DNA from: Niallia sp. Man26 | Lineage (GTDB): Bacteria > Bacillota > Bacilli > Bacillales > Cytobacillaceae | Reading direction: 5' to 3' | Assembly: GCF_022049065.2 (NCBI RefSeq) | Contig: NZ_CP095744.1 | Span: 620,001-684,000, forward strand | DNA: 64,000 bases | Shown here: positions 1 to 64,000 of the stretch, one piece after another | Numbering within the stretch: position 1 is the first letter of the stretch | Layout of the letters: each line of letters begins with the position of its first letter | Notes under the pieces: generated by a model | The model's database searches: none | What the model saw: the letters and a program-made list of their open reading frames with translations, nothing else | Told to the model about the DNA's origin: nothing | Program-made: the position numbers and the translations under genes

Positions 1-587
1 TAATAAAATGGCGCTGTTTCAGTTAATTGTTTATAAAACGATGAACAGTGGCAGGGGGGGAACTTGTTTTTTCTTTTTCTGTTCTAATAACAGTAACAGG
101 TATTAGTTATGACCAATGTATATGAACTTTTTCAAACTACACATGCTATGAAATGTACTCAGGCCATACTTTAACTTTCCCCTCATTTTCGCCAATACAT
201 GAAGGATTTTAATTGATTTTGTATTTTTTGTTGGAGTGGTTAAATATACAAGGCTTACCTCCTACGATTTTCTTTTAGTATCCTTCTTCCTTAAACTACC
301 GAGTTAGCATAATAGTTAGTTTCACGCTAATCTTTTGTTTCAAATACCAAACCACATCACCTGCTTCCTTTTTACTTTTTTGATACTTAATATTGATTTC
401 CCTTGCAATGGAAAAATTACTTCTTGCTCTTTCCAGATAGCTGGTGAGTTTAATTCGAAAATTATATTAAAAATCACTTGTTGCAAAAAATGCAATCAAG
501 TGATTTTTTCCTTTCTATTTGTAATATTATAGGGTTTGGTACTATATGTTGATGCGGAAGTTTATCCTTATAAATCTAAAATTCTCA
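1..587. other. Intergenic region with a possible gene relic
   Basis: I see no intact gene here. On the minus strand an open frame from about 453 to 340 ends in TGA and reads ELNSPAIWKEQEV and so on. It looks protein-like but has no start and no family I recognise, so it may be the tail of a lost gene. The first 25 bases begin with AAAATGGC, loosely like the dispersed repeat noted at 1359 and 20653. A strong hairpin lies at 470-509. Confidence 0.3.
470..509 (-). terminator. Hairpin terminator after the immunity gene
   Basis: The arms AAAATCACTTG and CAAGTGATTTT enclose an inner TTGCA/TGCAA stem. T-rich tracts flank both sides, so it can work in both directions. It sits about 80 bases past the SMI1-type gene on the minus strand. 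Confidence 0.6.
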
Positions 588-1049
588 TCACAATAGAGTG
601 GTTTCAAGAGCATTACTTAACATAGTATCAAAACTTTCAAATGACTCCATTAAAGTTCCTGAAGGCTTATCAAGTTCAACATATAAACCTTCTTTTTGAT
701 CATAACAATACCATGCTGTATCAGAATCACCAAAAAATATATACTGTTTTTGCCAATCATTTTCATGCCAAAGCTCATTAGTTTCAATAAACCCATGGAT
801 GTCTTCTTTTACTTCTCTATCAAGTAAGTTTTCATCAACACCATATATTACTAAACCATTAAAATCTAATCCGTTTATGTTCTTTAGAAATTCAATATAC
901 GAGCTAGGTAATACAACATCGCCTAATTCATCCTTAATTTTATGATTCATTTTAATAATTTCAGCATCTGCTACTGGACTTCTAAGTGAAGAACCATACT
1001 TTTCTTCTATTTTTCTAATATCGTCCAAAAATTTCGTCCATTGGAACAT
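588..1049 (-). CDS. SMI1/KNR4-family immunity-type protein
   Basis: This 153-residue acidic cytoplasmic protein resembles the SMI1/KNR4 (YrhA-like) superfamily. The visible marks are the LPSSYIEFLKNINGLDFNGL segment (residues about 47-66) and the later IFFGDSDTAWYCYD strand pair. In bacteria these proteins commonly act as immunity proteins that bind and block the nuclease domain of a polymorphic toxin. The gene lies directly downstream of an HNH toxin relic on the same strand, which fits an old toxin-immunity pair. The start is supported by GAAGGGAAGAG seven to eight bases upstream. Because the toxin is truncated, this may be a solitary immunity gene kept against neighbours' toxins. The family call is from sequence feel and context, not from a search. 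Confidence 0.7.
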   Translation of the reverse strand: MFQWTKFLDDIRKIEEKYGSSLRSPVADAEIIKMNHKIKDELGDVVLPSSYIEFLKNINGLDFNGLVIYGVDENLLDREVKEDIHGFIETNELWHENDWQKQYIFFGDSDTAWYCYDQKEGLYVELDKPSGTLMESFESFDTMLSNALETTLL

Positions 1050-1108
1050 ATCTACTCTTCCCTTCTTTCAAAAGGTTTTGGCGGGTGTATCTCATCTTTA
1101 TACATAGG

Positions 1109-1390
1109 TCAATTTATTGTAATACTTTGTTTTGGTGATAAGCCTTTATTCAAAGAGTTTTGTTCATTAGTAACCGATTTATGAAAAGTATCATTATTTA
1201 TCAGTACTAAGTTAACAAAATCATTTGTTCCTCCATCATCTAAAGGTAAATTGTGATGTACTTGCCAATCCTTTATATAACAGTGCCTGTTACGTAGTTT
1301 TCTAACTAACATTCTGTCACTATCCAGTCCGACTGTTCCATAAGAAATGGTCTTGCATATATTACAGGAATGCTGCCATATTTGTGACAT
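1109..1390 (-). pseudogene. Truncated HNH nuclease toxin C-terminus
   Basis: The frame encodes WQVHHNLPLDDGG, then TNDFVNLVLINND and HKSVTNEQNS. This is the HNH fold seen at the C-terminus of LXG and WapA-like polymorphic toxins: the paired histidines, the DDGGTNDFxNLVLI segment and a final His. The N-terminal trafficking and linker regions are missing. Upstream the frame runs through the hairpin terminator of the SDR gene, so no natural start remains, and no good ribosome binding site precedes the Met at 1390. I read it as the 3-prime stub of a toxin gene whose front was deleted, next to its immunity gene. A dispersed 24-base repeat overlaps the truncated end. Confidence 0.65.
1359..1382. 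repeat. Dispersed 24-base repeat, copy 1
   Basis: Reads ATATTACA-G-GAATGCTGCCAT-A-TT. It matches 22 of 24 bases at 20653-20676, which differs at the two bases set off by hyphens. This copy lies at the broken end of the HNH toxin relic. Confidence 0.5.
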
Positions 1391-1408
1391 AAGAAAGTAA
1401 TACAAAAT

Positions 1409-1434
1409 AAGGAGTAGAAATACATCTACTCCTT
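1409..1434 (-). terminator. Terminator of the SDR gene
   Basis: An AAGGAGTAGA/TCTACTCCTT stem with a six-base loop is followed on the minus strand by TATTTTG. It lies about 30 bases past the dehydrogenase stop. Confidence 0.65.
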
Positions 1435-1461
1435 TTGCTTGCTTTTTCAATATTTATTATT

Positions 1462-2229
1462 TTAAACGTTATATAAACCACCATCAATAGTATAAGAAGA
1501 TGAAGTAACGTAAGAAGATTCATCTGATAGTAAAAATGCAATTACATTTGCCACTTCTTCAGGTTCACCATATCGTTTCATCGGAACAGCATCATTATAT
1601 GCATGTTTTGCAGCTTCAGCATCTTCTGAAACATTGGATTCAATATTACGCATCATTTGAGTATTAATGACACCTGGGTTAACAGTATTCACACGGACAT
1701 TATAGGTTGCTGCTTCTAGGGCTGCTACTTTATTAATACCCATTACAGCATGTTTGGATGAATTATATAATACCATACTTGGTGCTCCAGTAAACCCAGC
1801 TACAGATGATGTATTAACAATAGAGCCAGCATTCTGTTGTTTCATCACAGGCAAAACATGTTTAAGACCAAATAACACACCTTTAACATTAATACCATAG
1901 ACAAAATCAAATTCTTTTTCTGTTATTTCTTCAATTAGTTTAGCTGGTCCTTCAACTCCTGCATTATTAACAAAACCATCAATTCGACCAAATTTAGCAA
2001 TTGTTTGGTCTACATAATTTTTAACATTCTCTTCATTCGATACGTCAGTTTGTACAACTAAACTATTATTTTCCGTTAATTGAAGCTCTGCTTGTACCGA
2101 TTCAATTGCTTCTTTGTTTAAATCAACTAGTACTACCTTTGCCCCACCATTCGCTACTTTTTTCACTACTTCTTTCCCTATACCGCCTGCTGCTCCTGTT
2201 ACAATAATAACTTTGTCTTTAAAATTCAT
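1462..2229 (-). CDS. SDR-family NAD(P)-dependent dehydrogenase
   Basis: A 255-residue classical short-chain dehydrogenase/reductase of normal length. The cofactor motif TGAAGGIG is at residues 11-18, NNAG at 88-91, the catalytic serine at about 141, and the active-site pair Tyr155/Lys159 in YNSSK. VDL at 35-37 places an Asp after the second strand, which usually favours NAD(H). The sequence resembles glucose-1-dehydrogenase and 3-oxoacyl-ACP-reductase-like proteins, but the substrate cannot be read. AAGGGG seven bases upstream supports the start. It is monocistronic, with its own terminator at 1409-1434. Confidence 0.9.
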   Translation of the reverse strand: MNFKDKVIIVTGAAGGIGKEVVKKVANGGAKVVLVDLNKEAIESVQAELQLTENNSLVVQTDVSNEENVKNYVDQTIAKFGRIDGFVNNAGVEGPAKLIEEITEKEFDFVYGINVKGVLFGLKHVLPVMKQQNAGSIVNTSSVAGFTGAPSMVLYNSSKHAVMGINKVAALEAATYNVRVNTVNPGVINTQMMRNIESNVSEDAEAAKHAYNDAVPMKRYGEPEEVANVIAFLLSDESSYVTSSSYTIDGGLYNV

Positions 2230-2465
2230 GTTTAAATCCCCTTTTTATATATTTTGAATTGCGATATCTCAAATTAATAATAACATAGGTTATTTTAAAT
2301 AACCAATAATTCAACTCAGATATTTATCATTATCAAAATTCATAATGTTAATTATTGATGTTTGTGTTTTCTTTTTCGAGTTAATGTGTTGAATCTACAT
2401 AAAGATTTTTTTACCTTTGAATATTAAAAGATCCAAGAAATAAAAAACTAGGATTGTTACATAAG

Positions 2466-2494
2466 AAAAGGAGCTGCCGCAGCAGCTCCTTTTA
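2466..2494 (-). terminator. Terminator overlapping a stop codon
   Basis: The arms AAAGGAGCTGC/GCAGCTCCTTT form a very stable hairpin with T-rich flanks. The 3-prime end of the small membrane protein gene, including its TAA stop, is built into it. Confidence 0.75.
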
Positions 2495-2830
2495 AATATC
2501 ACCAATATTTCCTTTTTTCACAGGTCTTATAAAAACTCCTAATTTGACTATAAGTTTAAACATCCAATAAAAGATAAATAAAAGCCCAAACGAGATAACT
2601 GAAAACAGCATTCCACCATGATAAACTGGAATATCTGCAGGAAAACCAAAATAATAATCTCCAAAGCTCTTTTCAAATCGATGACCTACACTAGGAACTA
2701 CAGCAAAAATTATAGTTGATATAAAACTTACTATTGATAATTTTACTTTTTTAGCATTAAATTTATTTAAAATTAAAAATGCTACTATTGCTAAACCGTT
2801 TATTAACAATCCAATAATCAAATCAATCAC
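2492..2830 (-). CDS. Small membrane protein of unknown function
   Basis: A 112-residue protein with three or four predicted membrane segments: residues about 5-22, 32-50 and a longer stretch at 72-98. The tail is basic (RPVKKGN). I do not recognise the family. ACGAGGAGCTTTTAGC upstream gives an acceptable ribosome binding site. It appears to be a single-gene unit. Confidence 0.6.
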   Translation of the reverse strand: MIDLIIGLLINGLAIVAFLILNKFNAKKVKLSIVSFISTIIFAVVPSVGHRFEKSFGDYYFGFPADIPVYHGGMLFSVISFGLLFIFYWMFKLIVKLGVFIRPVKKGNIGDI

Positions 2831-3162
2831 GCTAAAAGCTCCTCGTTTTTTGCCACCAATTTATACTTTCTAAATTATTATAGCAAAAATACCCATTATT
2901 AACATAATCTTATATTAAACTATATTCCTACCATTTTCTATTTAATACAAGTCTTCCCCCCCTCTTATTTCAGGTAAAATTTCTTGAATTAACCCACTAA
3001 ATGCAGTCTTATTATATGGTTTCTAATACATATGTACTGGTCCTATTTTATTATTATTTCAAAAAATTGATTGACAGCATATAAAATTTAACAAAGAATG
3101 AAATGGTAGAGTAATCCATATAATAAATATTCATGCATAATGAACAAAGGGTGATTAAGCCA
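2831..3162. other. Divergent intergenic region
   Basis: AT-rich DNA between divergent genes. I see no convincing operator, RNA or gene. It ends in the AAAGGGTG ribosome binding site (3146-3153) that decides the start of the next gene. Confidence 0.4.
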
Positions 3163-5817
3163 TTGAGAAACATATTTACTATTTACAAAAATGATTGGAT
3201 ACGAATTTTCCAAGCTCCTGTTGCTTTATTTTTAATCATTGCATTAATGATATTGCCTTCCCTCTATGCTTGGTTTAACTTGAAGGCTTCTTGGGATCCA
3301 TATTCCAACACAAGCGGAATTAAGATTGCTATAACCAATGAGGATGAAGGGGCTGTTATTCGTGATAAGGAAGTTCATATTGGGGATGAGATTGTTGCAA
3401 CCTTAAAAGCGAATGATAAGCTTGGCTGGACATTTGTCAGCAAAAAAGAAGCTGATGAAGGGGTCAAAAAAGGTACTTATTACGCAAGTCTCTATATACC
3501 GGATGACTTTTCTGAGAAAATAGGTACGGTGTTAGAGGATAAACAAATAAAACCTGAAATTGAATATACGGTCAACGAGAAATTGAATGCCATTGCTCCA
3601 AAAATGACTTCCAGCGGTGCTTCCACTATTGTACAGTCTGTAAAGGAAAGCTTCGTGGAAACAGTCAGCGAATCTGTTCTGACTATCTTTAATGATGCGG
3701 GAATTAAATTAGAAGAAGAGCTACCTACTATTCGTAATATCGAAAGTAAAATCTTCACACTAGAGGGTGATATTCCTCAAATGGATGCTTTATCTGAGAA
3801 GATTTTAAATCTAGAGGAAAAAATTCCTGAAATAGATGAACAAGCGCAAAAACTTTTAGCGTTAGAATCAGCTATTCCACAATTAAATGAAGCATCTGAA
3901 AATATTTTGTTATTAGAAGAAAAACTACCAGAACTTGAAAAAGTAGGCGAAGGTATTCTTCTGCTTCAGGAAAAAGCTCCTGAAATCGAAAAAGTTGCAG
4001 GAAAAGTAACTGAATTAGAAACTCATTTTTCCGAAATTAGTGATACTGTTTCAAAAGCTGTCACTAATGTCGAAAAGATGCAAGAATTTATTACAACTGC
4101 AAGTGGCTCTTTAGAAGAAATAGAACAAGGCATTACTAATGGGCAACAAATAGCAGAAGCTCTTCCTGATTTTATGGAAGAAAATCAGGAAGCTTTTAAT
4201 ACAATAGGACCTGTGTATAAACAAAACCTGCTCTTATATCAAAAAACAGCGGATGCTGTACATCAGTATGCATCTTTAGTTAAAAGTGGTTCACTATCTG
4301 ATCAAGAAATAACAGAAAAAGCGTCCCTATTAAAGGCACAAGTACAAACAAGTATAGACAGCCTAAATCGTTCCATTGTTTTATTTACGACATTAAACAC
4401 TGCTACTACAAATGGGCAGTCAACACTACAACAAGAAATAACGGACTTGCAATCTTTGCAAACAAATTTTAATAAAGAAAAAGAATTACTTGGTACTATC
4501 CAAGAAAATAAAGAAGCAACAGAGTTGTTAACATTATCTCAAGAAGCTATTAATCTGAGCACTACAATGCTTAATCGTTATGATACGCAAACAGCACCTA
4601 GCATTAATAATGCCCTAGATGCACTGAAAGAAGCGACACAAAATGCTGGGGAAGATTTAAAAAGTGCTCAAGAGAACTTACCGAAACTTAAAGAAATTTT
4701 AGTTACTACAAAGGATTCTCTCACTCTTGCACAGGAAAATTTATCAAAACTTCAAAACAATCTACCTGCAATTGAAAAAGAGGTTAAAGAAGTTTCTAGC
4801 ATCTTTCAAGATAATATTGATGATGTTTTAGAAGGAATAGATAAAGCCGCAGACTTCTATACAGACACATTTCCATCCTTAGAAGAGAAAGTGCATGTAG
4901 CAGCGGACTTTGTGCGTAATGACCTTCCTGAAGCAGAAAAACAACTTTCTAAGGTTGCGTCCATCATTAGAAATGATTTGCCGGGATTGGAAGATTCTGT
5001 TCATAAGGTTGCAAATCTAGTTCGAGAGGAATTACCAGGCCTAAAGGACACCCTTACTAATACAGCAGATTCTATTCGGGATTTTGAAGATAATTATGAT
5101 CTTGGTGAAATTATCTCTCTGTTAAAAAATGATATTAATGAAGAAAGTGATTTTATGGCAAACCCAGTTGTTTTAGATGAACATTCTCTATTTCCAATAC
5201 CTAACTACGGGTCTGCCAATTCACCATTCTACACAACACTAAGTTTATGGGTTGGAGGATTATTACTGATTTCCTTGCTGCGTGTGGATGTCAGAGATCC
5301 AGAAGGAATTTATACTTCTAATCAAATCTATTTTGGTAGAGGTTTAACTTTTCTAACGATTGGATTATTTCAAAGTCTGATTGTTACATTAGGAGATATA
5401 TTCATCTTAAAAGCCTATGTAGCCAATCCAACCGCTTTTGTATTGTCCAGTATTCTTATCAGCATGGTTTTCATGACTATTGTGTATACATTAGTTTCGG
5501 TTTTCGGTAATATCGGAAAAGGAATCGCCATCATCTTCCTTGTATTACAACTATCAGGTGCAGGTGGAACATTCCCGATTCAAGTTGCTCCACCATTCTT
5601 CCAAGCCATAAATCCTTTCTTGCCATTTACGTATGCAATTAACTTATTACGTGAAACAGTTGGTGGAATGGTAAATGAAACAGTTTTTCATACTGTAAGC
5701 ATGTTGCTCCTGTTTGGTGTGGTTGCAATAATAATTGCCGTTTTCCTGAAAAAACCACTTGCTAATGCTACGAAAAAAACGGCAGAAAAAGCTAGATCAA
5801 GCGAAATTATTCACTAA
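3163..5817 (+). CDS. YhgE/Pip-family membrane protein
   Basis: A large protein of the YhgE/Pip (phage infection protein) type with an ABC-2-like membrane core. One N-terminal membrane helix (ALFLIIALMILPSLYAWFNL) leads into a long extracytoplasmic region, then about five helices at the C-terminus. Known members include the Lactococcus phage receptor Pip and proteins encoded with type VII secretion loci; the role here is unknown. The extracellular part holds five exact 17-residue units (LExxxP pattern, bases 3760-4014), then 18-residue units of the type VASIIRNDLPGLEDSVHK near residues 600-650. I chose TTG at 3163 because AAAGGGTG lies about nine bases upstream; the longer ATG at 3133 has no ribosome binding site. 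Monocistronic, with a terminator at 5857. Confidence 0.85.
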   Translation: MRNIFTIYKNDWIRIFQAPVALFLIIALMILPSLYAWFNLKASWDPYSNTSGIKIAITNEDEGAVIRDKEVHIGDEIVATLKANDKLGWTFVSKKEADEGVKKGTYYASLYIPDDFSEKIGTVLEDKQIKPEIEYTVNEKLNAIAPKMTSSGASTIVQSVKESFVETVSESVLTIFNDAGIKLEEELPTIRNIESKIFTLEGDIPQMDALSEKILNLEEKIPEIDEQAQKLLALESAIPQLNEASENILLLEEKLPELEKVGEGILLLQEKAPEIEKVAGKVTELETHFSEISDTVSKAVTNVEKMQEFITTASGSLEEIEQGITNGQQIAEALPDFMEENQEAFNTIGPVYKQNLLLYQKTADAVHQYASLVKSGSLSDQEITEKASLLKAQVQTSIDSLNRSIVLFTTLNTATTNGQSTLQQEITDLQSLQTNFNKEKELLGTIQENKEATELLTLSQEAINLSTTMLNRYDTQTAPSINNALDALKEATQNAGEDLKSAQENLPKLKEILVTTKDSLTLAQENLSKLQNNLPAIEKEVKEVSSIFQDNIDDVLEGIDKAADFYTDTFPSLEEKVHVAADFVRNDLPEAEKQLSKVASIIRNDLPGLEDSVHKVANLVREELPGLKDTLTNTADSIRDFEDNYDLGEIISLLKNDINEESDFMANPVVLDEHSLFPIPNYGSANSPFYTTLSLWVGGLLLISLLRVDVRDPEGIYTSNQIYFGRGLTFLTIGLFQSLIVTLGDIFILKAYVANPTAFVLSSILISMVFMTIVYTLVSVFGNIGKGIAIIFLVLQLSGAGGTFPIQVAPPFFQAINPFLPFTYAINLLRETVGGMVNETVFHTVSMLLLFGVVAIIIAVFLKKPLANATKKTAEKARSSEIIH

Positions 5818-5856
5818 TGGAAAAGTGATGTGTAGAAAAAATGAAGGCTGTATTTT

Positions 5857-5906
5857 AAACCTGTAGTCGAAACACTTTAAATTTGTGTTTCATCTGCAGG
5901 TTTTTT
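5857..5906 (+). terminator. Terminator after the YhgE/Pip gene
   Basis: A long imperfect stem, AAACCTGTAG-TCGAAACAC pairing with GTGTTTCA-TCTGCAGGTTT, is followed by TTTTTT. Confidence 0.8.
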
Positions 5907-6337
5907 CAGCTTATATAGGATAATATACGCAGTTTTGCGCCCCTTATGGTATAGTTGGTTCGGGATACCTACCATCTTTGACTTTCCTGCAAATTACAAG
6001 TGTGGGAAATAGCCAAAAGTATAGCTCTCTTTTTTAAGTATTATGATTAAATAATTTCACTCTTTTTAGTTTCTATATACACTAATTCCTTAAATACACA
6101 GTTACACGCAAATAAATAAATGAGCTTACACTTAAGAACAAGCGTTAATCACTCTTAGAATGAATTTAAATATTATAAAAACAGACTAATCCCTCTTTCA
6201 ATAAAAATTAAACCCACACCAAGTAACCTGGCATGAGTTTCAATAAACTACTATCATATATATTCAATTTCTTAACAGTCACCCTAGAATCCTCTTAATC
6301 CTTATCTCAATAATTACTTGAAGTATTCGATAATAAC
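5907..6337. other. Gene-free stretch
   Basis: About 430 bases with no convincing gene, repeat or RNA. A short open frame around 5935-6030 (QFCAPYGIVGSGYLPS and so on) has no start and is probably chance or a relic. No clear terminator for the minus-strand operon that ends at 6338 was found. Confidence 0.35.
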
Positions 6338-7666
6338 TTATTCTGAGTATGAATTTACCGGCAGCCCTAATCCTAAATTCCCTCGTAATGTATTACTTTC
6401 ATACGCCGTTCGATAGATTCCTCTAGCTTGCAGTTCAGGAATGACATAGGTAACAAAGTCTGTTAGTGAATCTGGCAAAAGCGCAGGCATGATATTGAAT
6501 CCATCAGCAGCACCGTCTCTAACCCATTCTTCCATCTTATCAGCAATTTGAGTTGGGGTTCCAATGGCTATATGATGTCCCCGCGAACCTGCTACCCACT
6601 GATAAGTCTGACGTAATGTCCAGTTTTCTTCTTTTGCTTTCTTTAGTATCATTTCATGCTTGCTTTGGATAGCATTAACAGTCTCTGGAAGTTTGATATC
6701 TGTAAATGTTGTATCGAGCGAAATGCCTGCAAAGTCTATGTCGCCGAAGTATCTGCCTAAAATAGCAAGTCCAGCTTTAGGTATGATCAACTCTTGCAAT
6801 GCTTCATATTTTTCTTGGGCTTCTGCTTCCGTCGCTCCTACTATAGGCATTAATCCTGGCATAATACTTACATCGCTTTTCTTTCGGTTGAAAATCTCCA
6901 TTTGACCTTTTAGGTCATTGTAAAAGGTAATTGCATCCTCTTTATTTGCTTGAGCAGTAAAGACAATCTCCGCATATTTAGCTGCGAATCGCTGACCATC
7001 ACCTGATGACCCTGCTTGTACAATGACTGGATGACCTTGAGGCGATCTTGATACATTTAGCGGCCCTCTAACAGAGAAGAATTCACCTTGATGGTTGATT
7101 TGATGAAACTTGCTTGTATCAATAAACTGTCCTGACTCTTTATCAATCACTAATGTGTCTTCTTCCCACGAATCCCATAGCTTCTTGGATACTTCCATAA
7201 ACTCTGTTGCTCTTCTATAGCGGGCACTGTGTTCTAAATGCTCTGTCTTATTGAAGTTTTCTGCAGTGGAAGCTAGTGATGTCGTAACAACATTCCAACC
7301 TGCACGTCCTGCGCTTATATGATCCAATGATGCAAACTTTCGAGCAACATGAAAAGGTTCTTCATATGTAGTGGATGCTGTTGCAACTAAGCCTATACGG
7401 CTAGTTACAGACGCTAAATAGGCTAACAACGTCATTGGCTCAAATCTAGTTAGAATGTTTGGATGTGAATTTTCATCAACAGACAAGCTATCTGCTAAAA
7501 ATAATAGGTCAAATAACCCTTTTTCTGCAGTCTGTGCGATATCTTTAAAATATGTTAGATTCATAGATGCATTCGGTACAGCATGTGGATGTCTCCATGA
7601 AGCAACATGGTGACCTGTTCCAGCTAGAAACAAACCTAATTTCACCTTTTTTGGTTGTTCGTTCAT
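6338..7666 (-). CDS. LLM-class flavin monooxygenase (YxeK-like)
   Basis: A 442-residue bacterial-luciferase-like monooxygenase of the NtaA/SnaA/DszA subgroup. It is FMNH2-dependent and needs an external flavin reductase. Visible marks are FLADS near residue 56, RFEPMTLLAYLA, the GWNVVTT motif at 123-129 and QAGSSGDGQ. In B. subtilis the yxe-operon homologue YxeK oxidises N-acetyl-S-(2-succino)cysteine and releases the thiol. Here the neighbours are a GNAT, an ABC importer and an M20 deacylase, so the same role is the best guess. It is the last gene of the operon, separated by 180 bases that contain an inverted repeat. AAAGGAGG upstream supports the start. A close paralogue lies at 43792. Confidence 0.88.
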   Translation of the reverse strand: MNEQPKKVKLGLFLAGTGHHVASWRHPHAVPNASMNLTYFKDIAQTAEKGLFDLLFLADSLSVDENSHPNILTRFEPMTLLAYLASVTSRIGLVATASTTYEEPFHVARKFASLDHISAGRAGWNVVTTSLASTAENFNKTEHLEHSARYRRATEFMEVSKKLWDSWEEDTLVIDKESGQFIDTSKFHQINHQGEFFSVRGPLNVSRSPQGHPVIVQAGSSGDGQRFAAKYAEIVFTAQANKEDAITFYNDLKGQMEIFNRKKSDVSIMPGLMPIVGATEAEAQEKYEALQELIIPKAGLAILGRYFGDIDFAGISLDTTFTDIKLPETVNAIQSKHEMILKKAKEENWTLRQTYQWVAGSRGHHIAIGTPTQIADKMEEWVRDGAADGFNIMPALLPDSLTDFVTYVIPELQARGIYRTAYESNTLRGNLGLGLPVNSYSE

Positions 7667-7758
7667 GTTGATTTTCCTCCTTTGCTTTTTAACCCTTTTG
7701 ACAAAAATAAAATCCTTCTTCTATCTGCAGAAGAAAGATCATAACTAGAAGAACAGTA

Positions 7759-7795
7759 CTTCGCAAACATAAATTCGTCGTTTACGCTTGCGAAG
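7759..7795. repeat. Inverted repeat before the monooxygenase gene
   Basis: CTTCGCAA (7759-7766) and TTGCGAAG (7788-7795) are perfect 8-base arms about 90 bases before the monooxygenase start. There is no T-tract, so it is not a normal terminator. It may stabilise or separate the two transcripts, or bind a regulator. Confidence 0.5.
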
Positions 7796-7846
7796 CATTT
7801 ACTTTTATTCAAAAACCGTCCTGTTCAAAACAGTTAGCCGACATCA

Positions 7847-8986
7847 TTATTTCTTATTCAATACATTTACTGCTAGATTAGCAAAATACTCAGACGCAAC
7901 TTTAATCGCGTCTTCCTTTAAATCAAATTGTGGATGATGCCATTCCTGCGGTCCATCTACACCCATCCAAACAAAAAAGCCTGGAATGTATGTTTGATAA
8001 AACGCAAAGTCCTCTCCACCGGCACTAGGCACAGCATCGACAACATTATAGCCAGCTTCGACAGCAGTAGCGCGAACAATTTCCTCCAAGTTGGCATCAT
8101 TATTAACTACTGGTAAATAATCATCCCAAATAAACTCAACAGAACCGCCATTTCCTTGAGCAATCGATTCTGCTAAGTTTTTCATTAGACCAGGAATCGC
8201 TGCTCGTGCTTCAGGCTGGAATGTCCGAACTGTCCCTTCAAGCATTACAACGTCAGGAATGACATTCCATGTGTTTCCTCCATGGATACTTGTAATACTA
8301 ATGACCGCATTATCAAACAAATTCAGTCTTCTAGCAATAATAGTTTGGACAGAGGTTACATATTGACTAGCAATAACAATAGGATCAATCGCGTTATGAG
8401 GAATACCCGCATGCCCGCCTACACCATGGAAATTAATCTTAAATTTATCGACACTTGCCATTAATCCCCCTGATTTTACACCAATAGTACCTACTGGCAA
8501 ATCCGGTTTATTATGCATTCCGAAAATAGAAGAAACTCCTTCTAATGCTCCTTTTTCGACAGCAAGCTTCGCGCCTTGGGCAACTTCCTCTGCTGCTTGG
8601 AAAATAAATCTCACTGTTCCGTGCAGGTTATCCTTCTGCTCATTTAAAAGAATCGCCGCTCCTAATATGGAAACAGTATGGAAATCATGACCACATGCAT
8701 GCATTTTTCCGTCTGTTTTCGATTTAAACGGTACCTTTGTTTCTTCTTTAATTGGCAAGGCATCAATGTCTGAGCGGATTGCAATAGTCGGTCCAGCAAA
8801 CGCACCCTTAACTTCCGCCACAACACCTGTTTCTAAATCAAGAGGTAGAATGGATATATTGTGTTCTTGTAACCACTTTTTAATATGAGCAGTTGTATTA
8901 AATTCTTCAAAAGCAAGCTCTGGATTTTCATGTAAATATCTTCTTTTTCCAATTAAGTCTTCTAATAGTTCATGAGACATTTTCAT
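7847..8986 (-). CDS. M20 metallo-amidohydrolase (YxeP-like deacylase)
   Basis: A 379-residue M20D amidohydrolase of the hippurate/N-acetyl amino acid deacylase type. Metal-site motifs are visible: MHACGHDFH (Cys98, His100), AAEE (Glu133-134), GMHN and GGEDFAFY. In the B. subtilis 2SC pathway YxeP removes the acetyl group from N-acetylcysteine. This gene follows the ABC ATPase gene with only a few bases between them, in the same operon as a GNAT that could install that acetyl group. The product has no signal peptide, so it is cytoplasmic. The start has only a modest AGAGATG site; a second in-frame ATG two codons on is possible. A paralogue lies at 42216. Confidence 0.9.
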   Translation of the reverse strand: MKMSHELLEDLIGKRRYLHENPELAFEEFNTTAHIKKWLQEHNISILPLDLETGVVAEVKGAFAGPTIAIRSDIDALPIKEETKVPFKSKTDGKMHACGHDFHTVSILGAAILLNEQKDNLHGTVRFIFQAAEEVAQGAKLAVEKGALEGVSSIFGMHNKPDLPVGTIGVKSGGLMASVDKFKINFHGVGGHAGIPHNAIDPIVIASQYVTSVQTIIARRLNLFDNAVISITSIHGGNTWNVIPDVVMLEGTVRTFQPEARAAIPGLMKNLAESIAQGNGGSVEFIWDDYLPVVNNDANLEEIVRATAVEAGYNVVDAVPSAGGEDFAFYQTYIPGFFVWMGVDGPQEWHHPQFDLKEDAIKVASEYFANLAVNVLNKK

Positions 8987-8991
8987 GATTA

Positions 8992-9732
8992 TTATTCATC
9001 TCTTTCCAGTGTTTTTAAAAATTGTTTCGTTCGTGGATTTTTTGGATTATGGAATAATTCCTTTGGATCATTTTCCTCGACAATATTTCCGTCTGCCATG
9101 AAGATGACACGGTTTGCTACTTCTTCAGCAAATTTCATTTCATGTGTAACGATAATCATTGTCGTGTTTTGCTTAGCAATATTTTTAATAACTTGAAGTA
9201 CTTCAGAAACCCATTCAGGGTCAAGGGCAGATGTTGGTTCATCAAACAGAATGGCATTCGGGTTTACAGCAAGCGCACGGGCAATCCCGACACGCTGCTG
9301 CTGACCGCCAGATAATGTAGACGGATATTGATGGAATTTATCCTCAAGCCCTACCTTTATTAACAGCTCTTTACCAATTTTCTCTGCCTCTTGCTTATCC
9401 ATTTTCTTGGCAACAATTAGTGCTTCCGTTACATTTTGCAAAGCTGTTTTATTTTTAAACAAATTATAGTTTTGGAAAACCATCGCTGTTTCCTGTCGCA
9501 AATTATGGACGTCTTTTCGTCCCATTTTAGCTACATCTACATTTGTTTCTCCAATATGGATAGTGCCTTCATCTGGTACTTCTAATAAATTTAAGCAGCG
9601 TAGTAATGTTGATTTCCCTGATCCAGACGGTCCAATAATGGCCAATACATCGCCACGATCGACGTGTAAATCAACACCATTTAAAACGGTATTTTTACCG
9701 AAACTCTTTTTCAAGTTTTTTACAGATATCAT
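8992..9732 (-). CDS. Polar amino acid ABC transporter ATPase (YxeO-like)
   Basis: A 246-residue ATPase of the polar amino acid uptake (HisP/GlnQ/TcyC) type. Walker [10 protein letters not shown] is at residues 34-42, the Q-loop is in VFQNYNLF, the signature LSGGQQQR precedes Walker [12 protein letters not shown], and the H-loop is in VTHEM. It would power import of a sulfur-containing amino acid with the permease and binding protein encoded just upstream. It resembles YxeO of the B. subtilis S-(2-succino)cysteine operon and also the cystine importers TcyC and TcyN, so the substrate is inferred from the neighbours. AAAGGAG upstream supports the start. Confidence 0.92.
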
Positions 9733-9744
9733 AGTAAGACTCCT

Positions 9745-10422
9745 TTAACTGATATACGGTTTTTCCATTCGCTTTTCGATTACTTGTTGGATTAAAGTAA
9801 CTATTATAATTAGAATCCAATAAAGCAATGCCAATGCTAAGTATGTTTCAAAGAATTTTAAGGAGCTTGCTGCTAATATCTTTCCTTGTGCAAATAATTC
9901 AACGATACCTAATGTAAAAGCTAGGGAAGTCTCTTTAATTAGACCAATAAAAACGTTGCTGCTCGCTGGAATCGCATTACGAGTTGCTTGTGGTAATACG
10001 ACCCTGCGCAAAGCTTGTGCCCTCGTCATTCCAACAGATAAACAAGCCTCTACTTGCCCTTTATCGACAGAGTTTAATGCTGCTCGGAAAATTTCCGCTA
10101 AAAACGCCGATTGCTTTAAGCTGAGTCCCAAAATAGCTGCTGTAACTGCGGTCATTCCAGTTAGAGCTGGGAAGATTTGCGGCAATCCGTAATAGATTAA
10201 AAACAGCTGTACTAATGTTGGAATTGCACGGAAAAAAGAAATATAAATGGTTGCAAGCTGCTTTAAAACAGGTATATTCGACCTAGTAATCAAAGCAAGT
10301 ATTAAGCCGCCAATAACAGAAAAGAACATGGATATGACAGCAAGAAATAAGGTGAATGGTATTAATTTCAATAGCGCCGGAAAAATTTCTATAAAGTAAC
10401 CAAAATCGAGTTCAAGATTCAT
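9745..10422 (-). CDS. Polar amino acid ABC permease (YxeN-like)
   Basis: A 225-residue inner-membrane permease of the HisMQ family with about five helices. The ATPase-coupling loop reads SVDKGQVEACLSVGMTRAQALRRVVLPQA, here cited in parts: the EACLSVGMT element is the EAA-type motif. The length is normal. It lies between the binding protein and ATPase genes with 12-14 base gaps, so the three form one importer. GGAGGAACAAA precedes the ATG. One permease gene implies a homodimer. Confidence 0.92.
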   Translation of the reverse strand: MNLELDFGYFIEIFPALLKLIPFTLFLAVISMFFSVIGGLILALITRSNIPVLKQLATIYISFFRAIPTLVQLFLIYYGLPQIFPALTGMTAVTAAILGLSLKQSAFLAEIFRAALNSVDKGQVEACLSVGMTRAQALRRVVLPQATRNAIPASSNVFIGLIKETSLAFTLGIVELFAQGKILAASSLKFFETYLALALLYWILIIIVTLIQQVIEKRMEKPYIS

Positions 10423-10436
10423 TTTGTTCCTCCAAA

Positions 10437-11219
10437 TTATTCCTTAACTGTGATGTCTTCACCGGCAAAGTATTTTTTAGATAGTTCTGCTAATGTTCCA
10501 TCCTCACGTAATTTCTTAATTTCTGCATTAAATGCTTCTGCTAATTTCTCACCATCTTCTGTTTTTGCGAATGGGAAAGAAACATCTTCGTACACAAATG
10601 GGTCACCAACAAACTTCAATGGTAGATCGCCTTTATCAATCTCAGCAATTAAAGATGATTTTGAGTTAACATAGCCATCGACACGATTGTTGATTGCGTC
10701 ATTCATTGCGCCATCGCGTGTTTCATAAGTTTTTGCGATAATTTCAGGATCAAAATTTTCTAGATTTACAACATTATTAGAGCCTAAAACGCCAGAAACT
10801 GTTTTACCTTTTAAATCATCTAAACTATCAAAATCATTGTCCTTGTTTGTAACAATTGTAGCCCCAGCATAAGCATATGGCTCAGAGAAATTATATTTTG
10901 CTTTTCTTTCTTCCGTTACAGCAACGAAGTTTGCAACAGTATCAATTTTCCCTGTTTCTAATTGTCCCATTAAACCTGCGAAGTCCGTTTTAACCCACTC
11001 CACATCATAGCCTAAGTTTGCAGCAATCTTTTCAAATACTTCTACGTCAAATCCAATTAATTTACCATCTTCTTCATAGCCGTTCGGATAACTTTGTGCC
11101 GTTGATCCTGCACGAAGAACTTTCTTTTTGCTATCCCCTGATTCTTCATTTCCACTTCCGCAAGCTGCTAATAACAACATAACTGCCATAGTAATAACTA
11201 CAAGTAATTTCTTTTTCAT
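10437..11219 (-). CDS. Amino-acid-binding lipoprotein (YxeM-like)
   Basis: A 260-residue family-3 solute-binding protein. The signal sequence ends in lipobox LLAAC (Cys20), so it is anchored on the outer face of the membrane. The body has the usual two-lobe pattern, with LIGFDVEVFEKIAANLGY near residue 60 and TDFAGLMGQLETGKID. It delivers a polar, probably sulfur-containing amino acid to the adjacent permease. Similarity to YxeM and to cystine-binding proteins is expected; S-(2-succino)cysteine as ligand is inferred from the operon. AGGAGAC upstream supports the start. Confidence 0.92.
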   Translation of the reverse strand: MKKKLLVVITMAVMLLLAACGSGNEESGDSKKKVLRAGSTAQSYPNGYEEDGKLIGFDVEVFEKIAANLGYDVEWVKTDFAGLMGQLETGKIDTVANFVAVTEERKAKYNFSEPYAYAGATIVTNKDNDFDSLDDLKGKTVSGVLGSNNVVNLENFDPEIIAKTYETRDGAMNDAINNRVDGYVNSKSSLIAEIDKGDLPLKFVGDPFVYEDVSFPFAKTEDGEKLAEAFNAEIKKLREDGTLAELSKKYFAGEDITVKE

Positions 11220-11227
11220 GATGTCTC

Positions 11228-11740
11228 CTACCTTTTCTTATATGTTTTTGCTAATAATAGTTTTTCTAAATAGATTGTTACATGTCCTTTACCTAAATCG
11301 GACTCTCCAACCTTTTCATAGCCACGCTTTAGATACATGTCTGCAAGCCAAGGATGCTCCTTTGCTGTGCCTAATGAAACAGAAGGACAATGAAGCGTGT
11401 CTCGCAAGTAATCATTTTCAATGAAATCTAAGAGTTTTGATGCATAACCCTTGCGTTTAAACTCAGGAGCAACAGCAACCCACCAAATATGCGGTATTTC
11501 ATATGGCCCATGATGGCTGCTCCATGGCATACGGATAGAAGCAGTCGCTACCATCTCGTCGCCATCCTTCATATAAAAACATATATTTTCATTGACATTT
11601 TTTTCTACTAGCTGCTCATCAGCAGTGGCTGCTGCAAAATTAATGCCAAGCTCACGGATGGAAGCATAACCGCGTAGTGATAAATCTAGTAATGCTTTGA
11701 TATCCTTATTAGTAGCTTGATGAAAGGTCAAATTACTCAA
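11228..11740 (-). CDS. GNAT N-acetyltransferase (YxeL-like)
   Basis: A 170-residue GNAT acetyltransferase. The acetyl-CoA pyrophosphate loop is KRKGYASKLL within VAVAPEFKRKGYA (about residues 87-103), and MYLKRGYEKVGESDLG is the typical C-terminal strand. In the yxe pathway YxeL N-acetylates S-(2-succino)cysteine before C-S cleavage. The TTG start lies inside the stop region of the lyase gene (eight-base overlap) with GGAGGG seven bases upstream, so translation is probably coupled. The position directly after the lyase and before an amino acid importer strongly suggests an amino-acid conjugate as substrate. Confidence 0.85.
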   Translation of the reverse strand: MSNLTFHQATNKDIKALLDLSLRGYASIRELGINFAAATADEQLVEKNVNENICFYMKDGDEMVATASIRMPWSSHHGPYEIPHIWWVAVAPEFKRKGYASKLLDFIENDYLRDTLHCPSVSLGTAKEHPWLADMYLKRGYEKVGESDLGKGHVTIYLEKLLLAKTYKKR

Positions 11741-13097
11741 CTAATAACCCTCCATTCTTAATAGAATGAATAACCTCATCTACCTTTTGGCTTGCAAGAC
11801 CAGTATACTGACTTGGATCTAGCAGCTGATTAATCTGTTCTTTCGACAGCACCGAGCCTACTTTCTCATTTGCTGACAGAAGTTCTTTAAATGGGACTTT
11901 TTGTTCGACTGACTCCATAGAGATTTGATACACAAGGTGATGAGCAGTTTGCTTCCCAACCTTTTCAGATAATGCAAACATGACACGTTCTGACAGGACA
12001 AGACCACCTTGCATTTCCAAGTTTCTCATCATATTTTCAGGTTTTACTACTAATCCTTCAAGAACAGTGATTGTGCTTTTCAACTGAGAAGAAAGATATA
12101 AGCAAATTTCAGGTAAAGCAATCCATTCACTTCTCCAGCTCATTGCATCTCGCTCATGCTCCATCACTAATGATTCATGGAGCAATGCAACACTATGCAA
12201 AATAGGTTTCGTTAAGCTTGCGATACCTTCAAAAATAGCCGGGTTGCGTTTATGAGGCATTGTAGTTGAGCCAACATTTCCTGTTTTAAATGGCTCCTCT
12301 ACCTCATCAATTTCTGTACGCATTAAATTATAAAATTCATTCCCTAACTTCCCTAGAGATCCACTTATCAAACCAAGTACAGAACCATATTCAGAAACTC
12401 TATCACGAGAGGAATGCCAACAAATATCTGGGGTATCCAATTCTAGAATTTCTAATGCTCTTGCTTCTACTTTAGGACCAATACTGCCTAATGCTGCGTA
12501 GGTTCCGACCCCTCCTGCTAGCACACCAGTAAAGACTCTCGTTTCAACAGCCTGTAATCTTTCTAAATGACGTTCAAACTCACTTAATACTACTGCCATC
12601 TTAAAGCCGAACGTTGTTGGTAATCCTTGCATTCCGTGTGTTCTTCCAGGCATTGGCGTATCTTTATAGGTAGAAGCTAATCCAATTAAAAGCTCCGCTA
12701 CTTTCTTAATATCTCGTTTAAGTATGTGATTTGCTTCTTTCAACTGAAGAATCATACCTGTGTCCGTTACATCCTGAGTAGTTACTCCATAATGAACAAA
12801 TTCACCATACTCACCAGAAAGTGATTGCAAGTGATTAACAGTTGCCATTAATGAATGTTTTAGCTTCGCAGCCTCTGCTGCTATTTTGTCAATTTCGAAG
12901 TTTTCTATTTTTGCAGCATCTTTTATTACACTTCCCGCTTTTTCGGGAATAACTCCTAGTTCACTTTCCGCCAACGCTAATCCAGCTTCAACATCAAGAA
13001 TTTTCTGTAATCTATTTTCATCATTCCATACAGCACGCATTTCCTCTGTACTAAAGTTATTTTGCAACATTTTTAAGTCTAAAACATGTGAACCCAT
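11733..13097 (-). CDS. Fumarase/adenylosuccinate-lyase superfamily lyase
   Basis: A 454-residue lyase of the class-II fumarase/aspartase superfamily, closest in look to adenylosuccinate lyase and PcaB. Numbered from the chosen start, HYGVTTQDVTDTG is at about 102-114, GRTHGMQG with the likely catalytic His at 151-158, and the signature GSTTMPHKRNP at 276-286. Members eliminate fumarate from succinylated substrates. PurB normally sits in the pur operon; here the gene leads an organosulfur operon, so a C-S lyase acting on S-(2-succino)cysteine or its acetyl form is a better guess. Such S-(2-succino) lyases of this superfamily have been reported. I start at ATG 13097 because GGGAGTG lies nine bases upstream; the ATG at 13115 lacks a site. 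Confidence 0.82.
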   Translation of the reverse strand: MGSHVLDLKMLQNNFSTEEMRAVWNDENRLQKILDVEAGLALAESELGVIPEKAGSVIKDAAKIENFEIDKIAAEAAKLKHSLMATVNHLQSLSGEYGEFVHYGVTTQDVTDTGMILQLKEANHILKRDIKKVAELLIGLASTYKDTPMPGRTHGMQGLPTTFGFKMAVVLSEFERHLERLQAVETRVFTGVLAGGVGTYAALGSIGPKVEARALEILELDTPDICWHSSRDRVSEYGSVLGLISGSLGKLGNEFYNLMRTEIDEVEEPFKTGNVGSTTMPHKRNPAIFEGIASLTKPILHSVALLHESLVMEHERDAMSWRSEWIALPEICLYLSSQLKSTITVLEGLVVKPENMMRNLEMQGGLVLSERVMFALSEKVGKQTAHHLVYQISMESVEQKVPFKELLSANEKVGSVLSKEQINQLLDPSQYTGLASQKVDEVIHSIKNGGLLVE

Positions 13098-13163
13098 TTT
13101 TGTTAACACTCCCATGTTGAAATCCAGAATATACTAGTTAGTCCTTTAACTCATAAAATATAT

Positions 13164-13213
13164 AATTCCTATGTTTATAGTGTGAATTATAACATAGTGT
13201 TTTTAACTTGCAA
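13164..13213 (-). promoter_or_regulatory. Promoter and dyad operator of the sulfur operon
   Basis: On the minus strand, TTGCAA (13208-13213), a 16-base spacer and TATAAT (13186-13191) form a plausible sigma-A promoter. A perfect dyad ATAATTC...GAATTAT (13162-13168 and 13184-13190) overlaps the -10 and the likely start point. The downstream half reads TAGGAATTAT, which resembles the GGAATT-containing boxes of the cysteine regulator CymR. Repression of this operon under cysteine-rich conditions is an inference. Confidence 0.5.
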
Positions 13214-13269
13214 CAATTTATTTAAAATTGAAAATGTACATATAAATTGGAAACGATTTAAAATGGAAA

Positions 13270-13296
13270 CAGTTTCTAATTAACTACTAGAAACTG
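13270..13296. repeat. Perfect 9-base inverted repeat
   Basis: CAGTTTCTA and TAGAAACTG are separated by nine bases, in the divergent region upstream of the sulfur operon. No T-tract follows. It could be a binding site or part of the larger dyad at 13310-13390. Confidence 0.55.
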
Positions 13297-13309
13297 CCAA
13301 TCTGTTAGT

Positions 13310-13390
13310 TTATAACCTAAAACAAGCAAGTTGCTAAAGCCGTTACCAACCCAAGCATAGTTGCCTATTAGTTAATTCTATAGGTTATAA
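13310..13390. repeat. 81-base element with 10-base inverted ends
   Basis: TTATAACCTA (13310-13319) and TAGGTTATAA (13381-13390) are perfect inverted ends around 61 bases that are less AT-rich than their surroundings (AAGCAAGTTGC, AAAGCCGTTACC). It carries no gene. It could be a tiny MITE-like remnant, a structured RNA or an operator pair. Confidence 0.45.
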
Positions 13391-13570
13391 TATCTTGCTT
13401 TATCAAATAATCTATTAAAATCTTTTTATATTTTTCCAAGCTTCTATTATAAAAGGAAAAATTCATTATTTATCTTCTACAACTTAGCCTATCATGAAAA
13501 TAATTATGTTACAATTTAAACATCTGATAATTCAGATACTTTTGATAAAAAAATGTAGGAGGTAGGTATT

Positions 13571-13627
13571 ATGACTAATAAAAAAAATATTTACGTAAAA
13601 ATCTATCGAGGGATTACGATTAAGTAA
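13571..13627 (+). CDS. Possible 18-residue leader peptide
   Basis: ATG to TAA encodes MTNKKNIYVKIYRGITIK. The site GGAGGTAGGTATT just upstream is stronger than that of most genes in this window, and an ATCTGA-TAAT-TCAGAT dyad lies at 13522-13537. The ORF ends 45 bases before the isochorismatase start. The peptide is basic and has no recognised family. It may be a real small protein, a leader peptide that tunes the next gene, or a chance ORF. Confidence 0.45.
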   Translation: MTNKKNIYVKIYRGITIK

Positions 13628-13672
13628 TCTAACTACTTAGCGTTTTCCCAAATTCTGAAAGGGGAAAATAAT

Positions 13673-14233
13673 TTGAACCAAACATTGCTAATCATCGATG
13701 CCCAGCAAGAAATAATTGATGGCAATCAAGAAGAAGAAGTAGTTTTTAATAAAGAACAACTGATTAAAAATATAAATTTATTAATCAAAAAGGCGGCAGA
13801 AGCAAATGTCTCCGTATTATTTGTAAGAGATTCAGAAGTTGCAGAAGGTGTAGGGAGCGGATTTCAAGTTCACAATGAAATTAATGTGCCTTCTGATCCA
13901 ATCTTCTTTGATAAGACTGCAACGAATCCCTTTCATGGGACAAATCTTTTGAAGCATCTGAAATCACAAAACATAAAACATATCGTTATTGCTGGTTGTA
14001 AAACACAGCATTGCATAGATACAGCCGTTAGAACAGCCACTGTCAATGGCTTTGACGTTACATTAGTAGGCGACGCCCATTCAACAACAGACAATGATTT
14101 TTTACGTGCAGAACAAATTATAAATCACCATAATGATACTCTTCATGGCCATTACAATGTTGATCACTTTTCAATTGTCAGGAATTCAGTGGAAGACTTG
14201 TATACACCATCACATGATTCTTACAGAGAATAG
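13673..14233 (+). CDS. Isochorismatase-family cysteine hydrolase
   Basis: A 186-residue hydrolase of the isochorismatase-like family. The catalytic triad is visible: Asp9 in IIDAQQE, Lys81 in DKTATNPF and Cys114 in TQHCIDTAVR. Members hydrolyse amides such as nicotinamide or carbamoyl compounds, or isochorismate; the substrate cannot be read from sequence. There is no signal peptide. The start is TTG, supported by GAAAGGGGAAA about eight bases upstream. It is the first clear gene of a plus-strand unit with the DUF1272 gene and may be led by the 18-codon ORF at 13571. Confidence 0.85.
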   Translation: MNQTLLIIDAQQEIIDGNQEEEVVFNKEQLIKNINLLIKKAAEANVSVLFVRDSEVAEGVGSGFQVHNEINVPSDPIFFDKTATNPFHGTNLLKHLKSQNIKHIVIAGCKTQHCIDTAVRTATVNGFDVTLVGDAHSTTDNDFLRAEQIINHHNDTLHGHYNVDHFSIVRNSVEDLYTPSHDSYRE

Positions 14234-14296
14234 TAAAACGAGTTTAAGTGCAGAAGCATGTTTATCTAAAACAATTGAAAAGCGAGGAATATAATA

Positions 14297-14479
14297 ATGG
14301 CTTTGGAAATGAGAAAAGAATGTGAACGCTGTACTTCTTTATTAGCGGAAAGCTCAATTGCTTATATTTGTGTTCACGAATGTACATTTTGCGAACCTTG
14401 TACAGAAAATATGAAACAAATTTGCCCAAACTGTGGCGGAGAACTAGTTAGAAGACCTAGAAAACAATTAAATAGATAA
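14297..14479 (+). CDS. DUF1272 zinc-ribbon-like protein
   Basis: A 60-residue cysteine-rich protein matching DUF1272: MALEMRKECERC at the start, CTFCEPC in the middle and CPNCGGELVRRPR at the end. The four CxxC-type pairs suggest that it binds one or two zinc ions. The function is unknown. GAGGAATATAATA precedes the ATG. It lies about 60 bases after the isochorismatase gene and shares its terminator, so the two are probably cotranscribed. Confidence 0.9.
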   Translation: MALEMRKECERCTSLLAESSIAYICVHECTFCEPCTENMKQICPNCGGELVRRPRKQLNR

Positions 14480-14492
14480 TCATCTTTCCTGG

Positions 14493-14524
14493 ATAAGCAG
14501 AGATTTTTCTCTGCTTATTTTTTT
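14493..14524 (+). terminator. Terminator after the DUF1272 gene
   Basis: A perfect ATAAGCAGAG/CTCTGCTTAT stem with a six-base loop is followed by seven or more T. Confidence 0.9.
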
Positions 14525-14781
14525 GAACATAAACTGATTCTTATTTTTTATTAGTCGTGTATATGGAGCCTTTCTAGCTTTTGGTACATTGTACTACTCT
14601 CCCCTCTTTGAACCATGTTGCACTAATAACATACACGGCTACACCTTTTTAGATTACCCTCGCTTGATTAAGTTCATTTCTATCCTCCTTTTCAATAACT
14701 AAAACTTTCAAGTTCTTAAAATTCTAAATTATTCCAGCATGTGGTATCTTTATTTTAAATAATTAGAGAAAGGAAAAAACA
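14525..14781. other. Intergenic stretch, nothing clear
   Basis: A short frame around 14553-14640 (VYGAFLAFGTLYYSPLFE) reads like a membrane-protein fragment but has no start; it may be a relic. The end carries AGAGAAAGGA, the ribosome binding site of the next gene. Confidence 0.3.
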
Positions 14782-15459
14782 ATGGAAATCAAATCATTAA
14801 CTTTACACTCAAATAATTTAGTAGAAACAAAGATGTTCTATACTAAAACGCTCGGTTTTACTTTAGTTGATGAGGATGACAATAATTTTCAAATAATGGT
14901 AGGCTCAAGCAAATTAACGTTTACTAATCAGAGTGCTTCGAATAACCCATTTTATCATTTTGCATTTAATATTCCCGCTAATAAATTTAGCGAAGCGAAA
15001 CAATGGACTAAGGAGAGATTAAATTTATTAACTGAAAATGGAGAAGATGAAGTTGATTTCTCTCATCTACCTGCCCATGCATTTTATTTCTATGATCCTT
15101 CTGGTAATATAGTTGAATTTATTGCAAGATATGGGATAAACTCCAATAGTAACCTTCCATTTACTTCAGAAAGTATCCTTAATATTTCTGAAATTGGTCT
15201 TGTCGTTGAAGATGTAATGCAAACTGGCCAAAAAATGATTAATAACGGGATTTTTGAACGAGATAATAATTCAATTAGTGATAAATATTTAAACTTTATG
15301 GGGAAAAAACATAAAGGGATATTTGTTATATTAGCTCAACCAGATAGAAAATGGCTTTTTTCAGAAAAATATTCGGCTATTTTCCCACTGGAAATAGTAT
15401 TAGATAATAATAAAATATTAATAGTTAATACAAAGAATGAATTTCTAATAAAAGAATAA
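14782..15459 (+). CDS. VOC (glyoxalase-fold) protein
   Basis: A 225-residue protein of the vicinal oxygen chelate superfamily. The N-terminal module reads LTLHSNNLVETKMFYTKTLGF, given here in parts, with the metal-ligand pattern His8, His54 in FYHFAFNIP and Glu112 in NIVEFIARY. A second, weaker module (ISEIGLVVEDV) follows, so it looks like a two-module enzyme such as extradiol dioxygenase-like or fosfomycin-resistance-like proteins. The substrate is unknown. AGAGAAAGGA precedes the ATG. It seems monocistronic. Confidence 0.75.
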   Translation: MEIKSLTLHSNNLVETKMFYTKTLGFTLVDEDDNNFQIMVGSSKLTFTNQSASNNPFYHFAFNIPANKFSEAKQWTKERLNLLTENGEDEVDFSHLPAHAFYFYDPSGNIVEFIARYGINSNSNLPFTSESILNISEIGLVVEDVMQTGQKMINNGIFERDNNSISDKYLNFMGKKHKGIFVILAQPDRKWLFSEKYSAIFPLEIVLDNNKILIVNTKNEFLIKE

Positions 15460-15591
15460 CGCTTCATTTTAATACGACATTAAGGAAGTAGTTTGTTGCA
15501 TCAAAATGGTCTTCTAAATCTAACTTGAGTTAGCTAAAAACCCCCATAATTATTAGAGATTAAATTGTTAATAATACACGGGAGGGACAGA

Positions 15592-15936
15592 ATGAAAAAA
15601 CCACCTCTTTTTATTGCAGCTACTATCGTATTGTTTTTAATTGGCTGCAGTAAAACTAATCATTCCAATGCTGATTTTCAAGGAGTCATTCTTGCAGTAG
15701 GTGATCAAAGTATCATTGTAGGAGAAGAAGATGTTAATCCTGAAGCTTCCTATGAATCGTATGAGGTTTTAATCGATGATAGTACAGTATTTAATGGTGA
15801 TATTTCTAGTATGAAGCAGTTAAAGGATGAATTTGTAGAAGATAAAAAATTTGATGTTTGTTTATGGGTAAAAGAAAAAGTCGAAAATAATCATATCAAT
15901 AATAAAGTAGTAACCAAATTAAGGATAAATAAATAA
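15592..15936 (+). CDS. Small lipoprotein, DUF3221-like
   Basis: A 114-residue secreted lipoprotein: the signal sequence ends in lipobox LIGC (Cys at residue 19 or 20). The mature part, GVILAVGDQSIIVGEED...YEVLIDDST, is a small beta-rich domain that resembles DUF3221/YobA-like OB-fold proteins. The role is unknown. I start at the ATG preceded by GGGAGGGACAGA; an upstream in-frame TTG at 15565 has no site. A weak hairpin terminator lies at 15955. Confidence 0.7.
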   Translation: MKKPPLFIAATIVLFLIGCSKTNHSNADFQGVILAVGDQSIIVGEEDVNPEASYESYEVLIDDSTVFNGDISSMKQLKDEFVEDKKFDVCLWVKEKVENNHINNKVVTKLRINK

Positions 15937-15954
15937 TGCACAAATAAATTGGAA

Positions 15955-15985
15955 ACAATCAGCGCAAACAGCCTGATTGTCTTCT
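15955..15985 (+). terminator. Probable terminator after the lipoprotein gene
   Basis: The arms ACAATCAG/CTGATTGT enclose a 10-base loop and are followed by the T-rich CTTCTCTGCTT. Confidence 0.5.
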
Positions 15986-16145
15986 CTGCTTAAATATATC
16001 TTCTTGACGTGCGTTTCTATTATCCAATTCTTTCATCATGCCTTAGCCATTTTTTTTATTCTCAAAGGAATTTTGGAACAGCGATTTAAGGATAGCAGTT
16101 AATAGCCACCCTCTTTTAATTTAAGAAAATATACTTTCACTAATC

Positions 16146-16167
16146 ATATAGGAACCGATTCCTATAT
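16146..16167. promoter_or_regulatory. 22-base perfect palindrome (operator-like)
   Basis: ATATAGGAA-CCGA-TTCCTATAT has nine-base perfect arms and lies about 95 bases upstream of the riboswitch promoter. It has no T-tract and looks like a dimeric repressor or activator site. The binding protein is unknown. Confidence 0.5.
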
Positions 16168-16237
16168 AAAAATTTGTACTAACAAAAACCAAAACACAGC
16201 TCCTTTAACAAGGTAATATATTTCGGAAAAATAAATA

Positions 16238-16266
16238 ATGACAAAATTCGACACCCTTTGTATACT
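16238..16266 (+). promoter_or_regulatory. Sigma-A promoter of the riboswitch gene
   Basis: ATGACA (16238-16243), a 17-base spacer and TATACT (16261-16266) form a good vegetative promoter. Transcription would start around 16273, just before the riboswitch. Confidence 0.7.
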
Positions 16267-16275
16267 CACATTAAA

Positions 16276-16353
16276 CGGGGCAAACCTAATGAAAATTAGG
16301 GGCGCAAAGCTATAGGGACTAAGGTGATGCCAAGCTATGTCAGCCAGCTGCCG
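16276..16353 (+). ncRNA. c-di-GMP-I (GEMM) riboswitch
   Basis: The conserved GEMM-I pieces appear in order: GGCAAACC, a TAAT-GAAA-ATTA tetraloop stem, GGGGCGCAAAGC, the GGACTAAGG turn, then CAGCCAGCTGCCG closing P1. This is the class that binds cyclic di-GMP, the signal for the switch between motility and biofilm. No intrinsic terminator lies between it and the ribosome binding site (AAGGAG, 16366-16371), so control of translation is more likely than attenuation. Whether it acts as an ON or OFF switch cannot be told by eye. Confidence 0.92.
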
Positions 16354-16381
16354 TTCACAATAAATAAGGAGTGAATGAGAA

Positions 16382-17338
16382 ATGAAAAAGTTAGCAATTG
16401 GTGTTTTGGCAACGTCCTTGATTTTTTCTCAAGGGTTACAAACTGAGGCAAAGAAAAGTACAGTTGTCGATAAAGATAAAAACGGGATAGCAGATGACTG
16501 GCAAAAGAAATACAAGCTTGGGAATGGAAAAGCAGCAGCTAAAAAAGATCCTGATAAAGATGGATTATCTAACGTGCTCGAATACCAGCTTAACTCAAAT
16601 CCAATTAAAAAGGATACTGATGGGGATAAGATTTCTGACAGCAACGAAGATAAGGATAAAGATGGACTTATAAACGGTCTAGAAGTTAGATGGAAGCTCA
16701 ATCCGTTAAAAGCAGATACAGATAATGATGGAATCATTGATTCACAAGAAGATGAAGATGGTGACAATCTCACAAACAAAGAGGAAATCTACGTGGGTAC
16801 TAGCTTAACATTAGTAGATACAGACAAAGATGGACTTAATGACGGAAATGAAGATACAGATAAGGATAAATTAACTAATAGCATTGAATTTGACCTTGGA
16901 TATAATCCTAAAGATAAAGACAGTGACAATGACGGAATCAAAGATGCTGATGAAGACTTAGATAAAGATGGTATACGCAACAGTTATGAATTGGACGAGC
17001 TAAAAGTTGTGTTATTGAATGAAAACGACAAAGAGTTTAAGATTCAATTCAAGCTTGGAAAAAAATCTAAGTTAATGGTAAAGGATAATATCGGCATTCC
17101 AAATGCAAATACTTTCTTCTCACAATTTACGACTGGTTTGACACATACTGCAACTGATGAAGAACTTATTAATAAAATTAAAGAAATTACAGGATTACAA
17201 TCCTTTATTAAAATCAGTATTAAAGCAGAATTTGCAAACGGACAAGAACTGAAGGTAGAGCAAGAATATGCAGCGGTTGACACTAGCGGTGATGCTTCTA
17301 CAGACAGCTCAATCGATGAGACAGAGGATTTAGATTAA
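16382..17338 (+). CDS. Secreted calcium-repeat (TSP3-like) protein under c-di-GMP control
   Basis: A 318-residue secreted protein. A signal peptide (residues 1 to about 23, ending near LQTEAKKS) is followed by a run of thrombospondin type-3-like DxDxDG units from residue 30 to about 200 (DKDKNGIADDW, DPDKDGLSNVLEY, DTDKDGLNDGNED and others). Each can bind calcium and together they form a rigid stalk. The C-terminal 110 residues are a different domain with no motif I recognise, ending in an acidic tail. There is no sortase motif or membrane anchor, so it is released or held to the wall by other means. The c-di-GMP riboswitch upstream suggests a matrix or adhesion role. Confidence 0.8.
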   Translation: MKKLAIGVLATSLIFSQGLQTEAKKSTVVDKDKNGIADDWQKKYKLGNGKAAAKKDPDKDGLSNVLEYQLNSNPIKKDTDGDKISDSNEDKDKDGLINGLEVRWKLNPLKADTDNDGIIDSQEDEDGDNLTNKEEIYVGTSLTLVDTDKDGLNDGNEDTDKDKLTNSIEFDLGYNPKDKDSDNDGIKDADEDLDKDGIRNSYELDELKVVLLNENDKEFKIQFKLGKKSKLMVKDNIGIPNANTFFSQFTTGLTHTATDEELINKIKEITGLQSFIKISIKAEFANGQELKVEQEYAAVDTSGDASTDSSIDETEDLD

Positions 17339-17342
17339 TAAT

Positions 17343-17384
17343 AAAAAAGGCATATGCTGATATTCCAGTATATGCCTTTTTGTT
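17343..17384 (+). terminator. Terminator after the calcium-repeat gene
   Basis: AAAAAGGCATATGCTG pairs with CAGTATATGCCTTTTT, a 16-base stem with one G-T pair. It can work in both directions. Confidence 0.9.
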
Positions 17385-17533
17385 TATAGCAAGTGAGTAT
17401 CCTGTAATACTAGTCTAAGGCTGATAAATTATATTCAAAAGTTAAGATATTGTTAATTTACTGTGTATACTATTGTATAAAATTCCTAAACTGTTACACT
17501 TGCTTATAAATTCAGATTGAAAAGAGAGAGCAA

Positions 17534-18724
17534 ATGAAGAATAGCAAACATTATAAGGGATTTAAATCTCTTTTAGAAATCCTATTGGTTTCTAGTAAAC
17601 TTGGATTTACTTCTTTTGGGGGACCTATTGCTCACCTTGGCTACTTTCATAATGAATATATCCGTAAAAGAAAATGGATGGATGAAAAAAGTTATGCTGA
17701 CTTAGTAGCTTTATGTCAGTTCTTACCCGGACCAGCTAGCAGTCAAGTTGGAATTGGCATTGGTGTTTTACGGGGAGGCATTCTTGGAGGTATTGTTTCG
17801 TTTATTGGTTTTACACTTCCCTCTGTTTTAGCATTAATAATTTTTGCTTTACTTCTCCGAGGAAGGTTTGTGGGTGAAGCTGACTGGATACATGGTCTAA
17901 AAATTGTCGCAGTCGCAGTTGTTGCTCAAGCTATATTAGGAATGGCAAAAAGTTTAACCCCAGATTTAAAGAGAAAAACAATTGCTTTACTTTCATTAGT
18001 TGGAACTCAAATCTGGCAATCTGTATTTACTCAAATAGGCGTTATACTCCTATCAGCGATTATCGGCTTTCTTTTATATAGAAGCCAACCAGATAACGAC
18101 TATAAAACAAAACAACAGTTTTCCATTTCTAAATGGCTCTCTATTTGTTGTTTGATTGTTTTTTTTAGTTTACTGTTTCTTTTACCTTTGTTAAGAGAAA
18201 TAACCTCATCGAATTGGATAGCCATATTTGATAGTTTTTACCGTTCAGGATCATTAGTCTTTGGTGGTGGACATGTTGTTTTGCCATTACTTCAAAATGA
18301 ACTTATCCCTGCTGGTTGGTTAAATAAAGGTGAATTTTTAGCAGGATATGGTGCTGCCCAAGCTGTTCCTGGTCCATTATTTACTTTTGCTGCATATCTC
18401 GGGACTGTTATATATGGATGGCAAGGTGGTTTATTCGCTACATTTGCAATTTTCCTGCCGGGTTTCTTGCTCATAGTGGGGTTCTTACCATTTTGGGATT
18501 TATTACGGCGTAATCCAAAAATAAACGGCGCCCTAATGGGTGTAAATGCCGCAGTTGTGGGGATTTTAATTGCAGCCTTTTATGATCCAATATGGACTAG
18601 CTCCATACTTTCTCCCCCTGATTTTGCTTTGGCAGCAATATTGTTTAGTCTGCTAGTATATTGGAAAGTTCCTCCATGGGTAATAGTTATTACTGGGGCA
18701 ATCGGCGGCTCTCTTATTGTATAA
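17534..18724 (+). CDS. chrA: ChrA-family chromate transporter
   Basis: A 396-residue integral membrane protein of the CHR family in its long, two-repeat form. Each half carries the family motif: FTSFGGPIAHLGYF with LCQFLPGPASSQ in the first, and FGGGHVVLPLLQNE with GAAQAVPGPLFTFAAY in the second. Known members export chromate, with sulfate as a possible physiological relative. The gene is monocistronic, starts after AAAGAGAGAGCAA, and is followed by a hairpin shared with the convergent mannanase gene. AATTCCTA (17481) upstream resembles the motif seen near the sulfur loci, though it may be chance. Confidence 0.9.
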   Translation: MKNSKHYKGFKSLLEILLVSSKLGFTSFGGPIAHLGYFHNEYIRKRKWMDEKSYADLVALCQFLPGPASSQVGIGIGVLRGGILGGIVSFIGFTLPSVLALIIFALLLRGRFVGEADWIHGLKIVAVAVVAQAILGMAKSLTPDLKRKTIALLSLVGTQIWQSVFTQIGVILLSAIIGFLLYRSQPDNDYKTKQQFSISKWLSICCLIVFFSLLFLLPLLREITSSNWIAIFDSFYRSGSLVFGGGHVVLPLLQNELIPAGWLNKGEFLAGYGAAQAVPGPLFTFAAYLGTVIYGWQGGLFATFAIFLPGFLLIVGFLPFWDLLRRNPKINGALMGVNAAVVGILIAAFYDPIWTSSILSPPDFALAAILFSLLVYWKVPPWVIVITGAIGGSLIV

Positions 18725-18747
18725 CTATTGCTCAATAAGTGCTGCTA

Positions 18748-18783
18748 TAAAAAGCTAATCCTTCACTGTTGTAAGGATTAGCT
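18748..18783 (-). terminator. Bidirectional terminator between chrA and mannanase
   Basis: AGCTAATCCTT and AAGGATTAGCT are perfect 11-base arms. Read on the minus strand they are followed by TTTTTAT, so the main use is for the mannanase gene. Confidence 0.85.
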
Positions 18784-18790
18784 CTAACAT

Positions 18791-20230
18791 TTATTGAGTT
18801 GTTACATTGTCTAGATAAAGCGATGTTTGACCACTACTGTTAGCTGAACTTGTAAACTGGACACCCACCTCTTTAATGTCATTGATATTAGAGATAGTAG
18901 TTAAATCAAGTGTTAGAGACGTATCAGAAGATATTTTTGCTGCTCCACTATCAAACCATTTCCAGTCTCCACCCGTTTTAACATATAGTTTTGCACTTAT
19001 TCCATTGCCGACATTTCCCCAGTTTGCATGTTTAACAGTAGCTTTCAACTTAGATTTCCCACTAAAGTTCAAACTTTGAGATAGGGATAAATAATGGATG
19101 GAATTTGACGATAGTTGGACATCAGCTTTTAATGACTGTTTGCCTCCTGCTGCCCATTCTGTTGTAGGCCAAGGTCCACCCGCGATATTTGATCCAGTCC
19201 AGTTTTGATTACCGCTTTCAAAATCATACAATATATTATTTGTTCCTGCTGAGCTACCGAATACTCCGCTTAGTTTTGAAGTGGCTTTTAACCCATTTGC
19301 CCCATTAACAACCGTATTACCCCAATCAGTTAAACTGTTACCAGACCAATCGTTGCTTAAATCCAGATAGCTCCAATCAGTGCTATTTCCTTTCCAAGAC
19401 CATGCAAGCCAACCGACATTTTTTTGCTGTGAATAACTCATGATGGTTGCTTCATCTACATCTCCATTTGTATGTTTTTGTCCGAACTCTCCTATTATTA
19501 AAGCTAATCCTTGGTTTAAGACACCATCAATATTTGACTTAACAGTTGCTGCATCCCCACCAGCGTACTCATACATATGTATGGAGAACATTGTATTTTT
19601 CAATGGATCCGCATTAAATACCTCTTTTCCATAATTATGAATGGAAGCTGGGTATTGTCCCCATCCAGCAGAATCAATTATTAGAGTATGATTTAAGCCT
19701 GCATTCCGTAACTTTGGAATAGCTTGTTTATAACCAGCTGCCCATGCCGCACCATCCCAAGTACCATACCATTCATTCGCAATGTTTATTATCACTTTAT
19801 CTTCTTTGCCTATCAATGTGTCTTTTAAGCTGATCCAATAATCGACTGCACGATTTAAAGATTCCACATCGTCTTTTCCTGTTGCGTCATGAACTTCCAG
19901 AATTGCAATCAGTTTATTTTTTTCTGCCAATGACAAAAGGCTTTTAACAGTATTAATATCATCTTTGGTGTATTGTCCACCATCAGATAAAACAATTCTT
20001 ACTGTGTTTGCTCCAGTTGCTGCTATTGCTGGAATAGCAGCTGCTGAATCTTCTTTAAACCAAGAATGAGCATGATTTACACCTCTCATAATAAACGGTT
20101 TACCCGTAGCATCATATAAATTGGTACCGCTTACATAAAATCCCGAAGCAGCACTTGCTTTTGAATCAGTAATAAACAAAGCAGAAGTAACTAACAGTAA
20201 AATTAGAATAAAACTTGATAATTTTTTCAC
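18791..20230 (-). CDS. Secreted GH5 endo-beta-1,4-mannanase
   Basis: A 479-residue secreted glycoside hydrolase of family 5, subfamily-8-like, as in mannanases from Bacillus circulans relatives. The signal peptide ends around KASAA (residue 28). The catalytic domain holds the acid/base Glu153 in NIANEWYG and the nucleophile Glu248 in IIGEFGQKH. After about residue 330 a beta-sandwich carbohydrate-binding module begins (LYDFESGNQNWTG to SLYLDNVTTQ). It would cut mannan or glucomannan outside the cell. I start at GTG 20230 because GGGGG lies seven bases upstream; TTG at 20236 is too close. An unusual start-stop ORF sits 50 bases upstream. Confidence 0.88.
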   Translation of the reverse strand: MKKLSSFILILLLVTSALFITDSKASAASGFYVSGTNLYDATGKPFIMRGVNHAHSWFKEDSAAAIPAIAATGANTVRIVLSDGGQYTKDDINTVKSLLSLAEKNKLIAILEVHDATGKDDVESLNRAVDYWISLKDTLIGKEDKVIINIANEWYGTWDGAAWAAGYKQAIPKLRNAGLNHTLIIDSAGWGQYPASIHNYGKEVFNADPLKNTMFSIHMYEYAGGDAATVKSNIDGVLNQGLALIIGEFGQKHTNGDVDEATIMSYSQQKNVGWLAWSWKGNSTDWSYLDLSNDWSGNSLTDWGNTVVNGANGLKATSKLSGVFGSSAGTNNILYDFESGNQNWTGSNIAGGPWPTTEWAAGGKQSLKADVQLSSNSIHYLSLSQSLNFSGKSKLKATVKHANWGNVGNGISAKLYVKTGGDWKWFDSGAAKISSDTSLTLDLTTISNINDIKEVGVQFTSSANSSGQTSLYLDNVTTQ

Positions 20231-20278
20231 AACCAATCCCCCAATATTTTAAAATTTTTATTTTAACTCTTTCTTTTT

Positions 20279-20295
20279 TTACATATACCTCCTTT
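20279..20295 (-). promoter_or_regulatory. Strong ribosome site followed by ATG-TAA
   Basis: On the minus strand AAAGGAGG-TAT is followed by ATG and immediately TAA, a start-stop mini ORF, about 50 bases before the mannanase start. The site is better than the mannanase's own. It may tune ribosome loading or mRNA stability, since a ribosome held near a 5-prime end often protects Bacillus messages. Confidence 0.4.
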
Positions 20296-20602
20296 CTATA
20301 AAAAAGTAAGAGTTAAAAGCATAAGAGTAAAGTAATTTAATCTAATTATTAATTTATCGATTAAGTAATTATAAAGTAATAATAACATTAATTCATAATT
20401 AAACAATATATTTCCATCAATTTTTCCCAAATGAATAATAAGACCTAAAGAGTCTGAAGGCTATCCATTTAGGCGTTTAGATCTGTGTAATATAAAAATT
20501 ATATGAATCTTATAACTGGTGTTTTTCTTACTATGCAGCTAATCAACTAAATTACTTACTTTGTTAATTAATTTACTTAAACCAGCCTGTCATTTTATCT
20601 CA
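20296..20602. other. AT-rich upstream region of the mannanase gene
   Basis: No gene is seen. AAAGTAAT-like words recur (20327, 20364, 20370), and a CCTAAA...TTTAGG dyad lies at about 20444-20473. I found no clear catabolite-repression site. Confidence 0.35.
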
Positions 20603-20634
20603 TAAAAAAATCATTCCCCATCATTAAAGGAATG
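20603..20634 (-). terminator. Hairpin downstream of the methyltransferase terminator
   Basis: The arms CATTCC/GGAATG are followed on the minus strand by ATTTTTTTATG. It is a second, possibly back-up, terminator. Confidence 0.5.
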
Positions 20635-20652
20635 CTCTACTTTTTTTATCCG

Positions 20653-20676
20653 ATATTACAAGAATGCTGCCATTTT
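20653..20676. repeat. Dispersed 24-base repeat, copy 2
   Basis: ATATTACA-A-GAATGCTGCCAT-T-TT matches the copy at 1359-1382 in 22 of 24 bases and in the same orientation. Confidence 0.5.
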
Positions 20677-20682
20677 CCTGAT

Positions 20683-20714
20683 AAAAAGAACTGCAAATAA
20701 ATGCAGCTCTTTTA
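20683..20714 (-). terminator. Terminator of the methyltransferase gene
   Basis: AAAGAACTGCA pairs with TGCAGCTCTTT. The minus strand continues into CTTTTTATC. Confidence 0.75.
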
Positions 20715-20735
20715 AAGATTCAGAATGAGGTTAAT

Positions 20736-21545
20736 TTATTTGAGCCGCTTCCCTTCAACAGCTAACATATACATCATTAATGATTCAGCATCCCTAACCA
20801 TCCATTCTCGATATTCATTTTCTGCCCTTAGGTATTCTTTTTCCGTTATGAAACCGTCTCTTACCATTTGAACTCCTCTACTTGCAGCAGTATCTGCCCA
20901 AATTCCAATGCGAGTTTGGAATTCAGGATGAGGTTTCGTTGTTAGCTCGTGTTGGGGAGTTATGGTAATTTCTCCAATTCCTATTTTCTGAAACATATTG
21001 GGGAGATTATCGGCAATCGAATTGTCCATACCTGCTTCCGAACGCCATTTCAAATAGGCAGAGTAGAAGGCAAGCATACTTGAGGGCGGCTGTGGCTGCC
21101 AATTAATTTTCTCATGATTGTAATCCACAATGATTAGACGACCTCCTATTTTAGTAGCAGAAGTCAGTTTTTTTAATGCTTTTAATGGTTCCGATAACCA
21201 AATTAAAACCCTTGATGCAGTAACGATGTCAAATTCTTGATCATAGGGGAGATTATAGATATCACCTGTTTCAAAGAACAATCCTGGTGTTTCGCCATAA
21301 GCTTGACGGGCTTTTTTTATTAGATTCGGATTGCTATCGATCCCTACCACGCGACCATTAGGACCCACTTCTTCTGCAATTCCATATGTTATTGATCCTG
21401 TGCCACAGCCCACATCGAGAATTGTCATACCTTCAGTCAGTATTTCCTTAAGCCTTTCGTGAGAGTTTGCTAACGTTCTAGAATCTAGAACATTAGTTAA
21501 CTTTCCTGATAACACAGCCCTATTTCGCGCCATCTTTGTATCCAT
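20736..21545 (-). CDS. Class I SAM-dependent methyltransferase
   Basis: A 269-residue methyltransferase of the UbiE/Methyltransf_11 kind. Motif I, ILDVGCGTGSITYGIAEEVG, is cited in parts: DVGCGTGS lies near residue 50, followed by VVGIDSN, then FDIVTASRVLIWL and GGRLIIVDYNHE. It would transfer a methyl group to a small molecule; the acceptor is unknown. I start at ATG 21545 because AAGGGG lies seven bases upstream; the longer TTG form from 21566 would read through that site. Monocistronic. Confidence 0.85.
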   Translation of the reverse strand: MDTKMARNRAVLSGKLTNVLDSRTLANSHERLKEILTEGMTILDVGCGTGSITYGIAEEVGPNGRVVGIDSNPNLIKKARQAYGETPGLFFETGDIYNLPYDQEFDIVTASRVLIWLSEPLKALKKLTSATKIGGRLIIVDYNHEKINWQPQPPSSMLAFYSAYLKWRSEAGMDNSIADNLPNMFQKIGIGEITITPQHELTTKPHPEFQTRIGIWADTAASRGVQMVRDGFITEKEYLRAENEYREWMVRDAESLMMYMLAVEGKRLK

Positions 21546-21769
21546 ATAACTTCCCCTTCCCACCAACTAAATGTTAATTCCACTGCTTTTATTTTATCAA
21601 TTATTATTAAGTACTCTAATAAATTATAAGTGCCAATTTAATTCCAGAATGGAATGGATGAGGTTTCACAAGAAATTTAAGCTTATTCTTTTAAGTAAAA
21701 CAGCAGTGCATTTTTTCACAAGTGTCTGTTTTTTACTTTCATCATTAAAGGAATAATCCCTAATTACAT

Positions 21770-21796
21770 AAAAAACAGCCACATAATAGTAGCTGT
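21770..21796 (-). terminator. Terminator of the frameshifted membrane-protein gene
   Basis: ACAGCCAC and GTAGCTGT pair with one G-T. The minus strand continues into TTTTTTATG. Confidence 0.75.
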
Positions 21797-21809
21797 CTCC
21801 ATGTAAAAT

Positions 21810-22176
21810 TCATATTGGTTTTAAATTTACTTTTGATAACAACAATGATAAATGAAAATAAATATTTGATGCAATGATTCCTATTATTGAAAATATAATG
21901 GCATCTTTAATAAGGAAAGAGTGAGACCCTATAATTAAAAATAGAACACCAGCAAGAATACCAGCTACTGAATACATTCCCAAAACGAGAAAATATCTTA
22001 CCTTTTTTGATTCTATTACTATGTTTTCCATACCAACATCTATAAGTAGTGATACCGGTATTCCTATAAAGTAATAAAATGGACCAAAAGAAACCAAAAT
22101 CAGGTGCATAGAAAATACAAGAATATAATACTGCAAATAAAACAACAGATAGTGTGGCTGTTAAGAACCTTTTCAT
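21810..22176 (-). pseudogene. Frameshifted small membrane protein gene
   Basis: Two overlapping frames each look like half of one protein. The first (start ATG 22176 after GGAGAGTG) reads MKRFLTATLSVVLFAVLYSCIFYAPDFG, cited here as evidence in part, then degrades into Cys/Trp-rich text. The other frame supplies FGPFYYFIGIPVSLLIDVGMEN and two more hydrophobic segments to the terminator. Joining them near 22090 gives a sensible protein of about 120 residues with four membrane helices. One inserted base (or two lost) in the TTTTGGTTTCTTTTGG tract explains it. It may be a real lesion or a sequencing error. The family is not recognised. Confidence 0.65.
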
Positions 22177-22404
22177 TACTACACTCTCCATGAATCAAAA
22201 CTATTACAATAAAACAGTTGGTAAAATAAGCACCACTATTGTACCAGACTTATCAATCTATTGTAAGTGGTTGTTATGTTCCTTGTTCTACTATTTTAGA
22301 TGGCCCTCTTCACTTATTACAGCCAGATAGTTCTATAATAAGGGCAACACCAACACCTTAAGAGATGACAATATGTATATGAATGCACCTTAGCAATACA
22401 TAAA

Positions 22405-22710
22405 TTACCCCCACCACATTGCACAAACAAATAATGACCACATTGATACAAAGGTTCCTACTGTTCCAAAAACAAAAATGTATAAAAGACTGTATTTTTT
22501 TTCAACTTTTTTTAATTTTATCATCCAAAATCCTATTACGGGAGTAACTAAGCATATACTTATGCTAATTACAGTAATTATAGTTAAGTAATAAATGCTA
22601 TCTGTCGTATTAATTATCCCCTCAAGAAAATAGGCTAGTGATTGTCCATATACTCCTAATGCTGTTGCAGTAATTATTAACAGCCATAAAACTAAGTGAC
22701 TCTTTTGCAT
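22405..22710 (-). CDS. Small membrane protein, unknown
   Basis: A 101-residue protein with three membrane helices (residues about 8-28, 42-65, 73-98) and a basic loop KLKKVEKKY. The start has a good AAGGAGA site. I do not recognise the family. Other short membrane-protein genes lie on both sides, so this patch may hold lineage-specific genes. Confidence 0.55.
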   Translation of the reverse strand: MQKSHLVLWLLIITATALGVYGQSLAYFLEGIINTTDSIYYLTIITVISISICLVTPVIGFWMIKLKKVEKKYSLLYIFVFGTVGTFVSMWSLFVCAMWWG

Positions 22711-22829
22711 TAAACTTTTCTCCTTGTGTAATTTTTATATAAAAGTATAATATTACACCAATGATAACATAAGTATTAGCGATTAGGGATGTTTTATATA
22801 TATTTTTTACTCAATCTCATTTATAACAT

Positions 22830-22854
22830 GAAAAAACCACCAAATAAGGTGGTT
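22830..22854 (-). terminator. Terminator of the 63-residue protein gene
   Basis: A perfect AACCACC/GGTGGTT stem with a six-base loop is followed on the minus strand by TTTTTTC. Confidence 0.8.
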
Positions 22855-22865
22855 AGTGAATTTTT

Positions 22866-23057
22866 TTACTTAACTAAAAAACGAAAATAAAGTGCTAATA
22901 CGTAATTACCTAAAATAAATATCGCATATATTTTAAACGTAAATGCAAAGAACCCTTTTTTCTTAAAATTTAATAACAGATAAAGAATTGATATTATTAA
23001 TACAAGTATGTATGTAGGTGCTAAAACTAACTTTGAATATAGATCCGGAGTAGTCAT
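22866..23057 (-). CDS. Very small membrane protein, unknown
   Basis: 63 residues with two membrane helices (about 12-29 and 38-58) joined by NFKKKGF. GGATGAAGAG upstream is a fair ribosome site, and a strong terminator directly follows, which supports a real gene. The family is not recognised. Confidence 0.5.
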   Translation of the reverse strand: MTTPDLYSKLVLAPTYILVLIISILYLLLNFKKKGFFAFTFKIYAIFILGNYVLALYFRFLVK

Positions 23058-23250
23058 TTTTTTCTCTTCATCCTAATATTTGAGTAAATTCCCTTTTGTT
23101 TGTATGTGTGTTTATTATATCTCTAAACTGCTTCGTTTAGATACTTAAATTTATTGACATTCTTATTGCACTAATCTCCCTCAATTATAAACACCTTAAC
23201 TCTTAAAACTTAGGCCTCATGGGAAATCCTCTTCTTCTTCACAAAAATAA

Positions 23251-23282
23251 AATAGGTGTACCAGGATCATGGAACACCTTTA
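23251..23282 (-). terminator. Orphan terminator
   Basis: A nine-base stem with one mismatch and a minus-strand T-rich tail. No intact gene ends here; it may be the remnant of a lost gene. Confidence 0.45.
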
Positions 23283-23432
23283 AGAAGGTCTGTTAATGAA
23301 GGCTTCACCTAATATAGGATATTATCCCTTTTTCATTATGGATACGCCACTTATCCAATTCTTGCTGATTTTTTGTTGTGAAGAATTACGCTTACGCTAA
23401 CCATTCATTTGCAGCTTCAGAAAAGACATAAA

Positions 23433-23466
23433 AAAACAAGGCATTAATCCTTCTTGGATTAGTGCC
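23433..23466 (-). terminator. Terminator of the 71-residue protein gene
   Basis: GGCATTAATCC and GGATTAGTGCC form an 11-base stem. The minus strand continues TTGTTTTTTTATG. Confidence 0.85.
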
Positions 23467-23489
23467 CCGCTACCTTAAAAAATCAACTT

Positions 23490-23705
23490 TTATTTTATAG
23501 GCATAGTGTATGACACAGAAATATCATTGCTTTCTTGTATTTTCGTAAATATCTCATGAAGAATTTCTAATGCTCTTTCATTAGATTCATACTTCCCTAA
23601 AGCTTTATTCCATTCATTTGAACTGCCTACTATTTTTTTTCCTTCTACAGTAACCTCTTTTACACTTATCAAACTTTGTTTATCCTGAGAAAAAATCCAT
23701 AACAT
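23490..23705 (-). CDS. Small conserved protein, unknown
   Basis: 71 residues, cytoplasmic. The pattern LWIFSQDKQSL at the start, LGKYESNERALEILHEIF in the middle and YTMP at the end matches a common small Bacillaceae and phage-associated protein whose function I do not know. GAAAGGGATGG upstream and a strong terminator downstream support it as a single-gene unit. Confidence 0.65.
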   Translation of the reverse strand: MLWIFSQDKQSLISVKEVTVEGKKIVGSSNEWNKALGKYESNERALEILHEIFTKIQESNDISVSYTMPIK

Positions 23706-23987
23706 AGTAAAACCATCCCTTTCATTTACACAGCATTTGCTGTATTTTTAAATACGTATGAGAATTTTTAAAGTTTCACTATTAAACTATCCTACACAGA
23801 TTGTTTCACAAGGACAGGCCCCTGCCTTTTCAAAAGCATAGTCACTCTTTTATAATCTTCTCTAATCATTATAGGGTTTAGCAATAATCACCTCAGCCTC
23901 CTTTTATACCAATTTTTAACATTTAGAATACACCGTTTTATTGGTAAAAATTACAATAATTTGATAAAATTACTCATAGGTGATTAA

Positions 23988-24294
23988 ATGACTGTTCTAA
24001 GGAAGGAAAAACAAAATAATTTTGTATGCATTATAATTAGTGCATGCATTTATTGCTGTAATTGTAGTGTTGTATATTTCTAGACATCATCCTAATACAT
24101 TTAGTTTAGATAAAGTGGTAATTTGCTATTTAATAGTTATTGCCGGAAGCATTGTAGCCTTTATTTTATCTTTTAAAAACAGGATAAACTCTGCCCTGTT
24201 TGTTGTTAGCATATTATCAAGTCCTGTTTTAATTGTGATAATGTCAATCATTACATTTCTTTTAGCATTGGCAAATGGAATTTCAGAACCGTAA
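23988..24294 (+). pseudogene. Frameshifted paralogue of the next membrane protein
   Basis: The ATG at 23988 follows AGGTGA and opens MTVLRKEKQNNFVCIIISA, but this frame stops at 24082. The next frame, open from 24040, continues AFIAVIVVLYISRHHPN and two further helices, ending FLLALANGISEP. Joining them near 24045 gives a protein of about 100 residues, the size of the intact paralogue downstream (which ends FLLLVAYGIGGP). The frame from 24040 alone would start at GTG with no ribosome site. A lesion in TAGTGCATGCATTTATTGC is the likely cause, or a sequencing error. Confidence 0.6.
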
Positions 24295-24363
24295 TAGTAT
24301 TAAAAAGGTGATTAGACTGTACTGTAACCCATTTTTTAGGTATCTAAGGAGGTGTAAAAAAAT

Positions 24364-24666
24364 ATGAGTGAACAGACTCAGGAAATTAGAAAAGGTTTTA
24401 ACCCAATTGCACTTACTGTTATTTTACTTGTTTTAGCATTTATAGTGTTCTCTGTTTTTCGATACTTTCCCAATATACATATGCTGGTTAGTATAACCCT
24501 ATATTTTATAATCGACATTGGGTTTATAGTAGCAATGATATTAGGAATAAAAACGAAAGATAAGCCAATCATGGTTTTCAGTATTATTTCTAATTCCATC
24601 TTTTTTGTACTGTTATCTTTGTTTACTTTTTTGCTGTTAGTAGCATATGGGATAGGAGGACCATAA
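24364..24666 (+). CDS. Small membrane protein, unknown
   Basis: 100 residues with three membrane helices (about 15-35, 43-62, 72-96). The start follows AAGGAGGTG, and a terminator overlaps the stop. It is paralogous to the frameshifted gene just upstream: same size, helix layout and C-terminus (FLLxxAxGIxxP). This is a tandem duplication, one copy of which appears broken. The function is unknown. Confidence 0.6.
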   Translation: MSEQTQEIRKGFNPIALTVILLVLAFIVFSVFRYFPNIHMLVSITLYFIIDIGFIVAMILGIKTKDKPIMVFSIISNSIFFVLLSLFTFLLLVAYGIGGP

Positions 24667-24690
24667 AAGTCTCTACTTGGAGGCTTTTTT
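24665..24690 (+). terminator. Terminator of the tandem membrane-protein pair
   Basis: AAAAGTCTC pairs with GAGGCTTTT and is followed by TT. It begins at the stop codon. Confidence 0.75.
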
Positions 24691-24772
24691 GTGCTTATTT
24701 ATGGGTAAATCCTTACAAACAATTTCACTTATAAGTAAGCTCCTTTACCAACAAGAATATAATCCAGCTTAT

Positions 24773-24804
24773 TATAAAAAAATCCAGCTATTCACAGCTG
24801 GATT
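24773..24804 (-). terminator. Terminator of the cydABDC operon
   Basis: AATCCAGCT and AGCTGGATT form a nine-base stem. The minus strand continues TTTTTTTAT. Confidence 0.85.
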
Positions 24805-24876
24805 TATTGGAATTGGTATTATTTAAGTACATTTCTTCACAAGGTTCTCTGTATTAATATTAACTTTTATACTTTT

Positions 24877-26595
24877 TTATAGTAAACTTTCTTCTAATGT
24901 TTTCATTTCATAGAAGTATCCTTGTTTGTTCATAAGCTCTTGATAGGAACCGGATTCTATAATATTTCCTTGGTCCATTACAATAATTAGATCCATTCTG
25001 TCTAATCCTTGCAGCCTATGACTGATTAGTATTAAAGTATCCTCTTTTGCATATTCGAAAAGTCGCTGATAAATACTTTGTTCTGTCAGTGCATCTAATG
25101 ATGAAGTGGGCTCATCTAATAACCACAGATGTCCTTTCTTTAGGAAAGCTCTAGCAATGGCTAATCGCTGTTTTTCTCCTCCTGAAAGATTTTCACCGTT
25201 TTCTAATACTTGCTGATCTAATGAAAATTGTTCAAGATTTACGTTAGTTAAGGCAGCTTTCAACTGATCATCTGTAAGTTCAGCTCCAGCTAATTTTAGA
25301 TTTTCTCGGATGGTACCATAAAAGAAATGATTTTCCTGCAACACTACCTTTGCTTGTTCCCAGATTGCTTCGCCTGCAATACTTGCTGTATCTTGTTTAT
25401 CCCAGAATACTTTACCGTTTTGAACTTGTAGTAACTTTAAGGCAATTTGCAGTAATGTGGATTTTCCAGAACCACTTGCACCTACAATTGCTACTTTCGA
25501 TTTAGATGGTATCGTTAATGAAAGATTAGGGATTGTTGTCCGCCAATCGCCTTGGTGTGTAAACTGGATTTCTTTAAAGTGTAGTGATGGGGCATTATCC
25601 GGTAATTTAAATATAGTCGCCTTAGTCTCATTAACCTGTACGTCTGGGTCTTCTACTACATCATATAAACGCTTGGAAGCATCACTGCTTTCTTGCATAT
25701 AGATTGGAAAGACGGCCATTGGTGCTGCAGGCTCAAAGACAGTAAGGGAAACCATGACTAGCATTGCCAAAAATATCCCTTCTAATGTACCATTCGTAAC
25801 TAAATATGCTCCAAAGGCTAAGACAAACCAGCTGACTACAAAGGTAATAAATCCATTAAACGATTGACTGGATATTTTATTTATATTTTTAGCTTTTTGT
25901 TGAGCAATATAGGCTTCTGATTGACTTATTAAATGATTTTGTTTTGTTTGTAATTGTTGAAATAACTTTAAATCACGAAAGCCAAACATCATTTCTGTAA
26001 TATATGTGGATAATTCACCACGTTCATTTCTAACTTTGCCATTAATCTTCACTTGTCTTAAGGTAAATAGCGCTGGAATAAGGACGGTGGTCAATAAAAA
26101 TCCAATTAAAAGGATTACAGCAATCTCCATTGAATAGAAGCTAGCAAAGAAAATGGTACTAATAAAAACAAGTAATAACACCATTGGTGGGTAAAAAACT
26201 CTCAGAAAGAAATTTTGTAAACTTTCTACGTCTCCAACTACACGTGCTAGTAAATCTCCACTTCTATACTTTTGAAAAACATTTGGAACAAGTGGGGTTA
26301 ATTTTTCAAAAAAAGCCACTCGCAAATTACTTAAAATGGTAAATGTTGCTCTGTGGGAATAAAGACGCTCTCCGTATTTTGCCCCTGCTTTAACTAGACC
26401 TAATAATTTTACAGTTGATGTTAATACAATTAATGTATAAAAGGGAGGGGTTAAGGCCGATTTAGAAATAAGATAACCACTTGCTGCAAATAAACCTACA
26501 CTACTAATTCCAGCAATAAAGCCACAGATAACCGCAATAACGATATCTTTTTTCTCTATTAAAACTAGTTTAATTACTTTTAGCAAAGCGCTCAT
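24877..26595 (-). CDS. cydC: Cysteine/glutathione ABC exporter subunit CydC
   Basis: A 572-residue fused membrane-ATPase ABC half-transporter. Six membrane helices precede the nucleotide domain with Walker A GASGSGKST, signature LSGGEKQR and Walker B LWLLDEPTSSLD. With CydD it exports cysteine or glutathione to the outer face, which is needed to assemble cytochrome bd. The ATG overlaps the cydD stop by four bases, so translation is coupled. It is the last gene of the operon. The CydC assignment over CydD rests on gene order and on the matching partner upstream. Confidence 0.92.
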   Translation of the reverse strand: MSALLKVIKLVLIEKKDIVIAVICGFIAGISSVGLFAASGYLISKSALTPPFYTLIVLTSTVKLLGLVKAGAKYGERLYSHRATFTILSNLRVAFFEKLTPLVPNVFQKYRSGDLLARVVGDVESLQNFFLRVFYPPMVLLLVFISTIFFASFYSMEIAVILLIGFLLTTVLIPALFTLRQVKINGKVRNERGELSTYITEMMFGFRDLKLFQQLQTKQNHLISQSEAYIAQQKAKNINKISSQSFNGFITFVVSWFVLAFGAYLVTNGTLEGIFLAMLVMVSLTVFEPAAPMAVFPIYMQESSDASKRLYDVVEDPDVQVNETKATIFKLPDNAPSLHFKEIQFTHQGDWRTTIPNLSLTIPSKSKVAIVGASGSGKSTLLQIALKLLQVQNGKVFWDKQDTASIAGEAIWEQAKVVLQENHFFYGTIRENLKLAGAELTDDQLKAALTNVNLEQFSLDQQVLENGENLSGGEKQRLAIARAFLKKGHLWLLDEPTSSLDALTEQSIYQRLFEYAKEDTLILISHRLQGLDRMDLIIVMDQGNIIESGSYQELMNKQGYFYEMKTLEESLL

Positions 26596-28325
26596 TGTTT
26601 AGCCCCCCCTTTTTGAATGGTAACAATTTTTTTATATGCTGGGATATTCTCAACCAAGTATTCATGCGAACCAGTTGCTTGTAACTGCCCATTCTCTAGA
26701 TAGAGAATCTGATCTGCATTTTTAATGGTATGCAATCGATGTGCTACCGTTATAACAGTCGCCTTTTCACTTAGCATTTCAATCGATTGCTGCAAGATAC
26801 TTTCCGTAGCAAGATCAAGTCCTCGTGTTGGCTCATCAAGTAAAACTATATTCGGTTTTTTCAGAAAGGCTCTGGCAATGGATACCCTTTGTTTCTCGCC
26901 GCTAGATAATCCCCTGCCTGCTTCCCCTATTTCTGTTTGAAACCCTTTTTCTAAAGATTTTATAAGTGGTAAAAGCCCAGCCAATCTTGCAGCCTCTTCT
27001 ATAGCTGTTTCTTCTACCTTATCTGTAATCCCCATTGATATATTTTCGGCTATCGTACCAGAAAAAATATAAGGGTGCTGTGAAATGTAAGAGATCTGAT
27101 TTAACCAGGAAGCTTCTGTATAGCTAGTCAGCTCTCTACTATTAATTTTAACTGACCCATGATCTGGAGTTATCATTCCTGCCAATATGTTAAGTAAAGT
27201 AGATTTCCCTGTTCCACTTGCACCAACTATGGCAATCTTTTGTTTTGGCAAGAACGTAGCAGTGACCGGCTTTAATTGAAAGTCCCCAACAGGATAGGTA
27301 TATCCTACTTGATCAAGTAATATAGTTGGAGGAACATCCTGCTTTGGCAGCTCTTCTTTTCCCCATAACAACAAGTTTTCTTGTTCCTCAAATTCTTCTA
27401 ATACTTTTTTCGTCGCTCCCATACTTGCTCTGCCATTATGGAATGTTGTTCCTAGTTCTTTTAATGAAGTAAAAAACTCAGGAACTAATATAAGAATTAA
27501 AAAGGCCGTAAAGAATGACATGTTTTCATAAATAATCATCTGTATAGCCAATTCCAGTGCAACAATTCCTATACTTAACATGGAGATAAGTTCAAGTGCA
27601 AAGGATTGTGTAAAAGCAATCTTTAGTATATCAAGAGTTGTGTCACGAAAACTCAAACTACTTTTTTCTAATTCATCCTTTTGACGTTTCGTTTGGTCAA
27701 ATAACTTTAACGTAACGAGTCCTTTTAATGCATCTAAAAAGTTACCAGAAAAAGAAGCTAGTTTTTCTAACTTCTCTTCTGATTTTTTTTGCGTTTTAAT
27801 TCCGATGATAATCATATAGATCGGAATAAAAGGAGCGGAAACTAATAGTATTAAACCTGAATTGATATGTTGTGTAAAAATGATTATTAGCACTAAAATC
27901 GGTACAAAGGTGCTCTGCATCACTTGCGGAATAAATTGACTATAAAAGCTATCCATCTCATCCACACCATCAAGCAGCATACTAACCTTTTTACCTGTTT
28001 GCCCTTTTTCTGCTAACTGAATAGAGCTACCAGCATATTTCGTTAATAATTCTTTACGCGTAGCATTCTTTACATCGCTCGCAATGGAAACACCGATACG
28101 TTTACTTAGATAATCAGAACTAGATCTAATCAATAGTATGAATAATAATAGGATTAACCATGGTATAACTGCTGAAAAGGTTTGATGATTCAAGAAGACA
28201 CCATCCACTATATTCGTCATTGCGAAAGCCTGTGTAATAACGGCTATACCAAGTATTAATGTTAATCCCATTAAAAGAAAAATTCTTTTTTTATATAACC
28301 AGATGGTCTGCTTTAATTTTTGCAT
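26592..28325 (-). CDS. cydD: Cysteine/glutathione ABC exporter subunit CydD
   Basis: A 577-residue ABC half-transporter with six N-terminal helices and an ATPase domain (Walker A GASGTGKST, signature LSSGEKQR, Walker B IVLLDEPTRGLD). It forms the CydDC heterodimer for cytochrome bd maturation. A longer frame starts at 28385 inside cydB, but AACAAAGGGCTGA lies just before ATG 28325, which starts MQKLKQTIWLYKKR after the cydB stop; I prefer that start. Confidence 0.92.
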   Translation of the reverse strand: MQKLKQTIWLYKKRIFLLMGLTLILGIAVITQAFAMTNIVDGVFLNHQTFSAVIPWLILLLFILLIRSSSDYLSKRIGVSIASDVKNATRKELLTKYAGSSIQLAEKGQTGKKVSMLLDGVDEMDSFYSQFIPQVMQSTFVPILVLIIIFTQHINSGLILLVSAPFIPIYMIIIGIKTQKKSEEKLEKLASFSGNFLDALKGLVTLKLFDQTKRQKDELEKSSLSFRDTTLDILKIAFTQSFALELISMLSIGIVALELAIQMIIYENMSFFTAFLILILVPEFFTSLKELGTTFHNGRASMGATKKVLEEFEEQENLLLWGKEELPKQDVPPTILLDQVGYTYPVGDFQLKPVTATFLPKQKIAIVGASGTGKSTLLNILAGMITPDHGSVKINSRELTSYTEASWLNQISYISQHPYIFSGTIAENISMGITDKVEETAIEEAARLAGLLPLIKSLEKGFQTEIGEAGRGLSSGEKQRVSIARAFLKKPNIVLLDEPTRGLDLATESILQQSIEMLSEKATVITVAHRLHTIKNADQILYLENGQLQATGSHEYLVENIPAYKKIVTIQKGGAKQ

Positions 28326-28353
28326 AATCAATTCAGCCCTTTGTTCAATCTCA

Positions 28354-29367
28354 TTATTTTTTACCCTTCGCGTAATCTGCATCAAATAAGAACAGACGCA
28401 TTAACAAAATCAGGGAAGGAACTAATAATAGCAGTCCAGCTATAAATGCAACAATAAGTGCAATTCCCATCGAAGGATTTGTAACACTATTTTCTATACT
28501 GATTTGCGGATATAGTAAATATGGAAACTTGGCCATGCCGTATCCAAAAAAGGCAAAAAGAAATTGCAGCATAATCGCTATAAAAGCAACACCATAATAC
28601 TTGCCAATATACAATAGACTAATCGCAATTAAGAAAAATGCCATCGATAGACCAAAAACCCACCATAAATCAATCATATTTTCGTAATTTTGCTGATTGC
28701 GCTGACTTAAAGCTATCATGGTTGTAAGTGCCATAATAATGGTTGGTGTTGCCCAAAAAAGTGCCCATTTTCTTACTAAATGAAGTGCCGGTATATCATT
28801 TGCTCTTGATGCATAGTACGTTATAAAGCTCGCACTAATAAACAGGACAGAGACAATAGCCAAACCAACAATGCTCCAAGCTAATGGACTAGTAAATAAC
28901 TCAAAGTATTTTAATGATACGTGTCCATTTTGTTCTGTAATGAATCCGCCCTCAGAAATCGTTAAGGCAACCGATAGAGAGGCTGGGATAAATAGCCCTG
29001 TTGCACCATATAGAAACATATAAATATTACTTTGTTTTGACCCATAATTTTCAAAAGCATAAAAGGAACCGCGAATAGCTATCAAAATGATGGCAAAACT
29101 TGCGGGTACAAGTAATGCTGATCCATAGTAATAGGCTGTTGATGGAAAGAATCCAACAATACCAACAAAAAAGAATACTAAAAATACATTTGTTACCTCC
29201 CAAACTGGAGATAAATAACGTGAAATAATTTTATTGATAATGTGATCTTGTTTCGTAACTTTTGCATAGTAAGCGAAAAAGCCTGCACCGAAATCTATGG
29301 ATGCCACTATTAGATATCCATATAAAAATATCCATAATACACTAATCCCAATTACTTCATAGCTCAT
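28354..29367 (-). CDS. cydB: Cytochrome bd ubiquinol/menaquinol oxidase subunit II
   Basis: A 337-residue membrane protein with about eight or nine helices, the length typical of Bacillus CydB. It pairs with CydA to form the high-affinity terminal oxidase cytochrome bd, which reduces oxygen to water with quinol at low oxygen. Family features include the N-terminal GYLIVASIDFGAG segment, cited in part, and SPVWEVTNVF. The ATG overlaps the cydA stop by four bases. Confidence 0.95.
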   Translation of the reverse strand: MSYEVIGISVLWIFLYGYLIVASIDFGAGFFAYYAKVTKQDHIINKIISRYLSPVWEVTNVFLVFFFVGIVGFFPSTAYYYGSALLVPASFAIILIAIRGSFYAFENYGSKQSNIYMFLYGATGLFIPASLSVALTISEGGFITEQNGHVSLKYFELFTSPLAWSIVGLAIVSVLFISASFITYYASRANDIPALHLVRKWALFWATPTIIMALTTMIALSQRNQQNYENMIDLWWVFGLSMAFFLIAISLLYIGKYYGVAFIAIMLQFLFAFFGYGMAKFPYLLYPQISIENSVTNPSMGIALIVAFIAGLLLLVPSLILLMRLFLFDADYAKGKK

Positions 29368-30716
29368 TTTTTATCCCCCTTATTAAGTTCAGGGTAGTAT
29401 TTCTCTAATTCGAGTTCCACAGGCTTATCTTTAAATAATTTCCTTAAAGTAAGGACAAATAGGGTTCCAAGCACTAAGTATAGTGCTAAAAATAAGAAAA
29501 ACATGTGAACAATATAGGGAGATTTAGTTGCTGCCTCTTCCACTGTCATATATCCTCTTAAAATCCATGGCTGTCTGCCCAGCTCTGCAAATACCCAGCC
29601 AAATTCGACTGCTAACATCGCAAGTGGGCCTCCTAAAGCGAGTAACCATAATACAAACTTGTTATGGACATCCCATCGTTTAAATCTACTTAACACTAGA
29701 TATAGGAATGAAATTCCTAATAAGAAAAAGCCAATCATAACCATCAAATCAAACAAATAGTGAATGATTAATGGTGGTCGCTCACCTTCTGGGGTTTCCT
29801 CAAGTCCTAGTACCTCACTCGTAAAATCACCATGAGCTAAAAAGCTTAGAAAACCTGGGACTCGAATAGCTCCAACGACTTCATTGTCTTCATTTAACCA
29901 TCCAAACAGAACTAGATCGGCATTTCCCTCTGTTTCAAAGTGCCACTCTGCAGCTGCTAATTTTTCTGACTGGTGCTTAGCTAGATACTTTGCTGATAAA
30001 TCTCCACCTAATGCAGTTAGCATAGAGAACACAAACATAGAAATAACAGTCATTTTTAATGCTTTCTTATGATATTCTGCAGCACCTTTCTTTTTTAATA
30101 GTGCAAACGCAGCAATGGTAGCTAAAATTGCAGCAACTGTTAAATATGAACCTCCTAAGACGTGAAAAACTCTTGTTGGAGTTGACGGGTTTAACATTGC
30201 TTGCAATGGATTTACAGCAGTAAACTCACCATTCACCATTGTAAATCCGTCTGGTGAATTCATAAATGAATTCACTGTACTAATGAATACTGCGGACATA
30301 CCTGCACCGATGATGACAGGTAAAGATAATAACCAGTGTGTATATTTCCCTTTAAATCGGTCCCAAGTATATAAATAAATCCCCAGGAAAATTGCTTCAA
30401 AGAAAAATGCAAAGACTTCCATAAACAGCGGCAATGCAATTACATTACCTGCAAGCTCCATAAAGTTAGGCCATACTAAAGATAGCTGTAAGGCTATAGC
30501 CGTCCCTGTAACCACACCTATAGCTACAGATATTACAAAACCACGGGACCAGCGTTTAGCTAATAATTCATAATGTTTGTCTTTCTTTTTAATTCCAATA
30601 AATTCAGCTAAAGAAATAAATAATGGTACTCCTACACCTAATGTAGCAAAAACAATATGAAAAATTAGAGTCATAGCAGTAATTAATCTGCTTACCGTAA
30701 CTGTATCAAACTCCAT
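29364..30716 (-). CDS. cydA: Cytochrome bd oxidase subunit I
   Basis: A 450-residue heme-bearing subunit of cytochrome bd. The N-terminal TVSRLITAMTLIFHIVFATLG includes the conserved His heme ligand region, and GRQPWILRGYMT is the classic motif near the quinol site. The Q-loop region is the short Bacillus type. I start at ATG 30716 after GGAGGGTG; the five-codon longer TTG form would begin inside that site. The promoter region has two Rex-like sites, so the operon is expected to be induced when NADH rises at low oxygen. Confidence 0.95.
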   Translation of the reverse strand: MEFDTVTVSRLITAMTLIFHIVFATLGVGVPLFISLAEFIGIKKKDKHYELLAKRWSRGFVISVAIGVVTGTAIALQLSLVWPNFMELAGNVIALPLFMEVFAFFFEAIFLGIYLYTWDRFKGKYTHWLLSLPVIIGAGMSAVFISTVNSFMNSPDGFTMVNGEFTAVNPLQAMLNPSTPTRVFHVLGGSYLTVAAILATIAAFALLKKKGAAEYHKKALKMTVISMFVFSMLTALGGDLSAKYLAKHQSEKLAAAEWHFETEGNADLVLFGWLNEDNEVVGAIRVPGFLSFLAHGDFTSEVLGLEETPEGERPPLIIHYLFDLMVMIGFFLLGISFLYLVLSRFKRWDVHNKFVLWLLALGGPLAMLAVEFGWVFAELGRQPWILRGYMTVEEAATKSPYIVHMFFLFLALYLVLGTLFVLTLRKLFKDKPVELELEKYYPELNKGDKK

Positions 30717-30742
30717 TTTCACCCTCCTCAAAATGTAATTTT

Positions 30743-30760
30743 ATGTGAAATAATGAACAA
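30743..30760 (-). promoter_or_regulatory. Rex-like operator 1 of cydABDC
   Basis: ATGTGAAATAATGAACAA matches the Rex consensus TTGTGAAATAATTCACAA in 15 of 18 positions by my count. Rex is the NADH-sensing repressor that controls cyd in Bacillus. Confidence 0.7.
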
Positions 30761-30773
30761 GTTATTGCATACT

Positions 30774-30791
30774 TTGTTACTCTTTGCACAA
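30774..30791 (-). promoter_or_regulatory. Rex-like operator 2 of cydABDC
   Basis: TTGT...CACAA with the right 18-base spacing (TTGTTACTCTTTGCACAA). It lies 31 bases from the first site, about three helical turns, as expected for paired repressor binding. Confidence 0.55.
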
Positions 30792-31153
30792 TAAAATGTA
30801 TCATTCCTTCATTTTCATTTAAAAAACCACATATCCACCTTTTTAATTCATCGTAGTATATGTATTTCTTTTTCTATTTCCACTATATTTATAATGTTAA
30901 CATGGATTTCTATAAAAATTTATGTCCATTTTTCGAAGGATTTTTTTCCCAAATGACAATATTTAAATAACATATTATTTCGAATTATTAATTTAAAGTT
31001 CTGATAGAGAATAATGTTGATTTTCCTTTTTTAACTATCGGGGTAGTTAGTGGAAGAAGGGTTAATTAATTTCTATAATGAATTAGAGATAAAAAAGCAA
31101 GAAAATAGTGATGTAATCAATAGAGGATTATGTTAATAGAAAGGTGCTAGGAG
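30792..31153. other. Divergent intergenic region
   Basis: AT-rich, no gene. It should hold promoters in both directions, but none is clear. It ends in AAAGGTG, the ribosome site of the next gene. Confidence 0.35.
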
Positions 31154-31612
31154 ATGAAAAAATCAATACAAAGTAGATTCATTGGAGTGTTTACATATAA
31201 TGACGATTTAAAAGTATATGAGGCAAATGAAGGGAAAATACATTGGAAATTAGATATAAGAAATGAATTTGTTGATGTAGATGAGATGTTGAAAAAAGCA
31301 GAAAAACTTTTTTCATGTATAGAAGAATTTGATAAAAATGCAAAAGTATCCATAGCAGAGAAATTGATTGATTATAAAAATGATTTTTGGCCCGAGTATG
31401 ATGAGGATGATGAAAATTTAAATTGGGATGCTGTAGATGCAGGGGAATATGATATAACAAAAGAAAATTTTCAGGAAGCAATTACCCTTTATGACATCGA
31501 AATTAGAGCAAATGAAATTTACTGTGAATATGATGATGGAGATTTATTTGTTGGGCATAGAATACATGCTTACTTTGATAATAATTATGTGTTATTAAGG
31601 GCTGATGTATAG
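31154..31612 (+). CDS. DUF2262-like acidic protein
   Basis: A 152-residue acidic cytoplasmic protein. The opening FIGVFTYNDDLKVYEA and the repeated YEGK/W-type strand look like DUF2262. The centre is very acidic (PEYDEDDENLNWD). Such proteins are often found in toxin-immunity arrays, but none is adjacent here. AAAGGTG lies about eight bases before the ATG; the nearer AGGAG touches it and is too close. No terminator follows closely. Confidence 0.55.
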   Translation: MKKSIQSRFIGVFTYNDDLKVYEANEGKIHWKLDIRNEFVDVDEMLKKAEKLFSCIEEFDKNAKVSIAEKLIDYKNDFWPEYDEDDENLNWDAVDAGEYDITKENFQEAITLYDIEIRANEIYCEYDDGDLFVGHRIHAYFDNNYVLLRADV

Positions 31613-31744
31613 AAATAATTTTATTTTTTAAATTTTTTTGTGACAAACACTAAAGTCTTGGTCTTTTCTATTAAAATAAACATCAAAAATGACCTTTATC
31701 AGAGCCAATTTAATAGATTTTACCAATAATCCTTTTAAACAAAC

Positions 31745-31772
31745 AAAAAGCATGAGAACAAGTCTCATGCTT
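31745..31772 (-). terminator. Terminator of the beta-glucoside operon
   Basis: AAGCATGAGA and TCTCATGCTT are perfect 10-base arms. The minus strand continues TTTTTG. Confidence 0.9.
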
Positions 31773-31780
31773 CCTTAATT

Positions 31781-35164
<3,384 letters not shown>

Positions 35165-35212
35165 TTATTTAATACACTTATATTCATTTCCCTGTTGACG
35201 TGAAATTTTCCA

Positions 35213-35276
35213 ACAAAAAAAACCTAAATCAAAACATCTCTGTTTGATTTAGGTTTTGCCCGCAAGGTTACAACCC
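35213..35276 (-). promoter_or_regulatory. RAT antiterminator and terminator before bglP
   Basis: On the minus strand, the RAT sequence GGGTTGTAACC...GGGCAAAACC (35247-35276) overlaps the 3-prime arm of a terminator (AACCTAAATCAAA with TTTGATTTAGGTT, then eight T). Bound LicT holds the RAT hairpin and blocks the terminator. The RAT begins at the licT stop codon. Confidence 0.9.
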
Positions 35277-36118
35277 TATTTGTCATTATTGCTTTTGACA
35301 ACTCGTTCTATATGGATCGTTAAATAGATCATTTCTTCATCTGTTAACACATAAGTATACATGCTTTCGATAAATTTCTTTATTTTCAGCGCACATTTAT
35401 GTGCTTCCGGGTATTTCATCTGAATTACTTGATATAAATCATCATCTGTAGAGCTGTTATAGTGATTTCCTTTCACTAAACGCTGCGCAAAAAACTTGAG
35501 ATGGGTAATAAATCGATAGAAATGCAGGGAATTCTCATTGAAATCAATTTTAAAGTGATACCTGACAAGTGTTAAAATTTCCTGCATAATCTTTGTCATA
35601 TCGTGAACAACTGGCATCTCTTCATTCAATTCAGCGTTGATGAAGTGAAGTGCCAAGAAGCCTGCTTCATCTTCTGGCAATATTACACCAAATTGATCAC
35701 AAATCATATTCAATGCTTCTAATCCTACCTCATACTCATCTCTATACAGCTGTCTGATTTCCCATAGTAATCCGTTTTTTATAGGAAGGTGGTTCTTAAA
35801 TCGATCCACTGCATAATAAATATGGTCCGTTAAATGAATATAAATGCTTTCGTTTAATTTCTTACCAAGCTTCATCTTCGCATATGCAATAATCTTCTCC
35901 GATAATTGCATATATTCAATCGGCATATCAGCAATCAAGGTTTTGAATTTCGTCATTATATCTTCGTTTTCTAAAGTGAAAATCTTATCGATTTGTTCTT
36001 CATCTATAAGATCACCAGCCCGCTTTTGAAAAGCTATTCCACGACCAATGATGATAATTTCTTGATTATCTTTTACAGAGATAACTGCATTATTGTTTAA
36101 TATTTTCTCGATGTTCAC
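35276..36118 (-). CDS. licT: LicT/BglG-family transcription antiterminator
   Basis: A 280-residue BglG-family antiterminator. The N-terminal RNA-binding CAT domain (residues 1 to about 56, ILNNNAVISVKD) is followed by two PRD domains with the phosphorylatable histidines (HLTDHIYYAVDRF, FLALHFINAE, LTIHIERV). It is controlled by PTS phosphorylation: BglP inactivates it without substrate and HPr activates it. It starts at GTG with GGAGGG seven bases upstream. RAT elements lie both before and after it, so it controls its own gene as well as bglPH. Confidence 0.93.
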   Translation of the reverse strand: MNIEKILNNNAVISVKDNQEIIIIGRGIAFQKRAGDLIDEEQIDKIFTLENEDIMTKFKTLIADMPIEYMQLSEKIIAYAKMKLGKKLNESIYIHLTDHIYYAVDRFKNHLPIKNGLLWEIRQLYRDEYEVGLEALNMICDQFGVILPEDEAGFLALHFINAELNEEMPVVHDMTKIMQEILTLVRYHFKIDFNENSLHFYRFITHLKFFAQRLVKGNHYNSSTDDDLYQVIQMKYPEAHKCALKIKKFIESMYTYVLTDEEMIYLTIHIERVVKSNNDK

Positions 36119-36142
36119 TTTATTACCCTCCGATATATAGAG

Positions 36143-36208
36143 AAAAAGGCAAAACCCACCCTTTAAAAATAAGGTAATCGGTTTTGCCTGATTTAACAGT
36201 TACAATCC
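36143..36208 (-). promoter_or_regulatory. RAT antiterminator and terminator before licT
   Basis: The minus strand carries GGATTGTAACTG...CAGGCAAAACC (36179-36208), overlapping the terminator AGGCAAAACC/GGGTTTTGCC plus TTTTT (36143-36190). This second RAT gives autoregulation of licT. Confidence 0.88.
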
Positions 36209-36212
36209 GTTC

Positions 36213-36257
36213 TGTATACGCTTCCTACATCTTATCAAATAATAATAAAAATAGCAA
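36213..36257 (-). promoter_or_regulatory. licT promoter with a cre-like site
   Basis: TTGCTA (36252-36257), 17 bases, then TAAGAT (36229-36234) gives a fair sigma-A promoter on the minus strand. AGGAAGCGTATACA (36213-36226), just downstream of the start point, matches most of the CcpA cre consensus, as expected for catabolite repression. Confidence 0.55.
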
Positions 36258-36299
36258 GTTAATTTTTATCAAGGGTACTTTAGCTCATTATTTTCCATA

Positions 36300-37166
36300 T
36301 TAAAGAATGACTTTCCTAGCCTGTAAGAAGGCTTGGTTATTCTGAATCGTAACGTCTACATCGTAGTAACCACTTTCAAAAGAAGAGCATTTATAATCAC
36401 CTGAACATCCTGTTACAAAGAATGGAGTATTAGGAAAATTGGAATGGATATTGGTTAGCTTGGAATAAAAAACATGGGCGTGATGTGTAAAGATCCCGAG
36501 GATTCTATTTCTAACATTGGCAGGAATGGCATTAAAAAAACGGTCCGTTTCTTGTCGGCTCACCACATGATCTGAGCTGACAGTATTATAAATTCCTGGT
36601 ACATAAAGCGGCCAATGAGTATCGATAATATAGTAATGATTGTTATCCAGATTATTTAGGAGGTCAATGCTGTCTTGGCTGAATGTTCCCGTACCATTAT
36701 CGAGCCAAACATGCTGCACTAACCCTTGAGTCCTTGGAATACTCACTCTGCCTGTTAACGGATTAAAATATTGCAGAAATAAACTTCTGCTGTCATTCCT
36801 GCTAGTATCTTCCCAGTTTCCTATCGACGTTCGGTAATATATATTTTTAGGTCCCAGATTATGGTCAACAATATTTTTAAACTGCTGATAATAACTTCGC
36901 GCTTCTGCTGTTGTAAAAGCTCCTAAAGCATGGGCGTTGTCTCCACCAAAAATGACATATCTTTTGTTCCCAGTGCTTAAAACGCGGGGGAGGAAGTTAT
37001 TAAAAATACTTTGGCTATTTAAATAGCCTACATGACTATCGCCAATAACTGCTATGTTGACATTATATCCGGATGAAGCCTGTAAATTAGACTGTGTTAA
37101 TGTACTAGGGTTAGAGACAGAATTACCCCTTCTTTTCTTATTCATTTTCATCACACTCTTTTTCAT
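36300..37166 (-). CDS. Calcineurin-like metallophosphoesterase, variant active site
   Basis: A 288-residue protein of the calcineurin-like phosphoesterase fold. Motifs in order: GDSH (Asp43, His45), FGGDNAHA (Asp76), GNWED at 116-120 where the family has GNHE or GNHD, DTHWPLY, and THHAHVF near the end in place of GHxH. The catalytic His of the GNHE motif is therefore Trp. There is no signal peptide; the first 30 residues are basic and Ser/Asn-rich. It may be a phosphodiesterase with changed activity or a binding protein. AGGAAG precedes the ATG closely. It follows the unknown gene at 37214 by about 50 bases, so the two may form a unit. Confidence 0.7.
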   Translation of the reverse strand: MKKSVMKMNKKRRGNSVSNPSTLTQSNLQASSGYNVNIAVIGDSHVGYLNSQSIFNNFLPRVLSTGNKRYVIFGGDNAHALGAFTTAEARSYYQQFKNIVDHNLGPKNIYYRTSIGNWEDTSRNDSRSLFLQYFNPLTGRVSIPRTQGLVQHVWLDNGTGTFSQDSIDLLNNLDNNHYYIIDTHWPLYVPGIYNTVSSDHVVSRQETDRFFNAIPANVRNRILGIFTHHAHVFYSKLTNIHSNFPNTPFFVTGCSGDYKCSSFESGYYDVDVTIQNNQAFLQARKVIL

Positions 37167-37213
37167 TATCTTCCTATATGATATTCAGTAATTTATAGTG
37201 TGCTTGTACACTT

Positions 37214-37678
37214 TTAAATACCTTCCCACAGCAAAATATATTCTGTGTGATATAAAGAAATATTTTTCAATATAGTTGATAATTTTGAAAGATTACTAAT
37301 ACTTTCATCCTTTGTAAAAGTGTTATCAAAATGATGGAGTGTATATTCGTCTAAATTACGAGCTATAGCTATTAACTGATTCGTTATGTCTGCTAATGTT
37401 TTAAAAGAAGAAGCAGTTATTATACAGATTCCTGCTAAAGCAATTCCTTTTTCTGTTGCTATCTTATTATGGAATTTATTTAAAAAATTTAAGTCATTTA
37501 CAGCTAATTGCTCGAATTCTTTACTATCCGGATAAAATACTGGGATAGTACTGATTAGTTCCGTTTGACGAGGATGAGCCTCTCCTACATAACACAAAAA
37601 ATCATCGTGAATATAAATAATGTCTATTATTTTATTTTTTGGTGTATGTAAAACTTTGATTTCATGAAAGTCAGTCAT
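37214..37678 (-). CDS. Unknown protein
   Basis: A 154-residue soluble protein with no family I recognise. It starts with several short beta-like strands (IIDIIYIHDDFLCYVGEAHP) and ends in helices with LSKLSTILKNISLYH. There are no Cys pairs or membrane segments. AGGAGC lies about eight bases before the ATG. It precedes the variant metallophosphatase gene on the same strand, so a shared function is possible. Confidence 0.55.
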   Translation of the reverse strand: MTDFHEIKVLHTPKNKIIDIIYIHDDFLCYVGEAHPRQTELISTIPVFYPDSKEFEQLAVNDLNFLNKFHNKIATEKGIALAGICIITASSFKTLADITNQLIAIARNLDEYTLHHFDNTFTKDESISNLSKLSTILKNISLYHTEYILLWEGI

Positions 37679-37825
37679 AAGCGTAAGCTCCTGTCTTTAT
37701 TTAATCTTAACAGCATAACAAGGATGAACTATTTTAATGCTAGTCTATAAATCCTTTGCAAAGCTTTCCATGATTATGCCACTAATAACACTTGTTATAA
37801 AGTTCTAGAAACAATTCTCCCATTC

Positions 37826-37853
37826 AAAAAAGCACGGGTTTCCCCGTGCTTAA
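37826..37853 (-). terminator. Terminator of the permease-Rieske operon
   Basis: A perfect AAGCACGGG/CCCGTGCTT stem with a four-base loop is followed on the minus strand by TTTTTTG. Confidence 0.9.
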
Positions 37854-37902
37854 AAGTGTATTAAGTTTAAAGTACTCCTGCAGCGGAAATCAATATCCCA
37901 GG

Positions 37903-38892
37903 CTACACTCTCACATGAACGGGTGTAGTCCCATTTTCCACACCTAACTGATTCAGCCATCTGCGATAAGCTATCGTTAGGGCATCTGATTTAAGATGCA
38001 GTTCTGCTTGTAAATCCAACGGAAGCAGTTCTGGCTTTTGGCTTTGTACAATATCTAAATCTTGATAAAAGATAGTGTCTTGGAACTCAACAAATGGTTC
38101 GTCAGGCATATCTAAATCATAGTTTCTTGTTAACAGCATATATGCTTGTGATTGTTCATTATCTACTTGATTAACAATCAGTAAAATAGTTAATGCATCG
38201 TCTGAGCCTTCTGATGTCTTCGTAAAACGAGCTGTTGTTGGATTTAAGATTTCGTATACATAATCTGCATAGCCACCCTTTGAACGTCCGTCAGGATTTG
38301 GCTGATAAACAGGAATTTTGCTTGTAATATAGCGATTATCGATAAATTCTACTTTATAATCTACTACTTCCGCATGTTCCTCGTCTCCTAGTAAACCTTC
38401 ATGTACGAACATAAGATGTGAAACATCAAGAAAGTTCTCAATAATTCTTGGTGCATTTGCTCCTACATCATAAGGACCACAGATGACAGTACGATGATTC
38501 TCCATGTTGAATTCTGGATAAGAAATAAGCGGAGCTGGATTGTCACCTAAATTAACCCAGATTAGACCAAGATATTCTTCACAATGATATACAGTTGCTT
38601 TTGCCTTCTTTGGAATAGCTCTTCCATTTGGAAGGGCTGGAATCTTTACACAGGCTCCAACACAATCATATTCCCACGCATGGTAAGCGCACACTAAATT
38701 TCCGTTTTTCACCTTTCCAAGCGAAAGGGCAGCGCCGCGGTGGATACATAAATCCTTAAAGGCATGAACTCCCTTTTCATTGCGGAAAATAGCGACTCTT
38801 TCTCCAAGTACAAATACTTGTTTTGGATCTTCTAATAATTCCTCTGCTTTACATACTGGATGCCATTCATTCCATAATCTATCTTGTTGCAT
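37903..38892 (-). CDS. Rieske non-heme iron oxygenase
   Basis: A 329-residue oxygenase alpha-subunit-like protein. The Rieske centre ligands are Cys49, His51, Cys68 and His71 (CIHRG and CAYHAW). The mononuclear iron site is NFLDVSH-x4-H (Asn153, Asp156, His159, His164). Relatives include VanA-type demethylases and HpxD, which acts with a reductase on hypoxanthine in Klebsiella. Here it follows a purine-type permease gene by about 20 bases, behind a guanine-class riboswitch, so a purine substrate is likely. No ferredoxin reductase gene is adjacent. GGAGAG precedes the ATG by ten bases. Confidence 0.85.
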   Translation of the reverse strand: MQQDRLWNEWHPVCKAEELLEDPKQVFVLGERVAIFRNEKGVHAFKDLCIHRGAALSLGKVKNGNLVCAYHAWEYDCVGACVKIPALPNGRAIPKKAKATVYHCEEYLGLIWVNLGDNPAPLISYPEFNMENHRTVICGPYDVGANAPRIIENFLDVSHLMFVHEGLLGDEEHAEVVDYKVEFIDNRYITSKIPVYQPNPDGRSKGGYADYVYEILNPTTARFTKTSEGSDDALTILLIVNQVDNEQSQAYMLLTRNYDLDMPDEPFVEFQDTIFYQDLDIVQSQKPELLPLDLQAELHLKSDALTIAYRRWLNQLGVENGTTPVHVRV

Positions 38893-38914
38893 TGTGTAAG
38901 ACTCTCCTCTTTTT

Positions 38915-40258
38915 CTAGTTTACGTTCATGGAAACATCATTAACTTTTACTTTATCGTCTTTTTTCTGTGGAAGCACTAGGTTCAGAACTAATGCAGCAA
39001 TCGCTCCGATAGCTGTTCCAGATGATACAAAATAAGTAACGATTTCTGGCAATCCAGCTAACACATCTGCAGGCATTAATACAGCGAATAATGCAAGCAT
39101 AATCGGCACACCGATAACAAGCATATTTCTTTCTGTAAATGCTTCATCTTTAATAACTTTAAAACCATTCATCATGATAACAACACATAAAATCGCAAAC
39201 ACACCATTAATTACTACACTTGGGATACAGGCAATTAAGCTTGTAAGCTTTGGCATCATGCCAAGCAGCACTAAGATTACTCCACCAACAATAATTGGTT
39301 TACGGCTTTTCACCCCAGTTATCGCGATAATACCTGCATTAGAAGAATAACCTGTTACAGGTGTCCCCCCAAAGAAGGAACCAACGAAACAGCCTAACCC
39401 TTCCCCAAGAGCGCCGCCATTTAATCGCTTTTCATCTAGCTCTTCTCCAGTTACTTTACTGACAGTAAACCATGTTCCAGTAGTTTCAATAGTGACAATA
39501 AAGTAAACAACGACCATTACTAGAATGGCATGCAGATTAAACTCTGGCATACCGAAAGAAAATAGACCTGGCATTTGGAACCATGCTGCTTGCTTTAACG
39601 AATCAAAATGAACTAATCCAAAGAATGACGCAACAATAGAGCCAATAATAAGTGCTAAAACAACTGATACAATTTTAATATATCTCCATTTGGATTTAGC
39701 TTTTTCTCCGACATACATACAGAAGATAAGAACAGCCGCAGTAATGGTAGCTACTAGAATATTCTCTCCAAAGCTGCCTTCTGCTGTATAAATGGAGTTG
39801 ATGGCACTCGGCATTAACGAAAGGCCAACAACCACTATAACCGTTCCTGCAACGATTGGCGGTATGATTTTTCTGACAACCTTGCTATAAACCTTGAGCG
39901 GATAACCTAATAAAGCAACAATTAATGCACCAGGAATTAAACTGCCAATCATGGCACCGATACCTGACGTTGTGCCAATCGCTGCTAATGCACTTAATGG
40001 GACAAAAGACGGCCCTTGCATAACTGGAAGCCTCATGGCAAATCCTGCTTGAATAATCGTGGCAATTCCGCATGCGATAAACGTCATTTGAATCAATAAG
40101 GCACTATCTGATACGGAAAAAGAAAGTAACCCGGCCAAAATAATTGGCGGAATAAATAAATCCATTGCTAATACTTGCTGTAAACCTAGAAAAATCGACT
40201 TGCCAACGGAAATTTTTTCTTTTTGTTCCGTGATAGTCTCCTTCATCTCTTTTTCCAT
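38915..40258 (-). CDS. NCS2 xanthine/uracil-type permease
   Basis: A 447-residue nucleobase:cation symporter of the NCS2 family with about 12-14 helices. Family marks are the N-terminal GLQQVLAMD and the motif region ETTGTWFTVSKVTGEELDE, cited in part. It imports a purine such as xanthine, hypoxanthine or urate. The guanine-class riboswitch in its leader indicates that the cell shuts it off when guanine or hypoxanthine is plentiful, as with pbuX and pbuG in Bacillus. GGGGGAATGGGG precedes the ATG. It shares an operon with the Rieske oxygenase. Confidence 0.92.
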   Translation of the reverse strand: MEKEMKETITEQKEKISVGKSIFLGLQQVLAMDLFIPPIILAGLLSFSVSDSALLIQMTFIACGIATIIQAGFAMRLPVMQGPSFVPLSALAAIGTTSGIGAMIGSLIPGALIVALLGYPLKVYSKVVRKIIPPIVAGTVIVVVGLSLMPSAINSIYTAEGSFGENILVATITAAVLIFCMYVGEKAKSKWRYIKIVSVVLALIIGSIVASFFGLVHFDSLKQAAWFQMPGLFSFGMPEFNLHAILVMVVVYFIVTIETTGTWFTVSKVTGEELDEKRLNGGALGEGLGCFVGSFFGGTPVTGYSSNAGIIAITGVKSRKPIIVGGVILVLLGMMPKLTSLIACIPSVVINGVFAILCVVIMMNGFKVIKDEAFTERNMLVIGVPIMLALFAVLMPADVLAGLPEIVTYFVSSGTAIGAIAALVLNLVLPQKKDDKVKVNDVSMNVN

Positions 40259-40314
40259 TTCCCCATTCCCCCTATAGGTTATTAGACATTCATATAATCA
40301 AAAGTTTCTACCAG

Positions 40315-40372
40315 CAAAAAAGCTCGAAATACATACTTTTCCAGACAACAGAAAAGCATGTACTTCGAGCTT
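40315..40372 (-). terminator. Riboswitch-controlled terminator
   Basis: AAGCTCGAA and TTCGAGCTT, with further pairs through ATACATACTTTTC, form a long stem on the minus strand followed by TTTTTTGC. It is the expression platform of the purine riboswitch: ligand binding would favour it and stop transcription of the permease operon. Confidence 0.9.
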
Positions 40373-40426
40373 CATAGTTCAAAGTATCAAAAGAATAGAC
40401 CTATATTCATAAGCCATTCTTTTAGC

Positions 40427-40496
40427 TTTTCATAGTCAGTTTATTTACGGTAAACAGGTAGAAACTTGTAGGCCATATCCCCACGATTATATGAAA
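40427..40496 (-). ncRNA. Purine riboswitch (guanine class)
   Basis: The minus strand shows the conserved aptamer: ATATAATCG, ATATGGCCTAC, AGTTTCTACC, CCGTAAA and GACTATG, with P1 formed by TTTTCATA/TATGAAAA. The nucleotide that sets specificity, in GACTATG, is C rather than U, which marks guanine/hypoxanthine recognition and not adenine. A terminator follows about 55 bases on, so it is a transcriptional OFF switch for the permease and Rieske genes. Confidence 0.95.
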
Positions 40497-40676
40497 AACA
40501 CTATTTAATTTTGGTTTGTTACTACAATACCACGAAATTTATTAAGTTCAAGATATTTTTCAAAAATAATTTTTCTTGTTTCTTTAAATCTAGCAAAGCG
40601 ATATGATTTTCTGTAGACTAGCTACTAATCATCCATTACAATGTTTATATTAACATAAAACACGAACAATAGGAAG

Positions 40677-42047
40677 GTGTTTATTATTAATTATACGTAT
40701 ATTTTTCACGGCACTGCATTCACTAGTTATTCTCCTGAAAAAGTAAATATCTTGAAAAACCATCTCTTCTTTGTAAATGCTGAAGGCTTAATCGAAAAGA
40801 TTGTTAGCCCTGAAGAAGTGGATTATGCTTCCCTTTTAACTGCACACAAAGAAGATGCCAACTTTCGGCAATTAGATGAAGGCCAATATTTTTTACCTGG
40901 TTTTGTCGACTTACATGTTCACGCTCCGCAGTGGGCACAATCAGGGACTGCCCTTGATCTCCCGCTATATGATTGGCTGCATACGTATACTTTCCCCCTT
41001 GAAGCAAAATATGCAGATTTATCATTTGCTGAGACAGTATATGAAGATTTAGTTAGCACCTTACTCGCCAATGGAACTACAACTGTGCTTTATTTCGCGA
41101 CAGTTCACAAAGAAGCAAGCTTATTATTAGCAGAGATTTGTGCAAAAAAAGGACAACGAGGCCTTGTAGGAAAAGTAGTGATGGATGATCCAGAACAAAA
41201 TCCTCTCTATTACCGTGATGCTGATACAGAAACAGCTCTTAAAGATACAGAGGAGTTTATCCTTGCCGTACAGGAATTAGCCAAAGATGTGAAGCAAGGT
41301 GTCTACCCTGTTGTTACACCTCGCTTTATACCAAGCTGTTCAGACGAAGCGTTGAAAGGACTAGGTGATTTGGCTGCTAAATATGACACTCATATACAGT
41401 CCCATTGCAGTGAAAGTGATTGGGCACACCAATATGTAAAAGATAGATTGCAAAAAAATGACGCTTTTGCACTTAATGATTTTGGATTGCTAGGCGAAAA
41501 ATCAGTTATGGCTCACTGCAATTTCCTTGATGACAACGATGCTGCATTGTTTGCAAGCACCGGCACTGCCATTAGTCATTGTCCATTATCGAACGCATAT
41601 TTCGCCAACAGTGTCTTACCTTTAAAACGATTTCAAGCAATGGGAATTGATATTGGCCTTGGAACCGATATTTCAGCAGGCGCAACGCCAAGTATTTATG
41701 ACAATGCAAAGCAAGCAGTCGTCTCGTCTCGCATGCTAGAAGATGGTGTCAGCACTGCACTTTCTGCAGAAGAGCGCGGTGTGCCAGATTCTCGCATTTC
41801 CATTCATGAAGCCTTTTATTTAGCTACGGCTGGCGGTGGTGAAAGCTTAAGTCTGCCTATTGGAAAAATAGCAGAAAACTATTCGTGGGACGTTCAAATT
41901 ATTGATACAAAAGCGCCCGCAGCTAAGCTTCCTATTTTTAATTCAGAGGAAGAATTAGATGATATTTTCCAAAAAATACTATACCTTGTTCGTCCAGAAA
42001 ACATTAAAGAAGTGTGGGTCCAAGGAGAGAAGGTTCATTCACGTTAG
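40677..42047 (+). CDS. guaD: Guanine deaminase
   Basis: A 456-residue amidohydrolase-superfamily guanine deaminase. Metal ligands: His80 and His82 in DLHVHAPQW, the His in QSHCSESDWAH, AHCNFLDDND, and the Asp in LGTDISAG. HAPQWAQSGTALDLPLYDWL, cited in part, is typical of GuaD. It converts guanine to xanthine plus ammonia. It is divergent from the purine permease operon. The start is unclear: GTG at 40677 overlaps the ribosome site AGGAAGGTG, and the next sensible codons are ATT, so initiation may be unusual. Confidence 0.92.
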   Translation: MFIINYTYIFHGTAFTSYSPEKVNILKNHLFFVNAEGLIEKIVSPEEVDYASLLTAHKEDANFRQLDEGQYFLPGFVDLHVHAPQWAQSGTALDLPLYDWLHTYTFPLEAKYADLSFAETVYEDLVSTLLANGTTTVLYFATVHKEASLLLAEICAKKGQRGLVGKVVMDDPEQNPLYYRDADTETALKDTEEFILAVQELAKDVKQGVYPVVTPRFIPSCSDEALKGLGDLAAKYDTHIQSHCSESDWAHQYVKDRLQKNDAFALNDFGLLGEKSVMAHCNFLDDNDAALFASTGTAISHCPLSNAYFANSVLPLKRFQAMGIDIGLGTDISAGATPSIYDNAKQAVVSSRMLEDGVSTALSAEERGVPDSRISIHEAFYLATAGGGESLSLPIGKIAENYSWDVQIIDTKAPAAKLPIFNSEEELDDIFQKILYLVRPENIKEVWVQGEKVHSR

Positions 42048-42123
42048 TAATAGAATTAGCAAAACACGAACATTCATTATCACTTGCCTGTGTTATGGGA
42101 TGAGACTTCACCCCGTAAAAATA

Positions 42124-42195
42124 AAAAAAGAAGACAACTCTTTAATAATAGAGAGTTTGTCTTCCGTTTGAAAGGACTCTTCATAGGGTCCTTTT
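42124..42195 (-). terminator. Two hairpins between guaD and the M20 gene
   Basis: GAAGACAA...TTGTCTTC (42130-42164) is followed on the minus strand by TTTTTTTAT and would end the M20 operon. AAAGGAC...GTCCTTT (42171-42195) has a TTTT tail on the plus strand and would end guaD. Confidence 0.75.
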
Positions 42196-42215
42196 AAGCT
42201 TATAATCTACTTCCA

Positions 42216-43403
42216 TCAGCTAGATTTTTTTGCAAAATTTTCTGCATAAATCTTATTTAACGCCTGTTCTGCAAGATCTGCAAAGTAATAAGCCGCCGGC
42301 AATATCGCTTCTTCATTCAGTGTATATTTTGGATGATGGAGACCATATTCACCAGATACGCCGATATTAACAAAAGCACCACGAATTAATTGCTGGTAAA
42401 AGGAAAAATCCTCTCCTCCTGATGTTGGTTCAACTTCGACTACTTTATAGCCATTTGTTTTTGCAATATGGCTCGCAAAGTTGGTCCATTCTGGGTCATT
42501 ATTAACAGATGGCGGGCCAGCATGCCAGATTAGTTCCCCTTTTGCGCCATATGTTTCTGTTATTCCTTTAATGACTCGCTCGATTTTTTTTCGTATCGTT
42601 TCGCGAATATCTTCCTTAAATGTCCTTACAGTGCCTTCTAAGTAAACTGTCTCAGGAATTACATTCCAAGTGTTGCCGCCGCGGATTTGTGTGACGCTGA
42701 TAACGGCTGTTTCACTCGGCTTCGTTTCTCTGCTTATAACTGCTTGTAATCTTGAAATAATTTCAGCGGCAATTACGATAGGATCAATACCTTCATGTGG
42801 TCTTGCAGCATGACTGCCTTTTCCCTTTATGTTAATTTCGAACCGGTCAACTCCAGCTGTTAACACGCCTTCCTTTACACCAAGGACACCGACCTCACTA
42901 AGCGGGTCATTGTGTAGGCCAAATATTGCCTCCACTGCGTTCAAACCGCCTGAATTTATAATAGATTTGGCACCATGGCCAGTTTCTTCAGCCGGCTGGA
43001 AGATAATTCTGACTGTTCCCCGCAATCTGTCCTGCCTGTTTTTCAGCAAATAAGCGGCTCCAATTATAACAGCTGTATGGAAATCATGGCCGCATGCATG
43101 CATTACACCAGGAATAGTAGATTGGAATGAGCTGACAGCTTCCTCATTAATTGGCAAAGCATCAATATCAGCCCTGATAGCAACAACCGGCCCATCAGAC
43201 TGTCCTTTAACTTCGCCAATGATACCTGTTTGCAATGGTACATCCAGCACGGAAATCCCTGCGTTTTCCAGCCATTTCTTTATCTTCTTGGAAGTTTCTA
43301 TTTCTTGGTTAGAAAGTTCAGGTTCAGCATGAAGATTCCTGCGAACATCAATTAAATGACTTTCCAGTTCATTCTTATTATCGCTCACTATATTTAATCC
43401 CAA
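42216..43403 (-). CDS. M20 metallo-amidohydrolase, second copy
   Basis: A 395-residue M20D deacylase paralogous to the one at 7847. Metal motifs are MHACGHDFH, PAEETGHGA, GLHND and GGEDFSFY. It would remove an acyl group from an N-acyl amino acid in the cytoplasm. It lies downstream of an LLM monooxygenase and an unknown protein on the minus strand, so it is likely to act on the product of that enzyme. TTG start with GGGAGG seven bases upstream; an ATG in another frame gives only a ten-codon ORF. Confidence 0.88.
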   Translation of the reverse strand: MGLNIVSDNKNELESHLIDVRRNLHAEPELSNQEIETSKKIKKWLENAGISVLDVPLQTGIIGEVKGQSDGPVVAIRADIDALPINEEAVSSFQSTIPGVMHACGHDFHTAVIIGAAYLLKNRQDRLRGTVRIIFQPAEETGHGAKSIINSGGLNAVEAIFGLHNDPLSEVGVLGVKEGVLTAGVDRFEINIKGKGSHAARPHEGIDPIVIAAEIISRLQAVISRETKPSETAVISVTQIRGGNTWNVIPETVYLEGTVRTFKEDIRETIRKKIERVIKGITETYGAKGELIWHAGPPSVNNDPEWTNFASHIAKTNGYKVVEVEPTSGGEDFSFYQQLIRGAFVNIGVSGEYGLHHPKYTLNEEAILPAAYYFADLAEQALNKIYAENFAKKSS

Positions 43404-43433
43404 TTTTCATCCTCCCTTTCCGATAAGCTGCTT

Positions 43434-43766
43434 TTAAGATTCCTCCAGAAATTGCTTAAGTGATTTAACTAACCCGCCGCTCCCAAATTTGACATACTTG
43501 CTGTCTGTTTGGAATTGCTCTTGTTCCCACAAATATTCTAAGTAAGCAATAACATGAATCCGTCTGCTGATGATATTATGAATTCCGTGTGAATAAAACC
43601 ATTCATCAATTGTATGGTAAATCCCTTTATTTATTTTGTATTTTTCATTGCACCATTGAAAGAACCGAACTTCGGGAAAATGAAGATATTCACAATGAGC
43701 AAATGCTTCCCTTTTCTTGATTCGAAATACTTTTTTTGAGACGACAAGCCCATAATCCAGCAGCAT
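43434..43766 (-). CDS. Unknown protein in the second sulfur-type locus
   Basis: A 110-residue soluble, basic and aromatic-rich protein (FFQWCNEKYKINKG, HTIDEWFYSHGIHNII, AYLEYLWEQEQF) with no family I recognise. It has no membrane helix and no clear cofactor motif. GGGGAGGAAGG lies about eight bases before the ATG. It is wedged between the LLM monooxygenase and the M20 deacylase with gaps of about 25-30 bases, so it is certainly cotranscribed. An accessory or small binding role for that pathway is possible but unproven. Confidence 0.6.
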   Translation of the reverse strand: MLLDYGLVVSKKVFRIKKREAFAHCEYLHFPEVRFFQWCNEKYKINKGIYHTIDEWFYSHGIHNIISRRIHVIAYLEYLWEQEQFQTDSKYVKFGSGGLVKSLKQFLEES

Positions 43767-43791
43767 GTGAATTCCTTCCTCCCCTGTAAGT

Positions 43792-45129
43792 TTATTTTTG
43801 ATTAATTGGCTGTTTTTCGTATTGGCTATGCTTGTATGCTAAACCTAAATTCTCGCGGAGCGTTGTACCAGTATACTCCTTATTGTAATAGCCCTTGCTT
43901 TCCAAAATTGGCAGGATGTGTTCAATCCAATCAGACAAACCGCTGCCAAGCACTGGGGCACCGTATATGAAGCCATCTGCAGCACCACCGTCAATCCAAG
44001 CAATCAGCTGGTCTGCCACTTGCTCATATGTTCCAAAAAAAGCGCTTTTCGGGGTTGTTACTTGCAGGGCAACCTCTCTTAATGATAGGCCATTTTCCTT
44101 CGCCAGTTTTTTGATGCCGTCTGTTGTAGAACGGAAGCTGTTTGCACCGACATCCCCAATTTCAGGAAAAGGCTCATCAAGAGGAAAGGCAATGAAATCG
44201 AAATGGTCAAAGAATCTTCCTAAGTAATTTAATGCTTCTTCTATGGATACAAGATTTTGAATAGCTGCATATTTTTCTTCCGCCTCTTCAATAGTTCTGC
44301 CTGCAATCGGGTGGATGCCAGGGAAGATTTTGATGTCATCCTTGCTTCTGCCAAGCTGCTCTGCCCGATTTTTGACGTCATCATAAAAAGCCTTAGCTTG
44401 TTCAAATGAATTCGAATTAGTAAAAACAGCATCAGCGTCCTTTGCAGCAAGGTATTTCCCTGCTTCAGATGAGCCAGCTTGAAAAATAACCGGCTGACCT
44501 TGCTTTGAACGTTCGATATTTAATGGACCTTTGACAGAGAAATGCTTGCCGGTATGATTTAAGGTATGCAATTTTTCTGGATCGAAAAACTGTCCCGTTG
44601 AGCGGTCTCTTACAAATGCGTCATCGTCCCACGAATCCCACAATCCTTTGGCCACTTGCAAGTACTCTTCGGCAATTTCGTATCTTAACGCATGGTGAGG
44701 ATGATCTGCTTTACTGTAATTTTCTGCTGATCCTTCTAATGGAGAAGTAACAACATTCCAGCCTGCTCTGCCGCCGCTCAGCTTATCTAACGAAGCATAC
44801 TGGCGAGCAATCGTGAATGGTTCACTATAAGAAGTAGATACTGTCCCGACTAAACCGATATTTTTAGTAATGGTGGCAAGCGCAGATAAAATCGTCAACG
44901 GCTCAAATCGGTTCAAGAAATGAGGAATCGATTTTTCATTAATATAAAGACCATCAGCAACAAAAGCGAACGTGAACCCAGCTTCTTCTGCCTGCTTAAT
45001 GATAGATTGATAATATTCGATATTTACACTAGCGTCTGCAGGAACAGATTCATCTTTCCATGCGTTCATATGTCCTCCAGGGCCGTGCAGCATAACACCA
45101 AATTGAATTTGTTTTTTCTTTGTCATCAT
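43792..45129 (-). CDS. LLM-class flavin monooxygenase, second copy
   Basis: A luciferase-like monooxygenase of about 445 residues in the NtaA/SnaA/DszA group, paralogous to the one at 6338. Shared marks are [14 protein letters not shown], the [11 protein letters not shown] motif and QAGSSEAGK. It needs FMNH2 from a separate reductase, and such enzymes often cleave C-S or C-N bonds. It heads an operon with the unknown protein and an M20 deacylase, divergent from a peptide-type importer. GGAGG lies six bases before ATG 45129; the upstream ATG at 45135 touches that site and is unlikely. Confidence 0.88.
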
Positions 45130-45170
45130 TCTCATCCTCCATTAGCTTTTTTAAAATACCAACAAATCTT

Positions 45171-45180
45171 GTAGGAATAG
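45171..45180. promoter_or_regulatory. GTAGGAATAG element
   Basis: A near copy of GTAGGAATT, about 40 bases before the LLM gene. See the copies at 45383 and 50958. Confidence 0.3.
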
Positions 45181-45216
45181 TTTTGATTATCATAAACCAA
45201 AAATTTGAAAATGTAT

Positions 45217-45305
45217 AATTAGTATTTTTAAAGTCATGCTTTAATTTTATTAATACAGGTAACTAGACGGTTCTCAATTCCAAAAATTAGTATTTTTAAA
45301 GTCAT
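45217..45305. repeat. Pair of 21-base direct repeats
   Basis: AATTAGTATTTTTAAAGTCA plus T occurs at 45217-45237 and again, exactly, at 45285-45305, 68 bases apart, between the two divergent sulfur-type operons. The spacing and the identity suggest paired regulator binding, for example a LysR-type activator, or a short local duplication. Confidence 0.65.
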
Positions 45306-45358
45306 TTATTAGTTTTTTTAATTTAACAAATCTTCTGTCAGATGTTAGCATAAGCACT

Positions 45359-45391
45359 AATCCTACAATACAAAGTTAAATAGTAGGAATT
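45359..45391. promoter_or_regulatory. Dyad with a GTAGGAATT element
   Basis: AATCCTAC (45359-45366) and GTAGGAATT (45383-45391) form a dyad about 30 bases before the binding-protein start. The right half also appears inside the promoter at 50951. Confidence 0.45.
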
Positions 45392-45418
45392 AAACTACAC
45401 GCTACAGGGGGTATTACT

Positions 45419-46969
45419 TTGAAAAAAACAAAGTACAAATGGCTGTCATTATTACTTGTTGTATTCGTAATGGCTGGTTGCAGCAACAATACTGGCACAA
45501 CAAGCAGTTCTGACAAAACGGACAATGAAGTTCAAGATGGAGGAACGTTGAATATCGCTTTTCAAAGTGAGCCTACCACACTTGATCCGCAAATCACCGG
45601 TAACTCTTCCGTAAAGGATGCAACAAGGAGTATCTATGAAAAGCTCGTTATTCTTGATGACAGCGGCAATGTTGTACCAGATTTAGCCGAAAAAATTGAT
45701 GTAAGTGAAAATAAGAAAGTATATACATTCCAGTTGCGTAAAGGCGTAAAGTTTCATAATGACCAAGAAATGTCGGCAGATGATGTAGAAGCGTCTATTA
45801 ATAGATGGATTAAGCTTTCTTCTCTCGGCAAAACAAACTTTATTGGAGCAATCGTTAAAAAAACAGGCGATTATACAGTGGAGCTCCATTTAAAAACACC
45901 TAATGTAAATACGCTTGCACTGCTCGCCGATCCAATTCCCGCAGCCGTTATTATGCCTAAAGAAATTATTGAAAATGCGCCAGATGAAGGGGCAACAGAA
46001 TATATAGGAACAGGACCATACAAAGTGAAGGAATGGAAACAAAATCAATATTTAGTTTTAGAAAAATTTGCTGACTACTCTTCAGATGGCAGAGAACTAA
46101 AAAAAGAACCACATCTAGATGAAATTAAAATCAGTTTTATTACCGATGAATCTACAAGAATCTCTGGATTGACGACTGGACAATTTGATATTGCATTAGG
46201 AATATCCAGTGATAATGCACAGCAAGTCGAAGGGGCACAGACTGCTACCCTTGAATCAGCGCCTGGCGGTTTCTTAGGTCTTTTTTATAATTCACAAGAA
46301 GGATTTTTCAAAGACTTAAACGCAAGAAAAGCAGTCAATGCGGTCATAAATGCTGAAGACATCCTGTCCAGCTCTTATGGAAGTTCTGATTTCTATGAGT
46401 TAACTTCTTCTATTGTTAATAAGCAATTCCCGAACTATTACAGTGAAGCTGGCAGTTCAGAATATAATCAGCATGATCAAGATAAAGCAAAGCAATATTT
46501 GAAAGAAGCTGGCTATAAAGGCGAAGAAATCAAGATTTTGACTTCCCGTGACTATCAGGACCAATATAATACCGCTGTGGTTGTCCAACAGGAATTAGAG
46601 GATATTGGTGTCAATGTAAAACTGGAAGTATATGATTGGGCAACATTCGGTGAAAAATTAACGGATACAAGTAGCTGGGATCTTTACCCTGTTGATTGGG
46701 CTGCACGCTCCACGATTTTCCAAGGCTTTTGGACTTCATATGGTGCGCCTGTTGAAGAATCAACTAAATATTTAGAAGCTATTAAGGCTGCTGACAATGT
46801 GGAGGACGCCAGACCTGCGATTGATGCTGCCCAAAAGTATGTGTGGGATACACTGCCATTTACTTTAATTGGACATAAAGTTGCCTTAAATGCTGTTACC
46901 AATAAAGTAGACGGCTATGAGTTCAATCTTGGACCTGTCTTTTATAATATCAGTCTAAAAAACAATTAA
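45419..46969 (+). CDS. Peptide-type (family 5) substrate-binding lipoprotein
   Basis: A 516-residue family-5 extracellular solute-binding protein with lipobox VMAGC (Cys21). It is of normal length and shows the family marks GGTLNIAFQSEPTTLDPQ and YEKLVILDDSGNVVPDLAE, cited in part. Relatives bind peptides, glutathione, nickel or other ligands. It delivers substrate to the permeases and ATPases just downstream. The TTG start follows AGGGGGTATTAC. A strong hairpin after the stop probably lowers expression of the downstream genes relative to this one. Its ligand is likely the substrate of the divergent LLM/M20 operon. Confidence 0.9.
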   Translation: MKKTKYKWLSLLLVVFVMAGCSNNTGTTSSSDKTDNEVQDGGTLNIAFQSEPTTLDPQITGNSSVKDATRSIYEKLVILDDSGNVVPDLAEKIDVSENKKVYTFQLRKGVKFHNDQEMSADDVEASINRWIKLSSLGKTNFIGAIVKKTGDYTVELHLKTPNVNTLALLADPIPAAVIMPKEIIENAPDEGATEYIGTGPYKVKEWKQNQYLVLEKFADYSSDGRELKKEPHLDEIKISFITDESTRISGLTTGQFDIALGISSDNAQQVEGAQTATLESAPGGFLGLFYNSQEGFFKDLNARKAVNAVINAEDILSSSYGSSDFYELTSSIVNKQFPNYYSEAGSSEYNQHDQDKAKQYLKEAGYKGEEIKILTSRDYQDQYNTAVVVQQELEDIGVNVKLEVYDWATFGEKLTDTSSWDLYPVDWAARSTIFQGFWTSYGAPVEESTKYLEAIKAADNVEDARPAIDAAQKYVWDTLPFTLIGHKVALNAVTNKVDGYEFNLGPVFYNISLKNN

Positions 46970-46977
46970 TACAACTT

Positions 46978-47026
46978 AAGAAGCAAGACTTGTGCTTACT
47001 TACTCCTGTCTTGCTTCTTCTATTTT
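46978..47026 (+). terminator. Intra-operon attenuating hairpin
   Basis: AAGAAGCAAGAC and GTCTTGCTTCTT are perfect 12-base arms followed by CTATTTTAATT. Placed between binding protein and permease genes, it likely causes partial termination and excess binding protein. Confidence 0.8.
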
Positions 47027-47053
47027 AATTATCAATTTTGAAAGGAAGATTTC

Positions 47054-48007
47054 ATGGGCGGATATATTATAAGACGGCTTTTGTCACTCATTCCCGTACT
47101 GTTAGTCGTTGCTGTCGTTGTTTTTCTAATCATCCATATAACGCCAGGTAACCCTGCCATGATTATTTTAGGAGAAGGTGCAACTCCTGAGCAAATAGCA
47201 GAACTTAATCAAAAACTCGGTCTTGATAAACCGTTGTTGGCTCAATTTTTCATTTGGCTCACTAATATCGCACAAGGTGATCTTGGCACTTCTTATTTTC
47301 TCGGAAAGCCAGTTCTTACAGCATTTTTGGAAAATGCCGGTCCGACGCTTTCTCTCGCTGTTCTTTCCCAACTTATCGGTGTCAGCATCGCCCTTTTATT
47401 TGGGATAACTGCAGCTAAAAACCAAGGACGGGTTAAAGATGATTTGATTTCCGGAACTAGTTTAATCGGAATTTCGATACCTAGCTTTCTATTAGGCTCA
47501 TTTCTGATTATGATTTTTGCGGTTCAGCTGAAAATCCTGCCAGTATCAGGCTATGCTCCTTTAAGTCAAGGAATCTGGGAGCATCTAAAGTATCTTATTT
47601 TGCCTTCGATAACTCTTGGAACGATTCAAGCCGCACTTATTACGAGAATGACAAGGTCCTCCCTTCTTGATACTTTATCGGAAAATTTCATCAAGACAGC
47701 AAAGGCGAAAGGTGTCAGTGAAAAGGCCATTTTGTTAAAGCATACTCTGAGGGTCGCCTTTCTCCCGATTTTAACTGTGATTGGCGAATCCTTCGCAGGG
47801 CTTGTCACTGGAGCTGCTGTTACCGAATCACTATTTAATATTCCCGGTCTTGGCCAGCTGATTGTCTCGTCCATTAATCGCCGTGATTATGCAGTCATAC
47901 AAGGAGCTGTGTTGATGATAACAGTTGTCTATGTACTGATGAACCTGCTCGTTGATTTGTTATATGCCGTAATTGATCCACGGGTTCGGAATTCTTATCA
48001 AGTCTAA
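47054..48007 (+). CDS. Peptide-type ABC permease 1 (DppB-like)
   Basis: A 317-residue permease of the DppB/OppB family with about six helices. The family start GGYIIRRLLSLIPVLLVV, the ITPGNPAMIILGEGATPEQI segment (cited in part) and the coupling loop FIKTAKAKGVSEKAI are visible. It forms a heterodimer with the product of the next gene. GAAAGGAAG precedes the ATG. Confidence 0.92.
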   Translation: MGGYIIRRLLSLIPVLLVVAVVVFLIIHITPGNPAMIILGEGATPEQIAELNQKLGLDKPLLAQFFIWLTNIAQGDLGTSYFLGKPVLTAFLENAGPTLSLAVLSQLIGVSIALLFGITAAKNQGRVKDDLISGTSLIGISIPSFLLGSFLIMIFAVQLKILPVSGYAPLSQGIWEHLKYLILPSITLGTIQAALITRMTRSSLLDTLSENFIKTAKAKGVSEKAILLKHTLRVAFLPILTVIGESFAGLVTGAAVTESLFNIPGLGQLIVSSINRRDYAVIQGAVLMITVVYVLMNLLVDLLYAVIDPRVRNSYQV

Positions 48008-48021
48008 GAAAGGAGAAAAAC

Positions 48022-48924
48022 ATGTCAGAAACCACGAAAGTACTAGTTAATAAGCCATTAACCAGCAGAAAAACAGTCAAAAAAAAGAGCCGGTTTTTTT
48101 CCAACAGATTGCTGCTTACGGGAAGTATTCTGCTAACTATAACTACTCTAATAGGAGTGTTCGCCTCTTTTGTTTCTCCGTACGAGATTTTAGAAATCGA
48201 CCCAAAAAACCGCTTAGCTGCACCGTCTAATGCCCATTGGTTTGGGACCGATAATTTTGGAAGAGATGTGTTCAGCAGGACGATGTACGGTGTTCGAATC
48301 TCCTTAATGATTGGAGTAACTGTAACCTTAATCGCTTCTGGTATTGGTCTGACTGTCGGGCTGCTAGCTTCCTATTACAAGCTGCTCGATCATATTTTTA
48401 TGCGGATATGTGACGGGTTGTTTGCTTTTCCGTCTATTCTGCTGGCGATTGCGATTATGTCTGCCCTTGGACCCAAATCAATTAATGTTATCATCGCCCT
48501 TGTTCTTGTCTTCATCCCTTCTATAGCAAGGATTGTCAGGGCTGCTGCCTTAGTTGTGAAGGAAAAGGTTTTTATTGAGGCATTACAAGCACAAGGAGCG
48601 AGTTCATTGCGAATTCTCTTTTTGCATATTGCTCCAAATATCCTTGCTCCGCTCATTGTACAAGTGACATTTGTCTTTGCTGTCACTATTTTAACGGAAG
48701 CATCACTCAGCTTTCTTGGTGCTGGTATTCCTGCTCCCCTGCCAAGCCTCGGCAATATGCTTTATGATGGGAAGCTTGCTATATACAATGCTTGGTGGAT
48801 GACCGTATTTCCCGGCCTGTTCATCATACTAATCGTGCTTGGACTCAACCTGTTCGGTGATGGCTTACGAGATCATCTTGATCCAAAAAGCAAACAAACT
48901 GTGAGGAGGAGGAAAAGAAAATGA
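48022..48924 (+). CDS. Peptide-type ABC permease 2 (DppC-like)
   Basis: A 300-residue permease of the DppC/OppC family. It has a basic cytoplasmic N-terminus, LAAPSNAHWFGTDNFGRDVFSR (cited in part, the family hallmark), a coupling loop FIEALQAQGAS, and six helices. It follows its partner by 14 bases, with AAAGGAG before the ATG. The last codons overlap the next gene by four bases. Confidence 0.92.
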   Translation: MSETTKVLVNKPLTSRKTVKKKSRFFSNRLLLTGSILLTITTLIGVFASFVSPYEILEIDPKNRLAAPSNAHWFGTDNFGRDVFSRTMYGVRISLMIGVTVTLIASGIGLTVGLLASYYKLLDHIFMRICDGLFAFPSILLAIAIMSALGPKSINVIIALVLVFIPSIARIVRAAALVVKEKVFIEALQAQGASSLRILFLHIAPNILAPLIVQVTFVFAVTILTEASLSFLGAGIPAPLPSLGNMLYDGKLAIYNAWWMTVFPGLFIILIVLGLNLFGDGLRDHLDPKSKQTVRRRKRK

Positions 48925-49928
48925 GCCAGGTGCTGCCATTGCTTAAAATCGAGGACTTGCAAGTGGACTTTGCCACACATCAAGGAGAGGTCTCGGCTAT
49001 TGACGGTGTTTCATTCGAACTGGAGGAAGGTGAAATATTAGGTGTTGTCGGGGAATCCGGCTGCGGAAAAAGCGTGACAGCAGAAGCCATACTCCAGCTG
49101 CTCGATGAAGACAGCACCTTTTATAATGGAAAGATTATGTTTAACGGGGAAAACCTTTTGGAGTATGACAAGAAAAAGATGGAGAAGCTGCGCGGCAATG
49201 ATATTGCGATGATATTTCAAGATCCCATGTCCTCACTGAATCCTGTAATGCCTATCGGCAAGCAAATCGCAGAATCAATTCGGATTCATCAATCTGCCAC
49301 AAAAAAAGAGGCATACCAAAAAGCTGTCGAACTGCTGAAGCTCACTGGAATCCCTTCCCCTGAACAAAGGGCAAAGGAATACCCTCATGAACTTTCCGGC
49401 GGGATGCGGCAGCGGGTTATGATTGCCATGGCGTTATCATGCCAGCCTAAGCTGTTGATTGCTGATGAGCCGACAACTGCATTGGATGTAACTATTCAGG
49501 CACAAATTCTTGAATTAATTACTTCTTTTCAGAAACAGCTGAATATGGGGATTATCCTCATAACCCACGACTTTGGTGTGATTGCCAATATGTGTACAAA
49601 AGTCGCTGTGATGTATTTAGGGCAGGTAATTGAAGAAACAGATGTGCAGACTCTTTTCAAACAGCCCTTTCATCCTTATACAATTGGTTTAATGAAGTCT
49701 GTGCCTCAAATTGAGGGTGAACGAGTTGATTATTTACACAGCATTGCGGGCACTGTTCCTTCCCTGTTTCAAATTCCAAAAGGCTGCCGGTTCGCACCGC
49801 GATGCAAGTATGCAACAAGCAGATGCGAAAGTAAAATGCCTCTTTTAGAAACAGTCGCAAAAAACCACCGTGTCCGCTGCTGGCATTATGATGAGGTAAA
49901 GAAAGGAGACACACTGTATGCAGACTGA
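48921..49928 (+). CDS. Peptide-type ABC ATPase 1 (DppD-like)
   Basis: A 335-residue ATPase of the OppD/DppD type. Walker A GESGCGKS is near residue 44, the signature LSGGMRQR comes before Walker [13 protein letters not shown], and the C-terminal extension holds the Cys cluster [15 protein letters not shown] seen in peptide ATPases, which may bind an iron-sulfur centre. The ATG overlaps the permease stop (ATGA). GAGGAGGAGG precedes it. Confidence 0.93.
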
Positions 49929-50910
49929 GCAAACCTTAAACAGAGGAAAACCGATCCTTCAAGTGAAAAATTTGCAGAAATATTATCCTGTGAGAACTTC
50001 GTTAGGAAAAACAAAAGCCTTTATTAAAGCAGTCGAAGACCTTTCTTTTGACATTTACGAGGGTGAAACGTTCGGATTAGTAGGTGAGTCAGGCTGTGGA
50101 AAAAGCACTGCAGGAAGAACGCTCTTAAAGCTTGTCGAGCCGACAAATGGCGAGGTGCTTTATCGGAATAAAGATATTTTCAAGCTGAAAAAATCCGCTT
50201 TAAAATATGTGCGCAAAGAGCTGCAAATGATTTTTCAGGATCCTCATACCTCATTGGATCCACGAAAAAAAGTCGGCTATTCTATTGAGGAATCACTGGC
50301 GATTTATAAGATAGGAGCAAAGCAGGAACGAAAGAACCTAGCATTAGAGATATTAAAAAAGGTGGGATTTAATGAAGAACATTACAGTCGGTATCCACAT
50401 GAATTCTCCGGCGGCCAAAGACAGCGTATTGGTATTGCCCGGTCGCTAGTCCTTGAGCCAAAGTTAATCATTTGTGATGAGCCAGTTTCCGCCTTAGATG
50501 TTTCTATCCAGGCACAAATTGTTAATCTGTTAAAAAGCCTGCAAAAAGAGCTGAACTTGTCCTATTTATTTATCTCTCATGATCTTAGTGTTGTCAGACA
50601 TATCGCAGATAAAGTTGGAGTTATGTACTTAGGCAACCTTGTCGAACAAGCTCCTACAGAGGAATTATTTACAGACCCATTGCACCCATATACTAAATCA
50701 TTAATTTCAGCAGTCCCACTGTTAAATCCAGAGAGCAAACGAGAAAAAATGGTGATAAAGGGAGAGATCCCCTCCCCTCTTAATCCGCCGTCAGGCTGTG
50801 TATTTCACACTAGATGCCCAGTCGCCTTCGATCGCTGCAAAACAGAAGTACCGAAAAATATACAGGTACAAACGGAACGGACTGTGAAATGTCATTTGTA
50901 CGAAGGATAA
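49918..50910 (+). CDS. Peptide-type ABC ATPase 2 (DppF-like)
   Basis: A 330-residue ATPase of the OppF/DppF type with Walker [10 protein letters not shown], signature FSGGQRQR, Walker B LIICDEPVSALD and the C-terminal Cys motif CVFHTRCPVAFDRC. It overlaps the preceding ATPase gene by 11 bases, with AAAGGAGACAC as its site. Together the five genes make one complete importer. No terminator lies directly behind it. Confidence 0.93.
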   Translation: MQTEQTLNRGKPILQVKNLQKYYPVRTSLGKTKAFIKAVEDLSFDIYEGETFGLVGESGCGKSTAGRTLLKLVEPTNGEVLYRNKDIFKLKKSALKYVRKELQMIFQDPHTSLDPRKKVGYSIEESLAIYKIGAKQERKNLALEILKKVGFNEEHYSRYPHEFSGGQRQRIGIARSLVLEPKLIICDEPVSALDVSIQAQIVNLLKSLQKELNLSYLFISHDLSVVRHIADKVGVMYLGNLVEQAPTEELFTDPLHPYTKSLISAVPLLNPESKREKMVIKGEIPSPLNPPSGCVFHTRCPVAFDRCKTEVPKNIQVQTERTVKCHLYEG

Positions 50911-50950
50911 ATAATGAAGTTAATATGGATATTAATATATTAAATATAAG

Positions 50951-50980
50951 TTGACAGGTAGGAATTGTGTGTTTTATAAT
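50951..50980 (+). promoter_or_regulatory. Strong promoter with embedded GTAGGAATT
   Basis: A perfect TTGACA (50951-50956), an 18-base spacer and a perfect TATAAT (50975-50980). GTAGGAATT (50958-50966) fills the spacer, an ideal place for a repressor. Transcription then runs into a hairpin at 51031 before the exporter gene. Confidence 0.75.
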
Positions 50981-51030
50981 CATCTTAATTTAGAAAATTA
51001 AAAAATCGGCAAGCTGATCGGAACACCGAA

Positions 51031-51081
51031 GGCGTAACCTTTATTGCAATTACTGCATATATAGGATTACGCCCTTTTTTT
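51031..51081 (+). terminator. Leader terminator before the TauE/SafE gene
   Basis: GGCGTAA and TTACGCC close a long hairpin with an inner GCAA/TTGC-like part, followed by CTTTTTTTAT. Because a strong promoter lies only about 60 bases upstream, it may be an attenuator for the exporter, or it may simply end the importer operon. Confidence 0.7.
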
Positions 51082-51112
51082 ATACTTTCAATAATATTAA
51101 GGGGTATTGAAC

Positions 51113-52003
51113 ATGAAAAAATTGATTATTTTTGCATTTATCGGCCTGTTGGCACAATTGATTGATGGATCATTAGGAATGGCTTACGGAGTTACATCGT
51201 CGTCGCTCTTGCTTACTTTCGGAATCGCACCTGCTGTTGCTTCTGCATCTGTTCACTTAGCGGAAGTCGTCACTACAGCTGCTTCTGGGGCATCGCATAT
51301 TAAGTTTGGCAATGTCGATAAGCAAACAGTCTATCGTTTGATTATTCCAGGCTCAATCGGGGCTTTCTTAGGGGCAACTTTTTTAAGCAATCTGCCAGGT
51401 GACTTAGCAAAACCTTATATCTCCTTGTTCCTATTATTACTAGGACTATATGTGTTAGTACGTTTCTTATTTAACTTCCGTCCCTCTGAAGAAAAAAAGA
51501 GCTTATCACTAAGCCGCAAGCAATCCATTCCGCTAGGACTAATCGCTGGGTTTGCAGATGCGACAGGCGGCGGCGGCTGGGGTCCGATAGCAACACCAGT
51601 TTTGCTATCCAAGAAGGGGATCAGCCCGCGTAAAGTGGTTGGAACTGTTGATACAAGTGAGTTCGCCATTGCAGTATCTGCAACATTAGGATTTTTCATT
51701 TCCTTAGGCTGGGAACAGGTTAACTGGCTGTGGGTAGGTGCCTTGATGATCGGCGGCATAATCGCCGCACCAATCGCAGCATGGCTTGTCCGCAAGCTGC
51801 ATGCCCAGCTGATGGGTGTTCTGGTTGGTGGATTTATCATATTGGTGAATGCTCGCACACTCTTGACTTCATGGATTACTAATGAAGCTGCCTATCCATA
51901 TATATATGCTGCCATTATTGTAGTGTGGGTAATATCTATCATTTATGCTGTAAACAAAGTTAAAGCTTATAAGAAACAAAGCAATACTAATATTTCTGCA
52001 TAA
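51113..52003 (+). CDS. TauE/SafE-family sulfite or sulfonate exporter
   Basis: A 296-residue membrane protein with about eight helices of the TauE/SafE family. Visible motifs are GLLAQLIDGSLGMAYGVTSSS (cited in part) and GFADATGGGGWGPIATPVLL, with two related halves. Family members export sulfite, sulfonates or other organic anions. Beside a monooxygenase that may release sulfite, an export role is plausible. I start at ATG 51113 after AAGGGG; TTG at 51107 is two codons earlier and less likely. It has its own strong promoter and terminator. Confidence 0.88.
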   Translation: MKKLIIFAFIGLLAQLIDGSLGMAYGVTSSSLLLTFGIAPAVASASVHLAEVVTTAASGASHIKFGNVDKQTVYRLIIPGSIGAFLGATFLSNLPGDLAKPYISLFLLLLGLYVLVRFLFNFRPSEEKKSLSLSRKQSIPLGLIAGFADATGGGGWGPIATPVLLSKKGISPRKVVGTVDTSEFAIAVSATLGFFISLGWEQVNWLWVGALMIGGIIAAPIAAWLVRKLHAQLMGVLVGGFIILVNARTLLTSWITNEAAYPYIYAAIIVVWVISIIYAVNKVKAYKKQSNTNISA

Positions 52004-52014
52004 AAAGGAAACAG

Positions 52015-52054
52015 CCATCCCTTGTATCGTCATATGATTCAAGGGATGTTATTT
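52015..52054 (+). terminator. Terminator of the TauE/SafE gene
   Basis: CATCCCTTG and CAAGGGATG form nine-base arms followed by TTATTTTATT. Confidence 0.85.
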
Positions 52055-52128
52055 TATTATCATGCGCTATTCAAAAAATGATAAATCAACCTATTCGTTT
52101 AGCACTTCACTCCTTATAAAGCAGAATT

Positions 52129-52144
52129 ATGTTAACGTTAACAT
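52129..52144. promoter_or_regulatory. Orphan 16-base palindrome (LacI-family-like operator)
   Basis: ATGTTAACGTTAACAT is a perfect palindrome. Its core TGTTAACGTTAACA fits the LacI-family/cre pattern TGnnAnCGnTnnCA. It lies between convergent genes, just past the uronate-dehydrogenase-like gene, so no obvious promoter uses it. The owner may be CcpA or a pectin regulator such as KdgR. Confidence 0.6.
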
Positions 52145-52164
52145 TTTCTGCATGAAAAATAGTC

Positions 52165-52923
52165 TTAGTTTCTTTTTAAAATATCTGCTGCATTGGACTG
52201 TGAAAGAAATCCAAGCTGTTTCCATGCGTTTTCTGTTGACCATGGTTTATGAGGATTTTCTGAAACACCATAGTAGGTACCATATCTTACTGTTGACTCA
52301 AGGGCCAAGTCAAAAAGCTGGACCGCATCTTCATGGGTTAGCAAGGTTCTGTGCAAACGATCATTTTCTTCTACAGCTTGAATTTCGTCTGGATGTACAC
52401 TTCCAATTCGTAAATTAATTACCGAAAGATTATTTTCAGGCTGATGTGTAAGAATATGGCCAATATTTTCGGAAGCAAGCTTTAGAACGCCGTATAGTCC
52501 ATTCGAGTAAGGATAATCCGCTGTTGTAATTTCCCTTCCTAACCTTGAAAAACCATCTTTCTCATAATAATCTGTCGTATGATTGCTGCTCGCATAGACT
52601 ACCTTAGGAATTCCTAACGTAATTGCAGCCTGCATAACATAAAACGAAGCCATAAAGTGAATTTTCGTCATATCATTAAACTCATCTACATTCTTTAAGT
52701 CATTATGAGATTTAATCGTTAGTAAATTAATCAATGCATCTGAATCTTTGGGAATGCTGTGAAGGAGCGATTCGTAATCTGTTGCATTTACCTCTACGAA
52801 ATCAACTGCATGTTCAGGTGCCTTTTTATCAAGTATGACAATCTTGTATTTGCTGCGCAGACCTTGATATAAAATCGACCCAATTGTCCCAGCACCGCCA
52901 ATAATGGTAACTTTCTTTTTCAT
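52165..52923 (-). CDS. Uronate-dehydrogenase-like NAD-dependent oxidoreductase
   Basis: A 252-residue extended-SDR protein. The NAD motif GGAGTIG is at 9-15, ASSNH at 111-115, and Tyr144/Lys148 form the YxxxK pair. The SSNHxxxxY segment is characteristic of uronate dehydrogenases, which oxidise galacturonate or glucuronate to the aldarolactone. It sits beside the pectin locus on the same strand, though a terminator at 53014 separates it from GH43. That context supports galacturonate as substrate; a general NAD-dependent epimerase is the alternative. GGAGGAG precedes the ATG. Confidence 0.7.
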   Translation of the reverse strand: MKKKVTIIGGAGTIGSILYQGLRSKYKIVILDKKAPEHAVDFVEVNATDYESLLHSIPKDSDALINLLTIKSHNDLKNVDEFNDMTKIHFMASFYVMQAAITLGIPKVVYASSNHTTDYYEKDGFSRLGREITTADYPYSNGLYGVLKLASENIGHILTHQPENNLSVINLRIGSVHPDEIQAVEENDRLHRTLLTHEDAVQLFDLALESTVRYGTYYGVSENPHKPWSTENAWKQLGFLSQSNAADILKRN

Positions 52924-53013
52924 TATTCTCCTCCATTAAATTAAGCCTAGTAATATTTACTACTTCTATATAAAAAGATATCCATCAGGCAGAATAATAA
53001 ACATTGTGAATAC

Positions 53014-53051
53014 AAAAAAGAGAAGTAATTTGCTAGTGCAATCACTTCTCT
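53014..53051 (-). terminator. Terminator of the pectin operon
   Basis: AGAGAAGT and ACTTCTCT, with inner pairing through ATTGC/GCAAAT, form a strong stem on the minus strand followed by TTTTTTG. Confidence 0.88.
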
Positions 53052-53069
53052 CTTACTCCTCTAAAACTA

Positions 53070-54635
53070 TTAGCTATCCAATACAACATACTCAAAGTAA
53101 GCAAAATCTGCATAAGAGCTCGCTTTTCGGTCCATATCATGGACAGCAATCCCGACAAAGTTCCCGGTAAATCCTCCAGATAGGAACATCACATCTTGGG
53201 CTGCTCCGATTTCCTGCCAAGCAGAGATATGTTCCATACGATAATAAAAATTAGCAACAGGTCCATTCACTTCCACCTTAAGCTCTACCTCTCCTTGTTC
53301 AAGCTTTACAATCACTGGATTTAAAGTAAATTCGCCATCTGCGCATTTCATTAAGCGAATGACGAGGCCGTGTGTTTCATCAAATGTTAAGTAGGCATAC
53401 AAATAATTAGTATCGTTGAGATACAAGAGTAAACCTGCCATTTGGTTATATGTTTTTGGAGTGTAGTCTAACTTTGTTTCAGCGCTAAAATGAAAATCCT
53501 TTTGGCGGACGGCGAGTATATGATGCTCAAATAAGGATTGAATCGAGTCACCAGAGGACATTCGTAAATACCCATTACGGCTCTTTACATCGCACCATGT
53601 TTCATCTGCCAAAATCCGCAGTGTATTCCATTCTTTATCGAGATTACCGTTAAAATCATCTTTAAAATCGGTATTTTTTCTTTGTTCTACTTCATTTAGA
53701 GTAACGATTTCTGTTTCTAACAACGGACCATTGCCGCCATCTGCTAATCGCAGCCAGCCGTCTTTTGTCCAATAAACCTCCTGGATGGCAGTTTCGCGTC
53801 CCAATATAGCGGCATTTCCTTGCAGGGGCCGCGTACATAAATAGATCATATACCATTCTCCTGTTGGCGTTTGAACGATGCTGCCATGACCTGAACACTG
53901 CAAGGGGGAGTCTGGTTTATCCCTTGCTGTCAGCATCGGATAATGAGGATCCACCTCATATGGACCTGTAATTTCCTTCGATCTGCATACTGTCACAGCA
54001 TGGCCTGACCCTGTACCCCCTTCTGCGGTAATTAAATAGTAATAATCACCATGATGGTAAAGATGAGGCGCTTCTGTTTTAGCCAATTCTGTGCCATCAA
54101 AAATTTTATAAACAGGTCCTATTAATGCTTGATTCTCACTATCATATTCTTGCATCACAATTCCTGCTGATTTATTTCCGGTTGTCATGCGATAATCCCA
54201 AATTTCATTTAACAACCACTTCCGTCCATCTGCATCATGGTATAAGGATGGATCAAAACCGCTGCTGTTTAAATATACTGGCTTCGACCAAGGCCCTTCA
54301 ATACTTGGGGCAGTAATTAAATAATTGTGAGAATCTTTAAATGGCCGCTTCGTACTTTTCACATCTGTATAGAGGAGATAAAATAATCCCTTATCATAAC
54401 TAATTTGCGGAGCCCAGATACTTCCGTTTTGGGGGTTTCCCCGTAAATCGACTTGATAGGTTAAAATATCTGTCTTATGCTCCCAATTGACTAAATCCTT
54501 TGATTGATAGATACGTACTCCCGGCAGCCATTCAAATGAAGAAACAGCAATATAATAAGTATCCTCGACCTTCAGGACATTAGGGTCTGGATTAAACCCG
54601 GGCAATATTGGATTTTTGACTTTTGATCGATACAT
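53070..54635 (-). CDS. GH43 beta-xylosidase/arabinofuranosidase
   Basis: A 521-residue family-43 glycosidase. The five-bladed propeller begins with ILPGFNPDPNVLKVEDTYY (cited in part, containing the catalytic Asp in NPDP), with SFEWLPGVRI and GFDPSLYHDADG. A C-terminal beta-sandwich of the GH43_C2 type follows from about residue 330. It has no signal peptide, so it acts on imported oligosaccharides, removing xylose or arabinose from decorated pectin fragments. I start at ATG 54635 because AAGGAG lies six bases upstream; the ATG at 54653 would begin in that site. It overlaps the preceding gene by 44 bases. Confidence 0.9.
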   Translation of the reverse strand: MYRSKVKNPILPGFNPDPNVLKVEDTYYIAVSSFEWLPGVRIYQSKDLVNWEHKTDILTYQVDLRGNPQNGSIWAPQISYDKGLFYLLYTDVKSTKRPFKDSHNYLITAPSIEGPWSKPVYLNSSGFDPSLYHDADGRKWLLNEIWDYRMTTGNKSAGIVMQEYDSENQALIGPVYKIFDGTELAKTEAPHLYHHGDYYYLITAEGGTGSGHAVTVCRSKEITGPYEVDPHYPMLTARDKPDSPLQCSGHGSIVQTPTGEWYMIYLCTRPLQGNAAILGRETAIQEVYWTKDGWLRLADGGNGPLLETEIVTLNEVEQRKNTDFKDDFNGNLDKEWNTLRILADETWCDVKSRNGYLRMSSGDSIQSLFEHHILAVRQKDFHFSAETKLDYTPKTYNQMAGLLLYLNDTNYLYAYLTFDETHGLVIRLMKCADGEFTLNPVIVKLEQGEVELKVEVNGPVANFYYRMEHISAWQEIGAAQDVMFLSGGFTGNFVGIAVHDMDRKASSYADFAYFEYVVLDS

Positions 54636-55053
54636 AATCTGCTCCTTCTCCATTCTTTATTTTTCTAAATAAACATAAGCTTGCAGCTATAAAAAAGAGA
54701 AAAGCTAATGGGAAAGCAATAAATTGGGTTCCAATTAAAGTTGTCAGACCGGCTGCCAAATAAAGAAAAGCTGCCCACTTAGGATACCTGTTTTTCCAGA
54801 TGCATACTGTCGCTGGTAAAGTTAAACTAAGCACAATCAATACGGTAACGCCAAACCATACAGCCAGTGCTTTCACTGCTGTGAAACTCTCAGACAGATA
54901 GTTCGTTGAAACATCCTCCTGCAGAATTGGAAAGACTGTGTCTGCAAAAGTTTTTTCCTCCATGGTCGTAATGGTTAAGGAAAAACCGCCCAAAAGAATG
55001 ACACAAAGAATAACACCTGCCAAGCCAATGATTACTTCCCATTTTCGCTTCAT
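54592..55053 (-). CDS. DUF4064-like membrane protein in the pectin operon
   Basis: A 153-residue membrane protein with four helices (about 6-26, 62-84, 94-110, 114-128) and an extracellular loop after the first. The opening KRKWEVIIGLAGVILCV resembles DUF4064. Its role is unknown, and a membrane protein among cytoplasmic hydrolases is unexpected. AAAGGG precedes the ATG. Its 3-prime end overlaps the GH43 start by 44 bases in another frame, so the two are translationally coupled. Confidence 0.65.
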   Translation of the reverse strand: MKRKWEVIIGLAGVILCVILLGGFSLTITTMEEKTFADTVFPILQEDVSTNYLSESFTAVKALAVWFGVTVLIVLSLTLPATVCIWKNRYPKWAAFLYLAAGLTTLIGTQFIAFPLAFLFFIAASLCLFRKIKNGEGADYVSIKSQKSNIARV

Positions 55054-55067
55054 TCTTCAAACCCTTT

Positions 55068-55991
55068 CTATTCCATAAAATTAATCCAATCCAACATGAC
55101 TAACTCTTTTTTAGAGTAATAGATATTTTTATATTCTTTAAACATAACCGTTTTTCGGTTGTGATGATTATCCCAATCATCCCATCTCGTTGGATGAATA
55201 TGTGCGCCGATACGACAATTGGCAAAAGTAGTTTTTGCAAACGAACGCCATGGTCTTCCTAAAAACACATTTGCAACGTCTTCTTCCCCTGTTAAATAAC
55301 AGTGTTCAAAATGGAACCCCTTCTTGCCTTCAGGAGTGGAGGCTGCCGTTATAAAGCCTTCGGCGTTATTCGGCCTTCTTAATGATTTAATTTCACAGCT
55401 TTGAAATACCGCTGCACCACCGCCAAAGATAAAATCGACTGTACCCTCGATATAACAATCGCTAAAATGACAGCTGTGCTCATCTAAAGATGTTTTGATT
55501 TCAGGAGTGGAGAATAATTGTCCGTTCTTTTGCAGGGGCGGCAATGGCCCGAGACAAATCGTGTCCTGATAACCTCTAAAAGAACAACTCTTGAACATAA
55601 CATTAGTTCCTTCATTATAGAGAGCTACCGCCTGCCCCACCTTCTCTCCTGGTCCTGCATTATTAATCATGTCAATATTTTCGATTGCTATATTAGATCC
55701 ATTGATAAAAAAAGTGGCTGTTTGAAAGGTTCCTATTTCCTGCTGCTGCTCATTTTTTTGTAAGGCAAACCGATTGCCAATAATTCTTACCGTTCCAACA
55801 CCAATTATGGAAATGTCTGATTGATACAGAAGGATGTTTTCATAATAGTCTCCACTCAAAACCGTTAGCTCAAATGGTCCTTGTTCATCCTGCCAATAAT
55901 CTAATGCAGATTGAATACAGGAAAAATCACAAAATTCATTTCTGCCAACAATTAACCTCTTTAAAGATGTTTCTTTAAGAACTTTTTCCAT
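55068..55991 (-). CDS. Intracellular CE8 pectin methylesterase
   Basis: A 307-residue pectinesterase with the CE8 parallel beta-helix motifs: GQAVAL (Gln120), YQDT (Asp143), the nucleophile Asp186 in VDFIFG, and LGRPWR (Arg246). It removes methyl esters from galacturonan. There is no signal peptide, unlike most pectinesterases, so it should demethylate imported oligogalacturonides. It overlaps the esterase gene upstream by 31 bases, with GAGATGAGGG as a possible site. A His/Trp-rich C-terminal part (HPTRWDDWDNHH) follows the catalytic core. Confidence 0.9.
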   Translation of the reverse strand: MEKVLKETSLKRLIVGRNEFCDFSCIQSALDYWQDEQGPFELTVLSGDYYENILLYQSDISIIGVGTVRIIGNRFALQKNEQQQEIGTFQTATFFINGSNIAIENIDMINNAGPGEKVGQAVALYNEGTNVMFKSCSFRGYQDTICLGPLPPLQKNGQLFSTPEIKTSLDEHSCHFSDCYIEGTVDFIFGGGAAVFQSCEIKSLRRPNNAEGFITAASTPEGKKGFHFEHCYLTGEEDVANVFLGRPWRSFAKTTFANCRIGAHIHPTRWDDWDNHHNRKTVMFKEYKNIYYSKKELVMLDWINFME

Positions 55992-56860
55992 AATGCCCTC
56001 ATCTCCCTTGTTTCTTGATGCCCTCCTGTAAGCATAAAGCCTTCAAAGTTTTGAGGAACGTGTTGGTTTGTATATGTTTTCTGCAGTTGTTCGTTTAAAT
56101 ATTTGGCACCTTCTATTGGACACATTCTGTCATCCCTGCCTGCCAGGCTTAAGCGCGGCCTTGGCGCTATCAGCTCTTGAACTCCTAAAGTGGAAAAATA
56201 CTTTAAAAACCGAGGCACATAATAGTAGAAACCGTGATGATCCAAACCGCGTTTTTGAATCAGTGTCTCGATATGAACCTGACCAGCTATGTCAACAGAC
56301 ACTTTAATACGGTCATCAAGTGCAGCTAACCACCAGCTCATCAAACCGCCCATAGACATACCGATGGTTGCTAGTCTGCTAGAATCTACATCCGGCCGGG
56401 TTTCTAAATAATCAAGCAGTGTCAAGTTATCGTATAAACGCATCCCCCACAATGTCTGGCCATTTAAGAGCATCTCTTTAACAAGTTCACTTTCCTGTCT
56501 CCCTTTTCGCTCATTAAATCCCCACATATCAATGCAGCAAACAGCAAAGCCAAGCCCTGTAATCTCTTCTACAAAGGAGGGATTTTGTAAATACGTACTG
56601 CTAGTTAGGAGTTCTTCTTTCCCTTGATCAAAATTCCCGCCATGGGAGTGATTAAAGATAATTGTTGGTAGTGCGCCGTCTGCGTTCTGCGGTTTGGCAA
56701 AATAGGCTGGCACCTTTTCGAAGCCATTTAATCCCAGCATTAAACTTTCCAATATATATCCGTTTCGTTCCTCCAGCCTAACTATCTCTGCAGATAAGGC
56801 TTCTGGTTTTGAGCGTTCTCCTAAAAGTTCAAATAATTTCCTTAGCTGTTTGTCTTTCAC
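55961..56860 (-). CDS. Alpha/beta hydrolase, probable acetyl esterase
   Basis: A 299-residue alpha/beta hydrolase. The nucleophile Ser169 sits in GMSMGG. The oxyanion region is NHSHGGNFDQGKE, the acid is in GRDDRMCPIEGA, and GGHQETREM holds the catalytic His. It resembles dienelactone-hydrolase-like and acetyl-xylan-esterase-like enzymes. Between a polygalacturonase and a pectin methylesterase, removal of acetyl groups from pectin oligosaccharides is the likely job. The GTG start overlaps the GH28 stop by four bases with GGAGG close by. It has no signal peptide. Confidence 0.82.
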   Translation of the reverse strand: MKDKQLRKLFELLGERSKPEALSAEIVRLEERNGYILESLMLGLNGFEKVPAYFAKPQNADGALPTIIFNHSHGGNFDQGKEELLTSSTYLQNPSFVEEITGLGFAVCCIDMWGFNERKGRQESELVKEMLLNGQTLWGMRLYDNLTLLDYLETRPDVDSSRLATIGMSMGGLMSWWLAALDDRIKVSVDIAGQVHIETLIQKRGLDHHGFYYYVPRFLKYFSTLGVQELIAPRPRLSLAGRDDRMCPIEGAKYLNEQLQKTYTNQHVPQNFEGFMLTGGHQETREMRALWKKFLKKHL

Positions 56861-58191
56861 TTGACCTCCACTTCTTTAAGAAGTTCTTCTTCCGCTTTAG
56901 TATTCTTGGACTTACAATGAGTTACCTCAATATCCTCTGAATATTCAATATGGAAGGCTGGGCCTTCATGGTTCTCAACTGACACGCGATTAAACAAGAC
57001 ATCTTTGGCATAGCCAACATAAAAACCGCGATTATTCATATCCTCCATTCCAGCCATCATTGCCGGTTTCCCTGGAATAGCATTTTCAGCCATGGAGATA
57101 TCGATATGATTAAAGCTGAGTTCTGACACATACTGTTCCGCTAACCCATAAATAAAGCCTGCTGCTGCATGGACATTGCGAGCTGTAATATGGGAGAAAT
57201 GGATCCGTCTAAACATCGGAGTCTCCTCTGTTATTGGGTAAGGATTTTTATCCCATACATATTTATCTTTTCCGCGGGGACCACAGAAATAATACAAGTT
57301 TAATATAAATGGACACATTACTCTGTCCATCACAATATTATCAACGCGAATGTCCTCTACTACACCGCCGCGTCCCCGGCGTGATTTTAGGCGAATCCCT
57401 CGATCTGTATCTTGAAAAACACAGTTACTAATGGTCACATTGCGGATATCACCGCTCATTTCACTGCCCAATACAACAGCTCCATGCCCATGAATCATCG
57501 TACAGTTTGAAATCGTGATATTCTCGCAAGGAACACGTTCTGCTGTATCTTCTGTTCCGGATTTAATGGCGATACAGTCATCTCCTACATCAATGTGGCA
57601 ATTGCTGATTCTTACATTGGAGCAAGATTCCGGATCAATTCCATCTGTATTCGGTGAGTCTGACGGATTAAAGATCGACACATTATCAATGGTCACATTG
57701 TTGCAACGGATTGGATTAACCGTCCAGCTTGGTGAGTTAATTAGTGTCACATCTTTAATGGTGATATTTTCACATCCATCAAAACTAATTAGCTTGGGAC
57801 GTGGATAGGCGAGCTTCTCCCGTTGATTTCGGAATATGTCCCACCACTCCATTCCATTTCCATCAATCGTTCCAAATCCAGTTACAGAAATGTTTTTTGC
57901 ATTTTCAGCATACAAACAAGATGCATAAACCTCTCTTTTGACACCTTCCCAGCGAGATGTTACCACAGGGTAATGATGCTGCTTGTTGGAAAATTTCAAT
58001 ACAGCACCTCTCGACAAGTTCAATTCAATATTGTCTTTTAAAAATAACGCTCCGGTTAAGTATTCACCTGCAGGAATATTTATCGTACCACCGCCATTTT
58101 CATAGGCTTCATCAATCGCTGTTTGGATAGATGTGGTACATAATTCACCATCCTTTAGTACTTCAATCCCTTTTATCGTATAAGTTGTCAT
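56857..58191 (-). CDS. Intracellular GH28 polygalacturonase
   Basis: A 444-residue family-28 glycosidase with every family motif: NTDG (181-184), GDDC (Asp204, Asp205), GHG (235-237) and RLK (267-269, the RIK position). It hydrolyses alpha-1,4-galacturonosyl bonds. The lack of a signal peptide and the extra N- and C-terminal regions suggest an exo-acting enzyme on imported oligogalacturonides. It starts a few bases after the GH105 stop and is coupled to the esterase by a GTGA overlap. Confidence 0.93.
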   Translation of the reverse strand: MTTYTIKGIEVLKDGELCTTSIQTAIDEAYENGGGTINIPAGEYLTGALFLKDNIELNLSRGAVLKFSNKQHHYPVVTSRWEGVKREVYASCLYAENAKNISVTGFGTIDGNGMEWWDIFRNQREKLAYPRPKLISFDGCENITIKDVTLINSPSWTVNPIRCNNVTIDNVSIFNPSDSPNTDGIDPESCSNVRISNCHIDVGDDCIAIKSGTEDTAERVPCENITISNCTMIHGHGAVVLGSEMSGDIRNVTISNCVFQDTDRGIRLKSRRGRGGVVEDIRVDNIVMDRVMCPFILNLYYFCGPRGKDKYVWDKNPYPITEETPMFRRIHFSHITARNVHAAAGFIYGLAEQYVSELSFNHIDISMAENAIPGKPAMMAGMEDMNNRGFYVGYAKDVLFNRVSVENHEGPAFHIEYSEDIEVTHCKSKNTKAEEELLKEVEVK

Positions 58192-58193
58192 GG

Positions 58194-59315
58194 CTACACC
58201 TCTTTTATTACTTCTTCAAATTCAGCTAAAGCCTGCAAAAAAGCTCCCAACCCTTTTTGGTCGTTACAAATAATCGGTTCACTAATATAATAGGCATACG
58301 AGCCATCCCTTTTATCAGCACCGCCTAGTCCTGCAACTTGGCAAGTTTTATTTAGATTCACCCAGCCTTCCTTCGTTAACAGAACAAATTCCTCTAATAA
58401 GCCTTGATGAGATTTCTTTAATTGTGCTTCCCATGCTTTTCGATTCAAAACTCCTAAACGGATACCTTTTGCTATCGCACACACATACATACTGCTGCAT
58501 GACGCTTCTAAGTAATTTCCTTTTTCATTTCCTTTATCTGTTACCTGATACCAAACACCGCTCTTCTCATCTTGGTAGTTTACTAGTGCTTGCAGTGTGT
58601 TCTCTAAAATTCGGACAAGATAATCACGGCCTAACGTTTTTTCCGGAAGTATTTCCAGCGTATCGACTACTGCTAACAAATACCACCCTATCGAACGGCC
58701 CCAGAAATTTGCTGACAATCCTGTTCTTTGATCGGCCCATGGCTGCACTTTTTGTTCATCCCATGCATGATACAAAAGCCCTGTCTCTCGATCTAGTAAA
58801 TGCTCATAGCTTAGCTTAAACTGCCGAATGATATCCTCTAAACCTTCCCCATTAGCGAAAGTTGTCTGATACTCTGCATAGAAAGGAGAGCCCATATACA
58901 ATCCGTCCAGCCAAATTTGGTATGGATAAATTTGTTTATGCCAGAATACACCTTCAGATGTGCGCGGATGTTCTTCTAACTGTCTCCGCAATAGTTCACA
59001 AGCTTTTTTATACTTCTCTTCCCCGGTTTCCCTATATAGCACAAATAGAAGCTTTCCATTGTTAATGTGATCAATATTATATTCCTCTAAGTGATAGCCT
59101 CTTATGGAACCATCTTCCTGTACAAAATAATCTATATTGTCCTTAATAAAGTTGAAATACTTCTGTTCTCCCGTTTGCCTCCACACTTTTTCAAAGCCTT
59201 TTAATATAACTCCATAATCATAGGACCATTTTCCATTGTTGCCTCTGTCTTCATATAAGCGGGGCAGTCTTTCCATAATGGAGTTCGCTGTTTTAACAGA
59301 CCAGTTCATTTTCAT
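58194..59315 (-). CDS. GH105/GH88 unsaturated galacturonyl hydrolase
   Basis: A 373-residue (alpha/alpha)6-barrel enzyme like YteR and YesR. The candidate catalytic residues are Asp82 in NIDHINNG and Asp137 in WLDGLYMGSPF. It removes the unsaturated uronic acid that pectate or rhamnogalacturonan lyases leave at the non-reducing end. No such lyase gene is in the window, so it must be encoded elsewhere. It is cytoplasmic. AAAAGGAG lies six bases before the ATG. First hydrolase gene after the transporter genes in this operon. Confidence 0.92.
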   Translation of the reverse strand: MKMNWSVKTANSIMERLPRLYEDRGNNGKWSYDYGVILKGFEKVWRQTGEQKYFNFIKDNIDYFVQEDGSIRGYHLEEYNIDHINNGKLLFVLYRETGEEKYKKACELLRRQLEEHPRTSEGVFWHKQIYPYQIWLDGLYMGSPFYAEYQTTFANGEGLEDIIRQFKLSYEHLLDRETGLLYHAWDEQKVQPWADQRTGLSANFWGRSIGWYLLAVVDTLEILPEKTLGRDYLVRILENTLQALVNYQDEKSGVWYQVTDKGNEKGNYLEASCSSMYVCAIAKGIRLGVLNRKAWEAQLKKSHQGLLEEFVLLTKEGWVNLNKTCQVAGLGGADKRDGSYAYYISEPIICNDQKGLGAFLQALAEFEEVIKEV

Positions 59316-59375
59316 GTTCTACTCCTTTTCTTTCAGAAGTTAACTTTTTAATTCACCATTCAATGGAGAAAACCA

Positions 59376-60884
59376 TTAATTTGTAGCTTTATATGCTTCC
59401 TTATATTCTTCTTTGATTGTTTTTCCTCCTTGTTCATTCCAATTCTTAACTGCTTGCTTAAAGTCAGCTAGGGAGATTTCACCTAAGATATATTGATAGG
59501 TAGCGTCCGTAATAATCTTTTGTAATTCAGAACCTTGAGTTGTAAAAGTTGGAGATTCTAATGGAACTGCAGGATTCATCAGGGCGTATTCTGCGTTTTC
59601 AGCTATTTTTTCATCAGCTTCGGCCTTGATTGGGTTAGGATCCTTCAAGTTGTAACCGGTTTCATTAGGTCGCGAAGATGCAAATGGCTGAACTTCCTGC
59701 TGCCATAAATCCTGATTAATAATTTCATAGGCACCATCATCGTTAAGCTTATAATGGGTACCTTCAATTCCATATGTCATTAATGTATAGTTATCTTCTT
59801 CTATTAAATCATTAACAAATTTTAATAGCTTTTTCAATTCCTTTTCATCCTTAACTTCTGAACGTGGAAATGCTAATAATCCGCCAATCCCATTACCTCC
59901 AGACCAAATCGCTCTATCAGAATTAGACGCTGATGTCATATCGTTAACTAGAGCAAGTTCCATATTATCCTGGATTCCTGCTGCCATTGTTTCGAGATTT
60001 TTCGCGTCAAATAAGGCACCAACATAAATACCTCCTTTTCCTTGAGCAAAGTTTTGCTGCTGGTCAGTCTTCGCTGTTACAGCAAAATCTTTATTTATCC
60101 AGCCATTTTCATATAACTTTTTCATATAATCCATTGTTTCAATGTATCCGTCTGTTTCAAACTCTGCTACAAAGTCGCCTTTGGAGTCCACTTCCCAAGT
60201 GTTTGGTGTTCCAAAATAAGAACTTACTGTTTTGAATACGCCATACACTAAATCACTGCGGTCCATGAAACCAGTTGTATCATCTTTACCGTTGCCATCT
60301 GGGTCGTTCTCTGTAAATGCTTTTGCAACCTCCATTAATTCTTCTGTTGTTTTAGGAACCTCAAGACCTAAGTTATCTAACCAATCTTTACGAAGAACCA
60401 CACCATTTCTTGCTAAGTCTTTTTGGAATGGTACACCATAAAGCTTCCCCTCTGTAGAAGCTGATTTTAGCATATCTTCGGGAATGGCTTTTAAGTTAGG
60501 GAATTCATCTAGATACTCTTCAATATTCCAGAACATACCAGATTTCAGTGCGTTTCTGACTGAAGAATTTTCTAAAATCGTTAACGTAACAATATCTGCC
60601 AAAGAGTCTGAAGCTAATGCAGTATTTATACGTTCCTCTTTTGAAGCATCGGGAATCCACGAGAATTTAATTTCTGTATCCGTTTTCTTTTCAAGTTCAT
60701 TTAATATAGTATCTGTTGGAGGTGAAGCGGTATGGAGAATATTCAGCCAGGTGATCTCTGCTTTGCCATTATCCTTTTCACCATCTGCTGAATTATTGCT
60801 AGTTTTTGCCCCACTGCATCCTGCAAGCAGCAGCATGCTTGCAAGACTAACGCTAGCTAACTTTGATACCATTGGTTTTTTCAT
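59376..60884 (-). CDS. Sugar-oligomer-binding lipoprotein (family 1, LipO-like)
   Basis: A 502-residue family-1 binding protein of the large LipO/YtcQ/YesO kind with lipobox LLAGC (Cys23). Calcium-site-like DPDGNGKDDTTGF in the middle is typical of this group. It captures galacturonan or rhamnogalacturonan oligosaccharides for the CUT1 permeases. I start at ATG 60884 because AAAGGAGA lies seven bases upstream; the ATG at 60902 would begin at that site. It overlaps the DUF624 gene by 32 bases. Confidence 0.9.
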   Translation of the reverse strand: MKKPMVSKLASVSLASMLLLAGCSGAKTSNNSADGEKDNGKAEITWLNILHTASPPTDTILNELEKKTDTEIKFSWIPDASKEERINTALASDSLADIVTLTILENSSVRNALKSGMFWNIEEYLDEFPNLKAIPEDMLKSASTEGKLYGVPFQKDLARNGVVLRKDWLDNLGLEVPKTTEELMEVAKAFTENDPDGNGKDDTTGFMDRSDLVYGVFKTVSSYFGTPNTWEVDSKGDFVAEFETDGYIETMDYMKKLYENGWINKDFAVTAKTDQQQNFAQGKGGIYVGALFDAKNLETMAAGIQDNMELALVNDMTSASNSDRAIWSGGNGIGGLLAFPRSEVKDEKELKKLLKFVNDLIEEDNYTLMTYGIEGTHYKLNDDGAYEIINQDLWQQEVQPFASSRPNETGYNLKDPNPIKAEADEKIAENAEYALMNPAVPLESPTFTTQGSELQKIITDATYQYILGEISLADFKQAVKNWNEQGGKTIKEEYKEAYKATN

Positions 60885-61515
60885 TACAATTCTCCTTTTC
60901 ATTTATATTTGCTTCTTTAGCATCTTCGATTTCCATTCTGGTAAACACTTGATTGGCAGTCCAAGTAATTAGGAAGAAGAGGAAACTTACTCCAAAAAAG
61001 GTTAAAACGCCTGGAAAAAAAGTGATCGCTGCCCAATAAAGTACACCTGCCACTAGAAAAAAGATCAGCGAATATTGCAGACAGGCTATGCCAAATAGAA
61101 AGGACATCTTTATTTTCAAGAATATTCCATTCCAATTATAATGGGCCATAATTGGAAAGATATATACGAGAGATAACAAATAGATGCAGCCTACAATCAA
61201 TAATGCCACTCTTAAGTACCAATTGGTCACGGTCAATAAGTCGACAACTAAAACAAAGCCAACAAAAAGATAAATCCAACTAATGATAACCGATTCCTTA
61301 AAGTTTTCTTTATAATACTGCCAATAGGTCTTAAAAACAGGGACGCTGTTTCCGCGAATCCATTGCCGGCATATACTAACTAAGGCGTAAGTAGAAGGGC
61401 CGATCCCAAACACACCTAATCCTAATAAAGTAAATAAAACCCACAATATATTTACATATACTAAATTTAGGATGCTGGTAAAAATGGAATTTATTTTTTC
61501 TACCGATTTGAGCAT
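60853..61515 (-). CDS. DUF624 (YesL-like) membrane protein
   Basis: A 220-residue membrane protein with about five helices. It begins with the DUF624 pattern VYVNILWVLFTLLGLGVFGIGPS (cited in part) and has the family's SICRQWIRGN and FKESVIISW segments. DUF624 proteins are commonly encoded with CUT1 oligosaccharide importers, as YesL is in the B. subtilis rhamnogalacturonan cluster, but their function is unknown. AGAGGGGACTACG precedes the ATG. It sits between permease and binding protein genes. Confidence 0.88.
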   Translation of the reverse strand: MLKSVEKINSIFTSILNLVYVNILWVLFTLLGLGVFGIGPSTYALVSICRQWIRGNSVPVFKTYWQYYKENFKESVIISWIYLFVGFVLVVDLLTVTNWYLRVALLIVGCIYLLSLVYIFPIMAHYNWNGIFLKIKMSFLFGIACLQYSLIFFLVAGVLYWAAITFFPGVLTFFGVSFLFFLITWTANQVFTRMEIEDAKEANINEKENCNEKTNGIKVS

Positions 61516-61539
61516 CGTAGTCCCCTCTTTCTGGAATTA

Positions 61540-62514
61540 TTAGTACACGCCATCTTCTCCAAATTTTTTAGCTAGTTTGTTAGCTAAAATAACTAATATC
61601 AATCCAACAATACCTTTAAATAAACCTACTGCTGTACTAAAGCTTAGCTGCCCATTCTTCAGCCCAGCTGTATAAATATAGGTGTCGAATATTTCAGCAA
61701 CACTTCTGTTTAATGAATTAAGTAAGAGATACATATGCTCAAAGCCTAAATCTAAGGTACTTCCGATTTTTAAGATTAGGAGCGTAATTATAACAGGACG
61801 AATCGCTGGTAGGGTAACATGCCAGGTTTTTCTTAAAACACCAGCACCGTCCATTTCAGCAGCTTCATATAATTGTGTATCAACAGCAGTAATAGCAGCT
61901 AGATAAATAATCGTTGACCATCCTAATTCCTTCCATATTATTTGACTAATATAAACCGTTCGTGTCCAATCGGGGGACGTTAAAAAGCTGATTTTCTCAA
62001 ATCCCATGGTTGCTAATAATTCATTAATAACCCCACCATCTACATTTAAGAAAACATAAGTGATGGATACAATGATTACCCAAGACATAAAGTGCGGAAT
62101 ATAAATCAAGGTTTGGATTCCTGATTTGAAATATTTGTTTTTCACTTCATTTAGCATGAGTGACAGGATAATCGGTAATGGAAAGAAGATTACAATATTT
62201 AAGGCAAACAAAATTAACGTATTATTCAATAACATGAAGAAAGTAGGTTCCGTAAATAATCGGATAAAATGTTTAAGACCCACCCACGGACTTTCCAGAA
62301 TTCCTAAGTATGGTTGATAATCCTGAAATGCGATGATAAGTCCCGCCATCGGTAAGTATTTAAATATTAAAAAATAAAGCACTCCAGGGAAAATCATCAA
62401 ATATAGGAGCTTATTCGTTTTTATCCCTGCCAGGATCTTTTGCCTCCGCATTACTTTTTCCTGCTTAACAGACACGGTTGGCAAAGTATGATTTGGGTTC
62501 ACAGCACCTCCCAT
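61540..62514 (-). CDS. CUT1 sugar ABC permease (LplB/YteP-like)
   Basis: A 324-residue permease with six helices and the coupling motif EAAEMDGAG. The long N-terminus (about 45 residues) and the LMIFPGVLYFLIFKYLPM start mark the LplB/YteP/YesP group, which imports pectin or rhamnogalacturonan oligosaccharides. AAAGGAGGAG precedes the ATG. Its usual partner permease is not adjacent downstream but is encoded divergently at 62819. No ATPase gene is in the locus, so an MsmX-like shared ATPase is expected. Confidence 0.92.
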   Translation of the reverse strand: MGGAVNPNHTLPTVSVKQEKVMRRQKILAGIKTNKLLYLMIFPGVLYFLIFKYLPMAGLIIAFQDYQPYLGILESPWVGLKHFIRLFTEPTFFMLLNNTLILFALNIVIFFPLPIILSLMLNEVKNKYFKSGIQTLIYIPHFMSWVIIVSITYVFLNVDGGVINELLATMGFEKISFLTSPDWTRTVYISQIIWKELGWSTIIYLAAITAVDTQLYEAAEMDGAGVLRKTWHVTLPAIRPVIITLLILKIGSTLDLGFEHMYLLLNSLNRSVAEIFDTYIYTAGLKNGQLSFSTAVGLFKGIVGLILVILANKLAKKFGEDGVY

Positions 62515-62818
62515 TTTACTCCTCCTTTAATTGTGAAATATCTTTCTGGTTTAAGCTTACTGAATCTAAATAATTACGTACATAATCATTTTATGATTAC
62601 GCTTACAAACCTTGTTTTATCAACGTTTGTAACGATAATATTTGATTTTGATTATCCTTCTTTCCCTGAAATGATTATCCTGTTTTTTCTCTTCACGAAC
62701 ACATAGAAAGCGTTTTCTTCATTCTTTTTTATCAATGTAGGATAGTGATTATATACGTAATATTATTTTGAATGATAAGGTAGGCTTATCTTTAAACTGT
62801 AAATGAAGGAGGATTTAT
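62515..62818. promoter_or_regulatory. Divergent control region with two cre-like sites
   Basis: This stretch separates the two transporter operons. AGAAAGCGTTTTCT (62705-62718) and TGATTACGCTTACA (62594-62607) each match 12 of 14 positions of the CcpA cre consensus by my count, so catabolite repression in both directions is likely. No gene is seen; a plus-strand frame at 62440-62706 is a shadow. Confidence 0.6.
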
Positions 62819-63703
62819 ATGATGAAAACAAAAAAGAAAAAAATGACTAAAGGAGGCCGGGCTTTTTCCATAATTAATGGAACGATATTAATTATTATCG
62901 CACTCATTTGTTTCCTCCCATTTGTCAATGTGATCGCCAGTTCGTTTGCATCCACACAGGAAGTGGTAGCGAGAAAGTTTATCTTATTTCCTCGTACCTT
63001 CTCTCTCGATGCTTATCGGTATATTTTATCAACTCCAACTCTATTTAAATCTTTAGCCGTTTCGATTGGGGTTACTGGTATTGGAACCTTGGTGAGTATG
63101 GTTCTTACTGCTTTAATGGCATATGGTCTATCCCGGAAATATTTATTCGGAAGAAATTTCGTTAATTTCATTGTTGTGTTCTCGATGCTGTTCAGCGGAG
63201 GAATGATACCAACCTTCTTAGTTGTTAAATCAGTCGGATTGATTGATTCTTATTGGTCTTTAATTCTGCCAGTCGCCATTAATGCTTTTAACCTTATTAT
63301 AATGAGGAATTTCTTCCAAGCCCTGCCCGATAGTTTGGAAGAATCTGCGAAAATGGATGGCTGCACCGATTTTGGTGTATTCTTAAAAATCATGCTGCCT
63401 CTTGCATTGCCATCCATTGCAACTATTTCCCTCTTTTATGCAGTGACCTATTGGAATACGTATATGACAGCAATCTTATACATCAATGATTCCTCTAAAT
63501 GGCCGATTCAAGTATTATTACGCCAGATAGTTATTGTATCTAGCGGTATGCAAGCCGAGGGTTCCTCTGTAGATGTGGTTCCTCCTGCTCAAACGATTAA
63601 AATGGCTGTCATTGTAATTGCAACGGTTCCAATGCTTATTGCTTATCCATTTGTACAGAAGTACTTAGTAAAAGGTGCCTTGGTTGGATCTGTGAAAGGG
63701 TAA
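62819..63703 (+). CDS. CUT1 sugar ABC permease (LplC/YtcP-like)
   Basis: A 294-residue permease with six helices and the coupling motif EESAKMDGC. The start LICFLPFVNVIASSFAS and the end KYLVKGALVGSVKG are typical of LplC/YtcP/YesQ proteins. It pairs with the LplB-like permease on the other strand. AAGGAGGATTTAT precedes the ATG. It is alone in its transcript, closed by a strong terminator, which is unusual because the two permeases are normally adjacent. Confidence 0.92.
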   Translation: MMKTKKKKMTKGGRAFSIINGTILIIIALICFLPFVNVIASSFASTQEVVARKFILFPRTFSLDAYRYILSTPTLFKSLAVSIGVTGIGTLVSMVLTALMAYGLSRKYLFGRNFVNFIVVFSMLFSGGMIPTFLVVKSVGLIDSYWSLILPVAINAFNLIIMRNFFQALPDSLEESAKMDGCTDFGVFLKIMLPLALPSIATISLFYAVTYWNTYMTAILYINDSSKWPIQVLLRQIVIVSSGMQAEGSSVDVVPPAQTIKMAVIVIATVPMLIAYPFVQKYLVKGALVGSVKG

Positions 63704-63712
63704 TGTCTAACA

Positions 63713-63749
63713 AGAAAAAGCTTCTGGAAGCGCAGCAGAAGCTTTTTCT
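63713..63749 (+). terminator. Bidirectional terminator
   Basis: AGAAAAAGCTTCTG and CAGAAGCTTTTTCT are perfect 14-base arms. It closes the permease gene and probably the convergent AraC gene. Confidence 0.92.
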
Positions 63750-63759
63750 ATTGTATTCT

Positions 63760-64000
63760 TTAGGAATGCCGATATTCTTTTCGGTAGTCCCCTGGCGTTA
63801 TGCCCAATTTCTTTTTAAAAAAACGGATAAAATTTTGCGGGTTCCGATATTTCAAACGCTCTGCGATATCTTTTATCGCTAAATCTGTGTCTTTTAACCA
63901 GGTTTGAGCCATTTGTAAACGATAATTCATTAAATAATCCACGAAGGTCTGCCCATATTCTTTTTTAAAGACATTGCTTAAATAGTTAGGATTATAATGC
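63760..64000 (-). CDS. AraC-family regulator, C-terminal part only
   Basis: About 79 residues at the C-terminus of an AraC/XylS protein are visible; the gene runs off the window. The two helix-turn-helix regions read NPNYLSNVFKKEYGQTF and IKDIAERLKYRNPQNF, followed by RFFKKKLGITPGDYRKEY, the classic AraC signature. Regulators of this kind, either large membrane AraC proteins or YesN-like response regulators, control CUT1 pectin and rhamnogalacturonan loci in Bacillus, so it likely activates this cluster. Its N-terminal type cannot be told. Confidence 0.9.
   Translation of the reverse strand, partial: HYNPNYLSNVFKKEYGQTFVDYLMNYRLQMAQTWLKDTDLAIKDIAERLKYRNPQNFIRFFKKKLGITPGDYRKEYRHS

Follow-up and report, generated by a model that had tools for sequence, protein, structure and literature searches.

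The occurrence of two putative C–S bond-cleaving enzymes in one gene cluster of Niallia sp. Man26 raises the question of why a salvage pathway for S-(2-succino)cysteine (2SC) would include both an eliminative and an oxidative route. Within the window, which is the whole 64,000-nucleotide stretch analyzed here, we confirmed the place and minus-strand orientation that the first-pass annotation had assigned to seven genes, namely those for a lyase, a GNAT acetyltransferase, a binding protein, a permease, an ATPase, an M20 deacylase, and an LLM monooxygenase (Table 1). The order from lyase to M20 (lyase-GNAT-SBP-permease-ATPase-M20) is repeated in Niallia, Neobacillus, Oceanobacillus, Lysinibacillus, Trichococcus, Enterococcus italicus, and Pantoea, and its recurrence across these seven taxa argues against a chance arrangement. 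In addition, GNAT and a 2SL-type lyase are fused in a 612-aa protein (P0035) whose label names Paenibacillus polymyxa. A yxe/scm locus has been defined by at least three of five clustered components (K, L, MNO, P, and Q; PMC9706529), and the cluster in the window falls within this definition with K, L, MNO, and P present and Q absent.

Table 1. Features of the two-cleavage-enzyme cluster, with the domains found in each open reading frame.
Feature	Position	Strand	Remarks
2SL-type S-(2-succino) lyase gene	11733..13097	-	Lyase_1 + ADSL_C; 454 aa from the conserved start; listed ORF from 13115
GNAT N-acetyltransferase, YxeL/ScmL-like	11228..11740	-	GNAT domain; 8-base overlap with the lyase gene
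Solute-binding lipoprotein, YxeM-like	10437..11219	-	SBP_bac_3; best NCBIfam model is a cystine binding protein, below cut-off
Amino-acid ABC permease, YxeN-like	9745..10422	-	BPD_transp_1
ABC ATPase, YxeO-like	8992..9732	-	ABC_tran
M20 amidohydrolase, YxeP/ScmP-like putative N-acetylcysteine deacetylase	7847..8986	-	Peptidase_M20 + M20_dimer; ScmP function: PMC12757645
ScmK/YxeK-type FMN monooxygenase	6338..7666	-	Bac_luciferase (NtaA/DmoA family); 59% to YxeK; slot is that of yxeQ in the nearest 2SL loci
Two hairpins, M20-scmK gap	7711..7797 (7797-7757; 7740-7711)	-	Both terminator-like
Promoter-like site TTGCAA-16-TATAAT	13186..13213	-	TG before the second hexamer; consensus match only

The cluster is likely a two-route 2SC salvage system, a judgment that leaves aside the stereochemical reason for the two routes. 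The ABC transporter would import 2SC and the GNAT enzyme would acetylate it to N-acetyl-2SC, which the 2SL lyase may convert by elimination to fumarate and N-acetylcysteine and ScmK may convert by oxygenation to oxaloacetate and N-acetylcysteine; the M20 enzyme would then free cysteine from N-acetylcysteine. Each of these enzymatic steps in this organism is predicted from sequence.

Based on its placement in the lyase tree, the first gene product is very probably a C–S lyase releasing fumarate from N-acetyl-2SC. It lies inside a 47-row clade (support 100/100) with the assayed 2SL of E. italicus (L023), and the genome's own PurB (L205), a PcaB-like protein (L214), and an XcbD-like protein (L212) are all outside this clade. 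The tree was computed without the Dickeya dadantii 2SL, 17 lyases from Gilliamella, repeat copies from genomes already represented, and the short fragments L051, L060, L068, and L083. The lyase contains the motifs HYGVTTQDVTDT, GRTHGMQGLPTT, and GSTTMPHKRNP. Its grouping with the E. italicus enzyme supports the C–S lyase role that had been suggested for it, but the idea itself is not new, as 2SL, its preference for N-acetyl-2SC, and the replacement of YxeK by 2SL were published in 2022 (PMC9706529). Alternatively, the lyase could be an additional PurB or belong to the PcaB type, with no link to sulfur, which we consider highly improbable. Source names do label it as an adenylosuccinate lyase, and it passes the NCBIfam purB cut-off (364.6 versus 326.2); however, the assayed E. 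italicus 2SL also exceeds that cut-off (367.7), and the NCBIfam profiles of the two lyases are nearly the same. The first-pass annotation had been concerned that the lyase might group with PurB in a genome with no other purB, whereas it lies outside the PurB rows and PurB is encoded at a separate locus (607.5 bits to the purB model TIGR00928). An identity as PurB or PcaB was rejected on these grounds. The start of the lyase was previously placed at 13115, but the conserved start is at 13097, where there is a ribosome-binding site, and the upstream ATG is not conserved in the nearest relatives.

The monooxygenase is 59% identical to a B. subtilis protein with the source name 'putative monooxygenase YxeK' (P0196), above the threshold of 50% identity by which YxeK proteins were recognized in PMC9706529. 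In the LLM tree, in which L172, L174, and L175 stand for L004, L005, and L008 and many LLM loci of 45–53% are omitted, window-type and B. subtilis-type ScmKs are separated with moderate support (86/92) by paralogues, which are LLMs with YtnJ-like surroundings, and a single ScmK clade is not rejected (p-AU 0.361). ScmK is 79% identical to the ScmK of Peribacillus-like loci, compared to 44% for the GNAT, indicating that ScmK has a history separate from the rest of the cluster.

The cluster had been described as a single operon, with which the overlap of the lyase and GNAT genes agrees; however, 180 bases with two hairpins part the M20 gene from the monooxygenase gene, and a single operon is therefore not established. 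Given the two hairpins, scmK may be transcribed separately from the other cluster genes. Both hairpins are present in most of the six loci that combine 2SL and ScmK ("dual-route loci"), with the exceptions that the second is poorly conserved in L175 and the first is partly broken in L173. They comprise 30 consensus pairs, five of which have changes on both sides, with a weak covariation term (-0.66), and the second hairpin directly precedes the scmK ribosome-binding site. The promoter-like site is largely conserved across the six loci, and no Rfam family, riboswitches included, matched positions 5800-14300 at E values up to 1.

The first-pass annotation correctly recognized that the lyase and monooxygenase occur together, but such coexistence had already been published as rare (3 of 102 loci carrying both 2SL and yxeK; PMC9706529). 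One new finding is that the dual-route locus is characteristic of a single Niallia clade of six genomes (the window, G169, G172, G174, G176, and G177), with the same layout throughout and purifying selection on both genes. Loci and genomes were equated as L004 = G176, L005 = G174, L008 = G172, L009 = G167, L006 = G117, and L007 = G144. The lyase and ScmK trees agree in the branching order of the six loci, except within the N. taxi trio, which is weakly resolved in the lyase tree (80/38). Among five genomes, pairwise dN/dS was 0.02–0.08 for the lyase and 0.04–0.10 for ScmK, with dS up to 1.85. The two enzymes could be purely redundant, with ScmK captured by chance and both acting on the same isomer to the same end, and the complementation of a B. 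subtilis yxeK mutant by 2SL is in line with such drift (PMC9706529). However, dN/dS values of approximately 0.10 or less in both genes at this dS make redundancy unlikely; moreover, the complementation as described used a yxeK mutant, with removal of yxeQ unmentioned in the account consulted. The selection likewise speaks against the possibility that ScmK cleaves another S-adduct (e.g., some other dicarboxylic thioether) while 2SL alone takes N-acetyl-2SC. The different lineage of ScmK and the several known substrates of its family (PMC10863075) would fit such a division by substrate, but the nearest located ScmK relatives (79%) head yxe-type loci carrying YxeQ, and we regard this explanation as doubtful.

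We searched for a second, independent dual-route lineage in a Brevibacillus-type family, a class sample, and plasmid records, and found none. In the Brevibacillus-type family (G386, identified by G527 = P0154), 2SL was detected at E ≤ 1e-130 in 0 of 39 genomes. In the class sample of 398 genomes, the lyase was matched at E ≤ 1e-110 only by G000 and G564 (41%), and an LLM of 59% or more was present in 10 genomes, including G000. For either the lyase or the monooxygenase, Niallia taxi was the sole match over 90% among the plasmid records, with all others under 60%.

The first-pass annotation overlooked the absence of yxeQ, a gene nearly always present in such loci. Of 80 lyase loci, 19 with 31–39% identity (L064-L067 and L069-L083) were excluded as 2SL loci, and the remaining 61 consist of 3 dual-route and 58 2SL-only loci, 20 of them Gilliamella. 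The gene yxeQ occurs in 56 of the 58 2SL-only loci (both misses are cut by contig ends) and in 20 of 21 ScmK-only loci, compared to 0 of 6 dual-route loci. The sequence of one of these six (L005) stops 385 bases past ScmK and cannot by itself show the absence, but a search of the whole metagenome-assembled genome found no yxeQ; another genome (G172) has both routes plus a distant orphan yxeQ. Also new is that ScmK in the window is located in the very slot that yxeQ occupies in sister 2SL loci. YxeQ was found in none of 16 other LLM loci, a small control as only about four of them (L194, L204, L233, and L234) are accompanied by the GNAT and/or M20 genes that go with an S-alkylcysteine-type cluster, and none was found in the second LLM/M20 cluster of the window. 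Distant MmgE/PrpD matches in the class sample (G207, 39%; G360, 33%) had no neighbor matching any cluster protein. A possible counter-example is Acerihabitans (L046), in which 2SL, YxeQ, and an LLM lie in one stretch, so that both routes and YxeQ would occur together if its LLM is a ScmK. This LLM is 45% identical to the ScmK of the window, its Pantoea relatives are about 51% identical to other ScmKs, and the Acerihabitans/Pantoea LLMs are on a long branch. Pantoea piersonii (L213, outside the tally of 58) has no yxeQ within 6 kb, and one is located approximately 290 kb away on the same plasmid beside the ~51% LLM.

YxeQ belongs to the MmgE/PrpD family and was still listed as 'unknown function' in 2022 (PMC9706529). 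A further new finding is its identity with the protein whose crystal structure was published under the name 'B. subtilis IRG1' (PDB 7bra match). Its best other PDB match is iminodisuccinate (IDS) epimerase at 207 bits, whereas cis-aconitate decarboxylase scores no more than 92 bits. Two YxeQ proteins (L208 and L178) have MmgE/PrpD domains and are nearer IDS epimerase than cis-aconitate decarboxylase by PDB comparison and Pfam. Among 76 distinct YxeQ sequences, the active-site His/Tyr motifs RGHP and HYx(1-2)G[WFY]H are found in 73 and 64, respectively; the roles of these residues are described in PMC7347537.

The presence of ScmK in the replaced yxeQ slot suggests a two-stereoisomer reading that the 'redundant or two-substrate design' of the first-pass annotation misses. 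Succination would give two isomers at the succino carbon, of which the lyase is expected to accept one, and YxeQ, as a relative of IDS epimerase, may normally convert the other. On this reading, every salvage locus of this type would have to handle both isomers. In the window's clade, the epimerase would have been replaced by a ScmK of opposite preference, making YxeQ dispensable. We tentatively suggest that YxeQ/ScmQ is an epimerase of 2SC or N-acetyl-2SC and that this clade instead pairs a lyase and a flavin monooxygenase of opposite stereospecificity; this reading rests on one evolutionary event. It is also plausible that the two routes are split by oxygen, with 2SL acting without it and ScmK with it, ScmK being kept because its reaction is irreversible and the loss of yxeQ being incidental. 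YxeK needs oxygen, 2SL is reversible (Kc 0.0046 and 0.0067), and use under different conditions has been suggested (PMC9706529), while the hairpins ahead of scmK are compatible with separate control. However, an oxygen split does not account for the distribution of yxeQ, which nearly all single-route loci of either kind carry and all six dual-route loci lack.

In diabetes, obesity, and certain cancers, 2SC marks an overload of fumarate (PMC9706529). If YxeQ is a 2SC epimerase, a 2SC salvage gene without an assigned function in 2022 would gain one. The deposited structure 7BRA would then receive a corrected function, and the suggestion that B. subtilis may make itaconate, which builds on 7BRA as 'IRG1' (PMC13307414), would be left without a basis. 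The dual-route loci would also be a natural test of the stereospecificity of the lyase and monooxygenase.

Among known systems, the top NCBIfam score of the window lyase is to XcbD, the 3-sulfopropionylcysteine synthase of bacterial coenzyme M synthesis (459.7, cut-off 600). XcbD carries out C–S chemistry within the same superfamily. The XcbD-like Xanthobacter protein (L212; 574.7 bits to the XcbD model, below cut-off) is on a long branch and has a different neighborhood. The 2SL-type yxe/scm loci of E. italicus and D. dadantii (PMC9706529) share the GNAT, transporter, and M20 partners with the window, often in the same order, and the lyase clade is shared with E. italicus; however, the window has an additional ScmK and lacks yxeQ, which in E. 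italicus is directly upstream of the lyase. The YxeK-type operon of B. subtilis also has ScmK, GNAT, SBP, permease, ATPase, and M20 in common with the window, but compared to the B. subtilis-group locus (L208), the cluster in the window is led by 2SL, carries ScmK last rather than first, and lacks YxeQ. The pairing of 2SL with YxeQ in single-route loci resembles that of a stereoselective C–N lyase with an MmgE/PrpD iminodisuccinate epimerase in Agrobacterium tumefaciens BY6, although the BY6 system acts on an N-succino rather than an S-succino substrate (PMC7347537).

The gene order read in the first-pass annotation is present on the minus strand at 6338-13115, where transcription runs through a class-I lyase, a GNAT protein, a binding protein, a permease, an ATPase, an M20 amidohydrolase, and a flavin monooxygenase (ScmK). 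In the assembly of this strain (G000), the window is carried by contig C2 (1,346,576 bases) at 620001-684000, alongside C1 (3,887,076 bases), and judging by its size C2 is probably a megaplasmid of the Niallia taxi group. The cluster is located on the plasmid record pMEGANia (1,442,636 bp) in Niallia taxi NBC_Nia and on a 1,456,738-bp contig in another N. taxi genome (G169), and an N. circulans-type genome (G168), whose single contig measures 5,175,203 bp, carries its 2SL (S-(2-succino) lyase) cluster there. An isochorismatase-family gene opposite the lyase has no half-length match in any of 80 lyase-relative loci.

Features of the putative S-(2-succino)cysteine (2SC) salvage locus and of a second cluster in the window
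Feature	Position	Strand	Remarks
Class-I lyase	conserved start 13097	minus	ORF 460 aa; 454 aa from conserved start
GNAT		minus	8-base overlap with lyase
Binding protein		minus	family-3
Permease; ATPase		minus	between binding protein and M20 amidohydrolase
M20 amidohydrolase		minus	directly before monooxygenase in transcription order
Flavin monooxygenase		minus	NtaA/DmoA-type; last gene of cluster
Two hairpins	7711-7797	minus	M20-scmK gap; modest covariation
Inverted repeat	13161-13191		putative lyase promoter
Isochorismatase-family gene	13673-14233		opposite lyase
Second possible organosulfur cluster	42216-52003
M20 amidohydrolase of second cluster	42216-43403		50% to first M20
NtaA-type LLM of second cluster	43792-45135		43% to ScmK
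Family-5 binding protein, two Opp-type permeases, two ATPases, TauE/SafE-type exporter			second cluster, opposite M20/LLM

Among curated models, the window lyase scores highest against XcbD (459.7 bits, cut-off 600), with the PurB subfamily model at 457.8 bits (cut-off 626) and PcaB also among the best-scoring models. It passes the cut-off of the purB model TIGR00928 (364.6 against 326.2 bits), which is probably why sources name it adenylosuccinate lyase. The Enterococcus italicus lyase, which an assay identified as a 2SL (PMC9706529), scores much the same against TIGR00928 (367.7 bits) and shares 59% identity with the window lyase. In a tree of 72 rows, both fall inside a 47-row clade with support of 100/100, and G000's own PurB, PcaB-like sequences, and an XcbD-like Xanthobacter lyase that adjoins phosphosulfolactate synthase fall outside; the exact place of the two Xanthobacter rows is unsure because of their long branches. 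The window lyase, in which the superfamily motifs are intact, is excluded from the PurB and PcaB-type rows, and the grouping with PurB that the first-pass annotation held would speak against its idea was not seen. That idea, a lyase acting on succino adducts, is already established for the 2SL family (PMC9706529) and is not new. A natural lyase-GNAT fusion of 2SL type (P0035, 612 aa, in a record named Paenibacillus polymyxa) links the first two genes of the cluster.

The window ScmK shares 59% identity with a protein whose source calls it YxeK of Bacillus subtilis (P0196), 77-79% with Peribacillus proteins, 78% with a Rummeliibacillus protein, and 81% with a metagenome protein (P0128) annotated by JGI as N-acetyl-S-(2-succino)cysteine monooxygenase. 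Among solved structures, those of YtnJ/MoxC are closest by sequence. In the LLM tree, window-type sequences stand apart from B. subtilis-type ScmK, with paralogues in between at moderate support, and a single clade of all 35 ScmK-like rows is not rejected (p-AU 0.361). Peribacillus-like scmK copies (L181-L183) head GNAT-SBP-permease-ATPase-yxeQ loci. Because identity between the Peribacillus-like loci and the window is 79% for ScmK against 44-65% for other cluster proteins (GNAT 44%, SBP 64-65%, M20 48%), ScmK has a history separate from the rest of the cluster.

Across 193 genomes of the family, 2SL of at least 85% identity occurs in 10 and a 41% relative in one (E ≤ 1e-100), and ScmK of at least 84% occurs in six, each of which carries 2SL on the contig and strand of its scmK, with a shared layout; no further LLM above 55% was listed at E ≤ 1e-120. 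These six dual-route genomes form one clade in the 2SL tree (100/98). The lyase and ScmK trees agree on how G172, G174, and the window branch, and they disagree on the N. taxi trio (G169, G176, and G177), a part of the lyase tree with weak resolution (80/38). The simplest reading of these trees is a single gain of the dual-route locus, then common descent. Both cleavage genes are kept in the clade, as pairwise dN/dS among five genomes is low (0.02-0.08 for the lyase and 0.04-0.10 for ScmK). Only about 40 bases separate the second M20-scmK hairpin from the scmK start, so that a promoter would hardly fit between them. An inverted repeat, TATAATTC-N14-GGAATTATA, covers and adjoins the -10 element of the putative lyase promoter; most of the dual-route loci conserve it, with a mismatch, and its resemblance to a CymR-type cysteine-regulator site makes it a candidate for one. 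In published work, 102 yxe loci contained 2SL in 27, yxeK in 67, and both together in three, 2SL preferred N-acetyl-2SC and complemented a yxeK mutant (PMC9706529), and ScmP is an N-acetylcysteine deacetylase (PMC12757645).

The dual-route loci have no yxeQ (0/6). In the nearest single-route loci (N. circulans and Neobacillus; L176-L179), the end of the M20 gene overlaps yxeQ, a gene of the MmgE/PrpD family, whereas in dual-route loci scmK is the next gene after M20. Within the sequence stretch examined, yxeQ is present in 56 of the 58 2SL-only loci (20 of them Gilliamella); the two without it (L021 and L068) are both cut by contig ends, with the L068 lyase also in pieces, and in one further locus (L058) yxeQ is split into two parts, some 8.5 kb away from the lyase. 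It is likewise present in 20 of 21 ScmK-only loci, the exception (L185) being decayed and also without permease, ATPase, and M20. None of the 16 other-LLM control loci, about four of which look like S-alkylcysteine-type clusters, carries yxeQ, nor does the second LLM/M20 cluster of the window. Searches of the six whole dual-route genomes found YxeQ (70%) only in G172, the earliest branch, where the gene is solitary, on a different contig, and among unrelated neighbours; G169 has a 25% relative, and the remaining four gave no match at E ≤ 1e-8. Among 348 genomes of the class, seven of nine YxeQ matches lie beside a ScmK of at least 59% in the same genome, and the other two are distant (33-39%) with different surroundings. 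In Proteus mirabilis (L235, 8001-10815), an MmgE/PrpD gene comes immediately after a lyase relative (44-46%), and the same pair, broken into pieces, is found on an E. coli plasmid (L236, 7932-10385), with no other yxe cluster gene matched near either.

Since YxeQ accompanies 2SC loci of either route, one yielding fumarate and the other oxaloacetate as C4 product, and was not found in other LLM loci, its substrate should be a compound common to the two routes and missing elsewhere, namely 2SC or N-acetyl-2SC. Non-enzymatic succination gives both isomers, and lyases of this superfamily are expected to accept one isomer only. Tentatively, YxeQ would epimerise the succino carbon, as iminodisuccinate epimerase does for its N-succino substrate, and the epimerase would no longer be needed once a second cleavage enzyme handled the opposite isomer. 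Such a replacement model fits the one clade that has both enzymes and no yxeQ in the locus, and the displaced copy in G172 also agrees with it. The six dual-route genomes carry no statistical weight because they represent one evolutionary event. In Acerihabitans (L046), 2SL, YxeQ, and an LLM lie inside one 21-kb stretch; this LLM is 45% identical to the window ScmK and 76% to the LLM beside YxeQ in P. piersonii, which itself is about 51% identical to other ScmKs. Should the L046 LLM prove to be a ScmK, this stretch would combine YxeQ with both routes, which would weaken the replacement rule and would not contradict the epimerase reading. The published survey of yxe loci lists YxeQ as of unknown function, and its main text contains no word that starts with stereo, diastereo, enantio, racem, or epimer (PMC9706529). 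No report on the stereospecificity of ScmK or 2SL was found in the literature passages searched, and no proposal of YxeQ as an epimerase in the literature searched, with subscription papers mostly outside that search.

The YxeQ of the B. subtilis-group locus (L208) scores 812 bits against PDB 7bra, and the protein described as 'Bacillus subtilis IRG1' (PDB 7bra / 7e9d) is, by this match, orthologous to YxeQ of the yxe locus. The next-ranking different proteins in the PDB, iminodisuccinate epimerase (2hp3) and cis-aconitate decarboxylase, score 207 bits and at most 92 bits, respectively. The paper that labels 7bra a cis-aconitate decarboxylase proposed the decarboxylase mechanism from structure and docking, and the word 'assay' is absent from its text; the same text describes active-site residues completely conserved with iminodisuccinate epimerase, and a lack of conservation at two positions that matter in the mammalian decarboxylase (PMC7347537). 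By analogy, YxeQ may be an epimerase of 2SC or N-acetyl-2SC. Iminodisuccinate epimerase, its nearest studied relative, epimerises an N-succino carbon adjacent to a carboxylate through proton transfer, and in A. tumefaciens BY6 the degradation of every isomer of iminodisuccinate reportedly depends on a stereoselective C-N lyase together with an epimerase.
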